Below the pieces are notes generated by a model. The model worked only from the letters and a program-made list of their open reading frames with translations, was not told where the DNA came from and did not search any database. This document shows, piece by piece, positions 1 to 64,000 of a stretch of 64,000 bases of DNA (the first letter of the stretch is position 1; each line of letters begins with the position of its first letter). The position numbers were made by a program, and so were the translations under genes. Source of the DNA: Trichomonas vaginalis G3 (Eukaryota; Parabasalia; Trichomonadida; Trichomonadidae); NCBI RefSeq assembly GCF_026262505.1, contig NC_067205.1, forward strand, positions 25,611,693 through 25,675,692, given 5' to 3'.

Positions 1-1645
1 CTTTGTCTTCATTAGCGTTCTCACGATCATTAAGAGCATCGAGCTGTTCTTTGAGTGCTTTGATATCATTTTCATTCTTCTGGTCACCTTCCTGAACTTG
101 GTTGCCAAGATCATTGAACTTGTCGTTGAGGCTGTCGACAAGAACTTTGTTCTTAGCGAGTCTTTGTTCATCTTCTACTTTCTTCATCTCATCCATGTCG
201 TTGAGGCGGTCGACAATAGATTTGATGTCTTCATCTTGTTTGTTGTCTTTGTTGTTGTTTTCGTTGATCTTATCATTGAGTGCGTTGAGGCGGTCATTTA
301 CACTCTGAAGATCTTCTGCACCTTGAGCAGCTTTAGCTTCTTCGTTTGCCTTGAATTTATCGTCAAGGGCTTTAAGTTGGTCCTTAAGAGCATTTATATC
401 TTCGTCTTGTTTGTTGTCTTTGCTCTCCTGAGCATTGATCTTGTCTTCAAGACCTTTAAGAGCTTCATCTTGTTTGTTGTCTTTGTCTTCCAAAGCATTG
501 AATTTCTCATCTTGTTTGTTGTCTCGATCGTTGTTAGCATCGGCTTTATCACTAAGTTCCTTGATCTTTTCTTCGAGGTTTTTAATAGCTTGGTCTTGCT
601 TCGCGTCGACATCATTTAACTTATTGTCGAAATCATCGAAGTTAAGTTGGAGATCGCGAGATCTAACAAGTCCTTGGCCTTCAAGATCTTGAATACGATC
701 CTGTAAAGTCTTAATATCCTCATCTTGTTTAGTATCTTTTTCTTCATTAGCCTTTTCTTGATTGGAAAGAGCATTAAGTTTGCTAGTAAGCTCTTTAATA
801 TCTTCTTGATTCTTATTAGACTGATCTTTGTTGTCATTATCTCCTTGCTTCATTAGATTTTCCAAGTCATTAAATCTATCTTGGAGATTCTGTAAATTCT
901 TATCATTATTATTATCTCTTTCTTCATTGTTTTGTTGATTCTTCTTTGCTTCATCTTCATTTTGATCAATTTTATCTTTTAACGAATTAATTAAATTATT
1001 AAGATCTTGAATATCTTTAGCATTTTTTTCATTATTATTATCATAGTTATTCGCTTTTTCTTTGATGTCATTAATTTGATTTTGCAGATCATCGGCTTTT
1101 TCCTTGGCCTTTTCTGATTCTGCGCTAGCATTATCTTCTAGCATAAGTAATTTCTCTTGAGCATTCTTTAATTTCTCTTCTTCATCATTTAAACGTTGTT
1201 CTACTAAAACTATTTCATTATGTACGTTAGTAACATTTTGTTCGATATTAGTAACATTAGCAATTGTTTTCATTTGTTCGATTATTGTTTGATAATTTTC
1301 TTCTAAAATAAGAACTCTTTCATCAATTGAGTCGATATTATCACTATTTTTATCGCACTGTTCTTGTAGTTCTTTAATATGATCTCCAATACAATTATTA
1401 ATAGTGGTTGTAATGGATTGATTCTGTACGTCAAATTCTTCCCTAATTTTCATAATTTCATTTGTCACGTAATGGGATGTTTTCGTAAATTCTTCTTTCA
1501 TACTTGCGATTTCTTTAAGATTTTGAGTAATTTTGAAATCAATTTCACCAATTTTTTGGTCTCCTTTGTTAAATTGTAAAATAGCCTTTTTTATTACCTT
1601 TAACTTTGATTCCAATTCAATTATTTTGTCTTGAGCTTCAGTCAT
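1..1645 (-). CDS. Large coiled-coil protein, 3' end beyond the window
   Basis: An open frame runs without a stop from an ATG at 1645 to the left edge, about 548 codons. The start MTEAQDKIIELES is the first ATG. The product is almost wholly charged and helical, rich in E, K, Q, D and N, and looks like continuous heptad coiled coil. The distal part carries an imperfect repeat built on KDNKQDEDIKxL and related forms (about 200-750), so the coil has grown by internal duplication. No enzyme domain, membrane segment or signal peptide is seen. A structural or cytoskeletal role is an inference. It could also belong to the very large coiled-coil family common in trichomonads. The C-terminus is outside the window, so any anchoring domain there is unknown. 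Confidence 0.8.
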   Translation of the reverse strand, partial: MTEAQDKIIELESKLKVIKKAILQFNKGDQKIGEIDFKITQNLKEIASMKEEFTKTSHYVTNEIMKIREEFDVQNQSITTTINNCIGDHIKELQEQCDKNSDNIDSIDERVLILEENYQTIIEQMKTIANVTNIEQNVTNVHNEIVLVEQRLNDEEEKLKNAQEKLLMLEDNASAESEKAKEKADDLQNQINDIKEKANNYDNNNEKNAKDIQDLNNLINSLKDKIDQNEDEAKKNQQNNEERDNNNDKNLQNLQDRFNDLENLMKQGDNDNKDQSNKNQEDIKELTSKLNALSNQEKANEEKDTKQDEDIKTLQDRIQDLEGQGLVRSRDLQLNFDDFDNKLNDVDAKQDQAIKNLEEKIKELSDKADANNDRDNKQDEKFNALEDKDNKQDEALKGLEDKINAQESKDNKQDEDINALKDQLKALDDKFKANEEAKAAQGAEDLQSVNDRLNALNDKINENNNKDNKQDEDIKSIVDRLNDMDEMKKVEDEQRLAKNKVLVDSLNDKFNDLGNQVQEGDQKNENDIKALKEQLDALNDRENANEDK

Positions 1646-3501
1646 TATCAGTAAAGAATGGAATCGTCAAAATGAGCCGTTGACTTTTGTAAACTTGTAA
1701 AAAATTTATTCAGCTTTTGAAGGATAAAATTATTTTTTATATCCATATAGTAATCATAAAACTTGAATATTAAAATTTTTGATCCAGTAATGATAAACAT
1801 TTTTGAGAAGAAAGAGTCTGCATATTTTATTAATTTTTGAATACACTCTCAATTTATTGTCTGTAGGCACTTTAAGTAAATATGGTTTGAAATTGAAAAA
1901 TATGTAAGATTCAAATTTTGATTTTTTCGCATAAAATGGATTTTATGAGGATTTTTCCCTCAATATTTGATATCAATATTTTAGTAGTTCAATTAATTGA
2001 ATCAGTATAAAAATTAGAGAGAATTATGAATTACTTAATTCTGCCATGTTTTTATAAGATTTTTTTGAACATAACTCTATTATCAATAATTATGAAATTT
2101 AATCAATACATTGCACTCACATTTTTATTTAATGATTAAATATTCTTTGAATGGCCGTATCAACCTTCGAAATGTTCAGAATAAATTCAAATTAAAATCT
2201 TACAGTTACAGGAAACATTTATATGCTTCTTTATAGTTCATTTTAACGTATAATTCATACGTTATGAAACTACGAAAGATCTGAAAAAACACTTTGAAGT
2301 TCAGAACAAAACTTAACTATGCTATTATTAAAGCCACTCTAATGGTTCATGCTAATTTCATCGAGACAAGCTAGGGGAAAAAAATTTAATTAAAAAAATA
2401 ATAATTAAGCAAATTAACGATGTTTTTTATAATCGTTTTTCTCTAAATTGTGAGTAAAATATTTTTTTTCATTTCCAAAATGTAATTACTTGATTTTTTT
2501 TTCATCTTTTGGTGATGAAATTGGATTATTGATATATATTCTTAAAACAGGATTAAATATTTGTTTGCCTGAAAGCAACCAGCGTAATGATCCTTTGTTA
2601 ATCTAATTGTCGCTCAATTGAATTAGAAACTGATTGTAAATTCAAATTAGATAATGTTATCCTAGTTATTTGGCATTTCCAAAGGTGATTTGTATGAAAC
2701 CATAACTTATTTACACATTAAAATCTAATCAAATATGGCATATTTTTTTGTCTTGCTGAATTTAATAAATGAAGTAATAATGACTTTGTAACTCATAATA
2801 CGAGCACACTTAGATTCTTATTATCCGTGTGAATTTATTATTGTCGGAATTCTAATAAGATTCATTCAATAAAGAAAAGATTCGTGCCAAATTCCGATTT
2901 AATAAACTTATAAACGCTAGATTTATTGTGCTATTTAACTCCTATGTTAAAATCATGGCCCTTCGCATTTGAATTACTCAAAGTTGAGAGAACTTTTGAA
3001 TTTTAATAACATGAGAATGAATAAAATTGAATAAGTTGAAATCAATAATTCCAAATTTTTAAGATATTTCAAAATTCAATATCAGCTTCATCATAGTTTT
3101 ATGATATTTTTATTTTTATTTTTTTTTAATTTTAAAACTTCAATTTAGATTTTTTAACTTTACCAGGGTTAATTTTTATTTTTAAACCATAGAATTCATT
3201 TAATTAATTACATAATATTATTTTATCCAAGTTTGAATAATCTTTTCGAATCATATTCAAACTTTATGTCGAGCTAATTAAAGGTCTTTGAACCATACCA
3301 TTTCACCACACCCAAAGAAGCTGTAAACCAAATTAAATTCAGATTTGATAATCAAGGACTCATTTTATAAAAATGTAATCTAAATTCGTTTCAAATTACG
3401 GATTTTGAACATAAAAATATGCATCTGGCTAAATGTTCTTTATTGTTTACAATTATTCTAGCAGAATCAATATTTGATTTTTACGATAGTTTTTTTTTAC
3501 A
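1646..3501. other. AT-rich intergenic region
   Basis: No convincing gene is seen in this 1.86-kb stretch between two divergent genes. It is rich in A/T runs with scattered stops in all frames. It must hold the promoters of both the coiled-coil gene and the kinase. No tRNA-like or repeated structure was recognised. Confidence 0.6.
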
Positions 3502-4740
3502 ATGAGCGAAAATCCTGAAAATAAGGAGCCGCTCATTATTGATGGATTCGAGATCCTTGAGGAAATTGGAAGCGGAGGATTTAGCAGAGTTCATTTAGCA
3601 AAACATGTCGCAACAGAAGTATATTCAGCAGTAAAAATCGTTAATTTAGGCGCTCTCCAGGAATCAGAGTTCAATGGAATTATGCGAGAAATTAGCGTAT
3701 TTATGCAAACCGAACACCCGAACATATGTAGTTTGTATAGATTATCTGTTTATAAACAACAATTATATTTTTTCATGGAATGTATACCTAGGGGAACGCT
3801 ACTTGGATATGTAAATAGTAAACATGGACTAAGTGAACAAGAAGCATGCCCTCTTTTCATTCAGCTTTTTTCAGCTGTTCGTTACTTACATTCTGTACAT
3901 TTTTTAGCTCATAGAGATCTTAAGTTAGAAAATGTTCTTATTGATAACAATAATAACATAAAGTTAACTGATTTCGGACTTGCCGGAACTGATTATTGCA
4001 ATATTATGAAATCATTTGTCGGAACACCAGGATATACGGCGCCAGAGGTTATAACAGGCTCGGATTACGATCAGAAATGCGATGTTTGGTCGCTTGGTGT
4101 TTGCCTTTATGCAATGATGACAGCAACGTTGCCTTTTACTCCACAAAATACAAATTATCGAATGCTCGTTGAAGAAGCATCAAACATTACTTTTCCAATG
4201 TCATTTTCAGCTCAACTTACCGATTTATTAAGAAAAATGTTTACGATAAAACCATCAAATCGTCCAACACTTCTACAGCTCCAAAATCATCCTTGGCTTC
4301 ACGGATTAAAGCAATCTCCTTATAATGTCACGCCAAAGCCCATAGTTTTTTATCAAGTTGATTCAATAGAAGACATTTCAAAATTCAAACGCCGCAAAAT
4401 AAAACCAGACGCAAATATTATTAAAAAATGCGTCGATTACGGCATAAATAGTGAAGAATTAACTCACGATCTTGAACTTGGACATATTACCGATATAACC
4501 ACGACTTATTTCTGCCTTTTGCATCCTTTAATGGAAAAACCAGAATTTCATAAGCCAAAGGCTATGATGATCCCTACTAAAATTTCGCACATGCCAAGTA
4601 ATGAAAAGAAATATACCGCGTTACATAAGCTTGCTCCAAGCCCAATTACTAGTTCAACAACAACATTGAAGTCAGCTGGAAAAGCAATGATTACTCCCCC
4701 GAGAAGAGTTCAGTTAAGACACTCTAATGGGAGATTTTAA
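3502..4740 (+). CDS. Serine/threonine protein kinase, CAMK-like
   Basis: A 412-residue protein with a complete kinase domain at about residues 15-272. The glycine loop is GSGGFSRV (23-30), the ATP lysine is K45 in AVKIV, the catalytic loop is HRDLKLEN (137-144), the metal-binding motif is DFG (157-159), and GTPGYTAPE follows. All catalytic residues are present, so it should be active. The C-terminal 140 residues are basic and low in complexity, with no recognised domain. The KLEN form of the loop and the GTPGYTAPE segment fit CAMK/SNF1-like kinases of the kind greatly expanded in trichomonads. The ATG is preceded by a T-run and by TCAATAT about 30 bases upstream, a weak initiator match. The substrate is unknown. 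Confidence 0.9.
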   Translation: MSENPENKEPLIIDGFEILEEIGSGGFSRVHLAKHVATEVYSAVKIVNLGALQESEFNGIMREISVFMQTEHPNICSLYRLSVYKQQLYFFMECIPRGTLLGYVNSKHGLSEQEACPLFIQLFSAVRYLHSVHFLAHRDLKLENVLIDNNNNIKLTDFGLAGTDYCNIMKSFVGTPGYTAPEVITGSDYDQKCDVWSLGVCLYAMMTATLPFTPQNTNYRMLVEEASNITFPMSFSAQLTDLLRKMFTIKPSNRPTLLQLQNHPWLHGLKQSPYNVTPKPIVFYQVDSIEDISKFKRRKIKPDANIIKKCVDYGINSEELTHDLELGHITDITTTYFCLLHPLMEKPEFHKPKAMMIPTKISHMPSNEKKYTALHKLAPSPITSSTTTLKSAGKAMITPPRRVQLRHSNGRF

Positions 4741-5079
4741 TGTTTAATAATTTAAATATACATGTTTATTCTGTTCGTGTTTTCATATAATCAAAATTTT
4801 ATTAGTACATAATGTGTAATAATCTCTTTGAATATGGTTTTCGTGGTTGAAAGAAAAGATTTGGATCGCTCAAATTTTAGAGCTAAATATATATTTGTCT
4901 CTTAATAAGGCATCGTTTTTATAATTTAGTTTCGTTTACGGACAAAACGTAAAACTTGGGTGTCAAATTTTTATAATTGAATGATAAAAAAAACGAAACT
5001 AAAAAATAATATTCGGATTTTTTTAAAAAAAAACAATAGTATTATTTCTACGCACTAGAATAATAAACAAATAACCCGT
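4741..5079. other. Intergenic region between convergent genes
   Basis: A 339-base AT-rich spacer between the kinase and the Myb gene, which converge. It holds only 3' ends. No further gene or structured RNA is seen. Confidence 0.6.
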
Positions 5080-5580
5080 TCATACAAGTATTGCTTTCTG
5101 AAATTGAACAAAATCAGCTCCAAACAAAGAAGAGTTTGGGACTTCTAAAGGAACAAAATATTGATGGCCTGAGCAATTTTCTTTTTCAATCGGAGTATTA
5201 GATTGATTCGTTTTGCTAGGACTGTAACTGGGTTCTTCTTGAACTTTATTGGCCACCCTATGCCTTAGTATCCATCCCCATCGATTTTTGACAGATATCG
5301 AGGATCTGCCTGTAAGCATTTTGGATATCAAAGCCCAACGATTTCCATGAATTTTTTGAGCTGCAATGAGCGCTTCATCTTCTTCAGTTGTCCATATGTC
5401 CTTTGAAATTGATGGGGCGAGTTGTCCGGTATATCTTTCGCGACATTGCTTACCAGTTCTACCTGGAACTAGAAAAGAAACATCTTTCCAAGATTTTGTC
5501 CCAAGCTTTTTAACAGCATCTACAAGTGCTGCATCTTCTGAAGCTGTCCATTTATTCTTATGTGAGCCGGAAGAAGTCAT
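5080..5580 (-). CDS. R2R3 Myb-like DNA-binding protein
   Basis: A 166-residue protein with two adjacent SANT/Myb repeats. The first, about residues 9-57, has W11, W31 and the signature GRTGKQCRERY. The second, about 61-110, has IWTTEEDEALIAA and SISVKNRWGWILRHR. The spacing of the tryptophans and the NRW end of repeat two are those of c-Myb R2R3 domains, so sequence-specific DNA binding in the nucleus is expected. The remaining 55 residues are short and polar with no activation domain visible. T. vaginalis is known to use small R2R3 Myb proteins of this size as transcription factors (the tvMyb family, known for iron and initiator-linked genes). This is a member of that type, but its target is unknown. 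Confidence 0.9.
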   Translation of the reverse strand: MTSSGSHKNKWTASEDAALVDAVKKLGTKSWKDVSFLVPGRTGKQCRERYTGQLAPSISKDIWTTEEDEALIAAQKIHGNRWALISKMLTGRSSISVKNRWGWILRHRVANKVQEEPSYSPSKTNQSNTPIEKENCSGHQYFVPLEVPNSSLFGADFVQFQKAILV

Positions 5581-7207
5581 GTAAAAAATAATTAGAATTT
5601 TGAGAAGAAAAAATCTGTCACGAAGTTCACAATTTACTCAGAAATTATCTCTTTTCAAAAGTGAAAATTCAGACGGATAAGAGATTTTGAGATTGAAAAA
5701 TTCATATTACAATTATAAAACATAGCAGAATTCTAAAAATATAATCTTTCAAAAGTTTAAATGCTCATTTAAATTTGGAACATTTAATTAGATATGATAT
5801 CACTATAGGAAAATAATGTTTTGGAACGTTATGAACGTTTGAGTTAACACTTTCAATTTAAATATTTTGTTATCAAAACCATATTTTTAATATTTAATGG
5901 ATATTTATAAGTAGTGTTGAAAGATTCGGCAATCTACCATACTTAAATTATTTTGAATTGTGCGGCCTGATTGAGAAGATAACGTTGATGCGATTCTATG
6001 TCTCGTACTCATTTAAATTATTCATTATTCGCCAACTTAAAAAATGCAGGGAGCTTTTGTGTATCGCTTCAAATATTCATATCGTTTTTGAAAATAATTT
6101 GCAAAATACAGTTACAATTCGATAAATATCAATTACCATCATCGATTTTTTTTTGACATTATGTTCACAAACCTCTTAATATTTTTGAAGTGGGTTTTAT
6201 ATTCAGTCACATTTAAATTTCTCGTTACAAACTATGTGACCAATTTAATCAAGCCAAAATTCCTAATTTCTTTCAGCGAGATTTTTGAGACAATCTGTAA
6301 ATAACAACTTTTCAATTGAAAGGATATCGAACCTATCGGCCAATTTAAAAAGATTATCTGATTATAAACTTGATATTTTTTTCGAGCCTAATTTTTTGTT
6401 ATTATCTTTCATAAACACCGCGAAAATTTAAAAAAAAATCTGTTCTTGAAAGTAATTTTGGAGTTTAAACATCTTGTATACGTTTCAAACATTTATATAA
6501 AATAAATCCACGAATTTCAGATTATCATTTTGATGGGTACCTGACTTTTTTAATTTTTCAATTTTAATTTTACTACTACATTATAATCTCGTTCAAATTT
6601 TCTTAACAAATTTTATTAATGTTGTTAAAATTAATTTCAAATTTAATATTTTGTATGATTCTGTTAAAATATTATTCATATCACAAATTATACGCTTAAA
6701 TGTCCTCATATTCCCGATTTTATATAGATAATTTTATTTATTAATTCATTTTTCGTTTCTTGAACAACAAGGAATTCACAAAACTCCAAAGACACTAAAT
6801 TTAACAACTGTCTCCCATAAGACACTATAAAGAAATCTCTATTTTCGGAAGTTATTCAAGTATTTTTCATATTACTATTTGATAAAATAAGATTCGTATT
6901 GAAAACTGAAATATCTATGAACCACTTCACCAGCAATATTATACATGATATGTACATTTTCATATATAAAATATTAATATGAAAATACATTTTTAAATTT
7001 TAGTGCAAATCTGTGTCAACACTGTCAAGAATTAGCATCTCGTTTCTATTCAAACTTCCTAATTCTCAGGCTTTTTAACAAAACTCATCTCAATTCCGAT
7101 TTCATTCATTTAACGTTGTTTTCATTGATATAAATTAATGTCATATGCAATGCAAACATATTTGCGATGATTCTGCAATAGAAATTCACTAAAAAACGTG
7201 ACAAACG
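5581..7207. other. AT-rich intergenic region with divergent promoters
   Basis: This 1.63-kb region separates the divergent Myb and ankyrin genes. Stops are frequent in all frames and no gene was recognised. The only site worth naming is the initiator-like TCACTA near the right end, listed separately. Confidence 0.6.
7186..7191 (+). promoter_or_regulatory. Initiator-like element TCACTA
   Basis: TCACTA lies 22 bases upstream of the ankyrin ATG. It matches the TCA-pyrimidine-(T/A) initiator known from Trichomonas protein-coding genes, which usually lies within about 40 bases of the start codon. No other match is equally close. Confidence 0.5.
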
Positions 7208-9178
7208 ATGAGTGAGAAAAAAGGGTTTGAGATAACAATCGGAACTCTTGATCCTAAGCAGCTATCTCAAGAAAACTTAGAACTCACTCGTAGAATAGAG
7301 ATGCTTGAGGGGGAAGCTCAAGAGTTTCTTCAACAAATTGAAGATTTAGAATCTCATTATAATTCCGCAATGAAGCAAAACGAGCAATATCGCCAAATTC
7401 TAGATTCAAGTGGTATTCCGTACGATGATAAGTCTGCACAGTTTAGAAAATCTTCTCAAAATTACTCAGAATTAACGACTCAAAACGAAAAATTACGCCA
7501 AATCTTAAATGCCGAAGGAATTGAGTTTGATGAGAAAACTTTGATGTTTAAAACAAGCAAAACTCGTCTAATGCTTTCTAGAGCAATTAAAGAAGTAAAT
7601 CGACTCCGAAAACTTGTCAAAATTCCAGTCCTCGATCTCTGGGATGCTGTAGAAAGAGGATCAATTGCGTATGCTAAGTATTTCCTTCAAGAAGACCCAA
7701 CAACAGTTTTTGTTCTTAAAAATGGAACTTCAGCGCTTCATAGAGCAATTGAACTCGGAAACATGGCCATGATTAAGTATCTGATTGAACATGGAGCTTC
7801 ATACTCCACGCCAACCGAAAATGGTACAACATCTTTGATGTTGGCCGCAAGGAGTGGAAATCTTGACGTTTTCAACTACATCTACGAAAAGACAGAGAAC
7901 AAAGATGCCAAAAGGCCGGACGGACTTACTTCTCTCCATTGCGCGATTTCCGGTGGAAATATCTACATAATTAAGTACTTAATTACAAAAGGATTTGATA
8001 TTAACGCTCCTACAATTACAGGCGTCACGCCAATCCTCTGCCTTGAGGAATACAACCCCACAGTTTTTGATTATTTAATTGAATGCGGCGCCGACATCAG
8101 AGCTAAGACCGTTTCCAACAAGACACTATTGCACATCGCCTGCGCTATCGGCAGCTACGAGTTTGTTGACAGATTAGTCTCTTTAGGCCTTCCATTAGAT
8201 TCTGTCACAAAAGACGGCTGCAACGCTCTCCACATGGCCACAGTTGGCGGCAACATCAACATCATAGAGTCCCTATTACGGGAAGACTACGGATTCCACA
8301 TAGATGACCGGACTTCTCTCGGATTCACTCCATTTCTGATCTCAGTCCAAGCTGAGGACATAGACCTGGCGAAATTCTTACTTGCCCACGGCGCAGACAT
8401 GACAACCACCCTCGAAAACGGCCGCTCTGCCCTGCACATCGCTGTTGCCACTTCCAACATCGAAATGTGCAAGTTTTTGTTGGATTCCGGACTTCCAATC
8501 GACGCCATCGACAAAGATAGCAGCACCCCAATCATGATTGCGTACTCAGAACGCTGCCTTCCGATGATTGAGTTTTTGCTCTCTCGCGGCGCCACTCCGA
8601 ACGAGGATTTCATGGAGGCGGAGAAGAACTCTGTGCCATCACCAGGCCAGCTGAGGGTCAAACTGCTCTACGATCCGACGGAGGAACTTCCGAAATTGAG
8701 GAAAGAGAACGAGGAGCTGAAGAGGATGCAGGTAGATATGAGGAAAGTCATTGAGGATTACGAGAAGGAGCACCCGATCATTGTTTACAGCGAATTGGGG
8801 ACACAAACACTTAATTCCGGAATTATTTCGAAGAGAATGGTCAGCCAGATAGGAATTGTCACTTACGCACCACAGAAGGAGCAGCAACAGAAGCTAAAGA
8901 TGCTGCAGGATGAGAATAAGAAGTTGATGAATGAAATCAGCGAATTAACTGAAATTGTTGGAAATTACAACCAAGTTAAAGCAAATTTGGCCACGGCACA
9001 GGAAGATCTAACAAAGGCAAATGATGAGAAATTGGAAATAGAGAAGAAATACAAGGGAAAGAAAAGAAAAATCGAAGCTGAAAATAAGAAAATCAAAAGA
9101 ATCATGGAAGGTATGGGTGCTGGCATCGTCGCACTCCTTGCGGTTATTATTTATCTCTTTTTGAACTACTCCCAATAA
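7208..9178 (+). CDS. Tail-anchored coiled-coil/ankyrin-repeat protein
   Basis: A 656-residue protein in three parts. Residues 1-140 are coiled coil, with a repeated segment around YRQILDSSGIPYDDKSAQF and LRQILNAEGIEFDEKTLMF. Residues 150-475 hold about ten ankyrin repeats, for example NGTSALHRAIELGNMAMIKY. Residues 500-630 are coiled coil again. The last 20 residues form a single hydrophobic helix ending in NYSQ, preceded by a very basic stretch (KYKGKKRKI). This is the layout of a tail-anchored membrane protein whose bulk lies in the cytosol, probably on the ER or another endomembrane. Ankyrin repeats bind protein partners; the partner is unknown. The middle of the gene is clearly richer in G+C than its ends. 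The start is the first ATG. Confidence 0.88.
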   Translation: MSEKKGFEITIGTLDPKQLSQENLELTRRIEMLEGEAQEFLQQIEDLESHYNSAMKQNEQYRQILDSSGIPYDDKSAQFRKSSQNYSELTTQNEKLRQILNAEGIEFDEKTLMFKTSKTRLMLSRAIKEVNRLRKLVKIPVLDLWDAVERGSIAYAKYFLQEDPTTVFVLKNGTSALHRAIELGNMAMIKYLIEHGASYSTPTENGTTSLMLAARSGNLDVFNYIYEKTENKDAKRPDGLTSLHCAISGGNIYIIKYLITKGFDINAPTITGVTPILCLEEYNPTVFDYLIECGADIRAKTVSNKTLLHIACAIGSYEFVDRLVSLGLPLDSVTKDGCNALHMATVGGNINIIESLLREDYGFHIDDRTSLGFTPFLISVQAEDIDLAKFLLAHGADMTTTLENGRSALHIAVATSNIEMCKFLLDSGLPIDAIDKDSSTPIMIAYSERCLPMIEFLLSRGATPNEDFMEAEKNSVPSPGQLRVKLLYDPTEELPKLRKENEELKRMQVDMRKVIEDYEKEHPIIVYSELGTQTLNSGIISKRMVSQIGIVTYAPQKEQQQKLKMLQDENKKLMNEISELTEIVGNYNQVKANLATAQEDLTKANDEKLEIEKKYKGKKRKIEAENKKIKRIMEGMGAGIVALLAVIIYLFLNYSQ

Positions 9179-9280
9179 ATAGTGTAGAACTTTTTCTGTT
9201 TTATTGTAAATATATCAATCATATCTAATTTTCTCTTATTTACATCATTTTGAAATGAAAAAAAATCTCTCATTAAATAG

Positions 9281-10030
9281 CATAGGATTTATCATTCAAT
9301 GTAATCTTATATCGTGTGAATATCCAAATATTGACATGTCATACAATACAGCTTTTCATCGGCAGTCTATATTTATTACCTAAATTAATTTTGTGTAAAA
9401 TTCCTTGAAAAATAGATAAGTTGTAATATCAATGAAAATTAGATAGAGAGCGCTTCCAGATATTGGTTTTCAAAATTTAAGACTGGATCAATAAGTTAGT
9501 TTATAGCCAGGGAACTAAGAGGAGAAATAAGTCCATAGAGATATGAATGCATTCTAAGTAATGACACAGCAAATCAGTGTTACCATTTGCAATTTTAAAC
9601 TTCTGCAGCATAATTTTGGAAGGAAAAAAAAACATCATTGATATTCACTGATCTTTTTCTATCGATAATCGCTGATGATACATAGGAGTCGAATCACCTC
9701 ATAAAATCTTGGTCAAAAGTATCGGATTTATCATTCAAGGGCATCTGATGTGATGTGAAAATCCAAATATTTACATATCATTCCAGAAAATTTCTTGATA
9801 TATGAAAAATAGAAAAGCTGTAAAATATGTGGAAAACAAATAGATGATGCATCCAGAATTCTGAAATTTCAATATTTTAGATCGGATCGTTAATTTAGTT
9901 CATAACTTAAATACTGGGTGGATTTGTAATTCCAATGTGATAAGAATTACTTCTAAATATTGACACAGCATTATGGTGTTACGGTTCGAAATTTTTATCT
10001 TGTATCATCATAAGAAGCAAAATAAGATGA
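9281..10030. repeat. Degenerate tandem duplication in intergenic DNA
   Basis: The gene-free stretch 9179-10509 contains two related segments about 430 bases apart. The first starts near 9281 with AGGATTTATCATTCAATG and the second near 9722 with CGGATTTATCATTCAAGG. Both continue through similar versions of GTGAATATCCAAATATT, a CATCCAGA/CTTCCAGATA block, and TGACACAGCA followed by GTGTTAC. Identity is patchy, so this is an old duplication. No coding function is seen. The rest of the gap, including the region 10031-10509, shows nothing recognisable. Confidence 0.5.
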
Positions 10031-10509
10031 GGAATATACTGAAACTTGCATCATGATGATAATATGATGAACCTTGCAAATGTGATTATAGATCCAAGAC
10101 AATGTCTAGTTCATTAACTCTTAGACCCGAAATAATATGATACCATCCATTTGAATTGAATTTTTTCATGAATCTATTTTAAAAAATCAGCTTTTGACTG
10201 TGCTAAAATGTTTCAGATTAATGATGAATAGTCATTTTGGTGCATTTCCTGATTAGCAACAATGAAGATGTGACCTTCTTGCTGAGTATATCTAAAACTA
10301 TCTCATATAAATACTTAGCAAAATTCCATCATCAATCGAATCTAAATTTGGTGAAAAAAGAGCTAAAAATTAAAAAACTTGATTTGGTGAGAAAAATGAA
10401 ACTATTAAAACTATACAAACGATATTTTTATATTTAATAACAAAAATTAGTTCTGAAGAGATCAAAACTCTTCAATTTCAATTTGATTTCAAACTTGCAT
10501 CAAAATTTC

Positions 10510-11229
10510 TTATGTTTTCTTGTAATCTGCTTTCTTTGGAAGTATAAGGCACTGTATCCATATTGTTCCGTTCAAAAGAACATTCAATAGGTACATTAAC
10601 AAAACAGACCAATCTTTAACTTCTCTGATTGTTGTAAATACTCTTCCGCATGATCCCATGAGTGTAAGGAAGCATGAAAGTGTAGAAAGTTCTCCTTTGC
10701 ACTTAGCTTTATATGTATACCAAATTTGAGGTATTTTGTACGCAATTGATAGTGGAAGGCATATCATCCATAGAGTGTTCATTACTGTATTGCTAACAAC
10801 GCCGTGTTCTACACCGAAAATTAGTGAGAATGTCAAAATCATAAATCCATTCCACGTCATAGGATTGTATCTCTCGGAAAAGTGTGTGACGAAGTATCCA
10901 ATCAATATGTTTTGAGTCATAATAAGTAAAGTTTCGCCGTATGTAGCAAAAGGAAAACCTTTTTGTCGATGATAACATAAAGCGAGAACATTTGCAGTAA
11001 TTTCCATGAATAAGGATGATTCGCTTAAACCTTTGCCACTTCTGTTATAAAGAATCTGAATGAGTTGAGGTAACTTTAGAATTGCCGAAAACATAATCAG
11101 TCCAAAACCAATGCCTCGGCTTATAAAAAGCGATACACACTTTTTATTTTGGAAATCAAAGTCAACGAAAAGGGAATGGCAGCATTCACTATTTACAAAA
11201 GGCGAGCATAGATTTGCTACAAATTCCAT
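10510..11229 (-). CDS. MPDU1: MPDU1-like PQ-loop membrane protein
   Basis: A 239-residue, very hydrophobic protein with about seven predicted membrane helices. Two PQ-loop motifs are visible: LKLPQLIQILYNRSGKGLSE at about residues 52-71 and YKIPQIWYTYKAKCKGELST at about 164-183. The spacing, the length near 240-250 residues and the sequence around the loops fit MPDU1/Lec35, the ER protein needed for normal use of mannose-P-dolichol in N-glycan and GPI synthesis, rather than the lysosomal cystine or lysine PQ-loop carriers. The start is the ATG at 11229. Trichomonads make truncated N-glycan precursors, so what this protein serves here is open. It could act on another dolichol-linked sugar. Confidence 0.8.
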   Translation of the reverse strand: MEFVANLCSPFVNSECCHSLFVDFDFQNKKCVSLFISRGIGFGLIMFSAILKLPQLIQILYNRSGKGLSESSLFMEITANVLALCYHRQKGFPFATYGETLLIMTQNILIGYFVTHFSERYNPMTWNGFMILTFSLIFGVEHGVVSNTVMNTLWMICLPLSIAYKIPQIWYTYKAKCKGELSTLSCFLTLMGSCGRVFTTIREVKDWSVLLMYLLNVLLNGTIWIQCLILPKKADYKKT

Positions 11230-11560
11230 TTTTGAAAATAAACTACTATTCTCAGATCACATATGCACATAAATCAAAGTTGTCAGATTAAAATATGAAA
11301 AATAAATAAAAATTAGAAATATCGAAGTGGTTATATAGAAATAAGTGCTTATTCATAGCATATATGCCTTCAAATGGCATACTACTGTAACACAAACCAA
11401 CGTTTGATCGATTGTTTTTTGATCAAAAAATATTTAAAAAAAAATTAGTGATTCTCTTTTAATTAGAGATTAAAATGTAGATTTTTGATTGAATGTATTT
11501 GTCTTTAAAAATTTGATTTAATTACTCAGCAATATATAAATCAAAATTTACTTGGGCAAT
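11230..11560. other. Short AT-rich intergenic region
   Basis: A 331-base gap between two genes on the same strand. It holds the promoter of the MPDU1-like gene. No gene or repeat is seen. Confidence 0.55.
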
Positions 11561-11806
11561 TTATTTTGGAGCATAGGCACGCTGAAGCTTAGCGAATGTA
11601 ACCTTAAGGTGGCGCATTTCGCCGGAGCCCTGAGCACGCTTGCGGTGAGCCTTCTTTTCCCAGTCATAATGGCGCATTGTGGCATCTGGATAGCCGCACT
11701 TGGCGCATTTGCTCTTCTGGATGTGGAAGCAGCGGTTTCCGCAGCGACGGCAGATTGTGTGTGTCTTGTTATGTCTTGGACCAAAAGATGGTGTGCCAGC
11801 ACCCAT
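11561..11806 (-). CDS. RPL37: 60S ribosomal protein eL37
   Basis: An 81-residue basic protein beginning MGAGTPSFGPRHNKTHTICR, the near-invariant start of eukaryotic eL37. The zinc-binding residues are present as CxxC in CRRCG and CxxC in CAKCGYP, with HIQKSKCAKCGYPDA following. It is slightly shorter than the usual 90-97 residues, missing part of the basic tail. It is a structural protein of the large cytosolic subunit next to 5.8S rRNA. The gene has no intron. Its coding DNA is markedly richer in G+C than the flanks, as expected for a highly expressed gene. Other frames in this stretch are shadows. Confidence 0.97.
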   Translation of the reverse strand: MGAGTPSFGPRHNKTHTICRRCGNRCFHIQKSKCAKCGYPDATMRHYDWEKKAHRKRAQGSGEMRHLKVTFAKLQRAYAPK

Positions 11807-12231
11807 GTTTCGTAAGGTCAGACCAAACCAATTGTAAAGTTCTCAAAATAGCTCATAAATATCTCGATGGAAATAATGAATTATCCGTATAGTACATGAG
11901 AAGCATATCTTAATTAACAGAGAAAATGTCCAGTTTATGAACATAATTTTTCAATTTTATCAAAAATTACATTATTTTCGAGATTTTCGGAATAACTTTG
12001 AATTACCATAGACTGTGTACGATTGTTTTGATATAAGAATTAAGATTTAGCTATGATTCATGATAAATTTGCCGTTTTACATTGCATCATGATTATTTAA
12101 GCTGTTTTAACAAGTACATAGGTCGCTGGTGCTGATGGCAGTCCTGTGATATGTGGACATGTCTATTTTACATTATTCAATAATCATCAGAAAAAATTGT
12201 CAAAAATTTTGGACGATAAATAAAAATATAA
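11807..12231. other. Intergenic region with a small GC-richer block
   Basis: This 425-base region between the divergent eL37 and tomosyn-like genes is AT-rich except for about 12119-12165, where the base composition rises sharply around GGTCGCTGGTGCTGATGG. No tRNA cloverleaf, protein frame or snRNA motif could be assigned to it. It may be a small RNA gene or a promoter element. Confidence 0.4.
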
Positions 12232-14418
12232 ATGTTATCAAGAATATTTGGAAAATCGTTACCTGAGCCCACAACCGAACAACTTGGTGTAGATCTAAAC
12301 CCATATGACCTCGAGAAACCAGCTGAAGTGACCTCAATCGCTTTTGAGCCAAGATACAAATTATTAGCTTTCGGAGATGCCACAGGACGTCTTTTTGTTA
12401 TGAATCAAGAGCGTCGATTGCTTGCTTCAAAAGATGCTGCTCCAACATCTATATGCAGATTATACGCTTGTCCAAACACAAGTTCTTTTGTATCTGTTTA
12501 TTCACAACACATTTACAACAATCATCCAAATCAAGCATTAATAACTCCTAATGATAGCGAAAAGGAGTCTTTCAGATGCAGAAGACACTTCAGAACAGAT
12601 TCTGTCGTTACTCATTGGGTTGTTGCTGAAAACAAGATCATTCCGAGAGTTATTTCGCTCAAAGAAATCATTGTAGAGCTTGTTGTTTCACCTTCGACAC
12701 CCAATTTCGCCATGATTTTAATGACGACAGGAGCTTTGTTGGGATTTTCACTCGAAAAGATGAAATTCACGGACTTTTACGTAAATATATTCGAAGGAAA
12801 GCCAGTAAAGGCTCTTAGCTGCCCTATTGGCATGAGTTATTACGTTGCACATGATCAAATCGACGTTTTGGACATAGATTCAATGGAAGTCGATAAATAT
12901 TCAACACAGAAAGTAAACGAATTTGATTTATTCGATGGATACGCAGCATCTATCTTAGAAGACGGATCTTCTGCTCTTATCAAAGGAAACAAAGTTTCTT
13001 CGACACAAAAACTTGAAGAAGGAGAAAAAGCAATCTACACAACTCTCCTTGAAAGCGAAAAACAATTTACAATTGTCAGATCTAAAGAATTTGATTCAAT
13101 AATGATCGGAAACAGACGAGTTTCTCTACCAGAAGGTGTTAGATTAGCACCAGGAATCGCTCCAATCTACACAAAGTCATATTTCGACAGAGCAGGAGTT
13201 TCTACTTTATATGTCATTTCTACTGACGGCAGAATCTTCAATGTTGCTGATTCATGCGACGAACTCATCCTATATCCACCGATTTTGGACGGAACGAAGT
13301 GCAAAGCTTACGAATACGAAAATATTATTTACGTAACAGAGAATATTGGCGAAGGATCATTCAACGTACACTCAATGACGAGGAATGGATACATTGGCAC
13401 CAAGAAGATCGATGCTCCATATCCAACAACCTTCATTTCCGGCAAATTTGTTTGTATTTCGCCACTTTCCATTGATATCGTCGATGTCAAGGATTACAAG
13501 GTCATCAGAGTTGTCGAAGCTAAAGAATCCCTCAGAGTTTACATCCATCAGAACTCTTGCCACGTATTTTGCGACTCATTCCCTCAACTTTACAGTTCTG
13601 ACATGGTGAACTTCAATCCTGCCGCAGAAGGCGACATGTTCTCTCCTTCCTGCAGCGAGGACATCATCCACGCCCTGTTCATCAAAGGCCAGGAATGTCT
13701 GATCACCAAAGATAATTCCATCATTTACAATGGCGAGAAATACGAAGGCTTCGATAAAGACGACCCTGCAGTTTTGATTGAATGCATTGACGATTTCGGA
13801 AAAGCCTCAAAAGATGGAAATTACTTGTTAGTTGTTACAAAGAAATTACTTTTGCTGTTTGATGCAACAGACGGAATGAAGAAGATCAGGAAGGACACAA
13901 TAGATCACAATGTTACGCATGTCAGTGTCATGAGATGGGGCGGATTGATGACATGCACTCCAACCCACTTGAATTTGCTTCCTCTGCCTGATTTCACTCT
14001 GAAGAGCCTCGGAAAACTCTCTGCTCCTTCAGAGGCAACAATCACTCCAATCGATCAGTGCGGTATCATTTCTTCAGATAAAATCGCAACTTCTGTTTAT
14101 TTGAATGACATGGTGAAGCCAAAACTGTTCGATCAGGAGACACCAGCACTTGCTATTCCGCAGAAGAAGAGTTTCTTCGGACTGATAAATAAAAACACAG
14201 CTCCAACAACTGAGGAAGCTGATGAAAAATTCGGTTTCAAGAGGTCAAAGACACAATCTGCTGCTTCTAACCTCGCAGAAACTGGTCAGATGATGCAGGA
14301 ATTGATGGTTATCGCACAGCAGAGAAGTGAGAAATTGAATGAACTTGAAGAGAAAGCAAATAGAATTAGAGATCACGCAAGAGATTTCGCTGAAGCTTGT
14401 AGAAAACTGAATAAGTAA
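12232..14418 (+). CDS. Tomosyn/Lgl/Sro7-like protein with C-terminal R-SNARE motif
   Basis: A 728-residue protein. Residues 1-640 look like a divergent double WD40 propeller: SIAFEPRYKLLAFGDATGRL near the start is typical of the first blade of Lgl-family proteins. Residues 645-680 are a polar linker. Residues 683-726 form a helix with the pattern of a SNARE core, where QQRSEKLNELEEKANRI aligns with the synaptobrevin segment around its zero-layer arginine. The R in QQRSEKL sits in that position. There is no C-terminal membrane anchor, as in tomosyn, so it should act in the cytosol by binding Q-SNAREs and regulating secretory vesicle fusion. Function is inferred from family architecture. The alternative is a plain Lgl homologue with a coiled-coil tail. 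Confidence 0.8.
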   Translation: MLSRIFGKSLPEPTTEQLGVDLNPYDLEKPAEVTSIAFEPRYKLLAFGDATGRLFVMNQERRLLASKDAAPTSICRLYACPNTSSFVSVYSQHIYNNHPNQALITPNDSEKESFRCRRHFRTDSVVTHWVVAENKIIPRVISLKEIIVELVVSPSTPNFAMILMTTGALLGFSLEKMKFTDFYVNIFEGKPVKALSCPIGMSYYVAHDQIDVLDIDSMEVDKYSTQKVNEFDLFDGYAASILEDGSSALIKGNKVSSTQKLEEGEKAIYTTLLESEKQFTIVRSKEFDSIMIGNRRVSLPEGVRLAPGIAPIYTKSYFDRAGVSTLYVISTDGRIFNVADSCDELILYPPILDGTKCKAYEYENIIYVTENIGEGSFNVHSMTRNGYIGTKKIDAPYPTTFISGKFVCISPLSIDIVDVKDYKVIRVVEAKESLRVYIHQNSCHVFCDSFPQLYSSDMVNFNPAAEGDMFSPSCSEDIIHALFIKGQECLITKDNSIIYNGEKYEGFDKDDPAVLIECIDDFGKASKDGNYLLVVTKKLLLLFDATDGMKKIRKDTIDHNVTHVSVMRWGGLMTCTPTHLNLLPLPDFTLKSLGKLSAPSEATITPIDQCGIISSDKIATSVYLNDMVKPKLFDQETPALAIPQKKSFFGLINKNTAPTTEEADEKFGFKRSKTQSAASNLAETGQMMQELMVIAQQRSEKLNELEEKANRIRDHARDFAEACRKLNK

Positions 14419-15684
14419 AAAAAATCTATATTTATTATGTAAAAAAATTGCATTGTTTTATAGAATTTATAGGGAGCATTGGGTGAATATATTTAGAAAC
14501 TCCCTATAACAAAATGTATCTACACAGCCTCATGGATATAATGAACATAGTTACAATGAACATTAACATATTTTTATCGGTGAATTCGTGATTGAAAAGA
14601 AATCTCTCAATTTGGGAAAAACATTGTTTTAACCTTGTGAATAATCCCACGCCGCTGAGATAAGTATTAATTGTTTTAAATATTGTGTAAGGATATAGCA
14701 GAATGTAATGTATAGATATTCCCCACATCAAGGAAAATTTAATGATATTTTGTCCAGAAGCGTAAATATAAGTTATAAATAGATGTGGAAAACATAGTTA
14801 GACAAAGAAATCATTTAATAGGCATGAAATTCTAAATTTCTCTAGCATATTCTGAATTATAACAGATTTGAAGTCTTTGATATGTAGTTTATATTCACAT
14901 ATAGTCTTTTATATGCTGACTGCAAGTCTATATATATGGTGACCCTGATTCATTAACAAACTTCATAGCTTCTGTAGTTGTAGTCTATCGGTGCGGCCCA
15001 GTTGGGATGAAAAGTTTACAAAATTTTTTGCTACACAAAGAAAATGAAATGTACAATCACCTGTATCTATTGTTAGTATTACAAATATGCAAAGAATAAC
15101 AAGGAAAATAAGGTTCTGAATCGGAGAAAGGAATTTCGGTTTTCGGATTATTTTGAAATTATTAGGAAATAAATATTTTTAAATAATTCTTTGTAACATT
15201 TCTATCATATTTCAATTTGAAAAATGAACCTTCTTCAACTGTGATTTTATCGCTAATTTCCTAAAATCTATTACCCTGATATGAAATGTACTTATAATAA
15301 TAATCGATTAATTGAAAATTGCATTTTTAATCGGGTTTTTTGAGATCAATTTTTTTAGAAAGGAATAATAATACATAATCCGAATAATAATTGGAAACTG
15401 TTTTGAAAGGTGTAAAATTTTATATGTATTGAATCAAATTTAAGAGCTTTGAAAAAATTCTATCTCCTCTGAAATAAATATAAAGTTTATATAATTTTTT
15501 TGAATTAATTTTGATTCTTTCTAGGATGTATAATACCTTCTGGAATCTGTCAAAACGTTAGGTTTTTCTCAATCTTTCAAAATTGATAAAATAGATTTTA
15601 TGATTTATAATTCTTGTTCTACTAATGATGGAGTAATGAATTTATAAATTTACTAAATTTCTGCAAAAAGCTTCATAAAATTAA
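14419..15684. other. AT-rich intergenic region
   Basis: A 1.27-kb gap between two genes on the plus strand. A 75-codon hydrophobic frame on the minus strand (14504-14731) has no recognisable family features and is probably chance. Nothing else is seen. Confidence 0.55.
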
Positions 15685-16911
15685 TTGAAAGTAATTTCAG
15701 GTTTCGAGTTAGGACAGACACTTGGAATTGGCTCTTATTCCAAGGTCAAATATGCCAAAGAAGTGGCAACAGGAAAGAGTTATGCCTGTAAAGTTATTAA
15801 AACCGGAAAGATCAAAGATAGCGAAGTTGAGAATACGGTGGTTAAGGAAATTAGTATTATGTCTAGAATCAACCATCCTAATATTATACAGTTACATAGA
15901 GTTTTAAAGTCACAAACGAAGTATTTCCTTATATTAGATTTGATTCGTGGAAAAGACTTATCAGAGATAATCGGCCAAAATGGATGCCTCAGTGAATCAA
16001 CAGCAAGAATATATTTTCATCAAATTATTGATGCAATTGACTTTTTACATAGAAATGGAATTATTCATCGTGATATTAAGCCAGATAACATTCTAATCGA
16101 TAAAAATGATAAAGCTTATCTTATCGATTTCGGTCTATCTGCTAGAAATATCACACAATCCGATTTATTTACAGATATGTTGGGAACTCCAAACTATTTA
16201 GCTCCTGAAGTAATAACAGAAACGCCATACAGAGGACAATCAGTAGACTTATACGCAGCCGGACTGATCCTTTATGTTATGCTTACCGGAGAAGTTCCAT
16301 TCCACGCTGATTCTTCACAAGATGTAATCCAAAATATCATATTATCAGAGTTATATATTCCAAATTTCATTTCAGATGCGGCTGCAAAATTAATTCGACG
16401 TTTAACTCACAGAAATCCACGACTCCGCTATACAATCGAAGATGTCCGTAAAGATGAATGGTTTTCTGAGGATTATACATCATCAGCTGCAGGAGAAATC
16501 ATTGATCGTGAAATCCAAATTGAAAATGCAAATATACAGATATTACAACCTCAGCAGGTTATGGAATATACTGATCAATGTTCCATGACACCATGCTCTA
16601 TAGAGAAAGAACAGAATACAGAAACGAAAAACTGTATTTGTTCTCCATTCGCTTTTTCTGTTATTTCTCCTTTGGATGCTCTGAAGAGGAACTTAAACAA
16701 GAGAATAGAAAGTTTGGGCGGTTGCATCAAAGATGAAGAAAATTCAAGCGAAAACGCAACTTTTAAACTTGGTTTATCGTCATTAGCCATTAAGATAGAC
16801 ATATTCCCACTGGTCGATACAACTCATATCATCCGCATCATTAATATACACGGAGAGAACTCAGATTTTGATTCAATTGCAACACAATTGAAAAAACAAC
16901 TTTGTATATAA
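15685..16911 (+). CDS. Serine/threonine kinase, SNF1/CIPK-like, no ATG at the expected start
   Basis: The frame encodes a full kinase domain at about residues 7-262, with glycine loop GIGSYSKV, K36 in ACKVI, HRDIKPDN (128-135), DFG (148-150) and GTPNYLAPE. A C-terminal part of about 140 residues holds a possible KA1/NAF-like module around SPFAFSVISPLDALKRN. All catalytic residues are intact. The odd point is the start: the codon that should begin the protein is TTG at 15685, directly preceded by an in-frame TAA. The first in-frame ATG is at codon 59, inside the N-lobe and after the ATP lysine. Either a start codon has been lost, or a non-AUG start or an unseen upstream exon is used. No Trichomonas-type branch/3' splice motif is visible. 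Confidence 0.75.
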   Translation: MKVISGFELGQTLGIGSYSKVKYAKEVATGKSYACKVIKTGKIKDSEVENTVVKEISIMSRINHPNIIQLHRVLKSQTKYFLILDLIRGKDLSEIIGQNGCLSESTARIYFHQIIDAIDFLHRNGIIHRDIKPDNILIDKNDKAYLIDFGLSARNITQSDLFTDMLGTPNYLAPEVITETPYRGQSVDLYAAGLILYVMLTGEVPFHADSSQDVIQNIILSELYIPNFISDAAAKLIRRLTHRNPRLRYTIEDVRKDEWFSEDYTSSAAGEIIDREIQIENANIQILQPQQVMEYTDQCSMTPCSIEKEQNTETKNCICSPFAFSVISPLDALKRNLNKRIESLGGCIKDEENSSENATFKLGLSSLAIKIDIFPLVDTTHIIRIINIHGENSDFDSIATQLKKQLCI

Positions 16912-16974
16912 TATATTTGTTTTTTAATAAAAAATAATAATAGCTTCTTGTATTTTAACGTAAAATAGAATTAT

Positions 16975-18153
16975 TTATTCTTGCGAATATTCAAAATACT
17001 GCGCAACGTATTTATCAGTAATGAGCATCTTGTAGTGTTCACCATTTGATGAAGGATCGTTCAAATTGACGCACTTTGTCATATCTTTGTGGAGTTTGCA
17101 AAATTGCTCAACACCTGGAGCGAGAACTGTACCATCTCCACCTGTTGTTACCATATCAAGGTCATTGGTTTCCCAGCTCTTGACTTTTGGAGCAAATGGA
17201 GTCTCTAATTGGTCATTATAAACAATGACTGTTTTCACGCGTGGCGCAGGAATTGGCTTTGAAAGGAATGGTGTTTGGAGATTGAAAAGCTTAACGTTTT
17301 CTGGAGAAATTCTTCCGTGTTCGACGAAAATCTTTTGTAAATCTTCTGGTCCATAGCCTTGGCCGTCAGGACCATAAAATACGTGCTGGCCCTTATACAA
17401 GTCCCAATTGGGGAAATGGGTATGGACAGCTCCCAATGTTTCAGCGGCCAATTGGAAATCTTCGTCTGTCCACTCAATGAACTTATGGTAAGCCTTTGTC
17501 CAGCCTATTCTAACGGCCTTTCCAGCGCCAGCAAAGGAAGGTGCAATAAAAACACAATGGTCGACGTATTTATTGACCCAATCAGCTGACATTTTCTGGG
17601 AAAGGAAGTAATGTGTGATAAACGTTCCAAAGGAGTGGCAAAGGAAGACAACCTTTTGGCCAGTCTTCCTATAAATATCTTCAACTAAGGTTTTCAGACG
17701 GTTGTCGAAAGCTGACTGGCAGGCAATTCCCTTACGCCAATCATTTGGAGCACCATAAAGATCAATGCCCTCGACGTATCCATTATTTTCGAAGTATTGA
17801 ATAATCTTCTTGTAATATGGAATAAATGATACGTTATACTTTGTAAACACATCAACTTGCGTGATTCCTTCGAGAGTTCCAAAACCAACTGTACTTGCTT
17901 CAGTTACGTCATCCATATTTGTTGAACATTGAGTTGATTCATCATATTGCAACGACATCCAATGAAGTATGCAGTTAAATACAGGAGGAATGACATATTT
18001 GTCATTAATCCAACCAATTCCGTCAACGTTCTTTGGGCAGTACCATTTATATGGTGTTGAACCTGTCTTGACATATATATTCGATGCACCAATTCCAGGA
18101 ACTAGGATAACAGGCTTTTTCGCAATAGTAGAGACAGTTAAAAAGGAAAACAT
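16975..18153 (-). CDS. LCAT-like phospholipase/acyltransferase, secreted or lysosomal
   Basis: A 392-residue alpha/beta hydrolase of the lecithin:cholesterol acyltransferase family. The nucleophile is the serine in LCHSFGT (about residue 174), the acid is the aspartate in TTGGDGTV and the base is the histidine in NGEHYKML, giving a complete Ser-Asp-His triad. An oxyanion region lies at VILVPGIGAS. The start chosen is the ATG at 18153, because it begins a short signal peptide (MFSFLTVSTIA before KKPVI) and an initiator-like TCAATTT lies 10-16 bases upstream. An in-frame ATG at 18201 would add 16 residues and bury the signal. The likely job is acyl transfer or phospholipase activity on membrane lipids in the secretory or lysosomal route. 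The gene converges on the kinase with a 63-bp gap. Confidence 0.9.
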   Translation of the reverse strand: MFSFLTVSTIAKKPVILVPGIGASNIYVKTGSTPYKWYCPKNVDGIGWINDKYVIPPVFNCILHWMSLQYDESTQCSTNMDDVTEASTVGFGTLEGITQVDVFTKYNVSFIPYYKKIIQYFENNGYVEGIDLYGAPNDWRKGIACQSAFDNRLKTLVEDIYRKTGQKVVFLCHSFGTFITHYFLSQKMSADWVNKYVDHCVFIAPSFAGAGKAVRIGWTKAYHKFIEWTDEDFQLAAETLGAVHTHFPNWDLYKGQHVFYGPDGQGYGPEDLQKIFVEHGRISPENVKLFNLQTPFLSKPIPAPRVKTVIVYNDQLETPFAPKVKSWETNDLDMVTTGGDGTVLAPGVEQFCKLHKDMTKCVNLNDPSSNGEHYKMLITDKYVAQYFEYSQE

Positions 18154-19701
18154 CTTTTTTTGAAATTGAATCAGAATCGCTAATTGAAAGAAATTGACCA
18201 TTTTGGATATGTGCTGAAACACTGTGTTTATCAATAATTTCCAAAGAAAAATTATAAAACGACCAAGCCTTTGAAAAATTCAATTCTTTTAATATAATAA
18301 GTAGATCATGAAACAAATAAATTTTCATTGTTTTTGAGCAAAATCATTCCATTCAATTTTGTGAAGAACGGATGAAATTCTTTTGAATTTTTCAGGAAGA
18401 AAAAAATTCCTTATTTTGGGGTATAATTTTAAAAAAAAAGGGAGTGACACCTAAGTTTATTGATCCTGCTTTATATCATCATTGACGAAGAATTGATCAA
18501 AATCATTAGTATGAAACAATGATATACTCTGTGCAGAAGGATATTAACATTGCAAAAATCCAATTACTCGATATTAAACTCATCATTTCTTGCATTAAAG
18601 TTGATACCTTTATTTTTTCGAAATATTACAAGAATAGATTTCTTACGTATTGCCAATGATAACCAAAGTAATGTTTCGGTATAATAAATTTAATTCAATA
18701 TAGAAACAGCAGATTGACTAGCCATTCTGATATAATATCATGAATTCTATCGGGTTACAAAATATCAAATATCTTAGCTTAACTTCGGTTTTTATTTTGA
18801 GTTACAGATCTAATGTTGCTCTTCCTGAAGCAATAATCACTAACTTATCAAAATAATATGATAACAAATCTAAATATGCTAGTTTGATATAGATTTTATT
18901 CATATTTATTGTTGACATTCAAATCACAATATACATCTTCAACTTACCTTTGAATAAAATCATCATCTCATTGATTATTTTCTAGATATTTACTATGGCT
19001 TTTAAATATGTTAAGCAAATCCTTTATTTAAAGCAAATATTTTTTATTTTACTTGCAATATTTGATGATCTATACATCATCATATATTATATTTGATAGA
19101 AAAATATTGATCAATTAAATGTTTGGAAAATAAGCTTCTTTTTTGTATCATTATAAAATAATTATTTAATTTGCTGATATAATTGACATATTTTTTTAAA
19201 AAAAATATAGGTTAACAAAAATGAAATGCATACATCGATTTAAAATACAGTATAATTGCTTTGTTTCAATAATAATTTTAAATCTTCAAGATTTTTAACC
19301 TCATTTTTCCAAAAAAAATCGAGAATTGTAAAAATCATTATCATTTTCTACAAAACTGCTTAGGCATTTTTCAAATTCTAAAAAATTTGGAAAAAATCAG
19401 CAAGGACGATTTCATTCTAGGGATTGAGGGCAAGAGCTACCAGTCAAAAAAGGCTCCAAATTTTTAGATATTGATATTGATTTTCATCAATCACTTAATA
19501 TCGATTGTTTACAGTTAACAGTATTGCATGTTATTGAATTCTAATATATTTGAACATACTATATATAGTTTTCGAAACGTTTCAAAATTTCGCCCAATTT
19601 AACAATAGTCCAACAATCATACTCATGCATTATTACCACGATCTAATCGCGAAAAGATACTGCTCTTTATTTGCCCTTTTCTAAAAATTATTTTCAAATA
19701 A
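18154..19701. other. AT-rich intergenic region
   Basis: A 1.55-kb region without a recognisable gene on either strand. It lies between the LCAT-like gene and a truncated kinase relic, and probably holds decayed 5' sequence of that kinase. No repeat was recognised. Confidence 0.5.
18163..18169 (-). promoter_or_regulatory. Initiator-like element TCAATTT
   Basis: On the minus strand TCAATTT lies 10-16 bases upstream of the LCAT-like ATG at 18153. It resembles the Trichomonas initiator but has A where the consensus has a pyrimidine. It supports the start at 18153 over the upstream ATG at 18201. Confidence 0.35.
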
Positions 19702-20136
19702 AATTTCTTATTCGTACATGTTTTATATGCAGATCTAGAAGAAAAACGAAAAATCATTAAAAATTTATCACAATACCATGCAACCGGCATATCAGAAGTC
19801 AGCTTGCATCAACTTCTATCAAGTGTCCCAGATCATCCTGGAAAAAACCATATAATTATGCCAATTTCTAGTTTTGAAATGGACAATCACGTAATTATCG
19901 TAGAGCCTCTCTTATTAAGGTCATTATTTGAGGGAATTTATCAAAATAGGCCAGTTTCCCAATTATTGAGTACAATTCGAAATATAATGGAACAAATTTT
20001 GCAGGGAGTTTCATTTTTACATGCGAATGGAGTTACACATTGCGACTTAAAGCCAGATAACGTTTTATTCGACTATGAAAACATGAATAACTTGCAAATC
20101 ATAGATTTAGGTTCAGCGACAATGTCTCCAACATGA
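19702..20136 (+). pseudogene. Truncated protein-kinase relic
   Basis: A 144-codon frame open from a TAA at 19699, without an ATG near its start. It encodes the middle of a kinase domain: part of the N-lobe, then GVSFLHANGVTHCDLKPDNV (a catalytic loop with HCD for HRD) and IIDLGSATMS, where DLG stands in the DFG position. It stops immediately after this segment. The glycine loop, ATP lysine and the whole C-lobe are missing, so it cannot be an active kinase. The HCDLKPDNVLFD and DLGSA forms resemble dual-specificity (CLK/DYRK-like) kinases. It is read as a relic cut at both ends. Its 3' end lies 89 bases from the end of the Sel1-repeat gene. Confidence 0.7.
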
Positions 20137-20225
20137 GCAGTCGATTCCGTAAGATTAAAAAGAGGTTAATAAAAACAAACAATTTATAGATAAGACAAAT
20201 AAATAAAAATACAAAAAAAGATTTT

Positions 20226-22160
20226 CTACTTTGGTTTGAGTTTCATCTTTGATTCGAATACATCGTTTGGGTAATTCTTCTTTGCTATCTTCTTTATTTC
20301 TCCCCATTGATCGAATGGTAGCAAATTTGGTCTCTTTGGCTTTGTGTCCGGAATCAAAGCCAAAACAGACTGAGCTCTTGTTCTGACTCCATTGTGCCAA
20401 TGGTTCTTTGCTGCGTCCTGTAGAAGGAATGTGAGTATCGAATGGTCGAAACCATCAGTCCTTCCTATAGTTGTCTCAATGAACTTCATTCCTTCCATAG
20501 CGATCTGCCAGTGTATTGACGAAGATCTCCAAGACAAGTTCTGCCAAACAACTTCTTCTGGAGGAGGTCCTTCCACGCAAAGAGCTGTTGCTTCTTGCAT
20601 AAACAAGACTGCCTTCTGTGGATCGAGTCTTGGCCAGTGGTTGACAATGAATCTCCTTATGTCATGTGCGAAAAACTCATTTGTTTTCGCTAAAGCAGTC
20701 AATGCTTTCAAGAATTGCTGAAAATATGATTGGTAATGAGGTGCGTAATGGAGAATTCGAAATGTGCACCACAACTCATTGAATATCGTTAGTCCGTCGT
20801 TTAATCTCTGCTCGGAGATCATTGAGTTCAGTCCCAACACGTTCTTTTCGTCATCAAAAGAGGAAGTAACGAAAAAGTCATCAAAAAGTGGTGGAGGAGG
20901 TTTGTATTCAATCAAGAAATGGAAGGCCAAATCCAACAAATCCTTTGTGCCGTGGGGAGGAGGAGGAGTCAATGTCAAAGCGATGAGGTGTATGATAAAA
21001 GGTATCTGTGTGTTTATCTTCATCAGACAGTCCTTCGCGCCCTGTCTGTCGTTGTTTGAAGCGGAAGTTAATCTCCTTGCAAGAGCTTTCAGAAGCTGAT
21101 TCGGATAGTTTTGGAGAGAAAGAAGAGGGAAAAGACTGTAGGCGATGGTGATGTCTTCGTAGGACTCGCGTGGGTTGAAATAGATCTGTTTGTAAGAGCG
21201 GATGATGACGGAAAAAGGAGGAGCAGTAGATAAAACAGAGATAAGTAGATTTGTTAGTTTCTTAGTTGTTTCTGAGGTCAAAACTGTTCCTTTTGGAATG
21301 TTTAGCGTTTTCATGAGTGTTGCGCGGTTCTTGTGGTCTTCTGCATCGATGGACATTATTCTGTCAATCAGGGAATTGATCTTTTGCTCGTTCGTGAGGT
21401 CGGAATTGGAATTTTTCGTCTGTTTTTGGTTTTTCTCTTCGTGGAGGGAAGGAGTTGATGAAGGACGGGGAATTGGAAGACTAGGGTTCTTCGCTTTGCC
21501 TTTTTTGGGTGCAACCTCTGTTCCTGGAAATACATCATCGGTATCACCTGTTTTATTCTTCATGAGAATTCTGGATGCGTTAATTTGCGCTCTTTCGTAG
21601 CCTTGGTTGGCAGAGAGCGTGTAATACTTCAGCGCTGCGGTCTCGTCTTTCAAAACATTCTCGAGGTATCGCGCATATTCGTTCTGGGCTGGAGCTGAAC
21701 CAAGATCTGATGAATTTTTGAGTATGTCAATAGCTTTTTGTGAAAGAGCTTTGTTATTGATATGCTTGAATAAGAATCGCCCTATTTTTAGTGACGCTTC
21801 GGTATTTCCAAGAGCTGACGCACGCCCATAATAAGAGAGAGCGCTGTCTGCAATATCGTCGAGTTTCGTATTGGAATTCATGATCTCGGCAGCACGGAGA
21901 AGTGCAAAGCCGGCCTTTTCAGCTAATTCCTTGTCATCTCTTTTCTGTTCTCCCAAATTTCCGGCACGATCATAGTAAGATACAGCAGTGGATGTGTTCT
22001 TTTGCGCAAATTTATTGCCGCCTTCGAAATAGATTTTTCCTAAACTACATAAAGCGTCGATTGATCCTTTTTCTGCTGCTGACTTTAAATTTTGTAGATA
22101 TTGAGCATCATTATGCTGACAATCAGTACTTTTCTCGCATTCTATTGCAGGTTTGTTCAT
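20226..22160 (-). CDS. Sel1-repeat protein with large helical C-terminal region
   Basis: A 644-residue protein starting at the ATG MNKPAIECEK. Residues 20-205 hold about four to five Sel1/TPR-like repeats, for example SIDALCSLGKIYFEGG and ASLKIGRFLFKH, ending YERAQINASRILMKN. A polar, proline-rich linker follows (about 220-250). The last 370 residues are helical and look like HEAT-type repeats, but no family was recognised. Sel1 repeats act as protein-protein scaffolds, for example in ER-associated degradation and signalling. There is no signal peptide or membrane span, so a cytosolic adaptor is the best guess. It shares a 97-bp divergent spacer with the importin-like gene. A short upstream ATG-CGA-TGA precedes the start by two codons. 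Confidence 0.78.
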   Translation of the reverse strand: MNKPAIECEKSTDCQHNDAQYLQNLKSAAEKGSIDALCSLGKIYFEGGNKFAQKNTSTAVSYYDRAGNLGEQKRDDKELAEKAGFALLRAAEIMNSNTKLDDIADSALSYYGRASALGNTEASLKIGRFLFKHINNKALSQKAIDILKNSSDLGSAPAQNEYARYLENVLKDETAALKYYTLSANQGYERAQINASRILMKNKTGDTDDVFPGTEVAPKKGKAKNPSLPIPRPSSTPSLHEEKNQKQTKNSNSDLTNEQKINSLIDRIMSIDAEDHKNRATLMKTLNIPKGTVLTSETTKKLTNLLISVLSTAPPFSVIIRSYKQIYFNPRESYEDITIAYSLFPLLSLQNYPNQLLKALARRLTSASNNDRQGAKDCLMKINTQIPFIIHLIALTLTPPPPHGTKDLLDLAFHFLIEYKPPPPLFDDFFVTSSFDDEKNVLGLNSMISEQRLNDGLTIFNELWCTFRILHYAPHYQSYFQQFLKALTALAKTNEFFAHDIRRFIVNHWPRLDPQKAVLFMQEATALCVEGPPPEEVVWQNLSWRSSSIHWQIAMEGMKFIETTIGRTDGFDHSILTFLLQDAAKNHWHNGVRTRAQSVLALIPDTKPKRPNLLPFDQWGEIKKIAKKNYPNDVFESKMKLKPK

Positions 22161-22257
22161 CGCATCTGTCTTTCCTGATTCTAAAAATTTCAAAATTTAA
22201 TAACGATACAGACCGTTTGGCCAAAGAGTAATAATTTTTTTTGGTCAAAAACTTTTT

Positions 22258-24627
22258 ATGGATGAAGTCATACAAAATTTAGTTGCTACGAGCTCACCAG
22301 ATGAATCTATTCGTGCACAGGCTTCAGAATTTATCGAAAATTGTACAAAAGACAAAAATTTTTATCTTCAAATCTTTGATATACTTCAAAGAACAGATAT
22401 AAACCCAGAAATATATATTTTAGCAACAGGTGCATTGAGACTATGGATAAAAGAATCGTTTACTTCTGTTTCAGAAGAAATTCAGCGACAAATCATCGAA
22501 TTTTTACAAAATTTGATAATTAATTGTCATCCAGCAATTGAACACATAATAGAAAGATACAAATCAGTCTTACAAATCTTTTATTTGGACATTTCCCCTT
22601 TTTTCTTAGAAATTTTACAATTTATTAACACGCAAACACCTCTAGACTACTTATCTAACCTTCTTACTGTTTACAAATTGCTTGGACCAAGGTATTGTGA
22701 CAGTAATTGCCGAAATACTGACAGATCTGAGTTAGTCGAGTTTGTTTTAGCACCTATTACTCCAATCCTCCAGGATATGACACTCTCGCAATCCCCGGAA
22801 GGATGCACAATCTACAGCCGCGCACTTGAAGTATTTAAGACTCTTTACAATTCAAAAAATTCTGAACATGTAAACTTTGCCTCTCAAATTTGTATCGTAA
22901 ATTTTAATAATTTTCCAGACCAAGTACCTGACAACGAGATGTTCTTTGAGATGTATTATCAGATTGTCTCTTTTGTTCCCAGTTTAATCAGTAATCTTAT
23001 CATTGGTCCGAAACAAGAAAATACAGAAGAAATTCTTAATACCCTGTATGAGTTATGCTACGCTTATATGGTAAAATTAGCCAAAACTCAGGCTTTTCCA
23101 GGAGATATTTTTATTCCGCTTGCAAACTGCTTGGACTGGAGAAATTCAGTTGTTCCGATCAATGTTGAAACCGTCCATATGCTCATTTCGCTTTGTACCC
23201 TTGGAGAAGCCGAGATTTTTGATTTTGAAAATAATCCTCACCATTATTTGAGTTCTTACCTTTCATATAAGAGGAAAAACAACACAGACAAAACGTGCCG
23301 TGATGCTATCTGCTTTTTGGCCAATTCTCTCGGCTCTTCCAATAAAAATTTTCTTCAATTCCTTCTTACGGAAGAACCATCGGAGCCAACAATGTATTTA
23401 GTTGCATGCCAGACTAATAATGCATTACTACACACATTACAGAGTGTTTTGGCCGATTTTGTTCAAAGATCATTCGAAACGTGCCAAAACAACCCAGTTG
23501 AGCTCGCAACGCTTCTCTTTTTGATAAAGAAGTCAATAGAGCATATCTATGAATATCCAATTTACAATAGTTTCTTGGAATTTACAATTAATTGTCTAAC
23601 AAACTCTCAGAGTGACGTAGTTATTGATGAATCCATTGGAGTATTATACAAATTACTTATAAATGGCGAAGACATCCCAGTTGACCTTGTAGAACCAATT
23701 TTAGAGTTTTCAGAAAAATATTGTTCGAAAAACGCTTTGAAATTCTTTGCAAGGTACGTAAAAACCAATGATGACTTCGGAGAAGAGCAACTGTGCAAGA
23801 TAATTGATTTCTATCTTCCAATAATCGAAGAATCAATTTTAGATGCACAAGATACAACAAATTTAATGATGATCGTTGGCAAATTGGTAGAAATAGGTGG
23901 AGTGTCAGTTATTACTAACGATCTCTCAGCGTTTATTGAGAAATATCTTAATGATCCTTATGTTTCCTCTGTAGAACCAATTTGTTCGTTAATTGGAGTG
24001 ATTTTCACATTGAACAACAATGAGATTTCATCCCAATTGATGAAAATGCTCTGCCAGAGCTTGGATTCTAATGTAACAATGGAATCTTTGTCCTACATCG
24101 TAGAAACGATCTGTTGTTTGCTAATTATATGTCCTAATGCATTCCAAGTATTGGGAGTTGGAGAATTGTGGTTCCAAACAATTCTTTCCAAATTTGGAAA
24201 ATCTAATTTCCAAGATGCGAATTTGGCGATCATTTTATCGCTTATTATTCAATCTGATGAAACTGTAGATGCTTCCCCTGTTTTGCAACTGATTTCTTCT
24301 CAAAATTTGTTCAATCAAGTGAAATTTTTGCTTCTTGCGACATTAATTGACTTCAGATCATTGGATATCAGCAAAGAAGTACTTGATCAGTACTTACAGT
24401 ACTTGGGAATTGAAAAAATCACTTCTTATAACCAAAATTACTTGCATTACGTCGCAATGCTTGTGATTATATCGCAACATAACGAGTATGCAGCTGCTCT
24501 CTATCCTGTGGCCTTGGAATGTTTGAATCAGAGCTACAAAGGCTCAGAATCTTTTCTTTGGCCAATTACTCGAATTAACGTTAATGAACTTGACCAAAAT
24601 GCAAAGACTTTAGCAGCAAATTCATAG
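22258..24627 (+). CDS. Importin-beta-like (karyopherin) HEAT-repeat protein
   Basis: A 789-residue all-helical protein. The first 100 residues have the pattern of an importin-beta N-terminal domain: a short helix, SPDESIRAQASEFIENCTKD, then ILATGALRLWIKESF, where karyopherins bind Ran. The remainder reads as tandem HEAT-like helical pairs with a hydrophobic pattern and no other domain. The length is short for importin 9/11-type receptors (about 950-1000) and near importin-beta 1. Nuclear transport of an unknown cargo is the likely role, but the sequence is too divergent to name an orthologue. TCAAAAAC lies 7-14 bases before the ATG. It is divergent from the Sel1-repeat gene. Confidence 0.7.
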   Translation: MDEVIQNLVATSSPDESIRAQASEFIENCTKDKNFYLQIFDILQRTDINPEIYILATGALRLWIKESFTSVSEEIQRQIIEFLQNLIINCHPAIEHIIERYKSVLQIFYLDISPFFLEILQFINTQTPLDYLSNLLTVYKLLGPRYCDSNCRNTDRSELVEFVLAPITPILQDMTLSQSPEGCTIYSRALEVFKTLYNSKNSEHVNFASQICIVNFNNFPDQVPDNEMFFEMYYQIVSFVPSLISNLIIGPKQENTEEILNTLYELCYAYMVKLAKTQAFPGDIFIPLANCLDWRNSVVPINVETVHMLISLCTLGEAEIFDFENNPHHYLSSYLSYKRKNNTDKTCRDAICFLANSLGSSNKNFLQFLLTEEPSEPTMYLVACQTNNALLHTLQSVLADFVQRSFETCQNNPVELATLLFLIKKSIEHIYEYPIYNSFLEFTINCLTNSQSDVVIDESIGVLYKLLINGEDIPVDLVEPILEFSEKYCSKNALKFFARYVKTNDDFGEEQLCKIIDFYLPIIEESILDAQDTTNLMMIVGKLVEIGGVSVITNDLSAFIEKYLNDPYVSSVEPICSLIGVIFTLNNNEISSQLMKMLCQSLDSNVTMESLSYIVETICCLLIICPNAFQVLGVGELWFQTILSKFGKSNFQDANLAIILSLIIQSDETVDASPVLQLISSQNLFNQVKFLLLATLIDFRSLDISKEVLDQYLQYLGIEKITSYNQNYLHYVAMLVIISQHNEYAAALYPVALECLNQSYKGSESFLWPITRINVNELDQNAKTLAANS

Positions 24628-25205
24628 ATTTTATATTAGATTGTTATTTATTGTTTATAAAGTGTTATTAATATATTAGAGTTTTATATAATTAATAATA
24701 TTTCAATACTAGCTATTACACTCTATATTTGACTATTTAACATTGTCAAGATCCATTGTAAGTTACACAATTTGATTCTAAAAGCATTTTTTCAACAGTA
24801 ATGAATACAAAATACAATTGAACAAATCATTAATCTTGATAATAATAGTGGTATGAGGACTAAAATCATTTGAAAATAAATTTTTAAGTTCATTTGATCC
24901 GGAATATCTTGCAAATTCATAATTTCATAGGTTAAACTTACAAGTAATCAATATGAATTAATAATATTAATGTATGAGTTATACAATCAATTAAAATAAG
25001 ATTTGATTCTCTAAAATTTAGTATTTTTGAAACAATATCAGAGAAAATCAATGCTTTATGAACAGTTATAAATGGATCTAGCTCCAATTCGAATTTTGAA
25101 ATTAAACCATTTTTATCAACCAAAATCCGGACAAATGAGTTATAAATATACACAGCAAAGAGAGTTTATCAGAAATGTCCATATTAAAATCGAAGTTTCA
25201 TAAAA
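24628..25205. other. AT-rich intergenic region
   Basis: A 578-base gap with no recognisable gene. It holds the promoter of the three-repeat Myb gene, with an initiator-like TCATAA at its right end. Confidence 0.5.
25198..25203 (+). promoter_or_regulatory. Initiator-like element TCATAA
   Basis: TCATAA lies 8 bases upstream of the Myb gene ATG at 25206, at a distance typical of Trichomonas initiators. It is a good but short match. Confidence 0.45.
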
Positions 25206-26171
25206 ATGAGATTTTACGATACTAAGGCGGAAAAATCGTACGTTAATCCCACAAAAATTGAGGCGATTTTCCGGTTATGTGTACGTTTGAAATCAAACTT
25301 TGAGAGGGCTGACAGTGTAAAATTGATAAGTTCACATTTAACAAAAGAAGTGATGGAGCTCTCAGCACTTGCCCCAACACGTACACGCAGACAGCAAGTC
25401 CACCTTACAACCAATGCCACATGGTCTAAGGAGGAAGATGCTCTTCTAACACAAATTGCTTCACAATCAGAAACAGTTGCGTGGAGTTCAATTGCTAAAT
25501 TCTTCCCCAACAAGACCGCACCACAACTTGCAGGCCGTTGGGAAAAAGTTCTTAACCCTTGTTTGATCAAAGGTTCATGGACTAGAGAAGAAGACGAAAT
25601 TATCTTAAAATACGTAGCTGAAAACGGAGATAAAGATTGGGCAAAGCTTGCTCTCTTACTCCGTGGACGCACAGGAAAACAATGCCGCGAACGCTTCAAA
25701 AACCATCTCGATCCAAACGTCGCAAAGGTAGCATGGACAGAAGAAGAAGATAAACTACTTATCGAATTACATGAGAAAATGGGCAACTGCTGGACTAAGA
25801 TTGCTACATTCTTCGAAGGCAGAACAGATAATTGTATCAAGAACCGTTGGAACAGTACTTTGAAAAAGAGACTCGAAAGAATGAAGAAGGGTGAGCCACT
25901 CGTTATGAAACGTGGTAGAAAACCAAAAGGTTACTATGATAACATTCCAAAACCAGATCTTTCAAATATCAACAACATTGATTTACAATTATCACCTGTT
26001 TGCTCATCTCCTGTTCATCCACCTCAGAGACTTTCAGTCATTGAACTTGCTCCTTTGACAGAGACGTTACCAATCTTCAAACAGAAGAAAGTAGATGGTC
26101 CTCGCGAGATGCTTACATTAGAGCAGAATCGCCTTGATCTTCAGCGTATGTTGCAAGCTGCACTTGCTTAA
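25206..26171 (+). CDS. Three-repeat (R1R2R3) Myb DNA-binding protein
   Basis: A 321-residue protein. Three SANT/Myb repeats lie at about residues 75-120 (TWSKEEDALLTQIASQ), 125-172 (SWTREEDEIILKYVAENG, GRTGKQCRERFKNHLDP) and 178-222 (AWTEEEDKLLIELHEKMG, GRTDNCIKNRWNSTLKKR). Repeats two and three are close to vertebrate c-Myb in their recognition helices, so binding of a YAACNG-like site is expected from the family. Repeat one is weaker. A basic patch with MKRGRKPKGYYD follows, an AT-hook-like GRKP core, then a C-terminal region of unknown role. The protein should act in the nucleus as a transcription factor. It differs from the small two-repeat Myb protein at 5080-5580, so the two are not recent duplicates. 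Confidence 0.93.
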   Translation: MRFYDTKAEKSYVNPTKIEAIFRLCVRLKSNFERADSVKLISSHLTKEVMELSALAPTRTRRQQVHLTTNATWSKEEDALLTQIASQSETVAWSSIAKFFPNKTAPQLAGRWEKVLNPCLIKGSWTREEDEIILKYVAENGDKDWAKLALLLRGRTGKQCRERFKNHLDPNVAKVAWTEEEDKLLIELHEKMGNCWTKIATFFEGRTDNCIKNRWNSTLKKRLERMKKGEPLVMKRGRKPKGYYDNIPKPDLSNINNIDLQLSPVCSSPVHPPQRLSVIELAPLTETLPIFKQKKVDGPREMLTLEQNRLDLQRMLQAALA

Positions 26172-26390
26172 TTATATATTATATTGTCTATTAATCATTA
26201 AAAACTATTTGTTATTTACGAATCAAATGAAAAAACAACTAATATTTCAAAACATTTTTTACTGAGTACACCTAAAATATGTAATGTGAATGAAAAATAA
26301 AAATATTATAATAAAATATTAAAGACTTTATAACAAATAATATATAGATGATAACGCATATGATCTACACATGAGAGGATAACGTTTCTA

Positions 26391-27161
26391 TTATTCTTGT
26401 TTGGCTCTAGTTTCTGGTTTTGCTGTTCTTCCGCTTTTAATGAATCTATTAGTTCCTCGGCCTCTTCCTCTGTAGTTGCTTGATGTTCTTCCACCACGGT
26501 AGTTTGAATTTGGCTTCCTTTCTGTATTTTCTGTTTTGGCTTGTCGATTTTGTTGTTCTGGGGCCGGTTTATTGTACTGTGGTCTAGGTTTTTGCTCAAA
26601 TGGACTCTTCTTTGGTTGTGGAGCAGGTTTTGGTGGTTCTTCATCGGAAGAAATATCCCAATCATAAGCTCTTCCTGTATAAATCTTTTCTGGCTTTGGC
26701 GCTGCAGCTGGTGGTGGTTCATCAATAACTATGATGACTGGTTCTGGATCTGGTTCTAATGGTACTTGCATTGTATGTGGGAGATATGAAAATCCGCCTT
26801 TTTCTTTTGATATATCTGGGAATTTTGATTGAGATTGTGGTACTGTCTGAGTATTTGTTTGTACTGGTAATGTATTTTGATATATCCTATTTAATTTGGA
26901 TTTTTGTAAAATTAAATTTTGCTCTTCGAAGCCATTACTGCGGGGACTGAAGCCTACATTGAATTGTTTCTCATCATTGTTGATAAAAACTGGTGCTAAT
27001 CTCTGTCGATTTTGAGGATTTTGTGTTCTCACAATTTGATAGCCTTGACCTGAGCCAAATAGCCACTCATATAGGTCTAATGGAGAATTTCCATTGCCAA
27101 GGTTGACAATTAATATTGCCACAATTATTAAAACAATGATAATAACAATAAAAGTATTCAT
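26391..27161 (-). CDS. Single-pass membrane protein with proline-rich and RG-rich tail
   Basis: A 256-residue protein. Residues 4-21 are a very hydrophobic helix (FIVIIIVLIIVAILIVNL) that could be a signal anchor. The central part is rich in P, Q, E and K with no fold visible (for example EPDPEPVIIVIDEPPP). The C-terminal 55 residues contain RG/RGG-type motifs (NYRGGRTSSNYRGRGRG), as in RNA-binding tails. A membrane anchor joined to an RGG tail is unusual. The tail would face the cytosol if the anchor is type III. No family was recognised. It is divergently arranged with the next gene, with only 12 bases between the two ATGs. Confidence 0.7.
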   Translation of the reverse strand: MNTFIVIIIVLIIVAILIVNLGNGNSPLDLYEWLFGSGQGYQIVRTQNPQNRQRLAPVFINNDEKQFNVGFSPRSNGFEEQNLILQKSKLNRIYQNTLPVQTNTQTVPQSQSKFPDISKEKGGFSYLPHTMQVPLEPDPEPVIIVIDEPPPAAAPKPEKIYTGRAYDWDISSDEEPPKPAPQPKKSPFEQKPRPQYNKPAPEQQNRQAKTENTERKPNSNYRGGRTSSNYRGRGRGTNRFIKSGRTAKPETRAKQE

Positions 27162-27173
27162 TCAAAAAAAAAT

Positions 27174-27755
27174 ATGATGCAAAAAGAAAAGGAATTAATG
27201 GTACAAGTAACAAAAAGTTTGATAAAAGATCCTTTATTTTATGGTCTGTTTCATGATTATACTACTAGTCCAAGCAAATCTTCAAAAAATCAAAAGAAAA
27301 ATGAATTAGAAGTTATATTATCTAAAGTAGAACAGAATAAATACAAAAATACAAATCAGTGGATCGAAAATCTCAATAGTTTAGTTGGTAAAGTCAATGA
27401 AATTGTTGAACAAGAAGATTTTCAAGAAAAAATACGATTAGAAATGCAAAAAATATTAGATAAACTATTACAAAGGAATGGGTTCAAGGATTGGAATGAT
27501 ACTGTGATAAAATACAAAACAAAAATGTCTAAATTAATGCAAAATCCACCACTTATAACTAGCCCAATTCAAGTTCTATCAACTAAACTTCAAAATGTTA
27601 AGAACCCTAAAACAATAACTGCAATATTACAAATAGTTCGAAAATATCAACCTGATTTGATTAAAGGCACAGATACTGAAAAATTAGAACTAGTTAAACT
27701 ATACCCAGAAACAATGAAAGAACTGATACAGTATTTAGATAAGAATAATACTTAA
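27174..27755 (+). CDS. Hypothetical helical protein, possibly a degenerate bromodomain
   Basis: A 193-residue protein rich in K, N and Q. Residues 15-75 (KDPLFYGLFHDY, then LSKVEQNKYKNTNQWIENLN and a following helix) have the helix pattern and spacing of a weak bromodomain, but the conserved asparagine and tyrosine cannot be assigned with confidence. The C-terminal half is helical and charged. There is no signal peptide or membrane span. It starts 12 bases from the divergent membrane protein gene, so its promoter must overlap the neighbour's coding sequence. The function is unknown. Confidence 0.6.
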   Translation: MMQKEKELMVQVTKSLIKDPLFYGLFHDYTTSPSKSSKNQKKNELEVILSKVEQNKYKNTNQWIENLNSLVGKVNEIVEQEDFQEKIRLEMQKILDKLLQRNGFKDWNDTVIKYKTKMSKLMQNPPLITSPIQVLSTKLQNVKNPKTITAILQIVRKYQPDLIKGTDTEKLELVKLYPETMKELIQYLDKNNT

Positions 27756-28125
27756 AACTGATGCCTTGTTTTCAATTGCAGAATATACTTGATCTGCAAT
27801 TGAAATGTCTTAGTATTTTTCATTGTTAGATATAATAAATGTTTTGATTATGATATATTACATAATATAATAAATCATTTGTTTGAAATTAAAGAAATAT
27901 TTTTTATTCTTCCGTTTCCTTTGTGTTTCCAGTAATTATTTGAAGAGATACAGTATGGTTTCTTTGTTTTTATTCTTGATATTTTGATATCAGCTTTATT
28001 AACCATTTTCTATTAAATATCTATCATGTTTGATCAAACTCTAACATGAAAAGTGTAGCATTTTAAATAATGAGAAATATTAAAATATGAATAAATTAAT
28101 AAAATATAACATTTACAAATAAAAT
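27756..28125. other. AT-rich intergenic region between convergent genes
   Basis: A 370-base gap between two convergent genes. A small inverted repeat with CTGCAATTGAAA / TTTCAATTGCAG arms is seen at about 27770-27806, just after the first gene, and could form a hairpin in its 3' end. Nothing else is visible. Confidence 0.5.
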
Positions 28126-30756
28126 TCAAACATTAAATCTAATATTCATATATGATCTTCCTGTCTTAAACCTTCTATCAGGAAGTTGGATAGCCTTGTA
28201 CTGCCTTGCAGTTTTAACAATCTTTATTGTCTGGTTTCCGTCAGAATGGAACAGAGGAAGTCCATTCGGGTGTTTTGGAACAACAGGCTTGACAATTCTT
28301 GGTCTTGCAGAAGCAGAAATAGACTTTGGAATTTTAGGACTTGATGACAAAGAATCAGAGTTTTCTTCGTCATTTATCTCATTCATCATTGTGAGAACAG
28401 AGTTTATATTCAAAGGAGGAACTTCTTCCACAAATCTCGGTGCGTGGTCCACAGTATTTCTTGGTGTAATTGGCTCTCTAACGCACAATTCTTCTGATTT
28501 AATGAAGTTGCAATATCCAACTTCGAATTCAGACTCATCAAACTGTGCGATGAAATCAACATTCTTCCACGATGACTGTCCATCTGAATCCCACTCGTTG
28601 TTCTCTCCGAGTTCTCCAATGTATTTAGGAGGACACAAAGAAAACATCGAGACATGGCCATTAGAACTAGTCAACACTTTGTTTTCTAACACAAAAACAA
28701 CTCTGTCGACTGTCTCTGAATGGGCTCGAAACACAGAAATCTCTTCGAATCCGTTGTTCAGAGCGAATGTCTTGATGTAGCCTCTGTCGTTTGAAACAGC
28801 AATTTCGCCTTCAAATGTCGAAATACAAGTGATTTTGTTAGGAACTGTCATGTGGAAGACATTGAAGGAAGAAACAGGTTTCTCAACTTCCAAATCCATC
28901 ACGTAGATGTACCCGTTCTCGCAGCCAACAAGGAAGTTTGTTTCGTTGTTTGGAAGATCCGAAATACACGTGATTTTAACCGGAACTGAAAAAGTCATCT
29001 TCGGAATTCCATCTGAAAATTCCCACAACAAAATAGTGTTGTCTTCATGGACAGAAACAACTTTGGAGTGCTTCAGGACACAGAGATGAGTGAATGCTAC
29101 CTTCTGCTTCATGAAGTTCCTGATATAGTTGTATTTACCGTTCTGACAGTCGTCATATAACAATAATTGATTGTTTTCCACGACCAAAAGCTTTGGCTCG
29201 CCTTTTATTATGGCCATTGTGGGGAGGATACTCGGAAACCCGCTGAATCCGAGAGAACAAGTCGAATAATGGTGTCCTGTAAGAGAATTTACTGTAATGA
29301 ACCTTCCATCTGCCATTGCGAGGCCAAACCGGGTATGATGCTCATCTACGCACATATGTAAAACTTCTGATCCGTACGTGATGTTCTGTCTGTGCTCGAT
29401 TGTCCCATTTCTGTAATTCCAAAAGATCATTTCGGCCTTGGAGTTACAAGTAAGGACAAATTTTGGATCATGGTAGCCGGAATAGTCAAATCCGGCCATT
29501 GGATCTTGGAATATTTTGTCGGAAGTGACAAATAAATAAATTCTCCATATGGAAACGAAACTTCCTGAAAGATAGACGTTGTTTCCAAGGATTATGCCTG
29601 ATGTTGGCAATGAATCTTTATGTTGATCGCCGTAAATCCAGTTTCCGATTGAAACAAACTCTGGAAGCTTCCAAGTCATAAAGAAATGCTCTGTATTGGT
29701 TGCGATGAGTAAGGATTTGCGTTTGGATAATCTGACAATGAATAAATTGACAATTTCCGTGATTTCCAAATCTTTAATTTTGAAAATCGATGTTCTGCAG
29801 CGCCAATAGCCGAAATAATGATCTGGTGTTGAGAAGAATACATTGGTTGATACAGGATCGTAAACAAAGTTAACAATTCCCATATTAACTGTAATTTTCG
29901 AAATCATTCCGTTTTCATTGAACATTGCGAGAGTTGTATCAAGTGAAGAAGACATATAACACTTTTCTTCTTCAATGTACATGATTTTCGTAACTTTATC
30001 TGTATGATGATTGAATTTCTGAATTAATTTTGAAGAAAATGTAGATTGTTTAGATTTTTCGATTTCGAGAATATCAATTTCGCCTGTGTCATATCCAATG
30101 ACTATAATATCGTTTTTGTTGTTGCAAACAAAAGTTGGTTTATTTTGAAGGAAATTTTCTGATGATGTAATGTTATTTGCAATAATTTTATGTTCCTTGG
30201 TATCTATAAATACTATTTCTGGTGTAGTTTTAACAACAGCAAGAACATTTAGACCAAATAAAAAACAAATTCCGACAAATCTGTCTCCTTCTTGCTTATG
30301 AATGATATTGCATTGGTGTATATCCCAGAACACAATCTGGCTATCTGATAAAGTCACAAGCTCGTTGTTTTCTTGAATGAAAATTGTTTGTTTTGGAGGA
30401 TTTATATACTGATCTAGAATAGGAGAAGGGTCTACAGGTTGCTCGTAATCGATTTTAAGATGTTTTGTGGTATTTCCTGGTATTGATTTTTGTCTTTTTG
30501 TTAAAAAAAGAATAAGCTCATCCCATGTAATGCGACCATCCCCATTTTCATCCATCTGGTTGTAGTACATGTTCATCTCACCCTCTGTTGTCTCTCGTTC
30601 TTCAATGAGATAACGAAATCTTGATGACATCCACTCATCGTATGTCATTTCAAGTTTTTCGTTTCCACCAGATGCTTCCATGAATGCAAAGCGAATCTGA
30701 TCAATCCATCGTCGTCCAGGAACTTCTCTACGTCCTGAAATTCCGCCTTCAATCAT
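28126..30756 (-). CDS. EF-hand plus WD40-repeat protein
   Basis: An 876-residue protein. Residues 10-90 form an EF-hand pair with one canonical calcium loop, DENGDGRITWDE (about 69-80). Residues 120-720 contain at least ten WD40-like blades, likely two propellers, with pieces such as VFWDIHQCNIIH and ILLWEFSDGIP. The C-terminal 150 residues are disordered and basic, ending GRSYMNIRFNV. This layout (EF-hand then WD40) is that of the WDR49/WDR64-type proteins, which in other eukaryotes are associated with cilia. Trichomonads are flagellates, so a calcium-responsive axonemal or basal-body role is plausible. That is an inference. The start is the first ATG and the length fits the family. Confidence 0.85.
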   Translation of the reverse strand: MIEGGISGRREVPGRRWIDQIRFAFMEASGGNEKLEMTYDEWMSSRFRYLIEERETTEGEMNMYYNQMDENGDGRITWDELILFLTKRQKSIPGNTTKHLKIDYEQPVDPSPILDQYINPPKQTIFIQENNELVTLSDSQIVFWDIHQCNIIHKQEGDRFVGICFLFGLNVLAVVKTTPEIVFIDTKEHKIIANNITSSENFLQNKPTFVCNNKNDIIVIGYDTGEIDILEIEKSKQSTFSSKLIQKFNHHTDKVTKIMYIEEEKCYMSSSLDTTLAMFNENGMISKITVNMGIVNFVYDPVSTNVFFSTPDHYFGYWRCRTSIFKIKDLEITEIVNLFIVRLSKRKSLLIATNTEHFFMTWKLPEFVSIGNWIYGDQHKDSLPTSGIILGNNVYLSGSFVSIWRIYLFVTSDKIFQDPMAGFDYSGYHDPKFVLTCNSKAEMIFWNYRNGTIEHRQNITYGSEVLHMCVDEHHTRFGLAMADGRFITVNSLTGHHYSTCSLGFSGFPSILPTMAIIKGEPKLLVVENNQLLLYDDCQNGKYNYIRNFMKQKVAFTHLCVLKHSKVVSVHEDNTILLWEFSDGIPKMTFSVPVKITCISDLPNNETNFLVGCENGYIYVMDLEVEKPVSSFNVFHMTVPNKITCISTFEGEIAVSNDRGYIKTFALNNGFEEISVFRAHSETVDRVVFVLENKVLTSSNGHVSMFSLCPPKYIGELGENNEWDSDGQSSWKNVDFIAQFDESEFEVGYCNFIKSEELCVREPITPRNTVDHAPRFVEEVPPLNINSVLTMMNEINDEENSDSLSSSPKIPKSISASARPRIVKPVVPKHPNGLPLFHSDGNQTIKIVKTARQYKAIQLPDRRFKTGRSYMNIRFNV

Positions 30757-31250
30757 ATAAAAATTTTTTTTACCAACGGATTATAATTTTTTTACATTAC
30801 AACGAGTTTCAAGATACTGTCTGAATATAAACTATCTATGTAAAGGTACACCTTCCTCAATACCTATATGCGTTAGAATTAGCAATGTACCATTCTTGTT
30901 ATTCAATGCAAGTTTAAATTTGCAATAGAAGAAATTAAATATATAAAGCTTAAACTTATAAAATGCGCGGGCACATAATAGACATTATTATCTGATATTT
31001 GATTGTGAGCTAGTGACTTTTCAAATAAGAAATCTCTTTATGACTTGATTATAGTCTGAATTCTAAAACACATGCCCATAAAATAACTTTTTGTCTATGC
31101 CTTGTCTACTGTTTATCCACAATTTCACTCCGAAACTAATGCTCAATTCACAAAATGACGCAATAAACAAATTTTGTTGCAAAACATGTAATGATAATAA
31201 GTTAAAATGTTGTTTAATGAGCAGTAGATCCTTAACCACTTTTTTCTGAA
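30757..31250. other. Host DNA left of the Polinton
   Basis: A 494-base AT-rich stretch with no supported gene. It is the promoter side of the WD40 gene and ends at the target site of the Polinton. Before insertion it was continuous with 54518 onward. Confidence 0.6.
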
Positions 31251-31256
31251 TTTCAA
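31251..31256. repeat. Target-site duplication TTTCAA, left copy
   Basis: The six bases TTTCAA immediately precede the left terminus AGTAGTATATG. The same six follow the right terminus at 54512-54517. Polintons make 6-bp duplications. Confidence 0.92.
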
Positions 31257-31723
31257 AGTAGTATATGTGGAAGGGTTGTGTGACTTTTAATGTTACGTCT
31301 ATATATAGATGAAGGTATATTTTCACATCTTCTATATATAGATGATATAAAAATTTTTCTTACGTTTTTTAAGTCATGAATTCGAAAGAAAGCGCGACAT
31401 TAATAAATAAATTAGTAATAAATATTATATACTAAACACATTTTAAAAAAATTAACATTAATTTTAAAATAATTTATTTTTTTATCTTTTATAAAAGAAG
31501 CTATATATAGATGATGTCAGATATTCCGCGATTAATTAAACATTGTTTAAATCCTGAATGGGTTAAACTTCAATTTAAAAATGAAGATTGTGAATTATTA
31601 AATGAATATGAAAGCCAAAATAAGCTAATGAGGTAAATATAATGATAAAGAATATTTAATTTCATGGAATCAATAGAGTCATAATCAAAGACCTCATAAA
31701 CGAGAAGAAGAAATTGAAAATAA
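31257..31723. repeat. Polinton left terminal inverted repeat
   Basis: Bases 31257-31561 match the reverse complement of 54207-54511 over 305 positions with only one difference found (T versus G at the step AGTAATAAAT / AGTAAGAAAT). After a 106-base block present only on the left (31562-31667), the match resumes for about 55 bases. The 106-base block is bounded by ATGG on each side (31558-31561 and 31664-31667), the footprint of a microhomology deletion on the right copy. The terminus also holds several CTATATATAGAT repeats, which are partly palindromic. Confidence 0.93.
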
Positions 31724-32018
31724 TGAAATGGAAATCATTGATGACATTAAAGAGGATGGAATTCCTAAATTTTGTAGAAAAACCTTTAGAACTAAGTTAG
31801 GAGCATATAAACGTAGAGTATTAAATCCTGAATACATAAAACATTTATTTAAAAAGGAAGACTGTGAATTATTAAACGTTAATGAATATGAAAATGCTAA
31901 ATCAAAACTGAGATATAAATATATTGGAAGTGATGAAAGGTGTAAAGATAAAGATAAAGTTTATTCAGTTTCTGTTGTAAACAGAAATTCATCAAAAGTG
32001 ACACCTCAGAAAAGCTAA
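31511..32018 (+). pseudogene. Broken terminal-repeat gene with duplicated EDCELLN unit
   Basis: The frame starts inside the left terminal repeat (MMSDIPRLIKHCLNPEWVK) and can be followed to 32018 across one frameshift near 31626 and an in-frame TAG near 31671. Two copies of a roughly 35-residue unit are present: NPEWVKLQFKNEDCELLNEY in the first and NPEYIKHLFKKEDCELLNVN in the second, each followed by a polar segment (RYKYIG, then RPHK between the units). This repeated unit recalls DNA-binding repeats carried by large DNA viruses and trichomonad repeats, but the function is not known to me. The gene is cut short by the foldback structure at 32134. A possible C-terminal remnant, with LGIRKHLGDYGKSSEFF, lies at 33231-33351. 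The right terminal repeat carries only the first 15 codons of the same gene. Confidence 0.6.
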
Positions 32019-32133
32019 AATATTGAATTTTTGGAACTTTTGATAGAGCACGTTTTTAAATATTAATTAAAGTAAATGTATATTTTGTAAAGATTCTTTT
32101 TAATAAAAAAATAAAATTTTGAAGAAGAACACA

Positions 32134-33049
32134 AAATCTTCTGAAAAATAATATCACATAAACTCATATTATTTTCTAATATATAACTATTTTATATAAA
32201 AATCAAATTCAATGATCTTAAAAGCGAAGGATAAACCTCAAAATTTACGAATATAATGAGTGAAAATATAATGCTTATCTATCATAAAACCATATGAAAT
32301 ATTAATTTTTGCTTTACGCCTAATTTTTGACGACAATTAGCAAAAAATGTTAAATGTTAACACTCAGTCCATTTGAATATGAAAAATAAAATTGACTTTG
32401 ATTAAATTTTATTTATCATGCAATTCTTCTTGCGACCAAAGATTTGAATAAAATTTCAAAAAATAAGATAGCTTAAAAAATAATATACGGTAGTGTTTAC
32501 TAATAGATGAATAGTATAAATTCTATTAAAATGGATTTGATCCAAAAAAATATATAAATTTGATCATAAATAAAATCGTTTTAAATTACTTCTTCATTTA
32601 AATTATAACAATTATTTTTGGTTTTATATTTTTTTGGATCAAATCCATTTTAATAGAATTTATATACTATTCATCTATTAGTAAACACTACCGTATATTA
32701 TTTTTTAAGCTATCTTTTTTTTGAAATTTTATTCAAATCTTTGGTCGCAAGAAGAATTGCATGATAAATAAAAACATTTAATCAAAGTCAATTTTATTTT
32801 TCATATTCAAATGGACTGAGTGTTAACATTTAACATTTTTTGCTAATTGTCGTCAAAAATTAGGCGTAAAGCAAAAATTGATATTTCATATGGTTTTATG
32901 ATAGATAAGCATTATATTCCCACTCATTATATTCGTAAATTTTGAGGTTTATCCTTCGCTTTTAAGATCATTGAATTTGATTTTTATATAAAATAGTTAT
33001 ATATTAGAAAATAATATGAGTTTATGTGATATTATTTTTCAGAAGATTT
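32134..33049. repeat. Foldback structure: 0.43-kb inverted repeat with 60-base loop
   Basis: The arm 32134-32563 is nearly the reverse complement of 32624-33049, with only scattered differences, leaving an AT-rich loop of about 60 bases. The arms begin AAATCTTCTGAAAAATAA and meet at GGATTTGATCCAAAAAAA. No transposase is encoded. A further, less perfect inverted match joins 31985-32010 with 33185-33215 outside the arms (AACAGAAATTCATCAAAAGT). The near-perfect arms imply recent origin or gene conversion between the arms. It separates the broken gene at 31511-32018 from its possible C-terminal remnant. The remaining DNA from 33050 to 33414 has only that remnant and the promoter of the next gene. 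Confidence 0.88.
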
Positions 33050-33395
33050 CATTCTATATGCCTATGAAAAGTACTCTCAAAACTAACTTTTTCCTAATTA
33101 TAATTAAATCTAGAATATTGTATTATGCTTAGTATTATTTCATTTTTCTCATTCAATTTAGAATTTACAAATGTCAAAAAATTGAGAGCTGTTACTTTTG
33201 ATGAATTTCTGTTTATTACATTTCATATAATAACTGGCACACGTTAGGGATAAGAAAACATTTAGGAGATTATGGTAAAAGTTCTGAATTTTTTAAATCT
33301 AGTATATACGAGAGAGTAAAAGAAATTAGAAATAATTATTTTCATGAATAAAAAATAAACTTTAAAAATTCATGTCTTACATTTTTGAATAATTT

Positions 33396-33414
33396 ATTTT
33401 TTATTTCGTAAGAA
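33396..33414 (+). promoter_or_regulatory. Element-specific start motif, copy 1
   Basis: TTTTATTTCGTAAGAA ends directly at the ATG of the gene at 33415. The same string stands directly before the ATG at 39667. Other element genes have related T-rich tracts followed by a short spacer and TAA-ATG. It is read as a Polinton promoter or leader shared between genes of the element. Confidence 0.5.
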
Positions 33415-34517
33415 ATGAGCGTCAAAACTAACAATGTTAAAAAATTAGGATTCACAAACAGGGAAATAAAGGATATATTAGAGGAGGCGGGTTATGAGGT
33501 TGATAAATATTATTTAAGAAATTGTCAAAAATTCGCGGAGTTTTTAAATGAGTTTGATTATGATGGAAAAATGAATAAAGATGATGTTATAAATTTCTTA
33601 TATCCCACATCTAAAGAAGAAAAACCTAAAGAACCTGATGTTTTCCCTGAATATTATGAAGAACGGATTAAAGATGATGAATATGATGAAATTGAAAGAC
33701 TGGAAAAAATAAGAGATGAAATAGATGAAAAAATTAAGGAATTAAGAGAAGTTGAAAAATATAATGAAAATGAAGTAGAGGGTTTAATGAATATCCCAGC
33801 TTCAGAATCAGAAGTTCAGAAATCTCATGAAGAAAGATATAAAAATTATGTCTCAGAATCAACACAAAATTTATTAGATGGTGAAATAGACGAACACTTT
33901 CAGAAGAAGGTACTAAATTTATTCGTAAACATAAGTTACAATTTATTGATAATGAAGAATACCCCTGTATCCTACTTCACCACCTTTAGATTCCAAAAAT
34001 TCAAAAAAGCTCTTAAAAACGTGACATATGCAACTAATACGATTAAGAAAGAAGATCATGATATTTACACACAATTATTATTTAAATAAATGCACGGGTG
34101 TTGATAAAGTTTTGATTTATTAGATAAAATATCAAAAGAAACCATTGGAACATATAAAATTTTGTGTGATTGTGTTTCATTATTGAAGATACCAATAATG
34201 TTTCATATGAAAGAACAGCACCGAAGGAAGACAAAGTTGAAAGGTCTATACCATTCGTTATTAAGAACATAAAAGATATGAAAACTTATAAACATTATAT
34301 TTATTCATTTATTTCAGAAAAAAATGAAGCAACCCATAAAACATCTTCTCATCATTTTATAGCTATTCATACATTCCTTTTCAAAGTTGTGAAATTAAAT
34401 AAGACAGGAATTAGATTTAATGTATCAGGGTACACATTCTTGAGTAAATTAAAATGTATTCGTCACGTCGCGGATGATAAAAATTTATGTGTTCTTAATT
34501 CATTTTATGGGCTTTAA
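33415..34517 (+). pseudogene. Polinton protein of unknown function, frameshifted
   Basis: A clear start (MSVKTNNVKKLGFTNREIKD) follows an upstream motif shared with another element gene at 39667. The first 165 residues are acidic and helical, with a coiled coil at about 95-125. At about 33903 the likely frame changes to one encoding EEGTKFIRKHKLQFIDNEEY. Further changes are needed near 33990 and 34168 to reach the last open part, ending CVLNSFYGL at 34517. If joined, the product would be about 365 residues. It does not show polymerase, protease, capsid or integrase motifs. Its position directly upstream of PolB suggests a replication or terminal-protein role, but that is a guess. At least three frameshifts mark it as decayed. 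Confidence 0.55.
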
Positions 34518-34548
34518 AAAAATAAAGTTTATTTTTATTCTTACATAA

Positions 34549-37500
34549 ATGAACAAAAACGGAACAGCTAAAATGAATGATAATCAAATTAGAGCAGAAG
34601 GTAGAAGGTTATTTAAACGCTTCTATAACATTCCTGATGGTGTTAATCCTAAAACTCGTAGAAGCTATTTAAATGAAGCAATAGATGCATATGAAGGGTT
34701 TGACATTTCATCAGAAAGTGAGAGATTAGCGAGAATGTTAAATGTTAATATTGATTTCTATTATTGTGATCCTCAACCAGAAGACGTGGACATAAATAAG
34801 GTAGACTTTCCATTAGTGGAATCAATAATGATAGATCCAGAATTTGAAACAGTAAATATTTTATTAACACAGAGTCCATGTGGAAAACTTCACGCTGACA
34901 GAATAACAGACGTTGAAGCACTCACCGGCTATAAAGTTTGTCCATATTGTAAAGAAGAAGTTTATTCTATCCGTGATGATCCAGAAAGGAAAAACCAAAG
35001 AAAATTTTTAAAGCATTGTGAGAAATGTAAAGAAAATAATGGGAGATTAATTCAAGACGTTCAGTTGCAAAAGACACAGCAACCATATGCACCACATATT
35101 ACGAAACAGAAGATATATCAGTGGTTATTAGCTCATAATTTGCAGAAATATTATAAACCGACAAGATATTATATTACTTTTGACTTCGAAACATTAGAGA
35201 CTAAAGAAGAATTACAACTTTCTGAGTGTGCAACTTTGAACGCTTACTTAAAACCATTCATGGTATCATCAACGGTTAAATTAAATGATAAAACATATAC
35301 GAGGAATTTTTGCTTAACTTCGAGTGATTCTTTTATTTCTGATTGGATTGAGTTTTTATTTTCAACCTGTTCATTAGTTGCTAAATCAAATATTGAACAA
35401 TATGAAGAATTATTGAAGCCGCAAACAGTGGGGACTTTGTCTCATACATTAAATGAAAAACAGAAGGAAGTATTTAAAGAACTTCTAGATGAGGAATTCA
35501 ATAAAGTGAATATCATAGGTTTTAATTCGGGAAAGTTTGATTTAAATTTAATTCTTCGTGATTTAAACACTGCAAAATGGAAAATAAAATCAATGCTGGG
35601 TTCATCTTCACAATTTAAGCAAATCATTGTAAAGAAAACAAACGTTCCATATGAATTAAGATTTATTGACATCAGAAATTATATAGCGGGTGGGACATTA
35701 GACCAATTCACTCAAGATTTCGGAAACAATAAATCACGTGTTAAATCCTTTTTCCCTTATCAATTTATCACGTGGGAAAATTACGAAGAAGAATTATATA
35801 AAGTGGAACCATTCACTCAAGATTCATTTTATTCAGCATTAACTCAAGAAACTATATCAGATAGTGATTATCAAATATATCTCAATGATGCTAAAAATTT
35901 TAAGAATAGATTAGAATATTTTATTCATTATTGTAATAAAGATGTTGAAATTATGATTGACCCAATTGATAAAATTATTGAAGAAACATTTGTTTATAAA
36001 ATTGACACGCTTCATAATCTTTCTTTATCATCGAATGCTTCAATGATTCGTTACGCTTTAGCATATAAAAGACTTTAATCCTAATGAAAAATATCCTGAG
36101 GAAGAGATAGAATCAAGTTTGAATTAACGAAAAAGTATTGAAATATAAAATTGAATCATATAAGAAACAAGATGAAAAAGCAGAAGAGATACTAAAAATA
36201 ATGTTTCAATGGATGATTTTCAATACTATCACGATTTAATCCTTTCATCTAAATGCAAAATGTGTGGTAAAGCGTTTACATATGCAATACCAACATTGGA
36301 TAGAATCGATAATGAAAAACCACATACTAAAGAAAATTGTCAGTTAATGTGTTTTATTGCAATGTCGTAAAAATCAAAAAAGATGAAGATGTTCAACGTT
36401 TAAGAATCAATTTAAGAAAATTATGCATTAAAAAATAATTTACCAATGACTTTAGATTCAGTTGAAGCTTATCACATTTCTCCGTAATGGAATTACTGCT
36501 TCTTGTCTATCAAATGTCAACTAGAGTAAATCTTAAAGGAATCACGCACATTAATAAACTTTCAATAAGTCCAGAAACTAAAACTGTATCAAATGAGGAC
36601 ACCACCAACATTATGACTCATTTCGTTGGTGTTGATTTTAATTCATTATATCCTTCATCATTTTCATCTAATCCTCATGATTTCATTCAAATACTGACCA
36701 TAAAATGTATGCCGGAAGATTGAATGGTGTTATCATTTGTGATACAGCAACAAAGAAAGCAAAAGCACTGGAAATTATTAGAAAGAAAAAATACTTTATT
36801 CGTGGCTGAAGTAAAGGGTCACATTGATGAAAAATACATTAATGATTACATAAACTTTTACCGATAATAAGAAACTTAGATATTAACAGATGAAAAAAAA
36901 CATTGGTAGTTTTATGTATAATTACATAATCAAACAAATCTACCAAGTTGACCAGAAACAGAGAAAATTAACTCAGTAGCATCAACAACAACCAATATCA
37001 ACCATTTTCTTCTTATTATCTTTGTATCTAATCGACAGATTTCATTTTATCATCGAGACATTCAATCCAATTTTAACATTTACTAAAAACACTGTTTTAA
37101 TGAATTTGCGAACGAATTTAATGAACGAAAGACAAAAGGCTGAATTAGAAGGAAATAAAGGAAAAAGTTTATTTGCAAGATTTCGCTTAATGGATCATAT
37201 GGTTATGATGCAATGAATACACAAAATTACGCAAAGACTAAAATAATGAATGCACAGAAGGCACGCGTTGCATGTATGTCAAATAAGTTTAAAAACATAA
37301 GAGAAATAGGAGAGGATACGTATCAACTGATGCTCAAAGATAGATTTTATAGATGTGATTCATGTTTACAAGAGGCATTCTTCACTTTAGATAATGCTAA
37401 ATACTGGTATTTGGTTTTCATTTATGATTTTATGTATAAATGCATGAATGTTAATCGTTTTCATTTCATTGAAGGTGATACTGATTCATCTTATTGGGCA

Positions 37501-38004
37501 ATCGCTGGCGATCCAAATCTTCCTAACACTCAAGCATTTCAAGCAATTGTTACTGATAAACAATTTTATGATAAAAACATTTTCAAATTCGCACCATTTG
37601 ATTTCTTCTGTTTTGATGAGAAATTTAAACCTAAATTAAAGAATAAAGCTGAAGAAAAAGCACATGAGAAAAAGTTATTGGATTTAGCAATTGAGAAACA
37701 AGGTGATAACATGGTTGCTTTATGCCCCAAGTGTTATACATCATTCAACGGTTCAATTGATGAAAGTGATTTTAAAAAGATTGCACAAAAAATGAAAGGT
37801 GTTAGTTTACGACAAAATAAACAATTAACACCTAAAAATTATTTGGATATAATAAATGATAAAGTGATATTTGATGGTCAGAATATTAATTTACAACTTA
37901 AAAACAGGTCAATGACTCGCTTAACAATCGGTAAGACTGCATTAACAGGAGCACACACTAAGGCTGTATGTTGTGAAAATGGATGTTGTATGCCATTTAT
38001 TTAA
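34549..38004 (+). pseudogene. Protein-primed DNA polymerase B (Polinton pPolB), frameshifted
   Basis: The first 509 codons are open: a zinc-binding CPYC/HCEKC pair (about 151-180), then the 3'-5' exonuclease motifs FDFETLE (Exo I), GFNSGKFDLNLI (Exo II) and YCNKDVEIM (Exo III). The rest is in pieces. Between them all polymerase motifs survive: DFNSLYPSSF (motif A, 36640s), NGSYGYDAM (motif B, about 37190) and EGDTDSSYWAI (motif C, about 37475). At least six frameshifts are needed (near 36072, 36127, 36200, 36345, 36725-36900 and 37180), so no full enzyme can be made. Between exonuclease and palm lies an HNH-like zinc module (36205-36390). The family replicates linear DNA from a terminal protein. 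The gene follows the unknown gene at 33415 and precedes the integrase. Confidence 0.93.
36205..36390 (+). other. HNH-like zinc module within the PolB gene
   Basis: The translated piece holds CKMCGKAFTY, then TLDRIDNEKPHTKENCQLMC and, after a one-base shift, YCNVVK. The order C-x2-C, DRID, H-x3-EN, C-x2-C-N is that of HNH nuclease and related zinc-ribbon folds. It sits where terminal-protein-binding and palm-entry segments of protein-primed polymerases are found. Whether it was catalytic cannot be told. Confidence 0.6.
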
Positions 38005-38126
38005 TACAATTTAAAATTTTATTTTTAATGAAATGCCACAGAAGAGACAAAAGGAACTGTTAATGATGGTTTTGATTCTTGATCAAAGAGGTGGGGGGGT
38101 AAAACATTTATTTTATTTTTATATAA

Positions 38127-39647
38127 ATGGATAGTGTAGATTTAAAAAATTTAATTGGTGATTTAGTATTTAATCAAAATTTTCTTAATTATTATGATTT
38201 AAAAGCATATCTCCAAAAACATAATAACAATATAACGGGTGATGATATGGAATATTATTATCCATATTATAAAAATGAAATTTTGAAATATCATGATAAA
38301 ATAATTTCTAAAATTAAAGACAAAATTAAAAATAATGAATATACAAAGGGAAAAACTAAATCACAATTTAAACAATTGAAAGATTTCAAAAATAAAGTAT
38401 TAACAGAAGAAGATATTGATGAATTATATAATTTATATAATCCTGAGCCGCAAAAGCCAAAGGAACAAAAGCCAAAAGTGCAAAACGCCCAGGTCCTTCA
38501 GACCATAAATGATGCACAAGCTTTAATTTATGATTCATTAGTTAAACCATATTCAGCCCGACTTTTAAATGAAGATCAACTTTTGGAATTCATCCTTCAA
38601 CATAAACTCGAAGCGGGAAAGTATATCAAACCTTTATATACAGTATATTTAAAACAAATGAATAGAATACATCCAGAATTAATGAAAGGAGGAATGAATT
38701 CCAAAATCAAAGCAGATAAAATTAAATCACTTGCAATACCAAAACCTCCAACAGTAGTACCTCCTCCTCCTTCAGTTAATCCTTCATCATTCACTTTATT
38801 ATATCCATTTCAAACATTAAAGAAGCAAAAAGATTTTAAAAAGGATTTCAAGATATTAAATAAACCAATTGACCCAAAAATTCAACCGTTAAAGGAAAAA
38901 TTTAGTCGCCCTTCATTTGCTCCATATCCATATTCATACGAAATCGATCATTTAGAATATTCAAAAGGAAACGTTACTTATTTATTTGCCATTAACATTA
39001 ACACTAGATATTTATATTGCATTCCGGTGAAAGGGAAAACAGAACAGGAAACAAGAAGAGCTATACAATACTTACTAGATCATGAAAGAGTAGATAATAT
39101 AAAGGGTGATGGTGATAAAGGATTTCAGGCAGCTATGGCTCATTATTTCCCACAAATTAATTTTTACTTTTCATCCTCTCCATATACGTTTCATAATAAA
39201 ATAGTTGATGCGGTAATGAGAACTCTTAGAGATGCGTTAGGGGTTAACGGTCAGATATACTGGGATGGAAATCATGACTCCATCATACAGCAGTTAGTAT
39301 ATTATTACAATAATACATGGCATAGAACCATAAACATGAAACCAGTGGAAATGAAAAATGATATTTCAAAAGAATGGGAATATATTAGAAAGCAAATAGA
39401 AAGGTTAAATGATGTTAAACGTGAACAAATTAATTCGGGGCTCATGAATTTTAAACAAGGGGATAAAGTTTTGATTCATCTCGATTATGGAAAAACTGAT
39501 AAATCAATGACAAAAAGAAGACGAAGATTTGACACAATAGCTGAATTTGTTAGATATATTAACGGTAATGTATTAGTTGAAGTTGACAATAAATTAATAG
39601 AAATTCCGATTTATTTTATTACTCCATTATATTTAAATAATATTTAA
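38127..39647 (+). CDS. Polinton retroviral-type integrase
   Basis: An intact 506-residue protein. The N-terminal 270 residues are helical and basic with a PPTVVPPPPS linker (about 211-220). The catalytic core begins about 272: EIDHLEYS gives the first acid, KGDGDKGFQAA the second, and FHNKIVDAVMRTLRDALG the third region, where aspartate stands in the place of the usual glutamate. A WHRTINMKP segment follows and then an SH3/chromo-like C-terminal region (GDKVLIHLDYG). The family cuts and joins element ends into 6-bp staggered target sites, matching the TTTCAA duplications here. The start follows TTTATTTTTATATAA directly. It is the best-preserved replication-side gene of the element. A 32-base stretch at 38475-38506 also occurs in the fibre gene. 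Confidence 0.93.
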   Translation: MDSVDLKNLIGDLVFNQNFLNYYDLKAYLQKHNNNITGDDMEYYYPYYKNEILKYHDKIISKIKDKIKNNEYTKGKTKSQFKQLKDFKNKVLTEEDIDELYNLYNPEPQKPKEQKPKVQNAQVLQTINDAQALIYDSLVKPYSARLLNEDQLLEFILQHKLEAGKYIKPLYTVYLKQMNRIHPELMKGGMNSKIKADKIKSLAIPKPPTVVPPPPSVNPSSFTLLYPFQTLKKQKDFKKDFKILNKPIDPKIQPLKEKFSRPSFAPYPYSYEIDHLEYSKGNVTYLFAININTRYLYCIPVKGKTEQETRRAIQYLLDHERVDNIKGDGDKGFQAAMAHYFPQINFYFSSSPYTFHNKIVDAVMRTLRDALGVNGQIYWDGNHDSIIQQLVYYYNNTWHRTINMKPVEMKNDISKEWEYIRKQIERLNDVKREQINSGLMNFKQGDKVLIHLDYGKTDKSMTKRRRRFDTIAEFVRYINGNVLVEVDNKLIEIPIYFITPLYLNNI

Positions 39648-39649
39648 TT

Positions 39650-39666
39650 TTTTTATTTCGTAAGAA
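39650..39666 (+). promoter_or_regulatory. Element-specific start motif, copy 2
   Basis: The string TTTTATTTCGTAAGAA directly precedes the ATG, identical to the one before 33415 although the two coding sequences differ after the first codons. Confidence 0.5.
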
Positions 39667-39921
39667 ATGAGTGACAACGAAGCAGCCAAGAGTCCAGACG
39701 ATGAATATAAAAAGAAACTAAACAGAATTAAATCAAAAATATGCTATTACAAAAAGAAGCCGCAATGTGGTGGGGTTGAAAACGATAAAGAGAGGAAAGA
39801 AATAATCGAAAAATTAGAAACTTATCGTTCAATCATTAAACTGAGTGAAGCAAAAATAAAAGAATTTAATAGAATAAATAAATTGATTGGAAGAGATGAA
39901 TTTAATAAAGATGAATTTTAA
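39667..39921 (+). CDS. Small basic Polinton protein
   Basis: An 84-residue, lysine-rich protein (MSDNEAAKSPDDEYKKKLNR) with helical, coiled-coil-like sequence and two cysteines. No family was recognised. It is preceded by the same TTTTATTTCGTAAGAA motif as the gene at 33415, which argues that it is a real gene. It lies between the integrase (19 bases away) and the long tandem array. Confidence 0.55.
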   Translation: MSDNEAAKSPDDEYKKKLNRIKSKICYYKKKPQCGGVENDKERKEIIEKLETYRSIIKLSEAKIKEFNRINKLIGRDEFNKDEF

Positions 39922-39948
39922 AACTCAATCCAAATTTAATTTTTTCAG

Positions 39949-40994
39949 TGCTACCATGTTACCATGTGCTACCAGGTCAATTAACTTCTCTGAAAAAATG
40001 AGACAACATGACATTTTGACAACATCACGGGAGGAAGGTATTTATGAATTATTTTTGAAGAACTGAAGGTGCTACCATGTTACCATGTGCTACCAGGTCA
40101 ATTAACTTCTCTGAAAAATGAGACAACATGACATTTTGACAACATCACGGGAGGAAGGTATTTATGAATTATTTTTGAAGAACTGAAGGTGCTACCATGT
40201 TACCATGTGCTACCAGGTCAATTAACTTCTCTGAAAAAATGAACAACATGACATTTTGACAACATCACGGGAGGAAGGTATTTATGAATTATTTTTGAAG
40301 AACTGAAGGTGCTACCATGTTACCATGTGCTACCAGGTCAATTAACTTCTCTGAAAAATGAGACAACATGACATTTTGACAACATCACGGGAGGAAGGTA
40401 TTTATGAATTATTTTTGAAGAACTGAAGGTGCTACCATGTTACCATGTGCTACCAGGTCAATTAACTTCTCTGAAAAAATGAGACAACATGACATTTTGA
40501 CAACATCACGGGAGGAAGGTATTTATGAATTATTTTTGAAGAACTGAAGGTGCTACCATGTTACCATGTGCTACCAGGTCAATTAACTTCTCTGAAAAAA
40601 TGAGACAACATGACATTTTGACAACATCACGGGAGGAAGGTATTTATGAATTATTTTTGAAGAACTGAAGGTGCTACCATGTTACCATGTGCTACCAGGT
40701 CAATTAACTTCTCTGAAAAAATGAGACAACATGACATTTTGACAACATCACGGGAGGAAGGTATTTATGAATTATTTTTGAAGAACTGAAGGTGCTACCA
40801 TGTTACCATGTGCTACCAGGTCAATTAACTTCTCTGAAAAAATGAGACAACATGACATTTTGACAACATCACGGGAGGAAGGTATTTATGAATTATTTTT
40901 GAAGAACTGAAGGTGCTACCATGTTACCATGTGCTACCAGGTCAATTAACTTCTCTGAAAAAATGAGACAACATGACATTTTGACAACATCATG
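39949..40994 (+). repeat. Tandem array, nine units of 120-121 bp, left of primase-helicase
   Basis: Units start at 39949, 40069, 40189, 40309, 40429, 40550, 40671, 40792 and 40913, the last being cut at about 40994. Units are almost identical, differing mainly in the length of an A-run. Each starts GTGCTACCATGTTACCATGT and contains CTACCAGGTCAATTAACTTC, GACAACATGACATTTTGACA and CATCACGGGAGGAAGG. In reverse complement the first part reads as three TGGTARCA boxes spaced by about ten bases, an iteron-like arrangement. The same unit appears in opposite orientation at 43402-43752 on the other side of the primase-helicase gene. Confidence 0.97.
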
Positions 40995-41062
40995 GGAAAT
41001 ATGATGCAGTCCAAAAATAAAGTTAGTTTTAAAATTATTTTTATTTTTTTATTCCTATATAA

Positions 41063-43383
41063 ATGACGGCAACAAACAACAACAGCAACTATATCGTTTC
41101 TGATGAAAAAGTTATTGATTCATTAGTTGAGGAATTAGTTGTGGCAGAAACTAAAACCCTCAACGAAAGAATTGGTGAAAACAAGATTGATTTACATAAC
41201 TACCTCAAACACGATGGAGGAAGAGGAAGGAAAACTGGTATGGCTTTATTAGTAAATAAAATTTCAAATTTAACGATTATAGATGTTGATATCAATAAAT
41301 CATACAATGATGAACTTAAAGAAACAGTTAGAAAAGACATTTTATCAAAACTTTCGGATAAAGATGTTATCGTTAAAACCGCTTCAGGAGGTCTTCACAT
41401 TTATTGCAACACTAATTTCTTCTATGCAGTTTCGAACAGAATGATTAAATGTTATTCCTGCAATGATTATGATATCGATATCATGACTTCTATGGATGAT
41501 TCAAAGCGTTCTTTAGTAGTTATGGCTGATTCAAGAGTTCGCAAGAATGCAACAGAACCAATCAATACATACTCATTCATTCGTGGAAGTTATGATTCAA
41601 CATTAACCAGAACAGTGAATGATATATTAAATGATTTGAATATTAAGGTAAGAGTTGAACAGACGAATGAAGAAATAAAGAGTATAATGAATGAAAACAA
41701 AGATGTAAACATTGACGATAAACTTGCCAGAGCATAGTTGATGGCATCTGTGATTTTGAAGTACATAATGACGGTGGAAACATGAATTGAAAAAGAAGTT
41801 ACATTATTCACACTGTTTCAAGCTATTAATTCGTTACCTAATCATTTAATTAATGAAGCCTACGATAACGTTTATAACTTCTGCAGTTTAACAGAAAATG
41901 CAAAAAGTAATTTTGAAAAAGCACGTGGTAGATATGCACATTTAATGACTTCTCCATTGTTTTGGTGAAGATTCTAAAACTATATCAAAAGGAATATTAT
42001 GATGAATATGTTTTACCTTTATTACGTAAGCCAAAAATAACATTTGATATCAAACTTGATGACTCGTTTTTGATAACAGATATTAGACGCAAGGCTGAAA
42101 ATCATCAGTATAAAAACAGTTCTGAAGTAATTGAGGATTTATCACGTGTAATCCGTTTTGTAGATTGTGGAAACAAATATTTCATTCAAAAGGACTATAA
42201 TATCCACAACAAAATGAATCAAATATCATTCGTTCTTCAATCAAACATGAAAGAGTCACTTAAAATGATTAAATTATTTAAAGAAGAAGGTAAAACAATA
42301 ACAGCATGGGATGTACTATTAAATCAATTATCCTCATTAACCGTTAAGGGTGTTTGCTTTAAATCTGATTCCCCAGATGTTTTCTCAACGTTTCAAGGTT
42401 ATAAATACAACATTCTCGAAAAGCTTGATTACTCAAAAATTGAGATGTTTATGAATTTCATTAAAGAAGCCATTTGTGATAATAACGATGAAGTGTATAA
42501 ATACCTTCTCGGCTGGATTGCATCAATGATTCAACATCCTGGAATCAAGAATGAAACAGCAATTATTTTGAAAGGACTTCAGGGAACAGGTAAAAACAGA
42601 TTTACAGACATTATTTCTGAACTTCTCGCTGGTTATTCATGTAAAAACATTACCGAAATAGGTGAGTTAACGGGTAATTTCAATTCAGTAGTTGAGAATA
42701 AAATGTTTCTTGTACTTAATGAACTCAAGAATGTAGGTGAAGACAGACTCGCAAACTTCAACGCTTTGAAATCAATTATAACGGATAATGAGATTAGAAT
42801 TAATGAAAAGAATCAACCCAGAAGAACTGCTCAGAACGTTGCAAACTTCATTTTCGTAACTAACAACGTCTACCCTGTCAAAATTGAAGTTGGAGACAGA
42901 AGATACGTAGTTTTAAGAGTTAATGGTAAATTTAAGGGTCAATTTGATTATTTCAAGAATTTAATGGATTCATGCACAAAGGAATTTTATGATAACCTTT
43001 TAACATATTTTATCAATTACGACCTTTCATCATTTAATGTACGAATCATTCCGATGACTGAAGCCAAACAAGATTTAATTGAATTATCAACAAATCCTTT
43101 AGATGTATGGATAAATACACATTATGATGAATTGTGTGCAGGTATGACGTGTGAAAATGCTCTATTCTGCAAACCATCAGACATGAAAGACAAGAATTTC
43201 CAAATGAGTATTAAGGATAAATGTGATAGGAAACATAGAAGAATAGACGGTAAACAAACATGGTGTTATGTTTTGAAAGAAGAAATGAAAGGATTATATA
43301 AACAGGTTGAACCAAACGATAATGAGGATTCATTTACTGATGATGAAATACCTGTAAATGAAGCTTTATTAAGTATGATTTGA
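41063..43383 (+). pseudogene. Archaeo-eukaryotic primase fused to SF3 helicase, frameshifted
   Basis: The N-terminal part (41063-41737) shows the archaeo-eukaryotic primase motifs IIDVDINKS (catalytic DxD), SGGLHIY (SxH) and DYDIDIM. The C-terminal part (41962-43383) is a superfamily 3 helicase: Walker A GLQGTGKNRF at about 42574, Walker B MFLVLNELKN, sensor FIFVTNNVYPVKIEVGDRRY and the D5-like C-terminal segment. The 225 bases between keep coding potential in other frames (IVDGICDFEVHNDGG; then AYDNVYNFCSLTENAKSNFE), so a single protein of about 770 residues was broken by several small shifts and one stop. The architecture equals the D5-like primase-helicases of NCLDVs, virophages and some plasmids. 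It is not part of the usual Polinton core, which primes from protein. It may drive replication from the flanking repeats. Confidence 0.88.
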
Positions 43384-43401
43384 ATTTATTTTTGCATTAA
43401 T

Positions 43402-43752
43402 CCTCCCGTGATGTTGTCAAAATGTCATGTTGTCAACATTTTTAAAAGAAGTTAATTGACCTGGTAGCACATGGTAACATGGTAGCACCTTCAGTTCTTC
43501 AAAAATAATTCATAAATACCTTCCTCCCGTGATGTTGTCAAAATGTCATGTTGTCTCATTTTTTCAGAGAAGTTAATTGACCTGGTAGCACATGGTAACA
43601 TGGTAGCACCTTCAGTTCTTCAAAAATAATTCATAAATACCTTCCACCCGTGATGTTGTCAAAATGTCATGTTGTCAACATTTTTAAAAGAAGTTAATTG
43701 ACCTGGTAGCACATGGTAACATGGTAGCACCTTCAGTTCTTCAAAAATAATT
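43402..43752 (-). repeat. Inverted tandem array, three units, right of primase-helicase
   Basis: Three copies of the 120-bp unit of 39949-40994 in the opposite orientation, the first and last incomplete. They begin CCTCCCGTGATGTTGTC and include TGGTAGCACATGGTAACATG. Two of the three have a variant centre (GTTGTCAACATTTTTAAAAG) not found in the left array, while the middle one matches the left units. With the left array they bracket the primase-helicase gene symmetrically. Confidence 0.95.
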
Positions 43753-43826
43753 AATTATTGAATAACCTAAAAACATTAACGTAAACATATATTTTTGGTC
43801 GTTTATGATAAAAATAAATGGTTCAT

Positions 43827-44491
43827 TTACTCACAATATTTTTGTACAAAACGACTCCAAACTTTTAACTTCTTTTCTGCAGTTTCTAATGCTATCTTAG
43901 CGAGTTCATATTCTCTAAATTCTCTCTTTAAATCTTCTTGTTCCCATTGGTCTAGTTCGTATGGAGAATCTCTACAACCATAACATATCTCACGTTCGTG
44001 TTCTAATTGTTTTTCACACATTTTTCTAACTTCTTCTTCAAACAAATGTTTAGCATTCTCTACTGTATCTTCGAGTTCATCTTCATCTAATTTCTCATGA
44101 ACTTTCTTGTCTATGGAGTCCATAATATCTTTGACATAAAATGCATACTTTACAGAGCACCATTCAGCAACAAAATGAACGAGGTCAGGATGTATGTAAA
44201 TACCTTTGAATTCATTTATAACACCCTTAGTAAGCTCATAAAATGCTTGTTTGAGGTTGAGCCACTTTTGGCTCGACCGTATTCATTCATCCAAAACTCA
44301 ATAATTTCCTGCATTTTAGTACTATTGAGAAATCTGTTTAAATGGTTTAACCTTCCCACTTCTCTTGTCATCTTTGTTGCATTAATGTAACCATCCTTGT
44401 CTCTACGTAAGACTTCAATACCATTATAAGTGCCTTTTGTGAATGTTTCACCATTAGATTTGTTCGTGAACGTCTGTGCTTCGACTGACAT
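43827..44491 (-). pseudogene. KilA-N domain protein, one frameshift
   Basis: The start MSVEAQTFTNKSNG is preferred over an ATG six codons upstream, because family members begin close to the domain. Residues 20-60 carry the KilA-N core, with YNGIEVLRRDKDGYINATKM followed by LNHLNRFLNSTKM. After GRAKSGST the frame must shift by one base near 44273 to continue NLKQAFYELTKG, then IYIHPDLVHFVAEWCS and VKDIMDSIDKK, reaching the open C-terminal coiled part that ends VQKYCE at 43827. Total length about 222 residues. KilA-N is a DNA-binding domain of phages and large DNA viruses, found also in Polintons of trichomonads. Its role is likely regulatory. A single indel makes it a recent pseudogene or an assembly error. 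Confidence 0.82.
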
Positions 44492-44600
44492 TTCTGTTCT
44501 TACATACAAAATAAAAAAATAAAAATAAATAAAGTTGAGGTGAAGAGGTGAGATCTCACCTGTTTTTTATGATAGTAGTGAAATAAAATTTTGTTATTAG

Positions 44601-44783
44601 TTATTTTATCATCATTTTATTAAGTTCATCTTTAGTTAATAATTTGAATGGATTCACTAATGTTCCACCTTGAGTCACAACACCTGCCCCGACTAATTGT
44701 GAAGAACCTGGGATAAGTACTCCATGAAATGATTTCATTGGTATCATTAATTTAGAAATAGTTGGCTTAATTAATTTTGTCAT
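44601..44783 (-). CDS. Small Polinton protein, 60 residues
   Basis: A short basic, hydrophobic protein (MTKLIKPTISKLMIPMKSFH) with GSSQLVGAGVVTQGG in the centre. The upstream TTTTTATTTTAGTATAA-ATG matches the start motif of other element genes. Its size and glycine/valine-rich core recall small virion peptides. No family was recognised. Confidence 0.45.
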   Translation of the reverse strand: MTKLIKPTISKLMIPMKSFHGVLIPGSSQLVGAGVVTQGGTLVNPFKLLTKDELNKMMIK

Positions 44784-45823
44784 TTATACTAAAATAAAAA
44801 TTTAAATTATGCCGTTCGCTCTTTTGGAGCTCAGGACTTTCAGTCCGTTCTAAAGTTTGTTTCACAAACATTGAGCGTTCATTGAACTCTATACCATGCG
44901 AATACAGTCATAAATGGTGGCATGTATTCTTTACTTTGTCCCGTTGTTTGTGTATATCCTGAAACGAAATGTGTATGGTTTCCTTCTCCCTGAGTGTCAC
45001 TCCAGTAACAATTTATAGCAAACTTAACGTCGTCTTTAACATCATATCCTTTACCTTTTGTCATTCCTGACCAATCACAATATCTATGCTTATGCCAACC
45101 CGCTTGAGATGTACTTAAATCTATGTAGTGACTGTGTGCAGGTAAATTTTCACCTGAAATCGTTTTACTTTCCCCTGTTTCCTTTGAAGAGTTTGCACAA
45201 TACAAAAACCTGTCAACTATTTGTTCCCATGCACCAACACCAAACATTACTTGAGGACCTCTTGCATCCATAGATGTATAAATAGAACCTACTGGGTTCA
45301 TTAAATCAAACATATGAGATATTATAGGATTGTCTCTTTTGAACTTAAAATATAGTGCAACTATTTCAGGTTTCTTCTGGTTTGTGTTAGAATATTTTTT
45401 ATAATATAATCTTATGTTTTCAGGGTAGGTAAAATCTTGACTATAATATTTATTTCTGTCATCTGTATAATAATATACTATTCTCGTTTTTTCTATTGCA
45501 TTATATCTTTTATATCTATAATAATCTAAATATAATGTTAGCTTTTGTTCATCTACACGTGGTGTTCTGTCGTCATCTCCATAGTCATAATAATATGGTG
45601 CTGGAGCTGGGTCAGGCAATGTCATATCTACCATTTCATAAACTCTTAAATATTTCTTTTGTTCGTCTCCATATAAGTTTAAGTAGCAGTTGTTGTCTAA
45701 TGGAACTTTAACTTGTGTACCATCATTCTTTTTATAGCTTACATACATTTCATTGTTATTTTTCGGAATGAGTTTACACCGTGCACCATTTTTTAAGGAG
45801 TGTACAAACTGCCATCTAAAATA

Positions 45824-47126
45824 TAGGGTGTCCAAAGGTGCGTTTAGCACAGCGCTCTATATGAGACTATTAAAGGAGATATATGCTGATTATAAATATA
45901 TAATAAAAAATATGAATTTATGTATATGATGAGTAAGTTGTATTTTGGCGCCATGCCGGGATATAAAATGAATTTTGAGACAAGAGGCGGTTTCGCGGGA
46001 AATTTTGGCGTTTTTTTTTCATTTTTTTAATGAATCATAAAGAAAACATCCTCGCTCTTGCAAAAAAATGCAAAGACTGTAAAAAAATCTACGAGACATT
46101 GGTAAAATGCTTCGGTATGGATGCTCCTAGCTATTCCACTGTAACGTATCATGTTAGGATGTATCACTTCATGAACAAAAAGGCGCCCATCATAAAAATT
46201 GACAAAAAATCGCCGGATCAAAGAAAAATCAAAGCGATTCTTCAAGCGCTAGATGAAGACCCAAGAGCATCACTCAGAAGGATAGAGGAGATGACAAAGA
46301 TACCACGTACAACAGTCAGTTATTATCTGCACAATTATTTGAACTACAAACTAGCGTATACACGTTGGGTTCCGCACAACCTTAATTCAGTTCAAAAAAA
46401 ATCTAGAGTCCAATCTTCGAAAGAGCTCCTCTCTATATTGGGTGCGTACCAATCCAAGAAGTTTCGCTTTTTAGTAACAGGGGACGAGTCTTGGTTTCAA
46501 TATGCAACAGAAGCCAAAATCATGTGGATCCCGAAGGATGAAAATCCGCAAACATTCCCGAAGAAAAAAATTGACACACCAATGATGATGTTGTCGGTTT
46601 TTTGGGGCGTGAATGGCATCATCGCAATTGATATTCTTCAAAAACCTAATACGATGAATGCTCAGTATCTAATTGACAATGTTCTTACTCAAATTATCAA
46701 TTCTGATGAGTTTGAGAAATCCAAACAACAAAAACAAAAGTTTGCAATTCATTTTGATAATTCAAGAGTTCACAAAAGTCATAAGGTAATGAATTACTTG
46801 GTGGAAAACAATGTCAAAGTTGTTCCAAACCCAATTTATTCACCTGATATTGCACCCTCTGACTTTTATTTATTCGGCACGCTAAAAAAGAGAGCTGAAG
46901 GACGCGAATTCGCGAGTCCAGATGATCTTGAAAATTTTGTAAGAGAGCAATTTGAGCAATTTTCTCATGATGATTTAAAGCGTGTCTTTCAAGCCTGGAT
47001 CGATCGCTGCGAACGCGTGATTGAATCCAATGGTGATTATATTTAAATAAACTTTATATATATGTAACTTGTTTATTTCTATTCGCAGTATTCAGGTTTG
47101 TGCTAAACACACCTTTGGACACCCTA
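45824..47126 (+). mobile_element. Tvmar1-type mariner transposon, apparently intact
   Basis: The element is 1303 bp, with 28-bp inverted ends starting TAGGGTGTCCAAAGGTG at both sides and differing at one position (GCGTTT against GTGTTT). It is flanked by TA on each side (45822-45823 and 47127-47128), the mariner target. It encodes one full transposase. Length, ends and transposase fit the Tvmar1 family described in T. vaginalis. It lies in the opposite orientation to the fibre gene it interrupts. Confidence 0.95.
46030..47046 (+). CDS. Mariner transposase, DD34D
   Basis: A full 338-residue transposase. Residues 1-110 hold two helix-turn-helix parts (SLRRIEEMTKIPRTTVSYYL). WVPHNL (about 117) is the mariner linker motif. 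The three catalytic aspartates are in VTGDESWF, AIHFDNSRVHKS and SPDIAPSDFYLFG; the last two have 34 residues between them, the D,D34D form of the mariner family. There is no stop or shift, so it could be active. It catalyses cut-and-paste movement at TA sites. The 83 bases after the stop hold the right terminal repeat. Confidence 0.96.
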   Translation: MNHKENILALAKKCKDCKKIYETLVKCFGMDAPSYSTVTYHVRMYHFMNKKAPIIKIDKKSPDQRKIKAILQALDEDPRASLRRIEEMTKIPRTTVSYYLHNYLNYKLAYTRWVPHNLNSVQKKSRVQSSKELLSILGAYQSKKFRFLVTGDESWFQYATEAKIMWIPKDENPQTFPKKKIDTPMMMLSVFWGVNGIIAIDILQKPNTMNAQYLIDNVLTQIINSDEFEKSKQQKQKFAIHFDNSRVHKSHKVMNYLVENNVKVVPNPIYSPDIAPSDFYLFGTLKKRAEGREFASPDDLENFVREQFEQFSHDDLKRVFQAWIDRCERVIESNGDYI

Positions 47127-47836
47127 TATTTATTTTCTTCATTGACAGAAAAGTCACCAACAATAGTTTCAATATTTTTTGTTCCTATCAAACTTTGGTA
47201 TATTTCGTTAACATATGTTTTATCCGCCTTCTTCTCTAACTCATCGTTAACATATGTTTTATCCGCTTTAAGGTCTAAACATCCTGAAACCCATCCTGTA
47301 TCAGCTTTAACTTTAAAAGTCTCAAATGTCCATTCATAATACCGTTCAACCTTTTCTTTAATTTCATTATCTTTTTCATCAACATAAACCAAATTTGCCT
47401 TCTTCTCTAACTCACTATCCACATATGTTTTATCCGCCTTCTTCATTATGTCGTTTAGGAAACCTTCTATGAATTCCTCATTTAAATTAAATCTTCCAAT
47501 CTTCAAAACTTTAGGAAATGCATTTAATGCGTAATATTTCTGTTCTTCTGGTGGAATTGATGTTATATCATCCGTTATTCCTTTAATTTTTGAATTCATA
47601 AATAAAATTTCTTTTATATTTGATATCACTGCACCACCTTTGCAAACGAATTCGAAATGGTCATTTTTCAATACTATCTCCAAATCTCCATATTTCAACC
47701 TTTGCGTTTGTTCTGCCATCTTTGAATTATATGCATATATGGCGTATGTAATGGTCTGAAGGACCTGGGTGCTTTGCGCCTTAAGTTGCTGCGGTTGCTG
47801 TTGTTTAATCATTTATTATGATTTAAAAATAAATAT

Positions 47837-48543
47837 TTAATCCGTTATCTCATCAGCTATTTTTTCTATTTGAAATTGCCATAATATTTCATTCATAAAT
47901 TCTAAATCACAATCAAATAGGTCAGTTATTCTAAATTTAATATTGATAAATCTTTTGAATGAAGAAAAATGAATTCCCGGATAATTGAAACGGATATGAT
48001 AAAGAAAATGTGTTTAAGTTGATGGATAAAATGTTTTGTATTGATGGGTAAGAGTTAGGGTCTAATGTTTGATGTGAAAATCTCATTGGGGTATTAACTT
48101 TATCACATTTGATTAAAATGAAATTGGAACCAGTGTCAGAATACAAAACATCCCCAACATCTTTTTCAAAATTTAATATCCCCAACAATGAACGAAGATG
48201 AGGAGTACAAAATTTAATTTTCAGCGGGAATTTAATAAGGTTATTTATTTCATCAAGTTCAAAAAGTTTATCAGGTTTTGATTTAAAATTTTCTTCATAC
48301 CATACGATAAATGATTCATTTAAATAACTTAAAATCGTGTTAATATCCCATTTCGCTATCACATTATTTATATACATATCATACGTTTTTCATGGTCATC
48401 TTTAATAAATGATATATAATCTGAAGGGTCTAAAAGATGGGATTAAATTTACCACTCACAGAAACGAGAGTAACATTATAAATTCCGCTAACTGTTAAAT
48501 TTAATTCACAGTTATTATTCGAAATAATATTGATAATTGACAT
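47837..48543 (-). pseudogene. Unknown Polinton protein, frameshifted
   Basis: The gene can be followed from MSIINIISNNNCELN at 48543 through NVTLVSVSGKFNPI, then after a shift LDPSDYISFIKDDHEKR, then an open middle (NNVIAKWDINTILSYLNESF to FIQKIYQY, 48377-47937) and, after another shift, FRITDLFDCDLEFMNEIL to DEITD at 47837. About 235 residues if joined. The alternation of hydrophobic residues in the first part suggests beta-strands. By position among virion genes it may be structural. No family was recognised. It shares a 19-base spacer with the divergent gene at 48563, and both have the same length class. Confidence 0.5.
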
Positions 48544-48562
48544 TTTTATTACGATTAAAAAT

Positions 48563-49042
48563 ATGGTAAAGCGTTATTTTCCAGTGATAAATAAAACTAG
48601 AATAAGATTACCTCAAGAATTCATAAATTCAACGAATAAGAAATTCATTCATGTTATAAATTTTAGTGTTTTCAGAAAATATGAGTCAATGTCATATTCA
48701 TCAACAGGTTATATTTCACTTCATTCAAATTTAGTTCAATCAAACCCATATAATGACCATTTCATCAGATTTTCAGATGGTATTAAAAATGTAATTGATA
48801 GATTAAAATATGAACAGATTGACAATATCGAATTTTTGGAATTTTGGTTTAAATATCCCGATGGAAAAAAGATTGAAGTTAAAGATAAAGCTGATACTAT
48901 AACAAAAACAATTACAATGACCGATCCGGATAGTGGGGAACAAAAAGAAATAAAACAAACGATAGAAACTGGTGAAAGATCAATTATTATTGATTATGAT
49001 TCAAAGGATTATTATTCGATAATGTTAATGCTTGAATATTAA
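48563..49042 (+). CDS. Beta-rich Polinton protein, minor virion protein candidate
   Basis: A 159-residue protein starting at MVKRYFPVINKTRIRLPQEF. It has alternating hydrophobic strands (KFIHVINFSVFRKY, YISLHSNLVQSN, FLEFWFKYPDGKKIEV) and no enzyme motif. A small jelly-roll or capsid-cement protein would fit the pattern, but this is inference. It reads against its neighbours on the plus strand. The start is set by the ATG at 48563, since the longer frame would need TTG. Its stop overlaps the stop of the converging gene at 49039 by three bases. Confidence 0.55.
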   Translation: MVKRYFPVINKTRIRLPQEFINSTNKKFIHVINFSVFRKYESMSYSSTGYISLHSNLVQSNPYNDHFIRFSDGIKNVIDRLKYEQIDNIEFLEFWFKYPDGKKIEVKDKADTITKTITMTDPDSGEQKEIKQTIETGERSIIIDYDSKDYYSIMLMLEY

Positions 49043-49710
49043 ATAGCCTTAACAAAGAATTTTTCAAGTGATATTTTATATTCATCAACTATTTTATTAT
49101 AAATATTATTATATGTTAAATGAAGTTCAGTTGTTGTTCCATTCTTTGTTATCTTAATTGTGCTAATATCCTTTATAGGATTTATTTTTGCAACTATTCC
49201 ACAGCATGAAACCTCATCATCTATGAAAAATTGAATCTTAACGTCTGAATCTTGAACATCACAAAGAATGGCGATAATGTGAATTAATGATTCATAAGGT
49301 AAAATAATTAAACCGGATTGGTCAATTTAAATTTATTATTGAATCATAATTATTAATTATTATATCACGGTAAATTTTCATTAATTCAGAATTAATGTCT
49401 ATTTTATATGGGTTCTCGATGTTTGATGAAAGAGGTGGGGGTATGTTGGATAAGTGGGAATTTCAACAGGTTCTTTACCAGGTTCAGATAAAATGATTGG
49501 GTCTCCATTCTCATGGTTTTCTTCATTCTCCTCATTCTTCGGTAAGTCACGAGTTAATAAATTTGGTTGAGTTGCTGACCTTGTTAATTCAGGGCTAACA
49601 TTAACTTTAACATTTTGAATAATTCGTGATTTATCATCATTTACGTTATAACCAACCGTAATCTCTGCTTTTGCGTTAGTGTTCTTTTGACTAGTGAAAC
49701 GTCTTCTCAT
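49039..49710 (-). pseudogene. Candidate minor capsid (penton-type) protein, frameshifted
   Basis: A basic start (MRRRFTSQKNTNAKAEITVG) leads through NVKVNVSPELTRS and an acidic, proline-rich linker. The frame shifts near 49407 to ENPYKIDINSELMKIYRDII and again near 49325 to LIILPYESLIHIIAIL, ending KISLEKFFVKAI at 49039, about 220 residues in all. The last part is beta-rich (KDISTIKITKNGTTTELHLT) like a jelly-roll. Length and genomic place between the fibre-side genes and ATPase suggest the penton-type minor capsid protein, but no diagnostic motif was found. Confidence 0.45.
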
Positions 49711-49742
49711 TTATAATCGAATAAAAAAATATATTTAAACTT

Positions 49743-50637
49743 TTATTTTGCTGGAACTTTTGAATCTATTATTCCCTGTATTTGTTCATGAAGTTGATTT
49801 TTAGCTGTTCATCGAAATTAATAGACCGAATATATTCATTAATTGCATTCTTATAATCATCTGATTTCTCAAATTTTCTTTTATCTGATTCCTTAACTAA
49901 ATCATAAGTTAAACCTCGTTGCTGATATAATGGTTTCTTAATTAAATCTTTGAATGCTTGAGATAAAGCACCTGATGCAATTCTTGCTACTATAATTGGT
50001 TGGAATTGCTGTTTAAGTTCATCTTTAACATTTGCGAAAACTGGATCGAATAAAGCAACTTTAAAGAATTTCTTAGCTGAAATTTCAGGTCTAATATTTG
50101 CATATTGACCATCAAACTGGTTAGAATATCGTGGTAATCCATCCGGTCCCTCTTCAATAGCATTTAATTCTTCATTGAAATAAGAATATGGATTATGACG
50201 GTATGAATTAATTGGACCATTTTCACCTCTCCAATGTATTGTTTAACAGCTTTTCCATTTTCATCAAATTGCATAGGATAACGTTCATTATATACTTTAC
50301 GTTTAGGATAATCAGATATAGTTAATTTATAACCATTTATGACTTTAATATTACCTTGACCATCAGTAACGAAAACTTCATTTATACCATCGGGTTTTCC
50401 ATTTGGACCCGTAATGTCTGCTTCGTGTGCTTCCCAATTTGGACCATGACGTGGCATATGCTTGAGCTTCTGGTAATGTTAAAACGTTTCTCATTGTTTA
50501 ACATCTTTTTGAAGACCAGCAACAATATGAACTAATTCTTTCATTCCATCAGGAACTTTCATAGTTCTATTATATGCACCCCTTTTGTTTGTCCCTTGTT
50601 TTAATGGAACCTGTAGAAGATTTGCTATTTCTGTCAT
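49743..50637 (-). pseudogene. Conserved-looking Polinton virion protein, frameshifted
   Basis: Starts [20 protein letters not shown] at 50637. It continues through LTLPEAQAYA, RHGPNWEAHEADITGPNGKP, a stretch with DGINEVFVTDGQGNIKVING, then YPKRKVYNERYPMQFDENGK. After further shifts come YSNQFDGQYANIRPEISAKK, PVFANVKDELKQQFQPIIVA and LHEQIQGIIDSKVPAK at 49743. About 298 residues would result from joining the pieces; at least four shifts are needed (near 50490, 50455, 50215 and 49800). The DxTGPNGKPDGINEV pattern looks like a calcium-loop-like turn. Position beside ATPase and capsid genes suggests a virion part. No family could be named. Confidence 0.5.
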
Positions 50638-50677
50638 GTTTAATTATAAATAAAAAATAAAAATTAATTATAAAAAG

Positions 50678-51503
50678 TTAATCAAATTTAACACTTCCTT
50701 TATTTAAATCAACTATTATTTTCCATGTTCACCTAATTGCTGATATTGTGTGTAAAGTTCATTAATGCTCATTGGTAAATTCACTTGATAAAGCATAACG
50801 TTCAACTGTTGACGACTAAACCCACTGAAAATGAAAAGTGTTGATAGATTTGATTTAATGTTTGTGCTTAATGCTTTGAAATATTGAACAGCCATAAAGA
50901 ATGAACACTGAATGTGTCGACATTGAGTTAATAACTGATTAAAATATGATTTCTCATTTGTTATTAGTTTTGATTGCACTGCATCATCTAGAAAAATGAG
51001 TGAATGCAAAAATTCTCTATCAAAATTTGAAATAGAAAGTGTTTCAAATAATTCATCCCGTTGTTTATCAATAATTTTATCCTCTAATCCTTGCTTCTTG
51101 ATTGTATTATATAATTCTTTATACATTAAAAAGTTTTTTAAATAATCTTCTGCTTCTTCTTGTGATAAATAAATAATTGGAATTTTGATTAAATGCTTTA
51201 AAGATTCAAATGTATCATCTGAAGGAGAACCTGAACGGTTGATATAAATTAACACATGTGAATGGGGGAAGTGTTAGCAATAATGATAATTTGTTTTAAT
51301 ATCGTTAATGTTTTACCTTTATTTTGTTTACCAATTGCTGCAGTGATTGAATTTAAATAACATTCAGAATATGGAATTTTCATTAATTTTTCCTTAGATA
51401 GAGCATTTCTATTATCACTCAATGCTTCATTAATCATATCATCTACGTATGTATTATATACTCCTGCTAATTCTTCATAAGGGGTGGATGAATTTAAATT
51501 CAT
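50678..51503 (-). pseudogene. Packaging ATPase (FtsK/HerA-like), frameshifted
   Basis: The N-terminal piece (51503-51249) contains the P-loop AAIGKQNKGKTLTILKQI. The second piece (from about 51255 to 50716) contains the Walker B strand SLIFLDDAV and the downstream TQCRHIQCSFF segment with a conserved glutamine. The frame shifts by one base near 51255 and probably again near 50718, where the end would read IIVDLNKGSVKFD. Order and spacing are those of the A32/FtsK-HerA ATPases that pump DNA into capsids in Polintons, virophages and NCLDVs. It lies next to the major capsid gene as usual. The shift between Walker A and B disables it. Confidence 0.88.
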
Positions 51504-51527
51504 TTAATCAAAAATAAATTTATAATT

Positions 51528-53168
51528 TTAAACATTTCTATTCATCAATATTTCATCATATGAACTTCTATACTGCGGTGGTGTACCTGTTGGATGATAT
51601 TTCAAACCTTCATCCGGTGTCCATGTCCAATATGTAGTCCTAGTAAACCAAACCTGAGGAGGATTTGTCACCTTTGAACAGTAAGTGTCATTTTCACCCT
51701 GAATGATTGGATAAGCTTTCACTTGTACTGTAACTTGTGAGTTGAAAGTTTCTAATCCATCAAAGAATATACCCGCTCCATCACGTTGAACTGGAATAGT
51801 GCATAAGAATGAAGTTTGGTCTTTCCATGTTCTAGCTAATGGCGTGCCATCATCTGCATTCAGTGGTCTAGTTAATGAGTCCTCGTATTCTTCCGTGCAT
51901 TCATTCACTCCATCTAAATCAGAAGCTTGAAGCATACGTGTAAAGAATATGTCACCCACTGTGGTCATCGCTTGATCGGGGAAGTTTCTGGAATCTATAG
52001 TGACCTGAAGACCTCGAAGCATTGGATTTTCTAAAACTGTTCTTTGCATTGCATTCTTCGGAAATGTTAACACAACATCTGTAACATTATGAAGAGCGTA
52101 TGAGAAATCTGAGCTAATACCTTCAGGAGTGATGCAACCTCCATTTAGTGAACGAACGTCAATATGTTGAGCTGGAATCATGAATGGATCTTCCTTACTG
52201 AATAAACGTGGTATTGCTTTAACTGATTCTTCAATTAAACCATATCCTGGTGTAATACATTTATCCTCTAAAACTTCCATCTTTGTGCATGAAATAATAA
52301 CGTCATCAACTGTTGCGTCAGCAGATGTGGTGGCTAAGCTTGTAATTAATTTGGCAGGAAGTCCGATTTGTTGGAATTTGCGATCATATTTATAAACATG
52401 ATTCATAATCTTTTCATAATTTTCATCAGTTATCTTTTCATAAACGTAATTTTGTAAATCAGCAACTCTTAACGGGTCAACCTGACAAAATACTAAAGTA
52501 TCCCTGAAAACATAATATTTAAGAATGATATCACCAAATGATTTAGGATAATCATCAAACGCCTGAAATGCTAACAAATCATTTACCGGAATAATCATAT
52601 CAAAAGTGATATCAACTTCTTCATTTGCTCTCTTGAAAACTTCTGAAGGATCAATATATTTACCACATACTGAGTTATCATATTTTTGAACATTATTATA
52701 TAACGAATGAACAAACTTTTTAACTTTCCTTTCTGATTTTGGTTTATATGTTGCAAATGCAAAAGATTCACGGGCGCAATCCATTTGAAGATAACCGGCA
52801 TCACCTCTTTCGGTTTCTACTTCTAATTGTTTAAAGCTTTGATTTGATGATTTGTAACCAACGAATAAACGCATACATTTAAAAGCGGCATCACATGTGA
52901 AAGCTTTATTTGAAACTAGAGTTGCTTTAACTTTGCGTTTAATATATGTGTCACCTAATTGGTTCACATCATGAGCCGGATTTGTAATTCTTAAATGAGT
53001 TTGTTTATCATCAAAATATGGAGCATCAGAGTCATAGCATGAACTTTCAAGTTCTCTATAATATCTTCTACCATCATTCTTTGCGAATATTTCATTTATC
53101 TTTTCGAATGAATGAAATACATTTCCATTAATTGGTTTAGTGTTTGGCACCAAATAGTTAGTCGTCAT
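51528..53168 (-). CDS. Polinton major capsid protein, double jelly-roll
   Basis: An intact 546-residue protein (MTTNYLVPNTKPINGNVFHS). It is beta-rich throughout, without enzyme motifs, and has the size and genomic position (next to the packaging ATPase) of the double jelly-roll major capsid protein of Polintons. Strand-like segments such as EVDITFDMIIPVNDLL and VQVKAYPIIQGEND are spread through two halves, matching two jelly rolls. The C-terminal part has an aromatic PPQVWFTRTTYWTWTPDEG. The assignment rests on length, position and general pattern; a structure prediction would settle it. The start is preceded by TTTTTTATTTATTAATAA. Intactness suggests recent activity or selection. Confidence 0.82.
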   Translation of the reverse strand: MTTNYLVPNTKPINGNVFHSFEKINEIFAKNDGRRYYRELESSCYDSDAPYFDDKQTHLRITNPAHDVNQLGDTYIKRKVKATLVSNKAFTCDAAFKCMRLFVGYKSSNQSFKQLEVETERGDAGYLQMDCARESFAFATYKPKSERKVKKFVHSLYNNVQKYDNSVCGKYIDPSEVFKRANEEVDITFDMIIPVNDLLAFQAFDDYPKSFGDIILKYYVFRDTLVFCQVDPLRVADLQNYVYEKITDENYEKIMNHVYKYDRKFQQIGLPAKLITSLATTSADATVDDVIISCTKMEVLEDKCITPGYGLIEESVKAIPRLFSKEDPFMIPAQHIDVRSLNGGCITPEGISSDFSYALHNVTDVVLTFPKNAMQRTVLENPMLRGLQVTIDSRNFPDQAMTTVGDIFFTRMLQASDLDGVNECTEEYEDSLTRPLNADDGTPLARTWKDQTSFLCTIPVQRDGAGIFFDGLETFNSQVTVQVKAYPIIQGENDTYCSKVTNPPQVWFTRTTYWTWTPDEGLKYHPTGTPPQYRSSYDEILMNRNV

Positions 53169-53237
53169 TTATTAATAAATAAAAAATCAAAATTAAAAGA
53201 TGGAAATGAATTTTTAATTTTAATGAAATAATCAACT

Positions 53238-53447
53238 ATGGCTGCAGGTATATTTAAGAAACTGTGGGATAGAGTAAAAAGAGGAGCGAGTAAAGTTTGG
53301 GAAACATTGAAGAAGGGAGCAAATTGGATATTTAAGAATAAAGAAGCAATTAGTGACGTTGCTGAATCAATAACGCCAAAAGCTGCCCCAATAAGAGAAA
53401 TTTTAAATAAAGGAGAAAAAGTTTATCAAAGACACAACCGATACTAA
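53238..53447 (+). CDS. Small amphipathic virion protein A, pVI-like
   Basis: A 69-residue protein beginning MAAGIFKKLWDRVKRGASKV. The first 45 residues form a strongly amphipathic, cationic helix, and the end is basic (KVYQRHNRY). Its first 12 residues match those of the convergent gene at 53718-53482 (MAAGFFKKLWDGIKK). Short amphipathic N-termini of this type are used by adenovirus protein VI and relatives to break membranes. A similar role in a Polinton virion is an inference. Confidence 0.6.
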   Translation: MAAGIFKKLWDRVKRGASKVWETLKKGANWIFKNKEAISDVAESITPKAAPIREILNKGEKVYQRHNRY

Positions 53448-53481
53448 GATAAAAATAATTTTAAAATAATTTATTTTTCCA

Positions 53482-53718
53482 CTATCTACCCCCTATTTTA
53501 TTAAGTATTCCTTCAGCTATTCCACCAATTGCGTTACCTGCTTGTGCTCCCATCACCGGATTACCTGCAGTAGTACCTAATACTCCACCTATGATAGTTC
53601 CTGCCGTTTTCGCTACTGGTGCCAAAAAGTTTGCAACAGGTTTAATAATCTTTTTATAAACCCAACCCGCAGCTTTCTTAATTCCATCCCATAATTTTTT
53701 AAAGAATCCTGCCGCCAT
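53482..53718 (-). CDS. Small amphipathic virion protein B, pVI/phospholipase-less type
   Basis: A 78-residue protein starting MAAGFFKKLWDGIKKAAGWV, followed by a glycine/alanine-rich hydrophobic stretch (VAKTAGTIIGGVLGTTAGNP, then GAQAGNAIGGIAEGIL). The first part is an amphipathic helix like that of the gene at 53238 and the second a membrane-inserting glycine-zipper type helix. The two genes converge with a 34-base gap and share their first residues, so they are likely paralogs that diverged in their tails. Membrane penetration or internal capsid function is inferred. Confidence 0.6.
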   Translation of the reverse strand: MAAGFFKKLWDGIKKAAGWVYKKIIKPVANFLAPVAKTAGTIIGGVLGTTAGNPVMGAQAGNAIGGIAEGILNKIGGR

Positions 53719-53784
53719 TTCTGATTTAATATTAATTAAAAAATATATTTCATCACTTATATTCTAATTTTTATTTAATGATAA

Positions 53785-54153
53785 ATGAAACCGATTTTAA
53801 AAATAAATGAGACAGAGGAGGAAGAAATAAGTGAAAGTGAAAATGTTCAACAAAAAATAAACGTTGTTAAACCAATTACTTAAATAAAAATTTTTTCATC
53901 TGTTGAAGAATTTAATGACTATTATGTCAATAATAAAAAATTATTTAAAGAATTGACAACGTGTAAATTGAATAAAATGTTTAAAGTTGATGGATTCAAA
54001 ATTTCAAAAATAAAAGGGGTGGTTAGTTTGAAATCTATTCCCCAATCAAGAATCACCTCATTAATGAAAATAGATGATTTAACAAAAAGAATAGAAGAGA
54101 TTGAAGAAAGAATGAATCAAATAATTGATTTCATAAATTCAAATAATCATTAG
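53785..54153 (+). pseudogene. Small coiled-coil Polinton protein with in-frame stop
   Basis: From the ATG at 53785 (MKPILKINETEEEEISESEN) the frame is open to 54153 except for one TAA at codon 33. After it come SSVEEFNDYYVNNKKLFKEL, LNKMFKVDGFKISKIKG and a C-terminal coiled coil DLTKRIEEIEERMNQIIDFI. The total would be 122 residues. The conserved second half can start at the ATG at 53953, giving 66 residues. The ATG at 53785 is preceded by the T-rich start motif typical of the element. Function unknown; the final coil could drive trimerisation. Confidence 0.55.
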
Positions 54154-54511
54154 TTTCTAATTTCTTTTTCTCGTTTATGAGGTCTTTGATTATGACTTTA
54201 TTGATTCCATTCAGGATTTAAACAATGTTTAATTAATCGCGGAATATCTGACATCATCTATATATAGCTTCTTTTATAAAAGATAAAAAAATAAATTATT
54301 TTAAAATTAATGTTAATTTTTTTAAAATGTGTTTAGTATATAATATTTCTTACTAATTTATTTATTAATGTCGCGCTTTCTTTCGAATTCATGACTTAAA
54401 AAACGTAAGAAAAATTTTTATATCATCTATATATAGAAGATGTGAAAATATACCTTCATCTATATATAGACGTAACATTAAAAGTCACACAACCCTTCCA
54501 CATATACTACT
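54151..54511. repeat. Polinton right terminal inverted repeat
   Basis: Bases 54207-54511 are the reverse complement of 31257-31561 with one difference found. Next to it 54151-54206 matches about 31668-31723, less perfectly. The 106-base block found in the left repeat between these parts is absent here. The right copy holds only the first codons of the terminal-repeat gene. Confidence 0.93.
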
Positions 54512-54517
54512 TTTCAA
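54512..54517. repeat. Target-site duplication TTTCAA, right copy
   Basis: TTTCAA directly follows the right terminus CATATACTACT and equals 31251-31256. Confidence 0.92.
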
Positions 54518-54566
54518 GTCGGTGAAGTGTAAGATTTTTTTATTTCTCCCATAGCACCATTATATA

Positions 54567-54722
54567 GGCGAAAATTGAAGAACTCCCATAATGTCCGCTC
54601 AACTCCAACATTGGCGCAATTGACATCAGAATTAAAAAGAGAAATGCTAGATTTCCTATCACTACATCAATTGTACAATATAGATCTATATTAAAATCGA
54701 AACTCCAAAAAACCGCGCCAAA
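54567..54722 (+). promoter_or_regulatory. Three E2F-like sites upstream of the coiled-coil gene
   Basis: GGCGAAAA at 54567-54574, TTGGCGCAA at 54611-54619 and GCGCCAAA at 54715-54722 all match the GCGC/GGCG-A/T-rich form of E2F/DP sites. They stand 90-240 bases before the ATG at 54810, in a short block that is richer in G+C than other intergenic DNA here. Binding is an inference from sequence alone. Confidence 0.35.
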
Positions 54723-54785
54723 ACTGAAAAAAAAGATGAGTGATGTAAAGAATTGAATCTACATGAAGCGGTTTTATTTACAAAT

Positions 54786-54791
54786 TCATTA
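54786..54791 (+). promoter_or_regulatory. Initiator-like element TCATTA
   Basis: TCATTA, 24 bases before the ATG at 54810, fits the TCA-pyrimidine-(T/A) Trichomonas initiator. Confidence 0.55.
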
Positions 54792-54809
54792 TTTATTTTA
54801 ATTCGTTAA

Positions 54810-57800
54810 ATGAGTGACCAGGAATCATTTGGAGACTTAAGTTTCCCTACATCCCCAAACAAGTCTGGGGCCACAGCAGATTCAGAGGCCTCAGCTAAGC
54901 AACAGCTTCAGAAAGTTTACAAGATTTTATCTACAAGCTTCTCACGCGAAGTACAGTCTGTTTCAGACGTTCAAGCCGTCATCAAAGCATTCGTCACCAA
55001 ATACCTCAAGACTAAAGACCAGTTAAAGGAGGCAACGGAAATGAATGACGAACTTACTTCACGTCTTCAGCAGAGCTTTGATCAAACTCAGCTTGATGAA
55101 GCCAACCAAGAGCAGCTCATGCAAACAGGTGAAGAACTCAACAAGAAACTTCGCCAATACAAGAAGAGAGTTTTAGCCCTTGAAGACCAATTACGCGAAC
55201 AACAAACAGCTAACGAGGAAGCCCAGACCCAAATCCGCGAGCTCAAACAAGCCCAAGACGATCTCAAGCGCGAGAAAACCAAATTAACCGAAGATCTTAC
55301 AAAAGCTCAACTTGCAGCCATCCAGAACCAGCCAGTTGTTCAGGAGACCGACCCAGTTGAGAAGACAGCCAAGCTCTTCGAAGAACTCGTCGCTGCTCAG
55401 GCATCAGAAATCGAAGATCTCGTTCACCAGAGAGACATCCTCATTGAGAACATCAGATCGCTCGATGGTGCCGTTCTCGATGCCGAGAAGATGCTCACAG
55501 AGTATGCGAACGAAAAGGCTGAAAGCGAGAAGATGAAGTCCGAATTAATCAAGAAGAACGAAGCACTTACAGACAAATTACCAACCCTCGCACAGGAAGT
55601 CGAGCAGCGCATCCCATGCGACTTACGTTCATCTCTTCCTCAGAATGGCTCTGATTCCGAAAAATTCATTTTGGCAACAATCGAAGCACTCGTACAGACA
55701 AGAGCTGTTCCTCAGCAGCCAGTCGTCGAAGAGAAGGAGGAGACAGTCGCTAAAAACAAGTACATCGCCTTACTTACCAGATTGGAAGACGCCGTCCGCT
55801 TCATCCAGTCAATTGCAAAGGCTGGCGACAAAGCAGGTGACATCTGTCCACTCGGCATCGACTCAGAAGTCAGGACACAGCTTCTTACACAGGCGGCGAG
55901 AATGGGCCACTTCGTCGACGAGAACCTTCTTGCTGTCGGCATAGAGAACCTTCCAAACCACATGTCCATCTTCGAGCCAGGCTCATTCGAGTCAACTGAG
56001 GCACAACTCAAAGAATTCTACAACTTCGTTACAGAGGAGCAGCTGAAGGAGTCTCCAGTGCGCGAACTCTTCGCCCTCTTCGCCTCTGTCTGCGAGGTAA
56101 ACAAGATGGTCATGAACTTCGCAGAGAACCAGAGAAACAAATCACACCAAACAGACAGAAATGTTGTAAACTCAGAAGCACTCAGAAACTTACAGCGCGA
56201 TAACTTCGACTTGGCTCAGTGGAAGGCAGTCAACCAGGAGAAGATAGAGGCTGCAACAGCTGTCTTGGCCAAACTCACTGAAGACGACGGAGAAACAGCA
56301 ATGGACGTGATGGCAAACAAACTCGCTCAGAAGTACGAAGACGCAGCGAAGGAAAACAAGGAACTGAAGGAGACAATCGAAAAACTCGAAAACGAGAAGA
56401 AGGAAATGGAAGAATCCAACCAAGTTTCAATGCAGGAAGCAACAGAACAGATCCAGACACGCGATATCTCTCTCCAAGAGGCAGAGAAGTCCAGATTGGA
56501 AGAGACACAGCAGTTGAATGAGAAAGTCTCTCAGCTCTCTCAGCAGAACCAGTCTCTGGCACAGAGATTCAAGGCAACGACAGAGGGACTCGAAGCAGCT
56601 CTCAGAGAGAAGACGGCCAAGCTGAAGAAGGCACTCCTCGCACAGACAGAGACAAAGAAGATGCTCGACCAGATCCAGGAGAGGACAAACGCAATTGTCT
56701 CTGAAAACGAGACATTGCACCAGCAGAACGCAGAGATGGAGGAAACACTCACTATTCAGAAGGAACAACTCGATGCTTTGGCTGAAAACGAGAAGAAGTT
56801 GAGAGATTCCAGAGAGGCACTAAAGAAGAGAATCGCAAATTACGAACAACAGAACTCTACAACTCTCCAGGACTTAAAGACAAGAAACGACGCCGTCCAA
56901 CAGAAGTATCAGGACACAATCACAAACTTAGAGAAAGAAATACAAGATCTCAAGGCAGCGACAGAGCAGCTCAAGGAAGAGAACGAGTCAGGAAAGAAGG
57001 AGCGCCAGGAACTCCAGCAGACAATCACAAACCTCAGAGTATCAGAAAGATCACTCAACCTCAAACTCAAGACATTGCAAGAGCGCCAGGCACTGGAGAA
57101 ATCAGCTGCTGAAGCCAGAAACAACACGTACATGATCTCCCTCAAGGCACAGGCAGGAAGACAGATCGACGAGGCCAAGGCACAGTTGGAGCAGACGAGA
57201 CAGGCGATCACAAAGATTCTGCAGAACCAGTTCGGAGAGCAGTTAGAAGAAGACGCTTCATTCAACGACTTGTTCAACAGACTGGACAGAAGACTGCAGA
57301 TGTACACATCAGACAAGAGAATTCTCGCAGACGCAATCAAACTCCGCGGCGACCTCAAACTGGCAGCGAATGTCACTCTTTCAGAGGCATGGGCCAGCGA
57401 GGTTCAGTCGAAGAACAACGCAGAGACAGCTGTTGCGAGAATCACAAAGGAAAGAAGAATAATCGAGAACGAACTCACAAATCTGAAGAGATCCACAGAG
57501 AAGATGTCACAGGACGCGAAACAAGCAGCAGAGTGGGAGAACTGGGGCAGATCTCTCTTCAAACAGGTCAATGAGTCATCTGCAGAGATCCCTGTTCAAG
57601 AACTCAGATTCAAACTCTCTGAAGATGTTCTTGCAGCAATCAAGGACAGATCAACACTGAAGAGACTGGACACATTGAGACAGCAGAAGAAGGTTCTCAA
57701 GAATCCTGCTCTTCAGGAACCAATCAAGACAAACCAGGAATTGTCTATCAGATCTATAATGTGCATCTTGATCTTCGCACAGAGAATTAACGGCGGACCA

Positions 57801-57842
57801 GGAAACCTTACTCCAATCTCGATTTCACCAAGAAAAGATTAA
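54810..57842 (+). CDS. Large coiled-coil protein, 1010 residues
   Basis: An intact protein starting MSDQESFGDLSFPTSPNKSG. A short disordered N-terminus is followed by about 900 residues of near-continuous coiled coil, broken at about 270-440 by a less charged region (for example PLGIDSEVRTQLLTQAARMG) that may be globular. It lacks a membrane span and ends ISISPRKD. The coding DNA is much richer in G+C at third positions than the neighbouring element, typical of a well expressed host gene. A structural role at the cytoskeleton, basal body, Golgi or kinetochore is possible; none can be picked from sequence. The Polinton inserted 299 bases upstream of its ATG and left the initiator-like site in place. 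Confidence 0.88.
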   Translation: MSDQESFGDLSFPTSPNKSGATADSEASAKQQLQKVYKILSTSFSREVQSVSDVQAVIKAFVTKYLKTKDQLKEATEMNDELTSRLQQSFDQTQLDEANQEQLMQTGEELNKKLRQYKKRVLALEDQLREQQTANEEAQTQIRELKQAQDDLKREKTKLTEDLTKAQLAAIQNQPVVQETDPVEKTAKLFEELVAAQASEIEDLVHQRDILIENIRSLDGAVLDAEKMLTEYANEKAESEKMKSELIKKNEALTDKLPTLAQEVEQRIPCDLRSSLPQNGSDSEKFILATIEALVQTRAVPQQPVVEEKEETVAKNKYIALLTRLEDAVRFIQSIAKAGDKAGDICPLGIDSEVRTQLLTQAARMGHFVDENLLAVGIENLPNHMSIFEPGSFESTEAQLKEFYNFVTEEQLKESPVRELFALFASVCEVNKMVMNFAENQRNKSHQTDRNVVNSEALRNLQRDNFDLAQWKAVNQEKIEAATAVLAKLTEDDGETAMDVMANKLAQKYEDAAKENKELKETIEKLENEKKEMEESNQVSMQEATEQIQTRDISLQEAEKSRLEETQQLNEKVSQLSQQNQSLAQRFKATTEGLEAALREKTAKLKKALLAQTETKKMLDQIQERTNAIVSENETLHQQNAEMEETLTIQKEQLDALAENEKKLRDSREALKKRIANYEQQNSTTLQDLKTRNDAVQQKYQDTITNLEKEIQDLKAATEQLKEENESGKKERQELQQTITNLRVSERSLNLKLKTLQERQALEKSAAEARNNTYMISLKAQAGRQIDEAKAQLEQTRQAITKILQNQFGEQLEEDASFNDLFNRLDRRLQMYTSDKRILADAIKLRGDLKLAANVTLSEAWASEVQSKNNAETAVARITKERRIIENELTNLKRSTEKMSQDAKQAAEWENWGRSLFKQVNESSAEIPVQELRFKLSEDVLAAIKDRSTLKRLDTLRQQKKVLKNPALQEPIKTNQELSIRSIMCILIFAQRINGGPGNLTPISISPRKD

Positions 57843-57911
57843 TTGTTTTCAGAAATATATATTTCTTTTTTTTATATTAAAAATACTGATTTTTTTTATA
57901 AGTACAATTTT

Positions 57912-58919
57912 TTAAATAAAAGAAAAATTTATTGCTTGGTGAATTGAACAATTGTAAATTAATTTTGCAATGCTTTTGATACCTTTTGGTTTAGCAATGA
58001 CATTGATATGGAGATTTTGTTCTTCAGAAATAGTTTGACATGATTCTGGCATCAAATGCTTTAATCCTAAGTCAAAAGAACTTGTTTGACCTGGAATTTC
58101 TTGATTCCCCATATAATCAGTATATTCATATTTATTATCTGCAAAATAACAATCAACAATTATTGGGACTTGTAAAAAAAGACCAGGCCCTTTGTTTTCG
58201 AGGAAACAGCAATTAGAAAATTTAACTGTTTCCATACAAAAGATCACTAAATTTGGACTCTCTAGTTTCATAAAATTGCATTTAGAAATTTCAACGGCAT
58301 CATCACTATAGAAAGGCCAATTAATAATTCCTGTGCAATTAAAAGCTGTTGTTAAATTCAATATTACAGTTGAGTCGTGCACGGCAATTGTAGTTTCATA
58401 GTTTCCCATATTAAATGATGAATTGATGTTACTTGCTTGAATATCTCCACCTTTATTGAAAATTGTGTATCCAGCTCCAGGAGTCCATGAAGTTCTGACA
58501 CATGAAGATACAGATGATTCAAATATGTAATTCTTATCATTCGGATTTGAAGCTTCTGTATATGAATAAAATCCTTCATTCACAGAAAAAGAATAAAAAC
58601 AGCAAATCTTAATTTGAATACATTGACCATATACTAGTACAGATCCACCCTTTTCAGTAGAGCTGTTATTATAGAATGAACATGAAATGAGAAGAACCTT
58701 GCTTTGACTCTTGAGTGAAATGACTCCACTAGGCTTGTGAAATGAAAATACCGTATTGTGTACATAGTAATTGCCATCAACTGTGACTGTTTCGTTTTTT
58801 GATTTATCTTGGAAAGAATTATCATTATAATATTCATAAAAACTAAAAAACAATGATAATTTGTACTGCAATGCTGCAATACTGATAGATATAACTCCCA
58901 ACTCATAACATTTTTCATA
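57912..58919 (-). pseudogene. Beta-helix surface-type protein, copy 1, no in-frame ATG
   Basis: The frame is open from just after a TAA at 58922 to 57912, about 335 codons. It has repeated short beta-strand units with conserved N, S and C (LLISCSFYNNSSTEKGGSVL, KICCFYSFSVNEGFYSY, VKFSNCCFLENKGPGLFL). This is the parallel beta-helix pattern of Trichomonas surface proteins related to chlamydial polymorphic membrane proteins. It lacks an in-frame ATG at its start; an ATG at 58918 lies in another frame. No signal peptide and no C-terminal membrane span are found, unlike full members. It is read as a 5'-truncated or frameshifted family copy, though use of a one-base shift near 58850 cannot be excluded. 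The second copy lies directly upstream. Confidence 0.6.
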
Positions 58920-59166
58920 TTATCGCAATAAAATCGTCGATAAATTTTTCAAGTTATAAACCTTAAAATGGTTGAATAAGTATTCAATTTTGAAAGTGTT
59001 TATCATAAAATTTCTGATCCGAATCTGGTATGTGGTTTTATTTCTCACAATTTTATAGGCATATATTATGCAGTTTTTGAAATTAATAACATGCTTAATA
59101 TGCCAATTCATAATCAAATGTCAAACAAAAAACCATTAATGAGATATAGCTGCTTTTTATTATTAT

Positions 59167-60150
59167 TCAAAAAGTAAGAAAAGAATAATTCATTGCATGG
59201 AGAGATGAAGCACAACGTATTAATTTTGCAATGGTTTTAATACCTTTGGCTATTCCGATAATTTTGTTTTCCTCATTTTGCTCTTGAAGTCCATTTTCGC
59301 ATGATTCTGGTAATAATAAATGTTTTAAATTTAAATCAAATTCATCTGCTTGGGAATAACTTACTTCTGGATAATAGAAACAAGTGTATGTTACTTGATT
59401 ATCTGCAAAATAGCAATCTGTAACATATGAATTAAACATGAATATTCCCGATCCTATATTTTCAATAAAACAACATTTATTAAAAATATTTTCACCATCA
59501 CAAATAATCTCATTATATGATTTGTTTCTTTTAAAAATGCAACGATTAACATCAAAATCACCAAGTAGAAAAATAGGACCAGCGTTAGGGGAACTACAAT
59601 TAAATATTGTGGATTCATTTAATTTTCCTTTTCCAGTGTTTCCATATAAACAAAATGCAGAATATGCTTGAGAAGAATGGTGCGATGAATTGATGTTATT
59701 TACCTGCATATCTCCAAAGTTCATATAAACAGTACCAGATAGTCCATTACATAAAACAATTGATGATTCAAATAAGTAATTCTTCCCATTAGAATTCTCA
59801 GTTGCTTGTGAATAAGAATAACTTCCTTTATCTGAAGTAACAGAGTGAGAGCAGCATACTTTAATTTGAATGCATTCTCCATAGACTATGACAGATCCAC
59901 CATTTCTTGAGGAGCTGTTGTTGTAGAATGAACATGAATTAATAAGTAATCTACTTTCACTTTGGAGCGAAATAACACCATTTTGTTTATGAAATGAAAA
60001 AACTGTATTATGTGCTGAATAATCACCAATTCCTGTGATTGTTTCGTTTTTTGCTCTATCCTCAAAAGTATTATCATTAAAATATTCGTAAAAACTGTAT
60101 AACAGTGATAAATCGATATATGTTGCTGCAATATCGATTGATATAATCTT
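59167..60150 (-). pseudogene. Beta-helix surface-type protein, copy 2, no in-frame ATG
   Basis: A tandem paralog of the preceding copy. The frame is open from a TAA at 60153-60151 to 59167, about 327 codons, and the first in-frame ATG is at 59724, far inside. Shared blocks are SFYEYFNDNTF, NTVFSFHKQNGVISLQSES, CSFYNNSSSRNGGSVIVYGE, KNYLFESS and, near the end, LPESCENGLQEQN and KGIKTIAKLIRCA. As in copy 1, an ATG stands in another frame just upstream (60170), with similar first codons. A shared defect in both copies suggests the duplication happened after it. Gene-free DNA 58923-59166 separates them. Surface exposure is inferred from the family. Confidence 0.6.
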
Positions 60151-60170
60151 TTAGACATATTTTTATTCAT

Positions 60171-60567
60171 TATATTCTGATAAAATTGAAGATTAATTTC
60201 AAGTCAAAATCTTTTATGTGGTTGAATTGATATTCAATTTTGAATGGAAAACTTTTTTTTGAATCAACGTTTTCAAAACACTTTTTGTTTTGTTTTCAAA
60301 TTTAAATAATCAAATTTTAATTGTCAGTAAGATACTAATAAATTTTTAATAACGAAATACTCTTTTTCGAAGAGATGGAATTTTTTAATTGATTGAATAT
60401 TATGGTAGCATCTAAGTATCATTGTCTCCCTTTTTGCTGTTTCAGAGTTCAAAAAATATATCCAGCAGAAGACGAAAGGACCTCTTAACATATAATCCTA
60501 TTCAAAGAAAACTTTCTATATGAATAATATCAATTAATTTAAATATATAAGAATAATGTTTTATTAT
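60171..60567. other. AT-rich intergenic region
   Basis: A 397-base stretch between the second surface-type copy and the ankyrin gene's 3' end. It probably holds decayed 5' sequence of the surface-type copy. No gene is seen. Confidence 0.5.
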
Positions 60568-63008
60568 TTACTTTCTATACTTTTGCTTAGTTCTTTCCAT
60601 GATGTTGATTAGATCTGTCTTCGAATATTGCTTTGCAAGAAACATTGGTGTCATGTGGTAGTTGTTAGGCATGTCTGGATGTGCTCCATATTCCATAAGG
60701 ATCTTTGCAATTTTGGCATTTCCGTATTGAACTGCGTACAAAAGAGGACAATTTCCAAGTGGATCTTTGTGATTTACATTGATTCCGGCCTGGCAAAGGA
60801 TCTTAACCATCTCTGGATTCTCGCGATGGATGCAAGGAGCCAATGCATTTGCACCTTCTGGTTGAGAGATCTCGTTAACGTTTACTTTATATCTAACGAG
60901 AACTTTCAAAAACTCAACTTGTTCATCGTCGCAAATTCCAAACAAAATAGAAACTCCATTTTTGTTCTTTGCATTTGGATTTGCACCAATAGACAACATA
61001 TATTCGAAAGAAACAATTCTATCAAACTGATATGCATCATAAAGAGGTGTTGCACCATCTTTTCTGCATTTATCTTCGATATTTGCACCTCTTTTAACAA
61101 GAAGCTTAATGACATCAATGTTTTGTCTGTAAACAGCAGAATGAAGGATAGAAACAAGGACTTTTCCGTATCTTTCAATGTTTGCGCCGAGATCAATCAG
61201 TTTATTAATTGTGTCGAGATTTCCAACATTAACTGCCATTTCTAAAGCTGTGAAAATATCATTAGGACGCTGCCAATTTATATCACAACCAATTTTAACT
61301 AATGCTTCCAACGATTTCAATGCTCCGTATTTCGCAGCAATCATCATTGGAGTGTAGTTATCTGGTGTGATTAAGTTTGTCTTGCAGTTGTGCTTGTGCA
61401 GACAATAAATTGCATCAGGACAGTCGAATTCAACAGCTTCAAGAAATGCAGTGTTTCCATACTCATCTTTCGCTTCAATGTCTGCGAGATAGTCCAACAA
61501 CAACTCAATCATTGGAACATCGTTTTTATATGCTGCCAAGATTAGAGCTGTTCTTTGATGTGTTGGATCTCTTGCGTCAACATCTGCGCCATGAGAAATA
61601 CAGAATTTCGCGAGTTTGAGGTTTCCGCTTTGTGCTGCACGAACTAGAGGAGTTAATCCAAACTCATTCTTTGTTTCAATTGTTGCTGCTTTCCTTGAAA
61701 TGAATGCTTCCAAAATTTCGCATCCAATATCTCCATCAGTTTCGATTTTCATGTAAGGAGTTTGTCCTTCGTTGTTCTTTAGTTTCGGATCAACTCCGTG
61801 GTCCAGCATGTACAGAATAGACTCTTTGTCTCCCAATGAACGGCATGCGAGATGCAGAGGAGTGTTTCCGTCTGAATCTTTCCTGTTTATGTCGGCGCCT
61901 TTTTCGACCAAAAATTTGATGACTTCGTAACTTCCTGAATTCGCTGCGTAATGGAGTGGGGACCATTTATCAGGGAGAGTAATAGAATCTACTTGATAGA
62001 TACCATTGTCTACAAGGTATTTAACAATGTCAAATGATGAATGAATGGCGGCTTTGTTGATGTAATTAATTTGTTTAATTTCTGTGCCGTTTTCAAGGAA
62101 TTTCTTGAAGAAATACAAGTTATCACTTACGGTTGGTCCAAGTAAAAGGTTGCTGTCATCAGATTCGAATTCGTTGATATGATTTAATTCGGAAATTCCT
62201 TTTTGTGCGACAATAAAGTTGGAATACCTGAATGCAGCAACAAAGGATATGTTCATGCCCGCTCTGGACCTCAAGTAATCGAATGCTTCGTTGTTATGAT
62301 GGCGAATTACGGAATCAATGCTGTAAGAAGGGAAATGCGCAATGTGATCGACCATTTCTATAATTTCTGTACTGCCACCACTGCAAGCATCACTTACAGT
62401 AGAGCTATTTATGCTTTGATTGTTCATCATGAAAAATTTAAAACAATTTACGGCTTTGTACTCGGCAGCAAGCTGAATCTGCCGCGATGATTCCATAATT
62501 TCATTGTATAATGCATTTGGCGTCTCTACATTCTCTCTTACTGATTGAACATCGTCGATTTTTATGACTTCTTCTAAAAATATATGTTTTTCAACGAAAA
62601 TACTATCATCTATAAGGGAACTTTTAGAGCAAAGTTCTTCGAGTTTAGTTTTTGATGACTCTATATAATTTAATGTGGTGTCTTTAAGATTTTTTTATTA
62701 TTTTCGTAATCGAAGAGGGAATTTGAAGAAATTTGTTGGATTAATGCAAAGAAGAAACGTGGATTTTTAGCAAGACCGATTGCTTCGAACATTTTGAGTG
62801 CTCCTTTTATAGATATAAAACCTAATTTGATGATTTCTGAAGTAAAATCAATAACTTTTTGTACATCCTGCTCTGTTCCAGTGAGTAGTAACTTATTTAA
62901 ATCAACTAATTGTTGTATAGCATTACTTGTCTCACTGTCAAGATTAACCATTTTATTTTGAATTGGTTTTAGTAATTTTTTTTGTCCATTCAAATAAACG
63001 TATACCAT
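60568..63008 (-). pseudogene. Ankyrin-repeat protein with N-terminal helical region, one frameshift
   Basis: The main open part, 62496-60568, encodes 642 residues: a start region (MESSRQIQLAAEYKAVNCFK), then about 14 ankyrin repeats from residue 175 on, such as DKWSPLHYAANSGSYEVIKF and GNTPLHLACRSLGDKESILY, ending near MERTKQKYRK. Upstream, the frame reads back beyond the ATG without a stop for 60 codons (ESSKTKLEELCSKSS, KHIFLEEVIKIDDVQS). A helical part that starts at the ATG at 63008 (MVYVYLNGQKKLLKP) joins it if one base is added or lost in the A7 run near 62688. The whole fits the ankyrin family of trichomonads with a helical N-terminal domain (DUF3447 type). The single shift in a homopolymer may be a true break or a sequencing error. 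Without it the ankyrin part alone could still be made. Confidence 0.8.
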
Positions 63009-63224
63009 TTCAAATATTTCTAGCAACTAACACTCTTCTGGGAATATAGGCCTGAACCACGAACGCATGTGTGCAATAATATTCTTGATCATTTCATTGA
63101 ATGTCAAAATTTGCTAATGATTTCTGCCGATTTTGTGTCAATAGCTATGGATTGATAATGAATGTAAAAACGCTGCTAGTTTTATAATACAAAATCTTTA
63201 TTCTAAAAACAAAATAATATAAAT

Positions 63225-64000
63225 TTAATTTTCAGAGGAATCATGGATTAATTGACGAATGCAATTAACTTGTGTCGTCAAAGTATCATCATTGTCACTC
63301 TCGTATTGATCAATATAATCTCTGAGATCTTCATTTTCTAAAATCATTTTCTTCTGCTCTTCAGAGGCAAAATTAAGCATATGAAGTACGATAACAAGTA
63401 TATCTTCTATAGTCTCCTTAATGGCACAAGGGATAAACTGAAGCAAAAAGTTAAATATGGTTTCTAAATTTGCAGTTTCAAAGAAATCATTTCTGCTTTG
63501 CTTAACAATAGTAACTATAAAGCAAAAGATGAAATACTTTTGTGTATGCGATAAATGTTCTGAATTATTTATCAAATCATAAATTAAAGGAGTTGAAGAG
63601 ACATATATGGCTATATCTCTATTACATGAAACAATCGATATCAGTAAATTCATCCAATACTCGAAGAATGAAAAATTAGTGTTTTTTTGAAAAATATCTA
63701 ATATTTCATTGAAATAATCAATAGAAATAGAGATTATGTGAGAATTATACATATTTGTTAGGGATCTGATACATAATATGTCATTTGGAGCTAATCTTCT
63801 CCGAATTATTTCGAAAATTAAATTGCTAAATTGTCCTGGAATTGAAGGAATGGTTTTCATAGATGATATCACGTATAACAATAACATTTCATCTGGATTT
63901 GGACCTTGCATTTGTTGATTCAGAAAATTCAGGATTGAAAGTTTGTCATTATCTGAAATTTCAAAGCATAAAGCTATCCTAATGAGTTGTACTATGTGAT
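63225..64000 (-). CDS. HEAT/armadillo-like helical protein, 5' end beyond the window
   Basis: The frame is open from the right edge to a stop at 63225, 258 codons. It is all-helical with the pattern of HEAT or armadillo pairs (LIRIALCFEISDNDKLSILN, IFEIIRRRLAPNDILCIRSL, LVIVLHMLNFASEEQKKMIL). The C-terminus is acidic with DQYESDNDDTL. An internal ATG at 63911 is not taken as the start, because the upstream codons continue the same fold. Importin-alpha or another armadillo scaffold fits the pattern, but the most telling N-terminal part lies outside the window. Confidence 0.72.
   Translation of the reverse strand, partial: HIVQLIRIALCFEISDNDKLSILNFLNQQMQGPNPDEMLLLYVISSMKTIPSIPGQFSNLIFEIIRRRLAPNDILCIRSLTNMYNSHIISISIDYFNEILDIFQKNTNFSFFEYWMNLLISIVSCNRDIAIYVSSTPLIYDLINNSEHLSHTQKYFIFCFIVTIVKQSRNDFFETANLETIFNFLLQFIPCAIKETIEDILVIVLHMLNFASEEQKKMILENEDLRDYIDQYESDNDDTLTTQVNCIRQLIHDSSEN

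What the first reader, a model, noticed from the sequence alone, without database searches (positions are those of the whole stretch)
39949..43752. Primase-SF3 helicase cassette bracketed by inverted iteron arrays inside a Polinton
A D5-like primase-helicase gene lies between nine direct 120-bp units on its left and three inverted units on its right. Polintons normally prime replication from a terminal protein with PolB, which this element also has. The cassette looks like a captured replicon (virophage-, transpoviron- or plasmid-like) with its own candidate origins, or a second replication mode of this Polinton lineage. The gene is frameshifted here, but the arrays are almost free of mutations, suggesting homogenisation by copying.
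Basis: partly seen in the sequence, partly recalled or inferred. Interest (0 to 1): 0.85.

Follow-up and report, generated by a model that had tools for sequence, protein, structure and literature searches.

The report
Built-in replication module of a Polinton
A virus-like jumping element in the genome of the parasite Trichomonas carries a small module made of a DNA-copying starter gene set between two mirror-image rows of short repeats, and the gene's protein tail changes in step with the repeats, which suggests that the protein reads the repeats as its own starting points for copying.

Summary
The cassette is real: 8.7 and 2.9 units of 121 bp, inverted, around a broken primase-helicase gene, inside a Polinton bounded by a 6-bp duplication. 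The gene encodes a PrimPol-SF3 protein of the phage NrS-1 kind, not D5 proper; print knows it as 'Mav1.6 DNA primase'. Of 30 cassettes, 30 have the downstream array and 28 the upstream one. The place is constant (16 of 16 downstream of the integrase), presence is not (arrays at 10 of 19 sampled sites), and orientation changes (22 against 5, 3 unassigned; at least 4 changes on the gene tree). Each unit holds short iterons of two classes, GYTACC or GTCACC. Residue 726 in the protein's C-terminal hairpin is Gln in 25 of 25 GTCACC loci, while 0 of 28 GYTACC loci carry the Gln codon; most variable sites between that codon and the array are nearly unlinked. Best reading: a self-contained initiator with iteron origins, like SaPI Rep/ori, serving as a second replication module; its inverted arrays recombine and flip it. 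Binding and replication are untested.

The parts
31257..54511 (.). Polinton; terminal inverted repeats (at least 31268-31561 / 54207-54500, running on to both ends) and 6-bp duplication TTTCAA at 31251-31256 and 54512-54517
   Evidence: ends read by eye from the two sequences
38127..39647 (+). open frame taken as the integrase (c-integrase)
   Evidence: no Pfam match up to 0.1, no convincing PDB match; the name rests on recall of its motifs and on print for T. vaginalis Mavericks
39664..39921 (+). small ORF ('pre') between integrase and cassette, used as anchor
39948..40997 (+). upstream (N-side) array, 8.7 units of 121 bp, 27 GYTACC iterons
40998..41062 (+). leader between array and start codon, kept in the other copies
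41063..41737 (+). N-terminal piece of the gene: PrimPol (AEP) domain
41932..43383 (+). C-terminal piece of the gene: SF3 helicase and C-terminal tail
   Evidence: fold by the intact relative P0001
43234..43236 (+). codon 726 (numbering of P0001): CAT, His, the class that goes with GYTACC iterons
43401..43752 (-). downstream (C-side) array, 2.9 units, inverted, 9 GYTACC iterons
43827..44566 (-). KilA-N gene in two pieces, right neighbour of the cassette
44879..45856 (-). phage-tail-like (Gp10_C) gene on the far side, used as the 'fibre' landmark
   Evidence: PF21939 5.1e-20

Best explanation
The cassette is a self-contained initiator-origin module inside a Polinton. The gene makes a PrimPol-SF3 helicase of the NrS-1 type; its C-terminal tail (hairpin 722-739, residue 726) recognises the short iterons, three in a standard unit, in the arrays on both sides; the bound protein would melt DNA there and start synthesis, giving the Polinton a replication start that does not depend on the terminal protein. 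Because the two arrays are inverted copies, recombination between them flips the cassette and keeps the arrays alike; the module works in either orientation. Shown: architecture, protein family, covariation of tail and iteron, homogenisation, inversion, presence and absence. Inferred: binding, origin firing, the second replication mode.
Against: No binding or replication data. Covariation could partly reflect shared descent: codons 717 (r2 0.62, only 4 Gln loci read there) and 730 (r2 0.56) are also linked. The 20 test stretches were chosen by similarity to a Gln tail, so Gln itself was enriched, though their arrays were not chosen. Three His loci hold some GTCACC iterons upstream (L033, L037, L051). 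The pN/pS of 0.063 comes from copies picked by protein score. 8 of 19 sampled Polintons lack the arrays, so the module is not essential. Single-stranded unit DNA shows no special folding (z 1.68 and -0.64). Arrays within 2 kb of the gene are not typical of 72 distant viral relatives (8 of 72).
Confidence: 0.62

Rival explanations
1. The protein binds its iterons, but to control its own expression or copy number (or to hold the element), not to start replication.
For: The upstream array ends 65 bp before the start codon; covariation shows at most recognition, not what follows from it; KilA-N and T5orf172 genes, a common regulatory company, lie next to the cassette.
Against: A second array sits just behind the stop codon in 30 of 30 cassettes, which autoregulation does not need; the protein carries primase and helicase active-site residues in 37 of 37 relatives; SaPI origins lie at the same place relative to the gene (PMC7581432).
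Confidence: 0.17
2. The cassette is a separate mobile element (transpoviron-, linear-plasmid- or transposon-like, with the arrays as its terminal repeats) that lodges in Polintons.
For: Terminal-inverted-repeat anatomy, a shared outer end sequence in many copies, presence and absence at one site, a copy beside the ATPase gene (L063) and a pair in a different neighbourhood (L062/L045) whose gene is 98% identical to the window's.
Against: 16 of 16 placeable copies share one site and side; no recombinase inside; no target duplication recognised at its ends (by eye); no copy shown outside Polinton-like DNA.
Confidence: 0.12
3. The arrays are passive recombination debris or satellite; tail and iteron agree only because they descend together.
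For: Partial haplotype structure on the gene side (r2 0.56 and 0.62); tandem arrays grow and shrink (2 to 9 units in the 10-kb loci).
Against: Sites lying between codon 726 and the array are nearly unlinked to both (r2 0.11 or less at codons 755-770), with all four combinations at codon 761 (4 of 24 and 7 of 28); the array 2.3 kb upstream also agrees; in a GTCACC unit all iterons are of that class together.
Confidence: 0.09

Closest known systems
T. vaginalis Maverick gene 'Mav1.6 DNA primase domain protein' (PMC7845603; Table 2 and Methods passages seen)
   Same: Almost certainly this gene: same genome, same kind of element; 2,716 copies annotated beside 3,551 c-integrase copies.
   Different: The passages that I saw say nothing of arrays, iterons, inversion or a role; 'tandem' and 'replication' occur 0 times in the main text.
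NrS-1 phage primase-polymerase and the DUF5906 / NrS-1-like helicase family
   Different: About 20% identity in the structural alignment; here an array of iterons on both sides instead of two 8-nt sites; host element is a eukaryotic Polinton.
SaPI Rep / SCCmec Cch2 initiators with iteron origins (PMC7581432, passages)
   Different: A second, inverted array upstream; inversion of the whole cassette; about ten to forty iterons instead of a few; binding not tested here.
Transpovirons, virophages and other Polinton-like replicons (PMC3671162, PMC4642659, passages)
   Same: A primase-helicase in a Polinton-related element; [quoted passage not shown]
   Different: Those passages describe TVpol or other S3H fusions; here an NrS-1-like PrimPol with flanking iterons, not shown to be independent.
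Herpesvirus and 2-micron style inversion between origin-bearing or recombining inverted repeats (recalled, no call)
   Same: Inverted repeats whose recombination flips the segment between them.
   Different: No recombinase or replication-coupled flipping has been shown here.

Membership tests
NrS-1-like PrimPol-SF3 | AEP catalytic residues (DxD, sxH, D) in the N-terminal domain | tested here: met
   D74, D76, H112, D139 in 37 of 37 aligned relatives; PrimPol fold match
NrS-1-like PrimPol-SF3 | SF3 helicase with NrS-1 head, body and tail | tested here: met
NrS-1-like PrimPol-SF3 | de novo priming at a specific sequence | not testable with these tools
   needs purified protein
Poxvirus D5 proper | Pfam D5 families (D5_N, Pox_D5) | tested here: not met
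SaPI/SCC-type initiator with iteron origin | short direct repeats directly downstream of the initiator gene | tested here: met
   30 of 30 cassettes
SaPI/SCC-type initiator with iteron origin | the protein's C-terminal domain recognises the repeats | tested here: inconclusive
   perfect covariation of residue 726 with iteron class, 25 loci against 28; no binding assay
SaPI/SCC-type initiator with iteron origin | replication starts at the repeats | not testable with these tools
   needs replication mapping
Polinton (host element) | long terminal inverted repeats and 6-bp target duplication | tested here: met
Polinton (host element) | packaging ATPase | tested here: met
   PF04665 24.6 bits, above its cut-off of 22.8
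Polinton (host element) | protein-primed PolB and rve-type integrase | tested here: inconclusive
   no library match; motifs recalled; print names both genes in T. vaginalis Mavericks
Transpoviron- or plasmid-like separate replicon | exists apart from Polintons | tested here: inconclusive
   none found among the copies looked at; 16 of 16 placeable at one site; no exhaustive count possible
Cut-and-paste transposon | own transposase and target duplication at the array ends | tested here: not met
   the only gene is the PrimPol-helicase; no duplication recognised by eye

The most novel reading that the evidence does not exclude
The Polintons of this genome carry plasmid-like replicon specificity groups: at least two initiator-iteron pairs (His726 with GYTACC, Gln726 with GTCACC) coexist in one nucleus and stay matched although recombination shuffles the DNA between them. 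The Polinton thus has two replication systems, terminal-protein priming at its ends and an internal, invertible PrimPol origin, and the inverted origins flip during replication, as in herpesviruses or the 2-micron plasmid.
Probability: 0.35. Interest if true: 0.92.

Novelty: new variant of a known kind. Interest (0 to 1): 0.78.

Why it matters
How Polintons replicate has been inferred from PolB alone. Here natural variation in one genome points to a second, sequence-specific initiation system and to the residue and the base that recognise each other, so that binding and origin use become directly testable with natural proteins and natural DNA. It would also show a phage- or plasmid-style initiator-iteron pair at work in eukaryotic virus-like elements, with specificity groups as in plasmids, and would explain why this part of the element inverts, is gained and lost, and joins elements head to head.

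Tried and rejected
Contig-length test: I asked whether metagenome relatives of the gene break at its ends because of repeats; the contigs of the capsid control are as short, so the test says nothing. Repeat arrays near the primase of distant viral relatives: 8 of 72 within 2 kb and 16 of 72 anywhere, no enrichment that I could claim. Hairpins in single-stranded units: none. Rfam: no match in the Polinton. tRNA in the 400-bp insert of four cassette-less copies: ARAGORN found none, although it looked tRNA-like to me. A second capsid type (P0094) near L062: its copies lie elsewhere, so the kind of element around L062 stays open; DUF4106 and MULE genes are nearby, and a PF13388 search did not complete. 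Target duplication of the cassette: none recognised by eye. Single-protein scan of viral contigs: no relative; with the alignment 76 distant ones. I did not finish a tree of the SF3 domain across viruses; only the profile scores were made. NrS-1's TTTGGTTA site was considered for the outer ends and dropped as too loose.

Full report
What the window holds. The window lies in a 180.85-Mb genome whose contig C4 (40,211,917 bp) has the length given for a T. vaginalis G3 contig, so it is T. vaginalis. A Polinton spans 31257-54511: terminal inverted repeats end in the same TTTCAA on both sides. Its packaging ATPase matches Pfam, its capsid candidate is 99% identical to a T. vaginalis protein of unknown name, and a mariner copy sits inside it. 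Between the putative integrase and a KilA-N gene lies the cassette: array 39948-40997, gene pieces 41063-41737 and 41932-43383, array 43401-43752.

The cassette across the genome. The unit has at least 260 matches and the gene 106 listed ones out of 4,330 first-look candidates. In 30 cassettes read (the window, L032-L060 or their longer versions L061-L064) the downstream array is present in 30 and the upstream array in 28 (not in L047 and L059), always facing each other. Placing: all 16 copies whose integrase or 'pre' ORF was also in a hit list lie downstream of it, 13 parallel and 3 antiparallel (both lists are capped, so absence from them means nothing). Of the 30, the gene's end points to the fibre/ATPase side in 22 and to the integrase side in 5; 3 are unassigned. 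On the gene tree these labels need at least 4 changes, 2 of them forced by well-supported branches, and are not clustered (134 of 500 shuffles as low). So the cassette has flipped repeatedly. L061 even joins two integrase ends head to head across one cassette; print mentions 'end-to-end fusion' of Mavericks.

Presence and absence. I sampled 19 sites by the DNA at the integrase end, 620 bp each. Ten show runs of units (the gene comes into view in four: L068, L074 and L076 parallel, L066 antiparallel). Eight have none, or a single left-over unit: L070, L071, L077 and L080 run on into KilA-N or fibre sequence, and L067, L081, L082 and L084 share another 400-bp stretch, followed to the fibre gene in one of them (L161). 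One (L078) has gene remnants. These sites resemble the window's flank, so the fractions are not those of the genome.

Homogenisation. Among 190 nearly full units of 48 loci, mean identity is 0.963 within one array, 0.959 between the two opposite arrays of one cassette and 0.895 between loci; in 23 of 24 cassettes the opposite arrays are closer to each other than to the average other locus (the 24th, L037, ties). Within the unit the box TGACAACATGACATTTTGACAACA hardly varies, while the iteron block does.

Two iteron classes. The iteron block usually has three hexamers about 8-10 bp apart, with two or four in some units: GCTACC/GTTACC/GCTACC in one class and GTCACC (or GTCACT) throughout in the other. 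The iterons of a unit, and nearly always of both arrays, belong to one class.

Protein and iteron covary. Among L031-L060, residue 726 was the one place where the two pure GTCACC loci (L038, L052: Gln) differed from the 26 GYTACC loci compared and from the mixed L051 (all His); L058 was left out of that first table. I wrote the prediction down and read three further loci whose arrays I already knew to be GTCACC: Gln in 3 of 3. Then 20 small stretches were chosen from a list ranked by similarity to a Gln tail: all 20 have Gln and all 20 have three GTCACC iterons in view. Together 25 of 25 GTCACC loci have Gln and 0 of 28 GYTACC loci have the Gln codon. In the common table (24 and 28 loci; L066 counted apart) r2 is 1.00 (p 2.3e-15). 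Sites between this codon and the array: codon 730 r2 0.56; codons 755, 756, 761, 768-770 between 0.01 and 0.11; after the stop 0.01 to 0.39. Codon 717, on the other side, has 0.62, with only 4 Gln loci read there. So the DNA between residue and array has recombined freely while residue and iteron have stayed matched; upstream arrays, 2.3 kb away, match too (5 of 5; 23 of 26 pure and 3 mixed). Residue 726 lies in the first strand of the tail's beta hairpin (722-729, 732-739), and in the wider family this column holds Arg, Gln or Lys in 33 of 37. This is what a recognition contact would give. It is not a binding assay, and the Gln loci were found by tail similarity.

Selection. pN/pS is 0.063 over 406 pairs of 29 loci, but these were picked by protein score; in 10 rows chosen by array or flank (one place counted twice) it is 0.15 for the N-terminal piece.

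How it works. [quoted passage not shown] The cassette has the same parts: PrimPol-helicase, tail, iterons right behind the gene, and a second set in front on the other strand. I therefore take it as an initiator-origin module, used besides the terminal-protein system that T. vaginalis Mavericks are said to have (the PolB of this window is broken and was recognised by motifs only). The inverted arrays recombine, which flips and homogenises the module and may lose it. Steps shown: anatomy, family, covariation, homogenisation, flips. Steps inferred: binding, firing, use in the element's life.

What is known and what is new. The gene is in print; I found no text on arrays, iterons, inversion or recognition for it in the searches (open-licence PubMed Central only; listings and passages, no whole paper). 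[quoted passage not shown] I call it a new variant of a known kind: an SaPI/NrS-1-style initiator-iteron pair in a eukaryotic Polinton, doubled, inverted and invertible, in at least two specificity classes.

Noticed in passing
L061 (C3:23506279-23516278): Two Polinton left halves joined head to head with one cassette between them (PolB-integrase-pre-cassette-pre-integrase-PolB).
   Followed up: partly
L162:369-1446; L040:3267-3935: A T5orf172-domain gene between cassette and integrase; in L162 it lies between two unit blocks of its own.
   Followed up: partly
window 44879-45856 and 47054-47812: Phage-tail-like genes (Gp10_C; tail-fibre PHROG) in the Polinton, split by a mariner copy at 46030-47046 in the window.
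   Followed up: no
window 32134-33049: Nested near-perfect inverted repeats (280, 68, 57, 43 nt arms) near the left end of the Polinton; a similar stretch seems to lie in L062:571-1492 beside a MULE transposase.
   Followed up: no
L062, L010, L079: Arrays of a 25-bp repeat (CGTAAATGTTTTGTCATGACTTCAT and variants) next to unit arrays.
   Followed up: no
C3:7170087-7176119 of G000: Unit matches spread over 6 kb on one strand, far longer than the arrays read here.
   Followed up: no
L067, L081, L082, L084: Four cassette-less Polintons share a 400-bp stretch with a tRNA-like piece in place of the cassette; ARAGORN finds no tRNA.
   Followed up: partly
window 43827-44566: KilA-N gene broken into two frames.
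   Followed up: no
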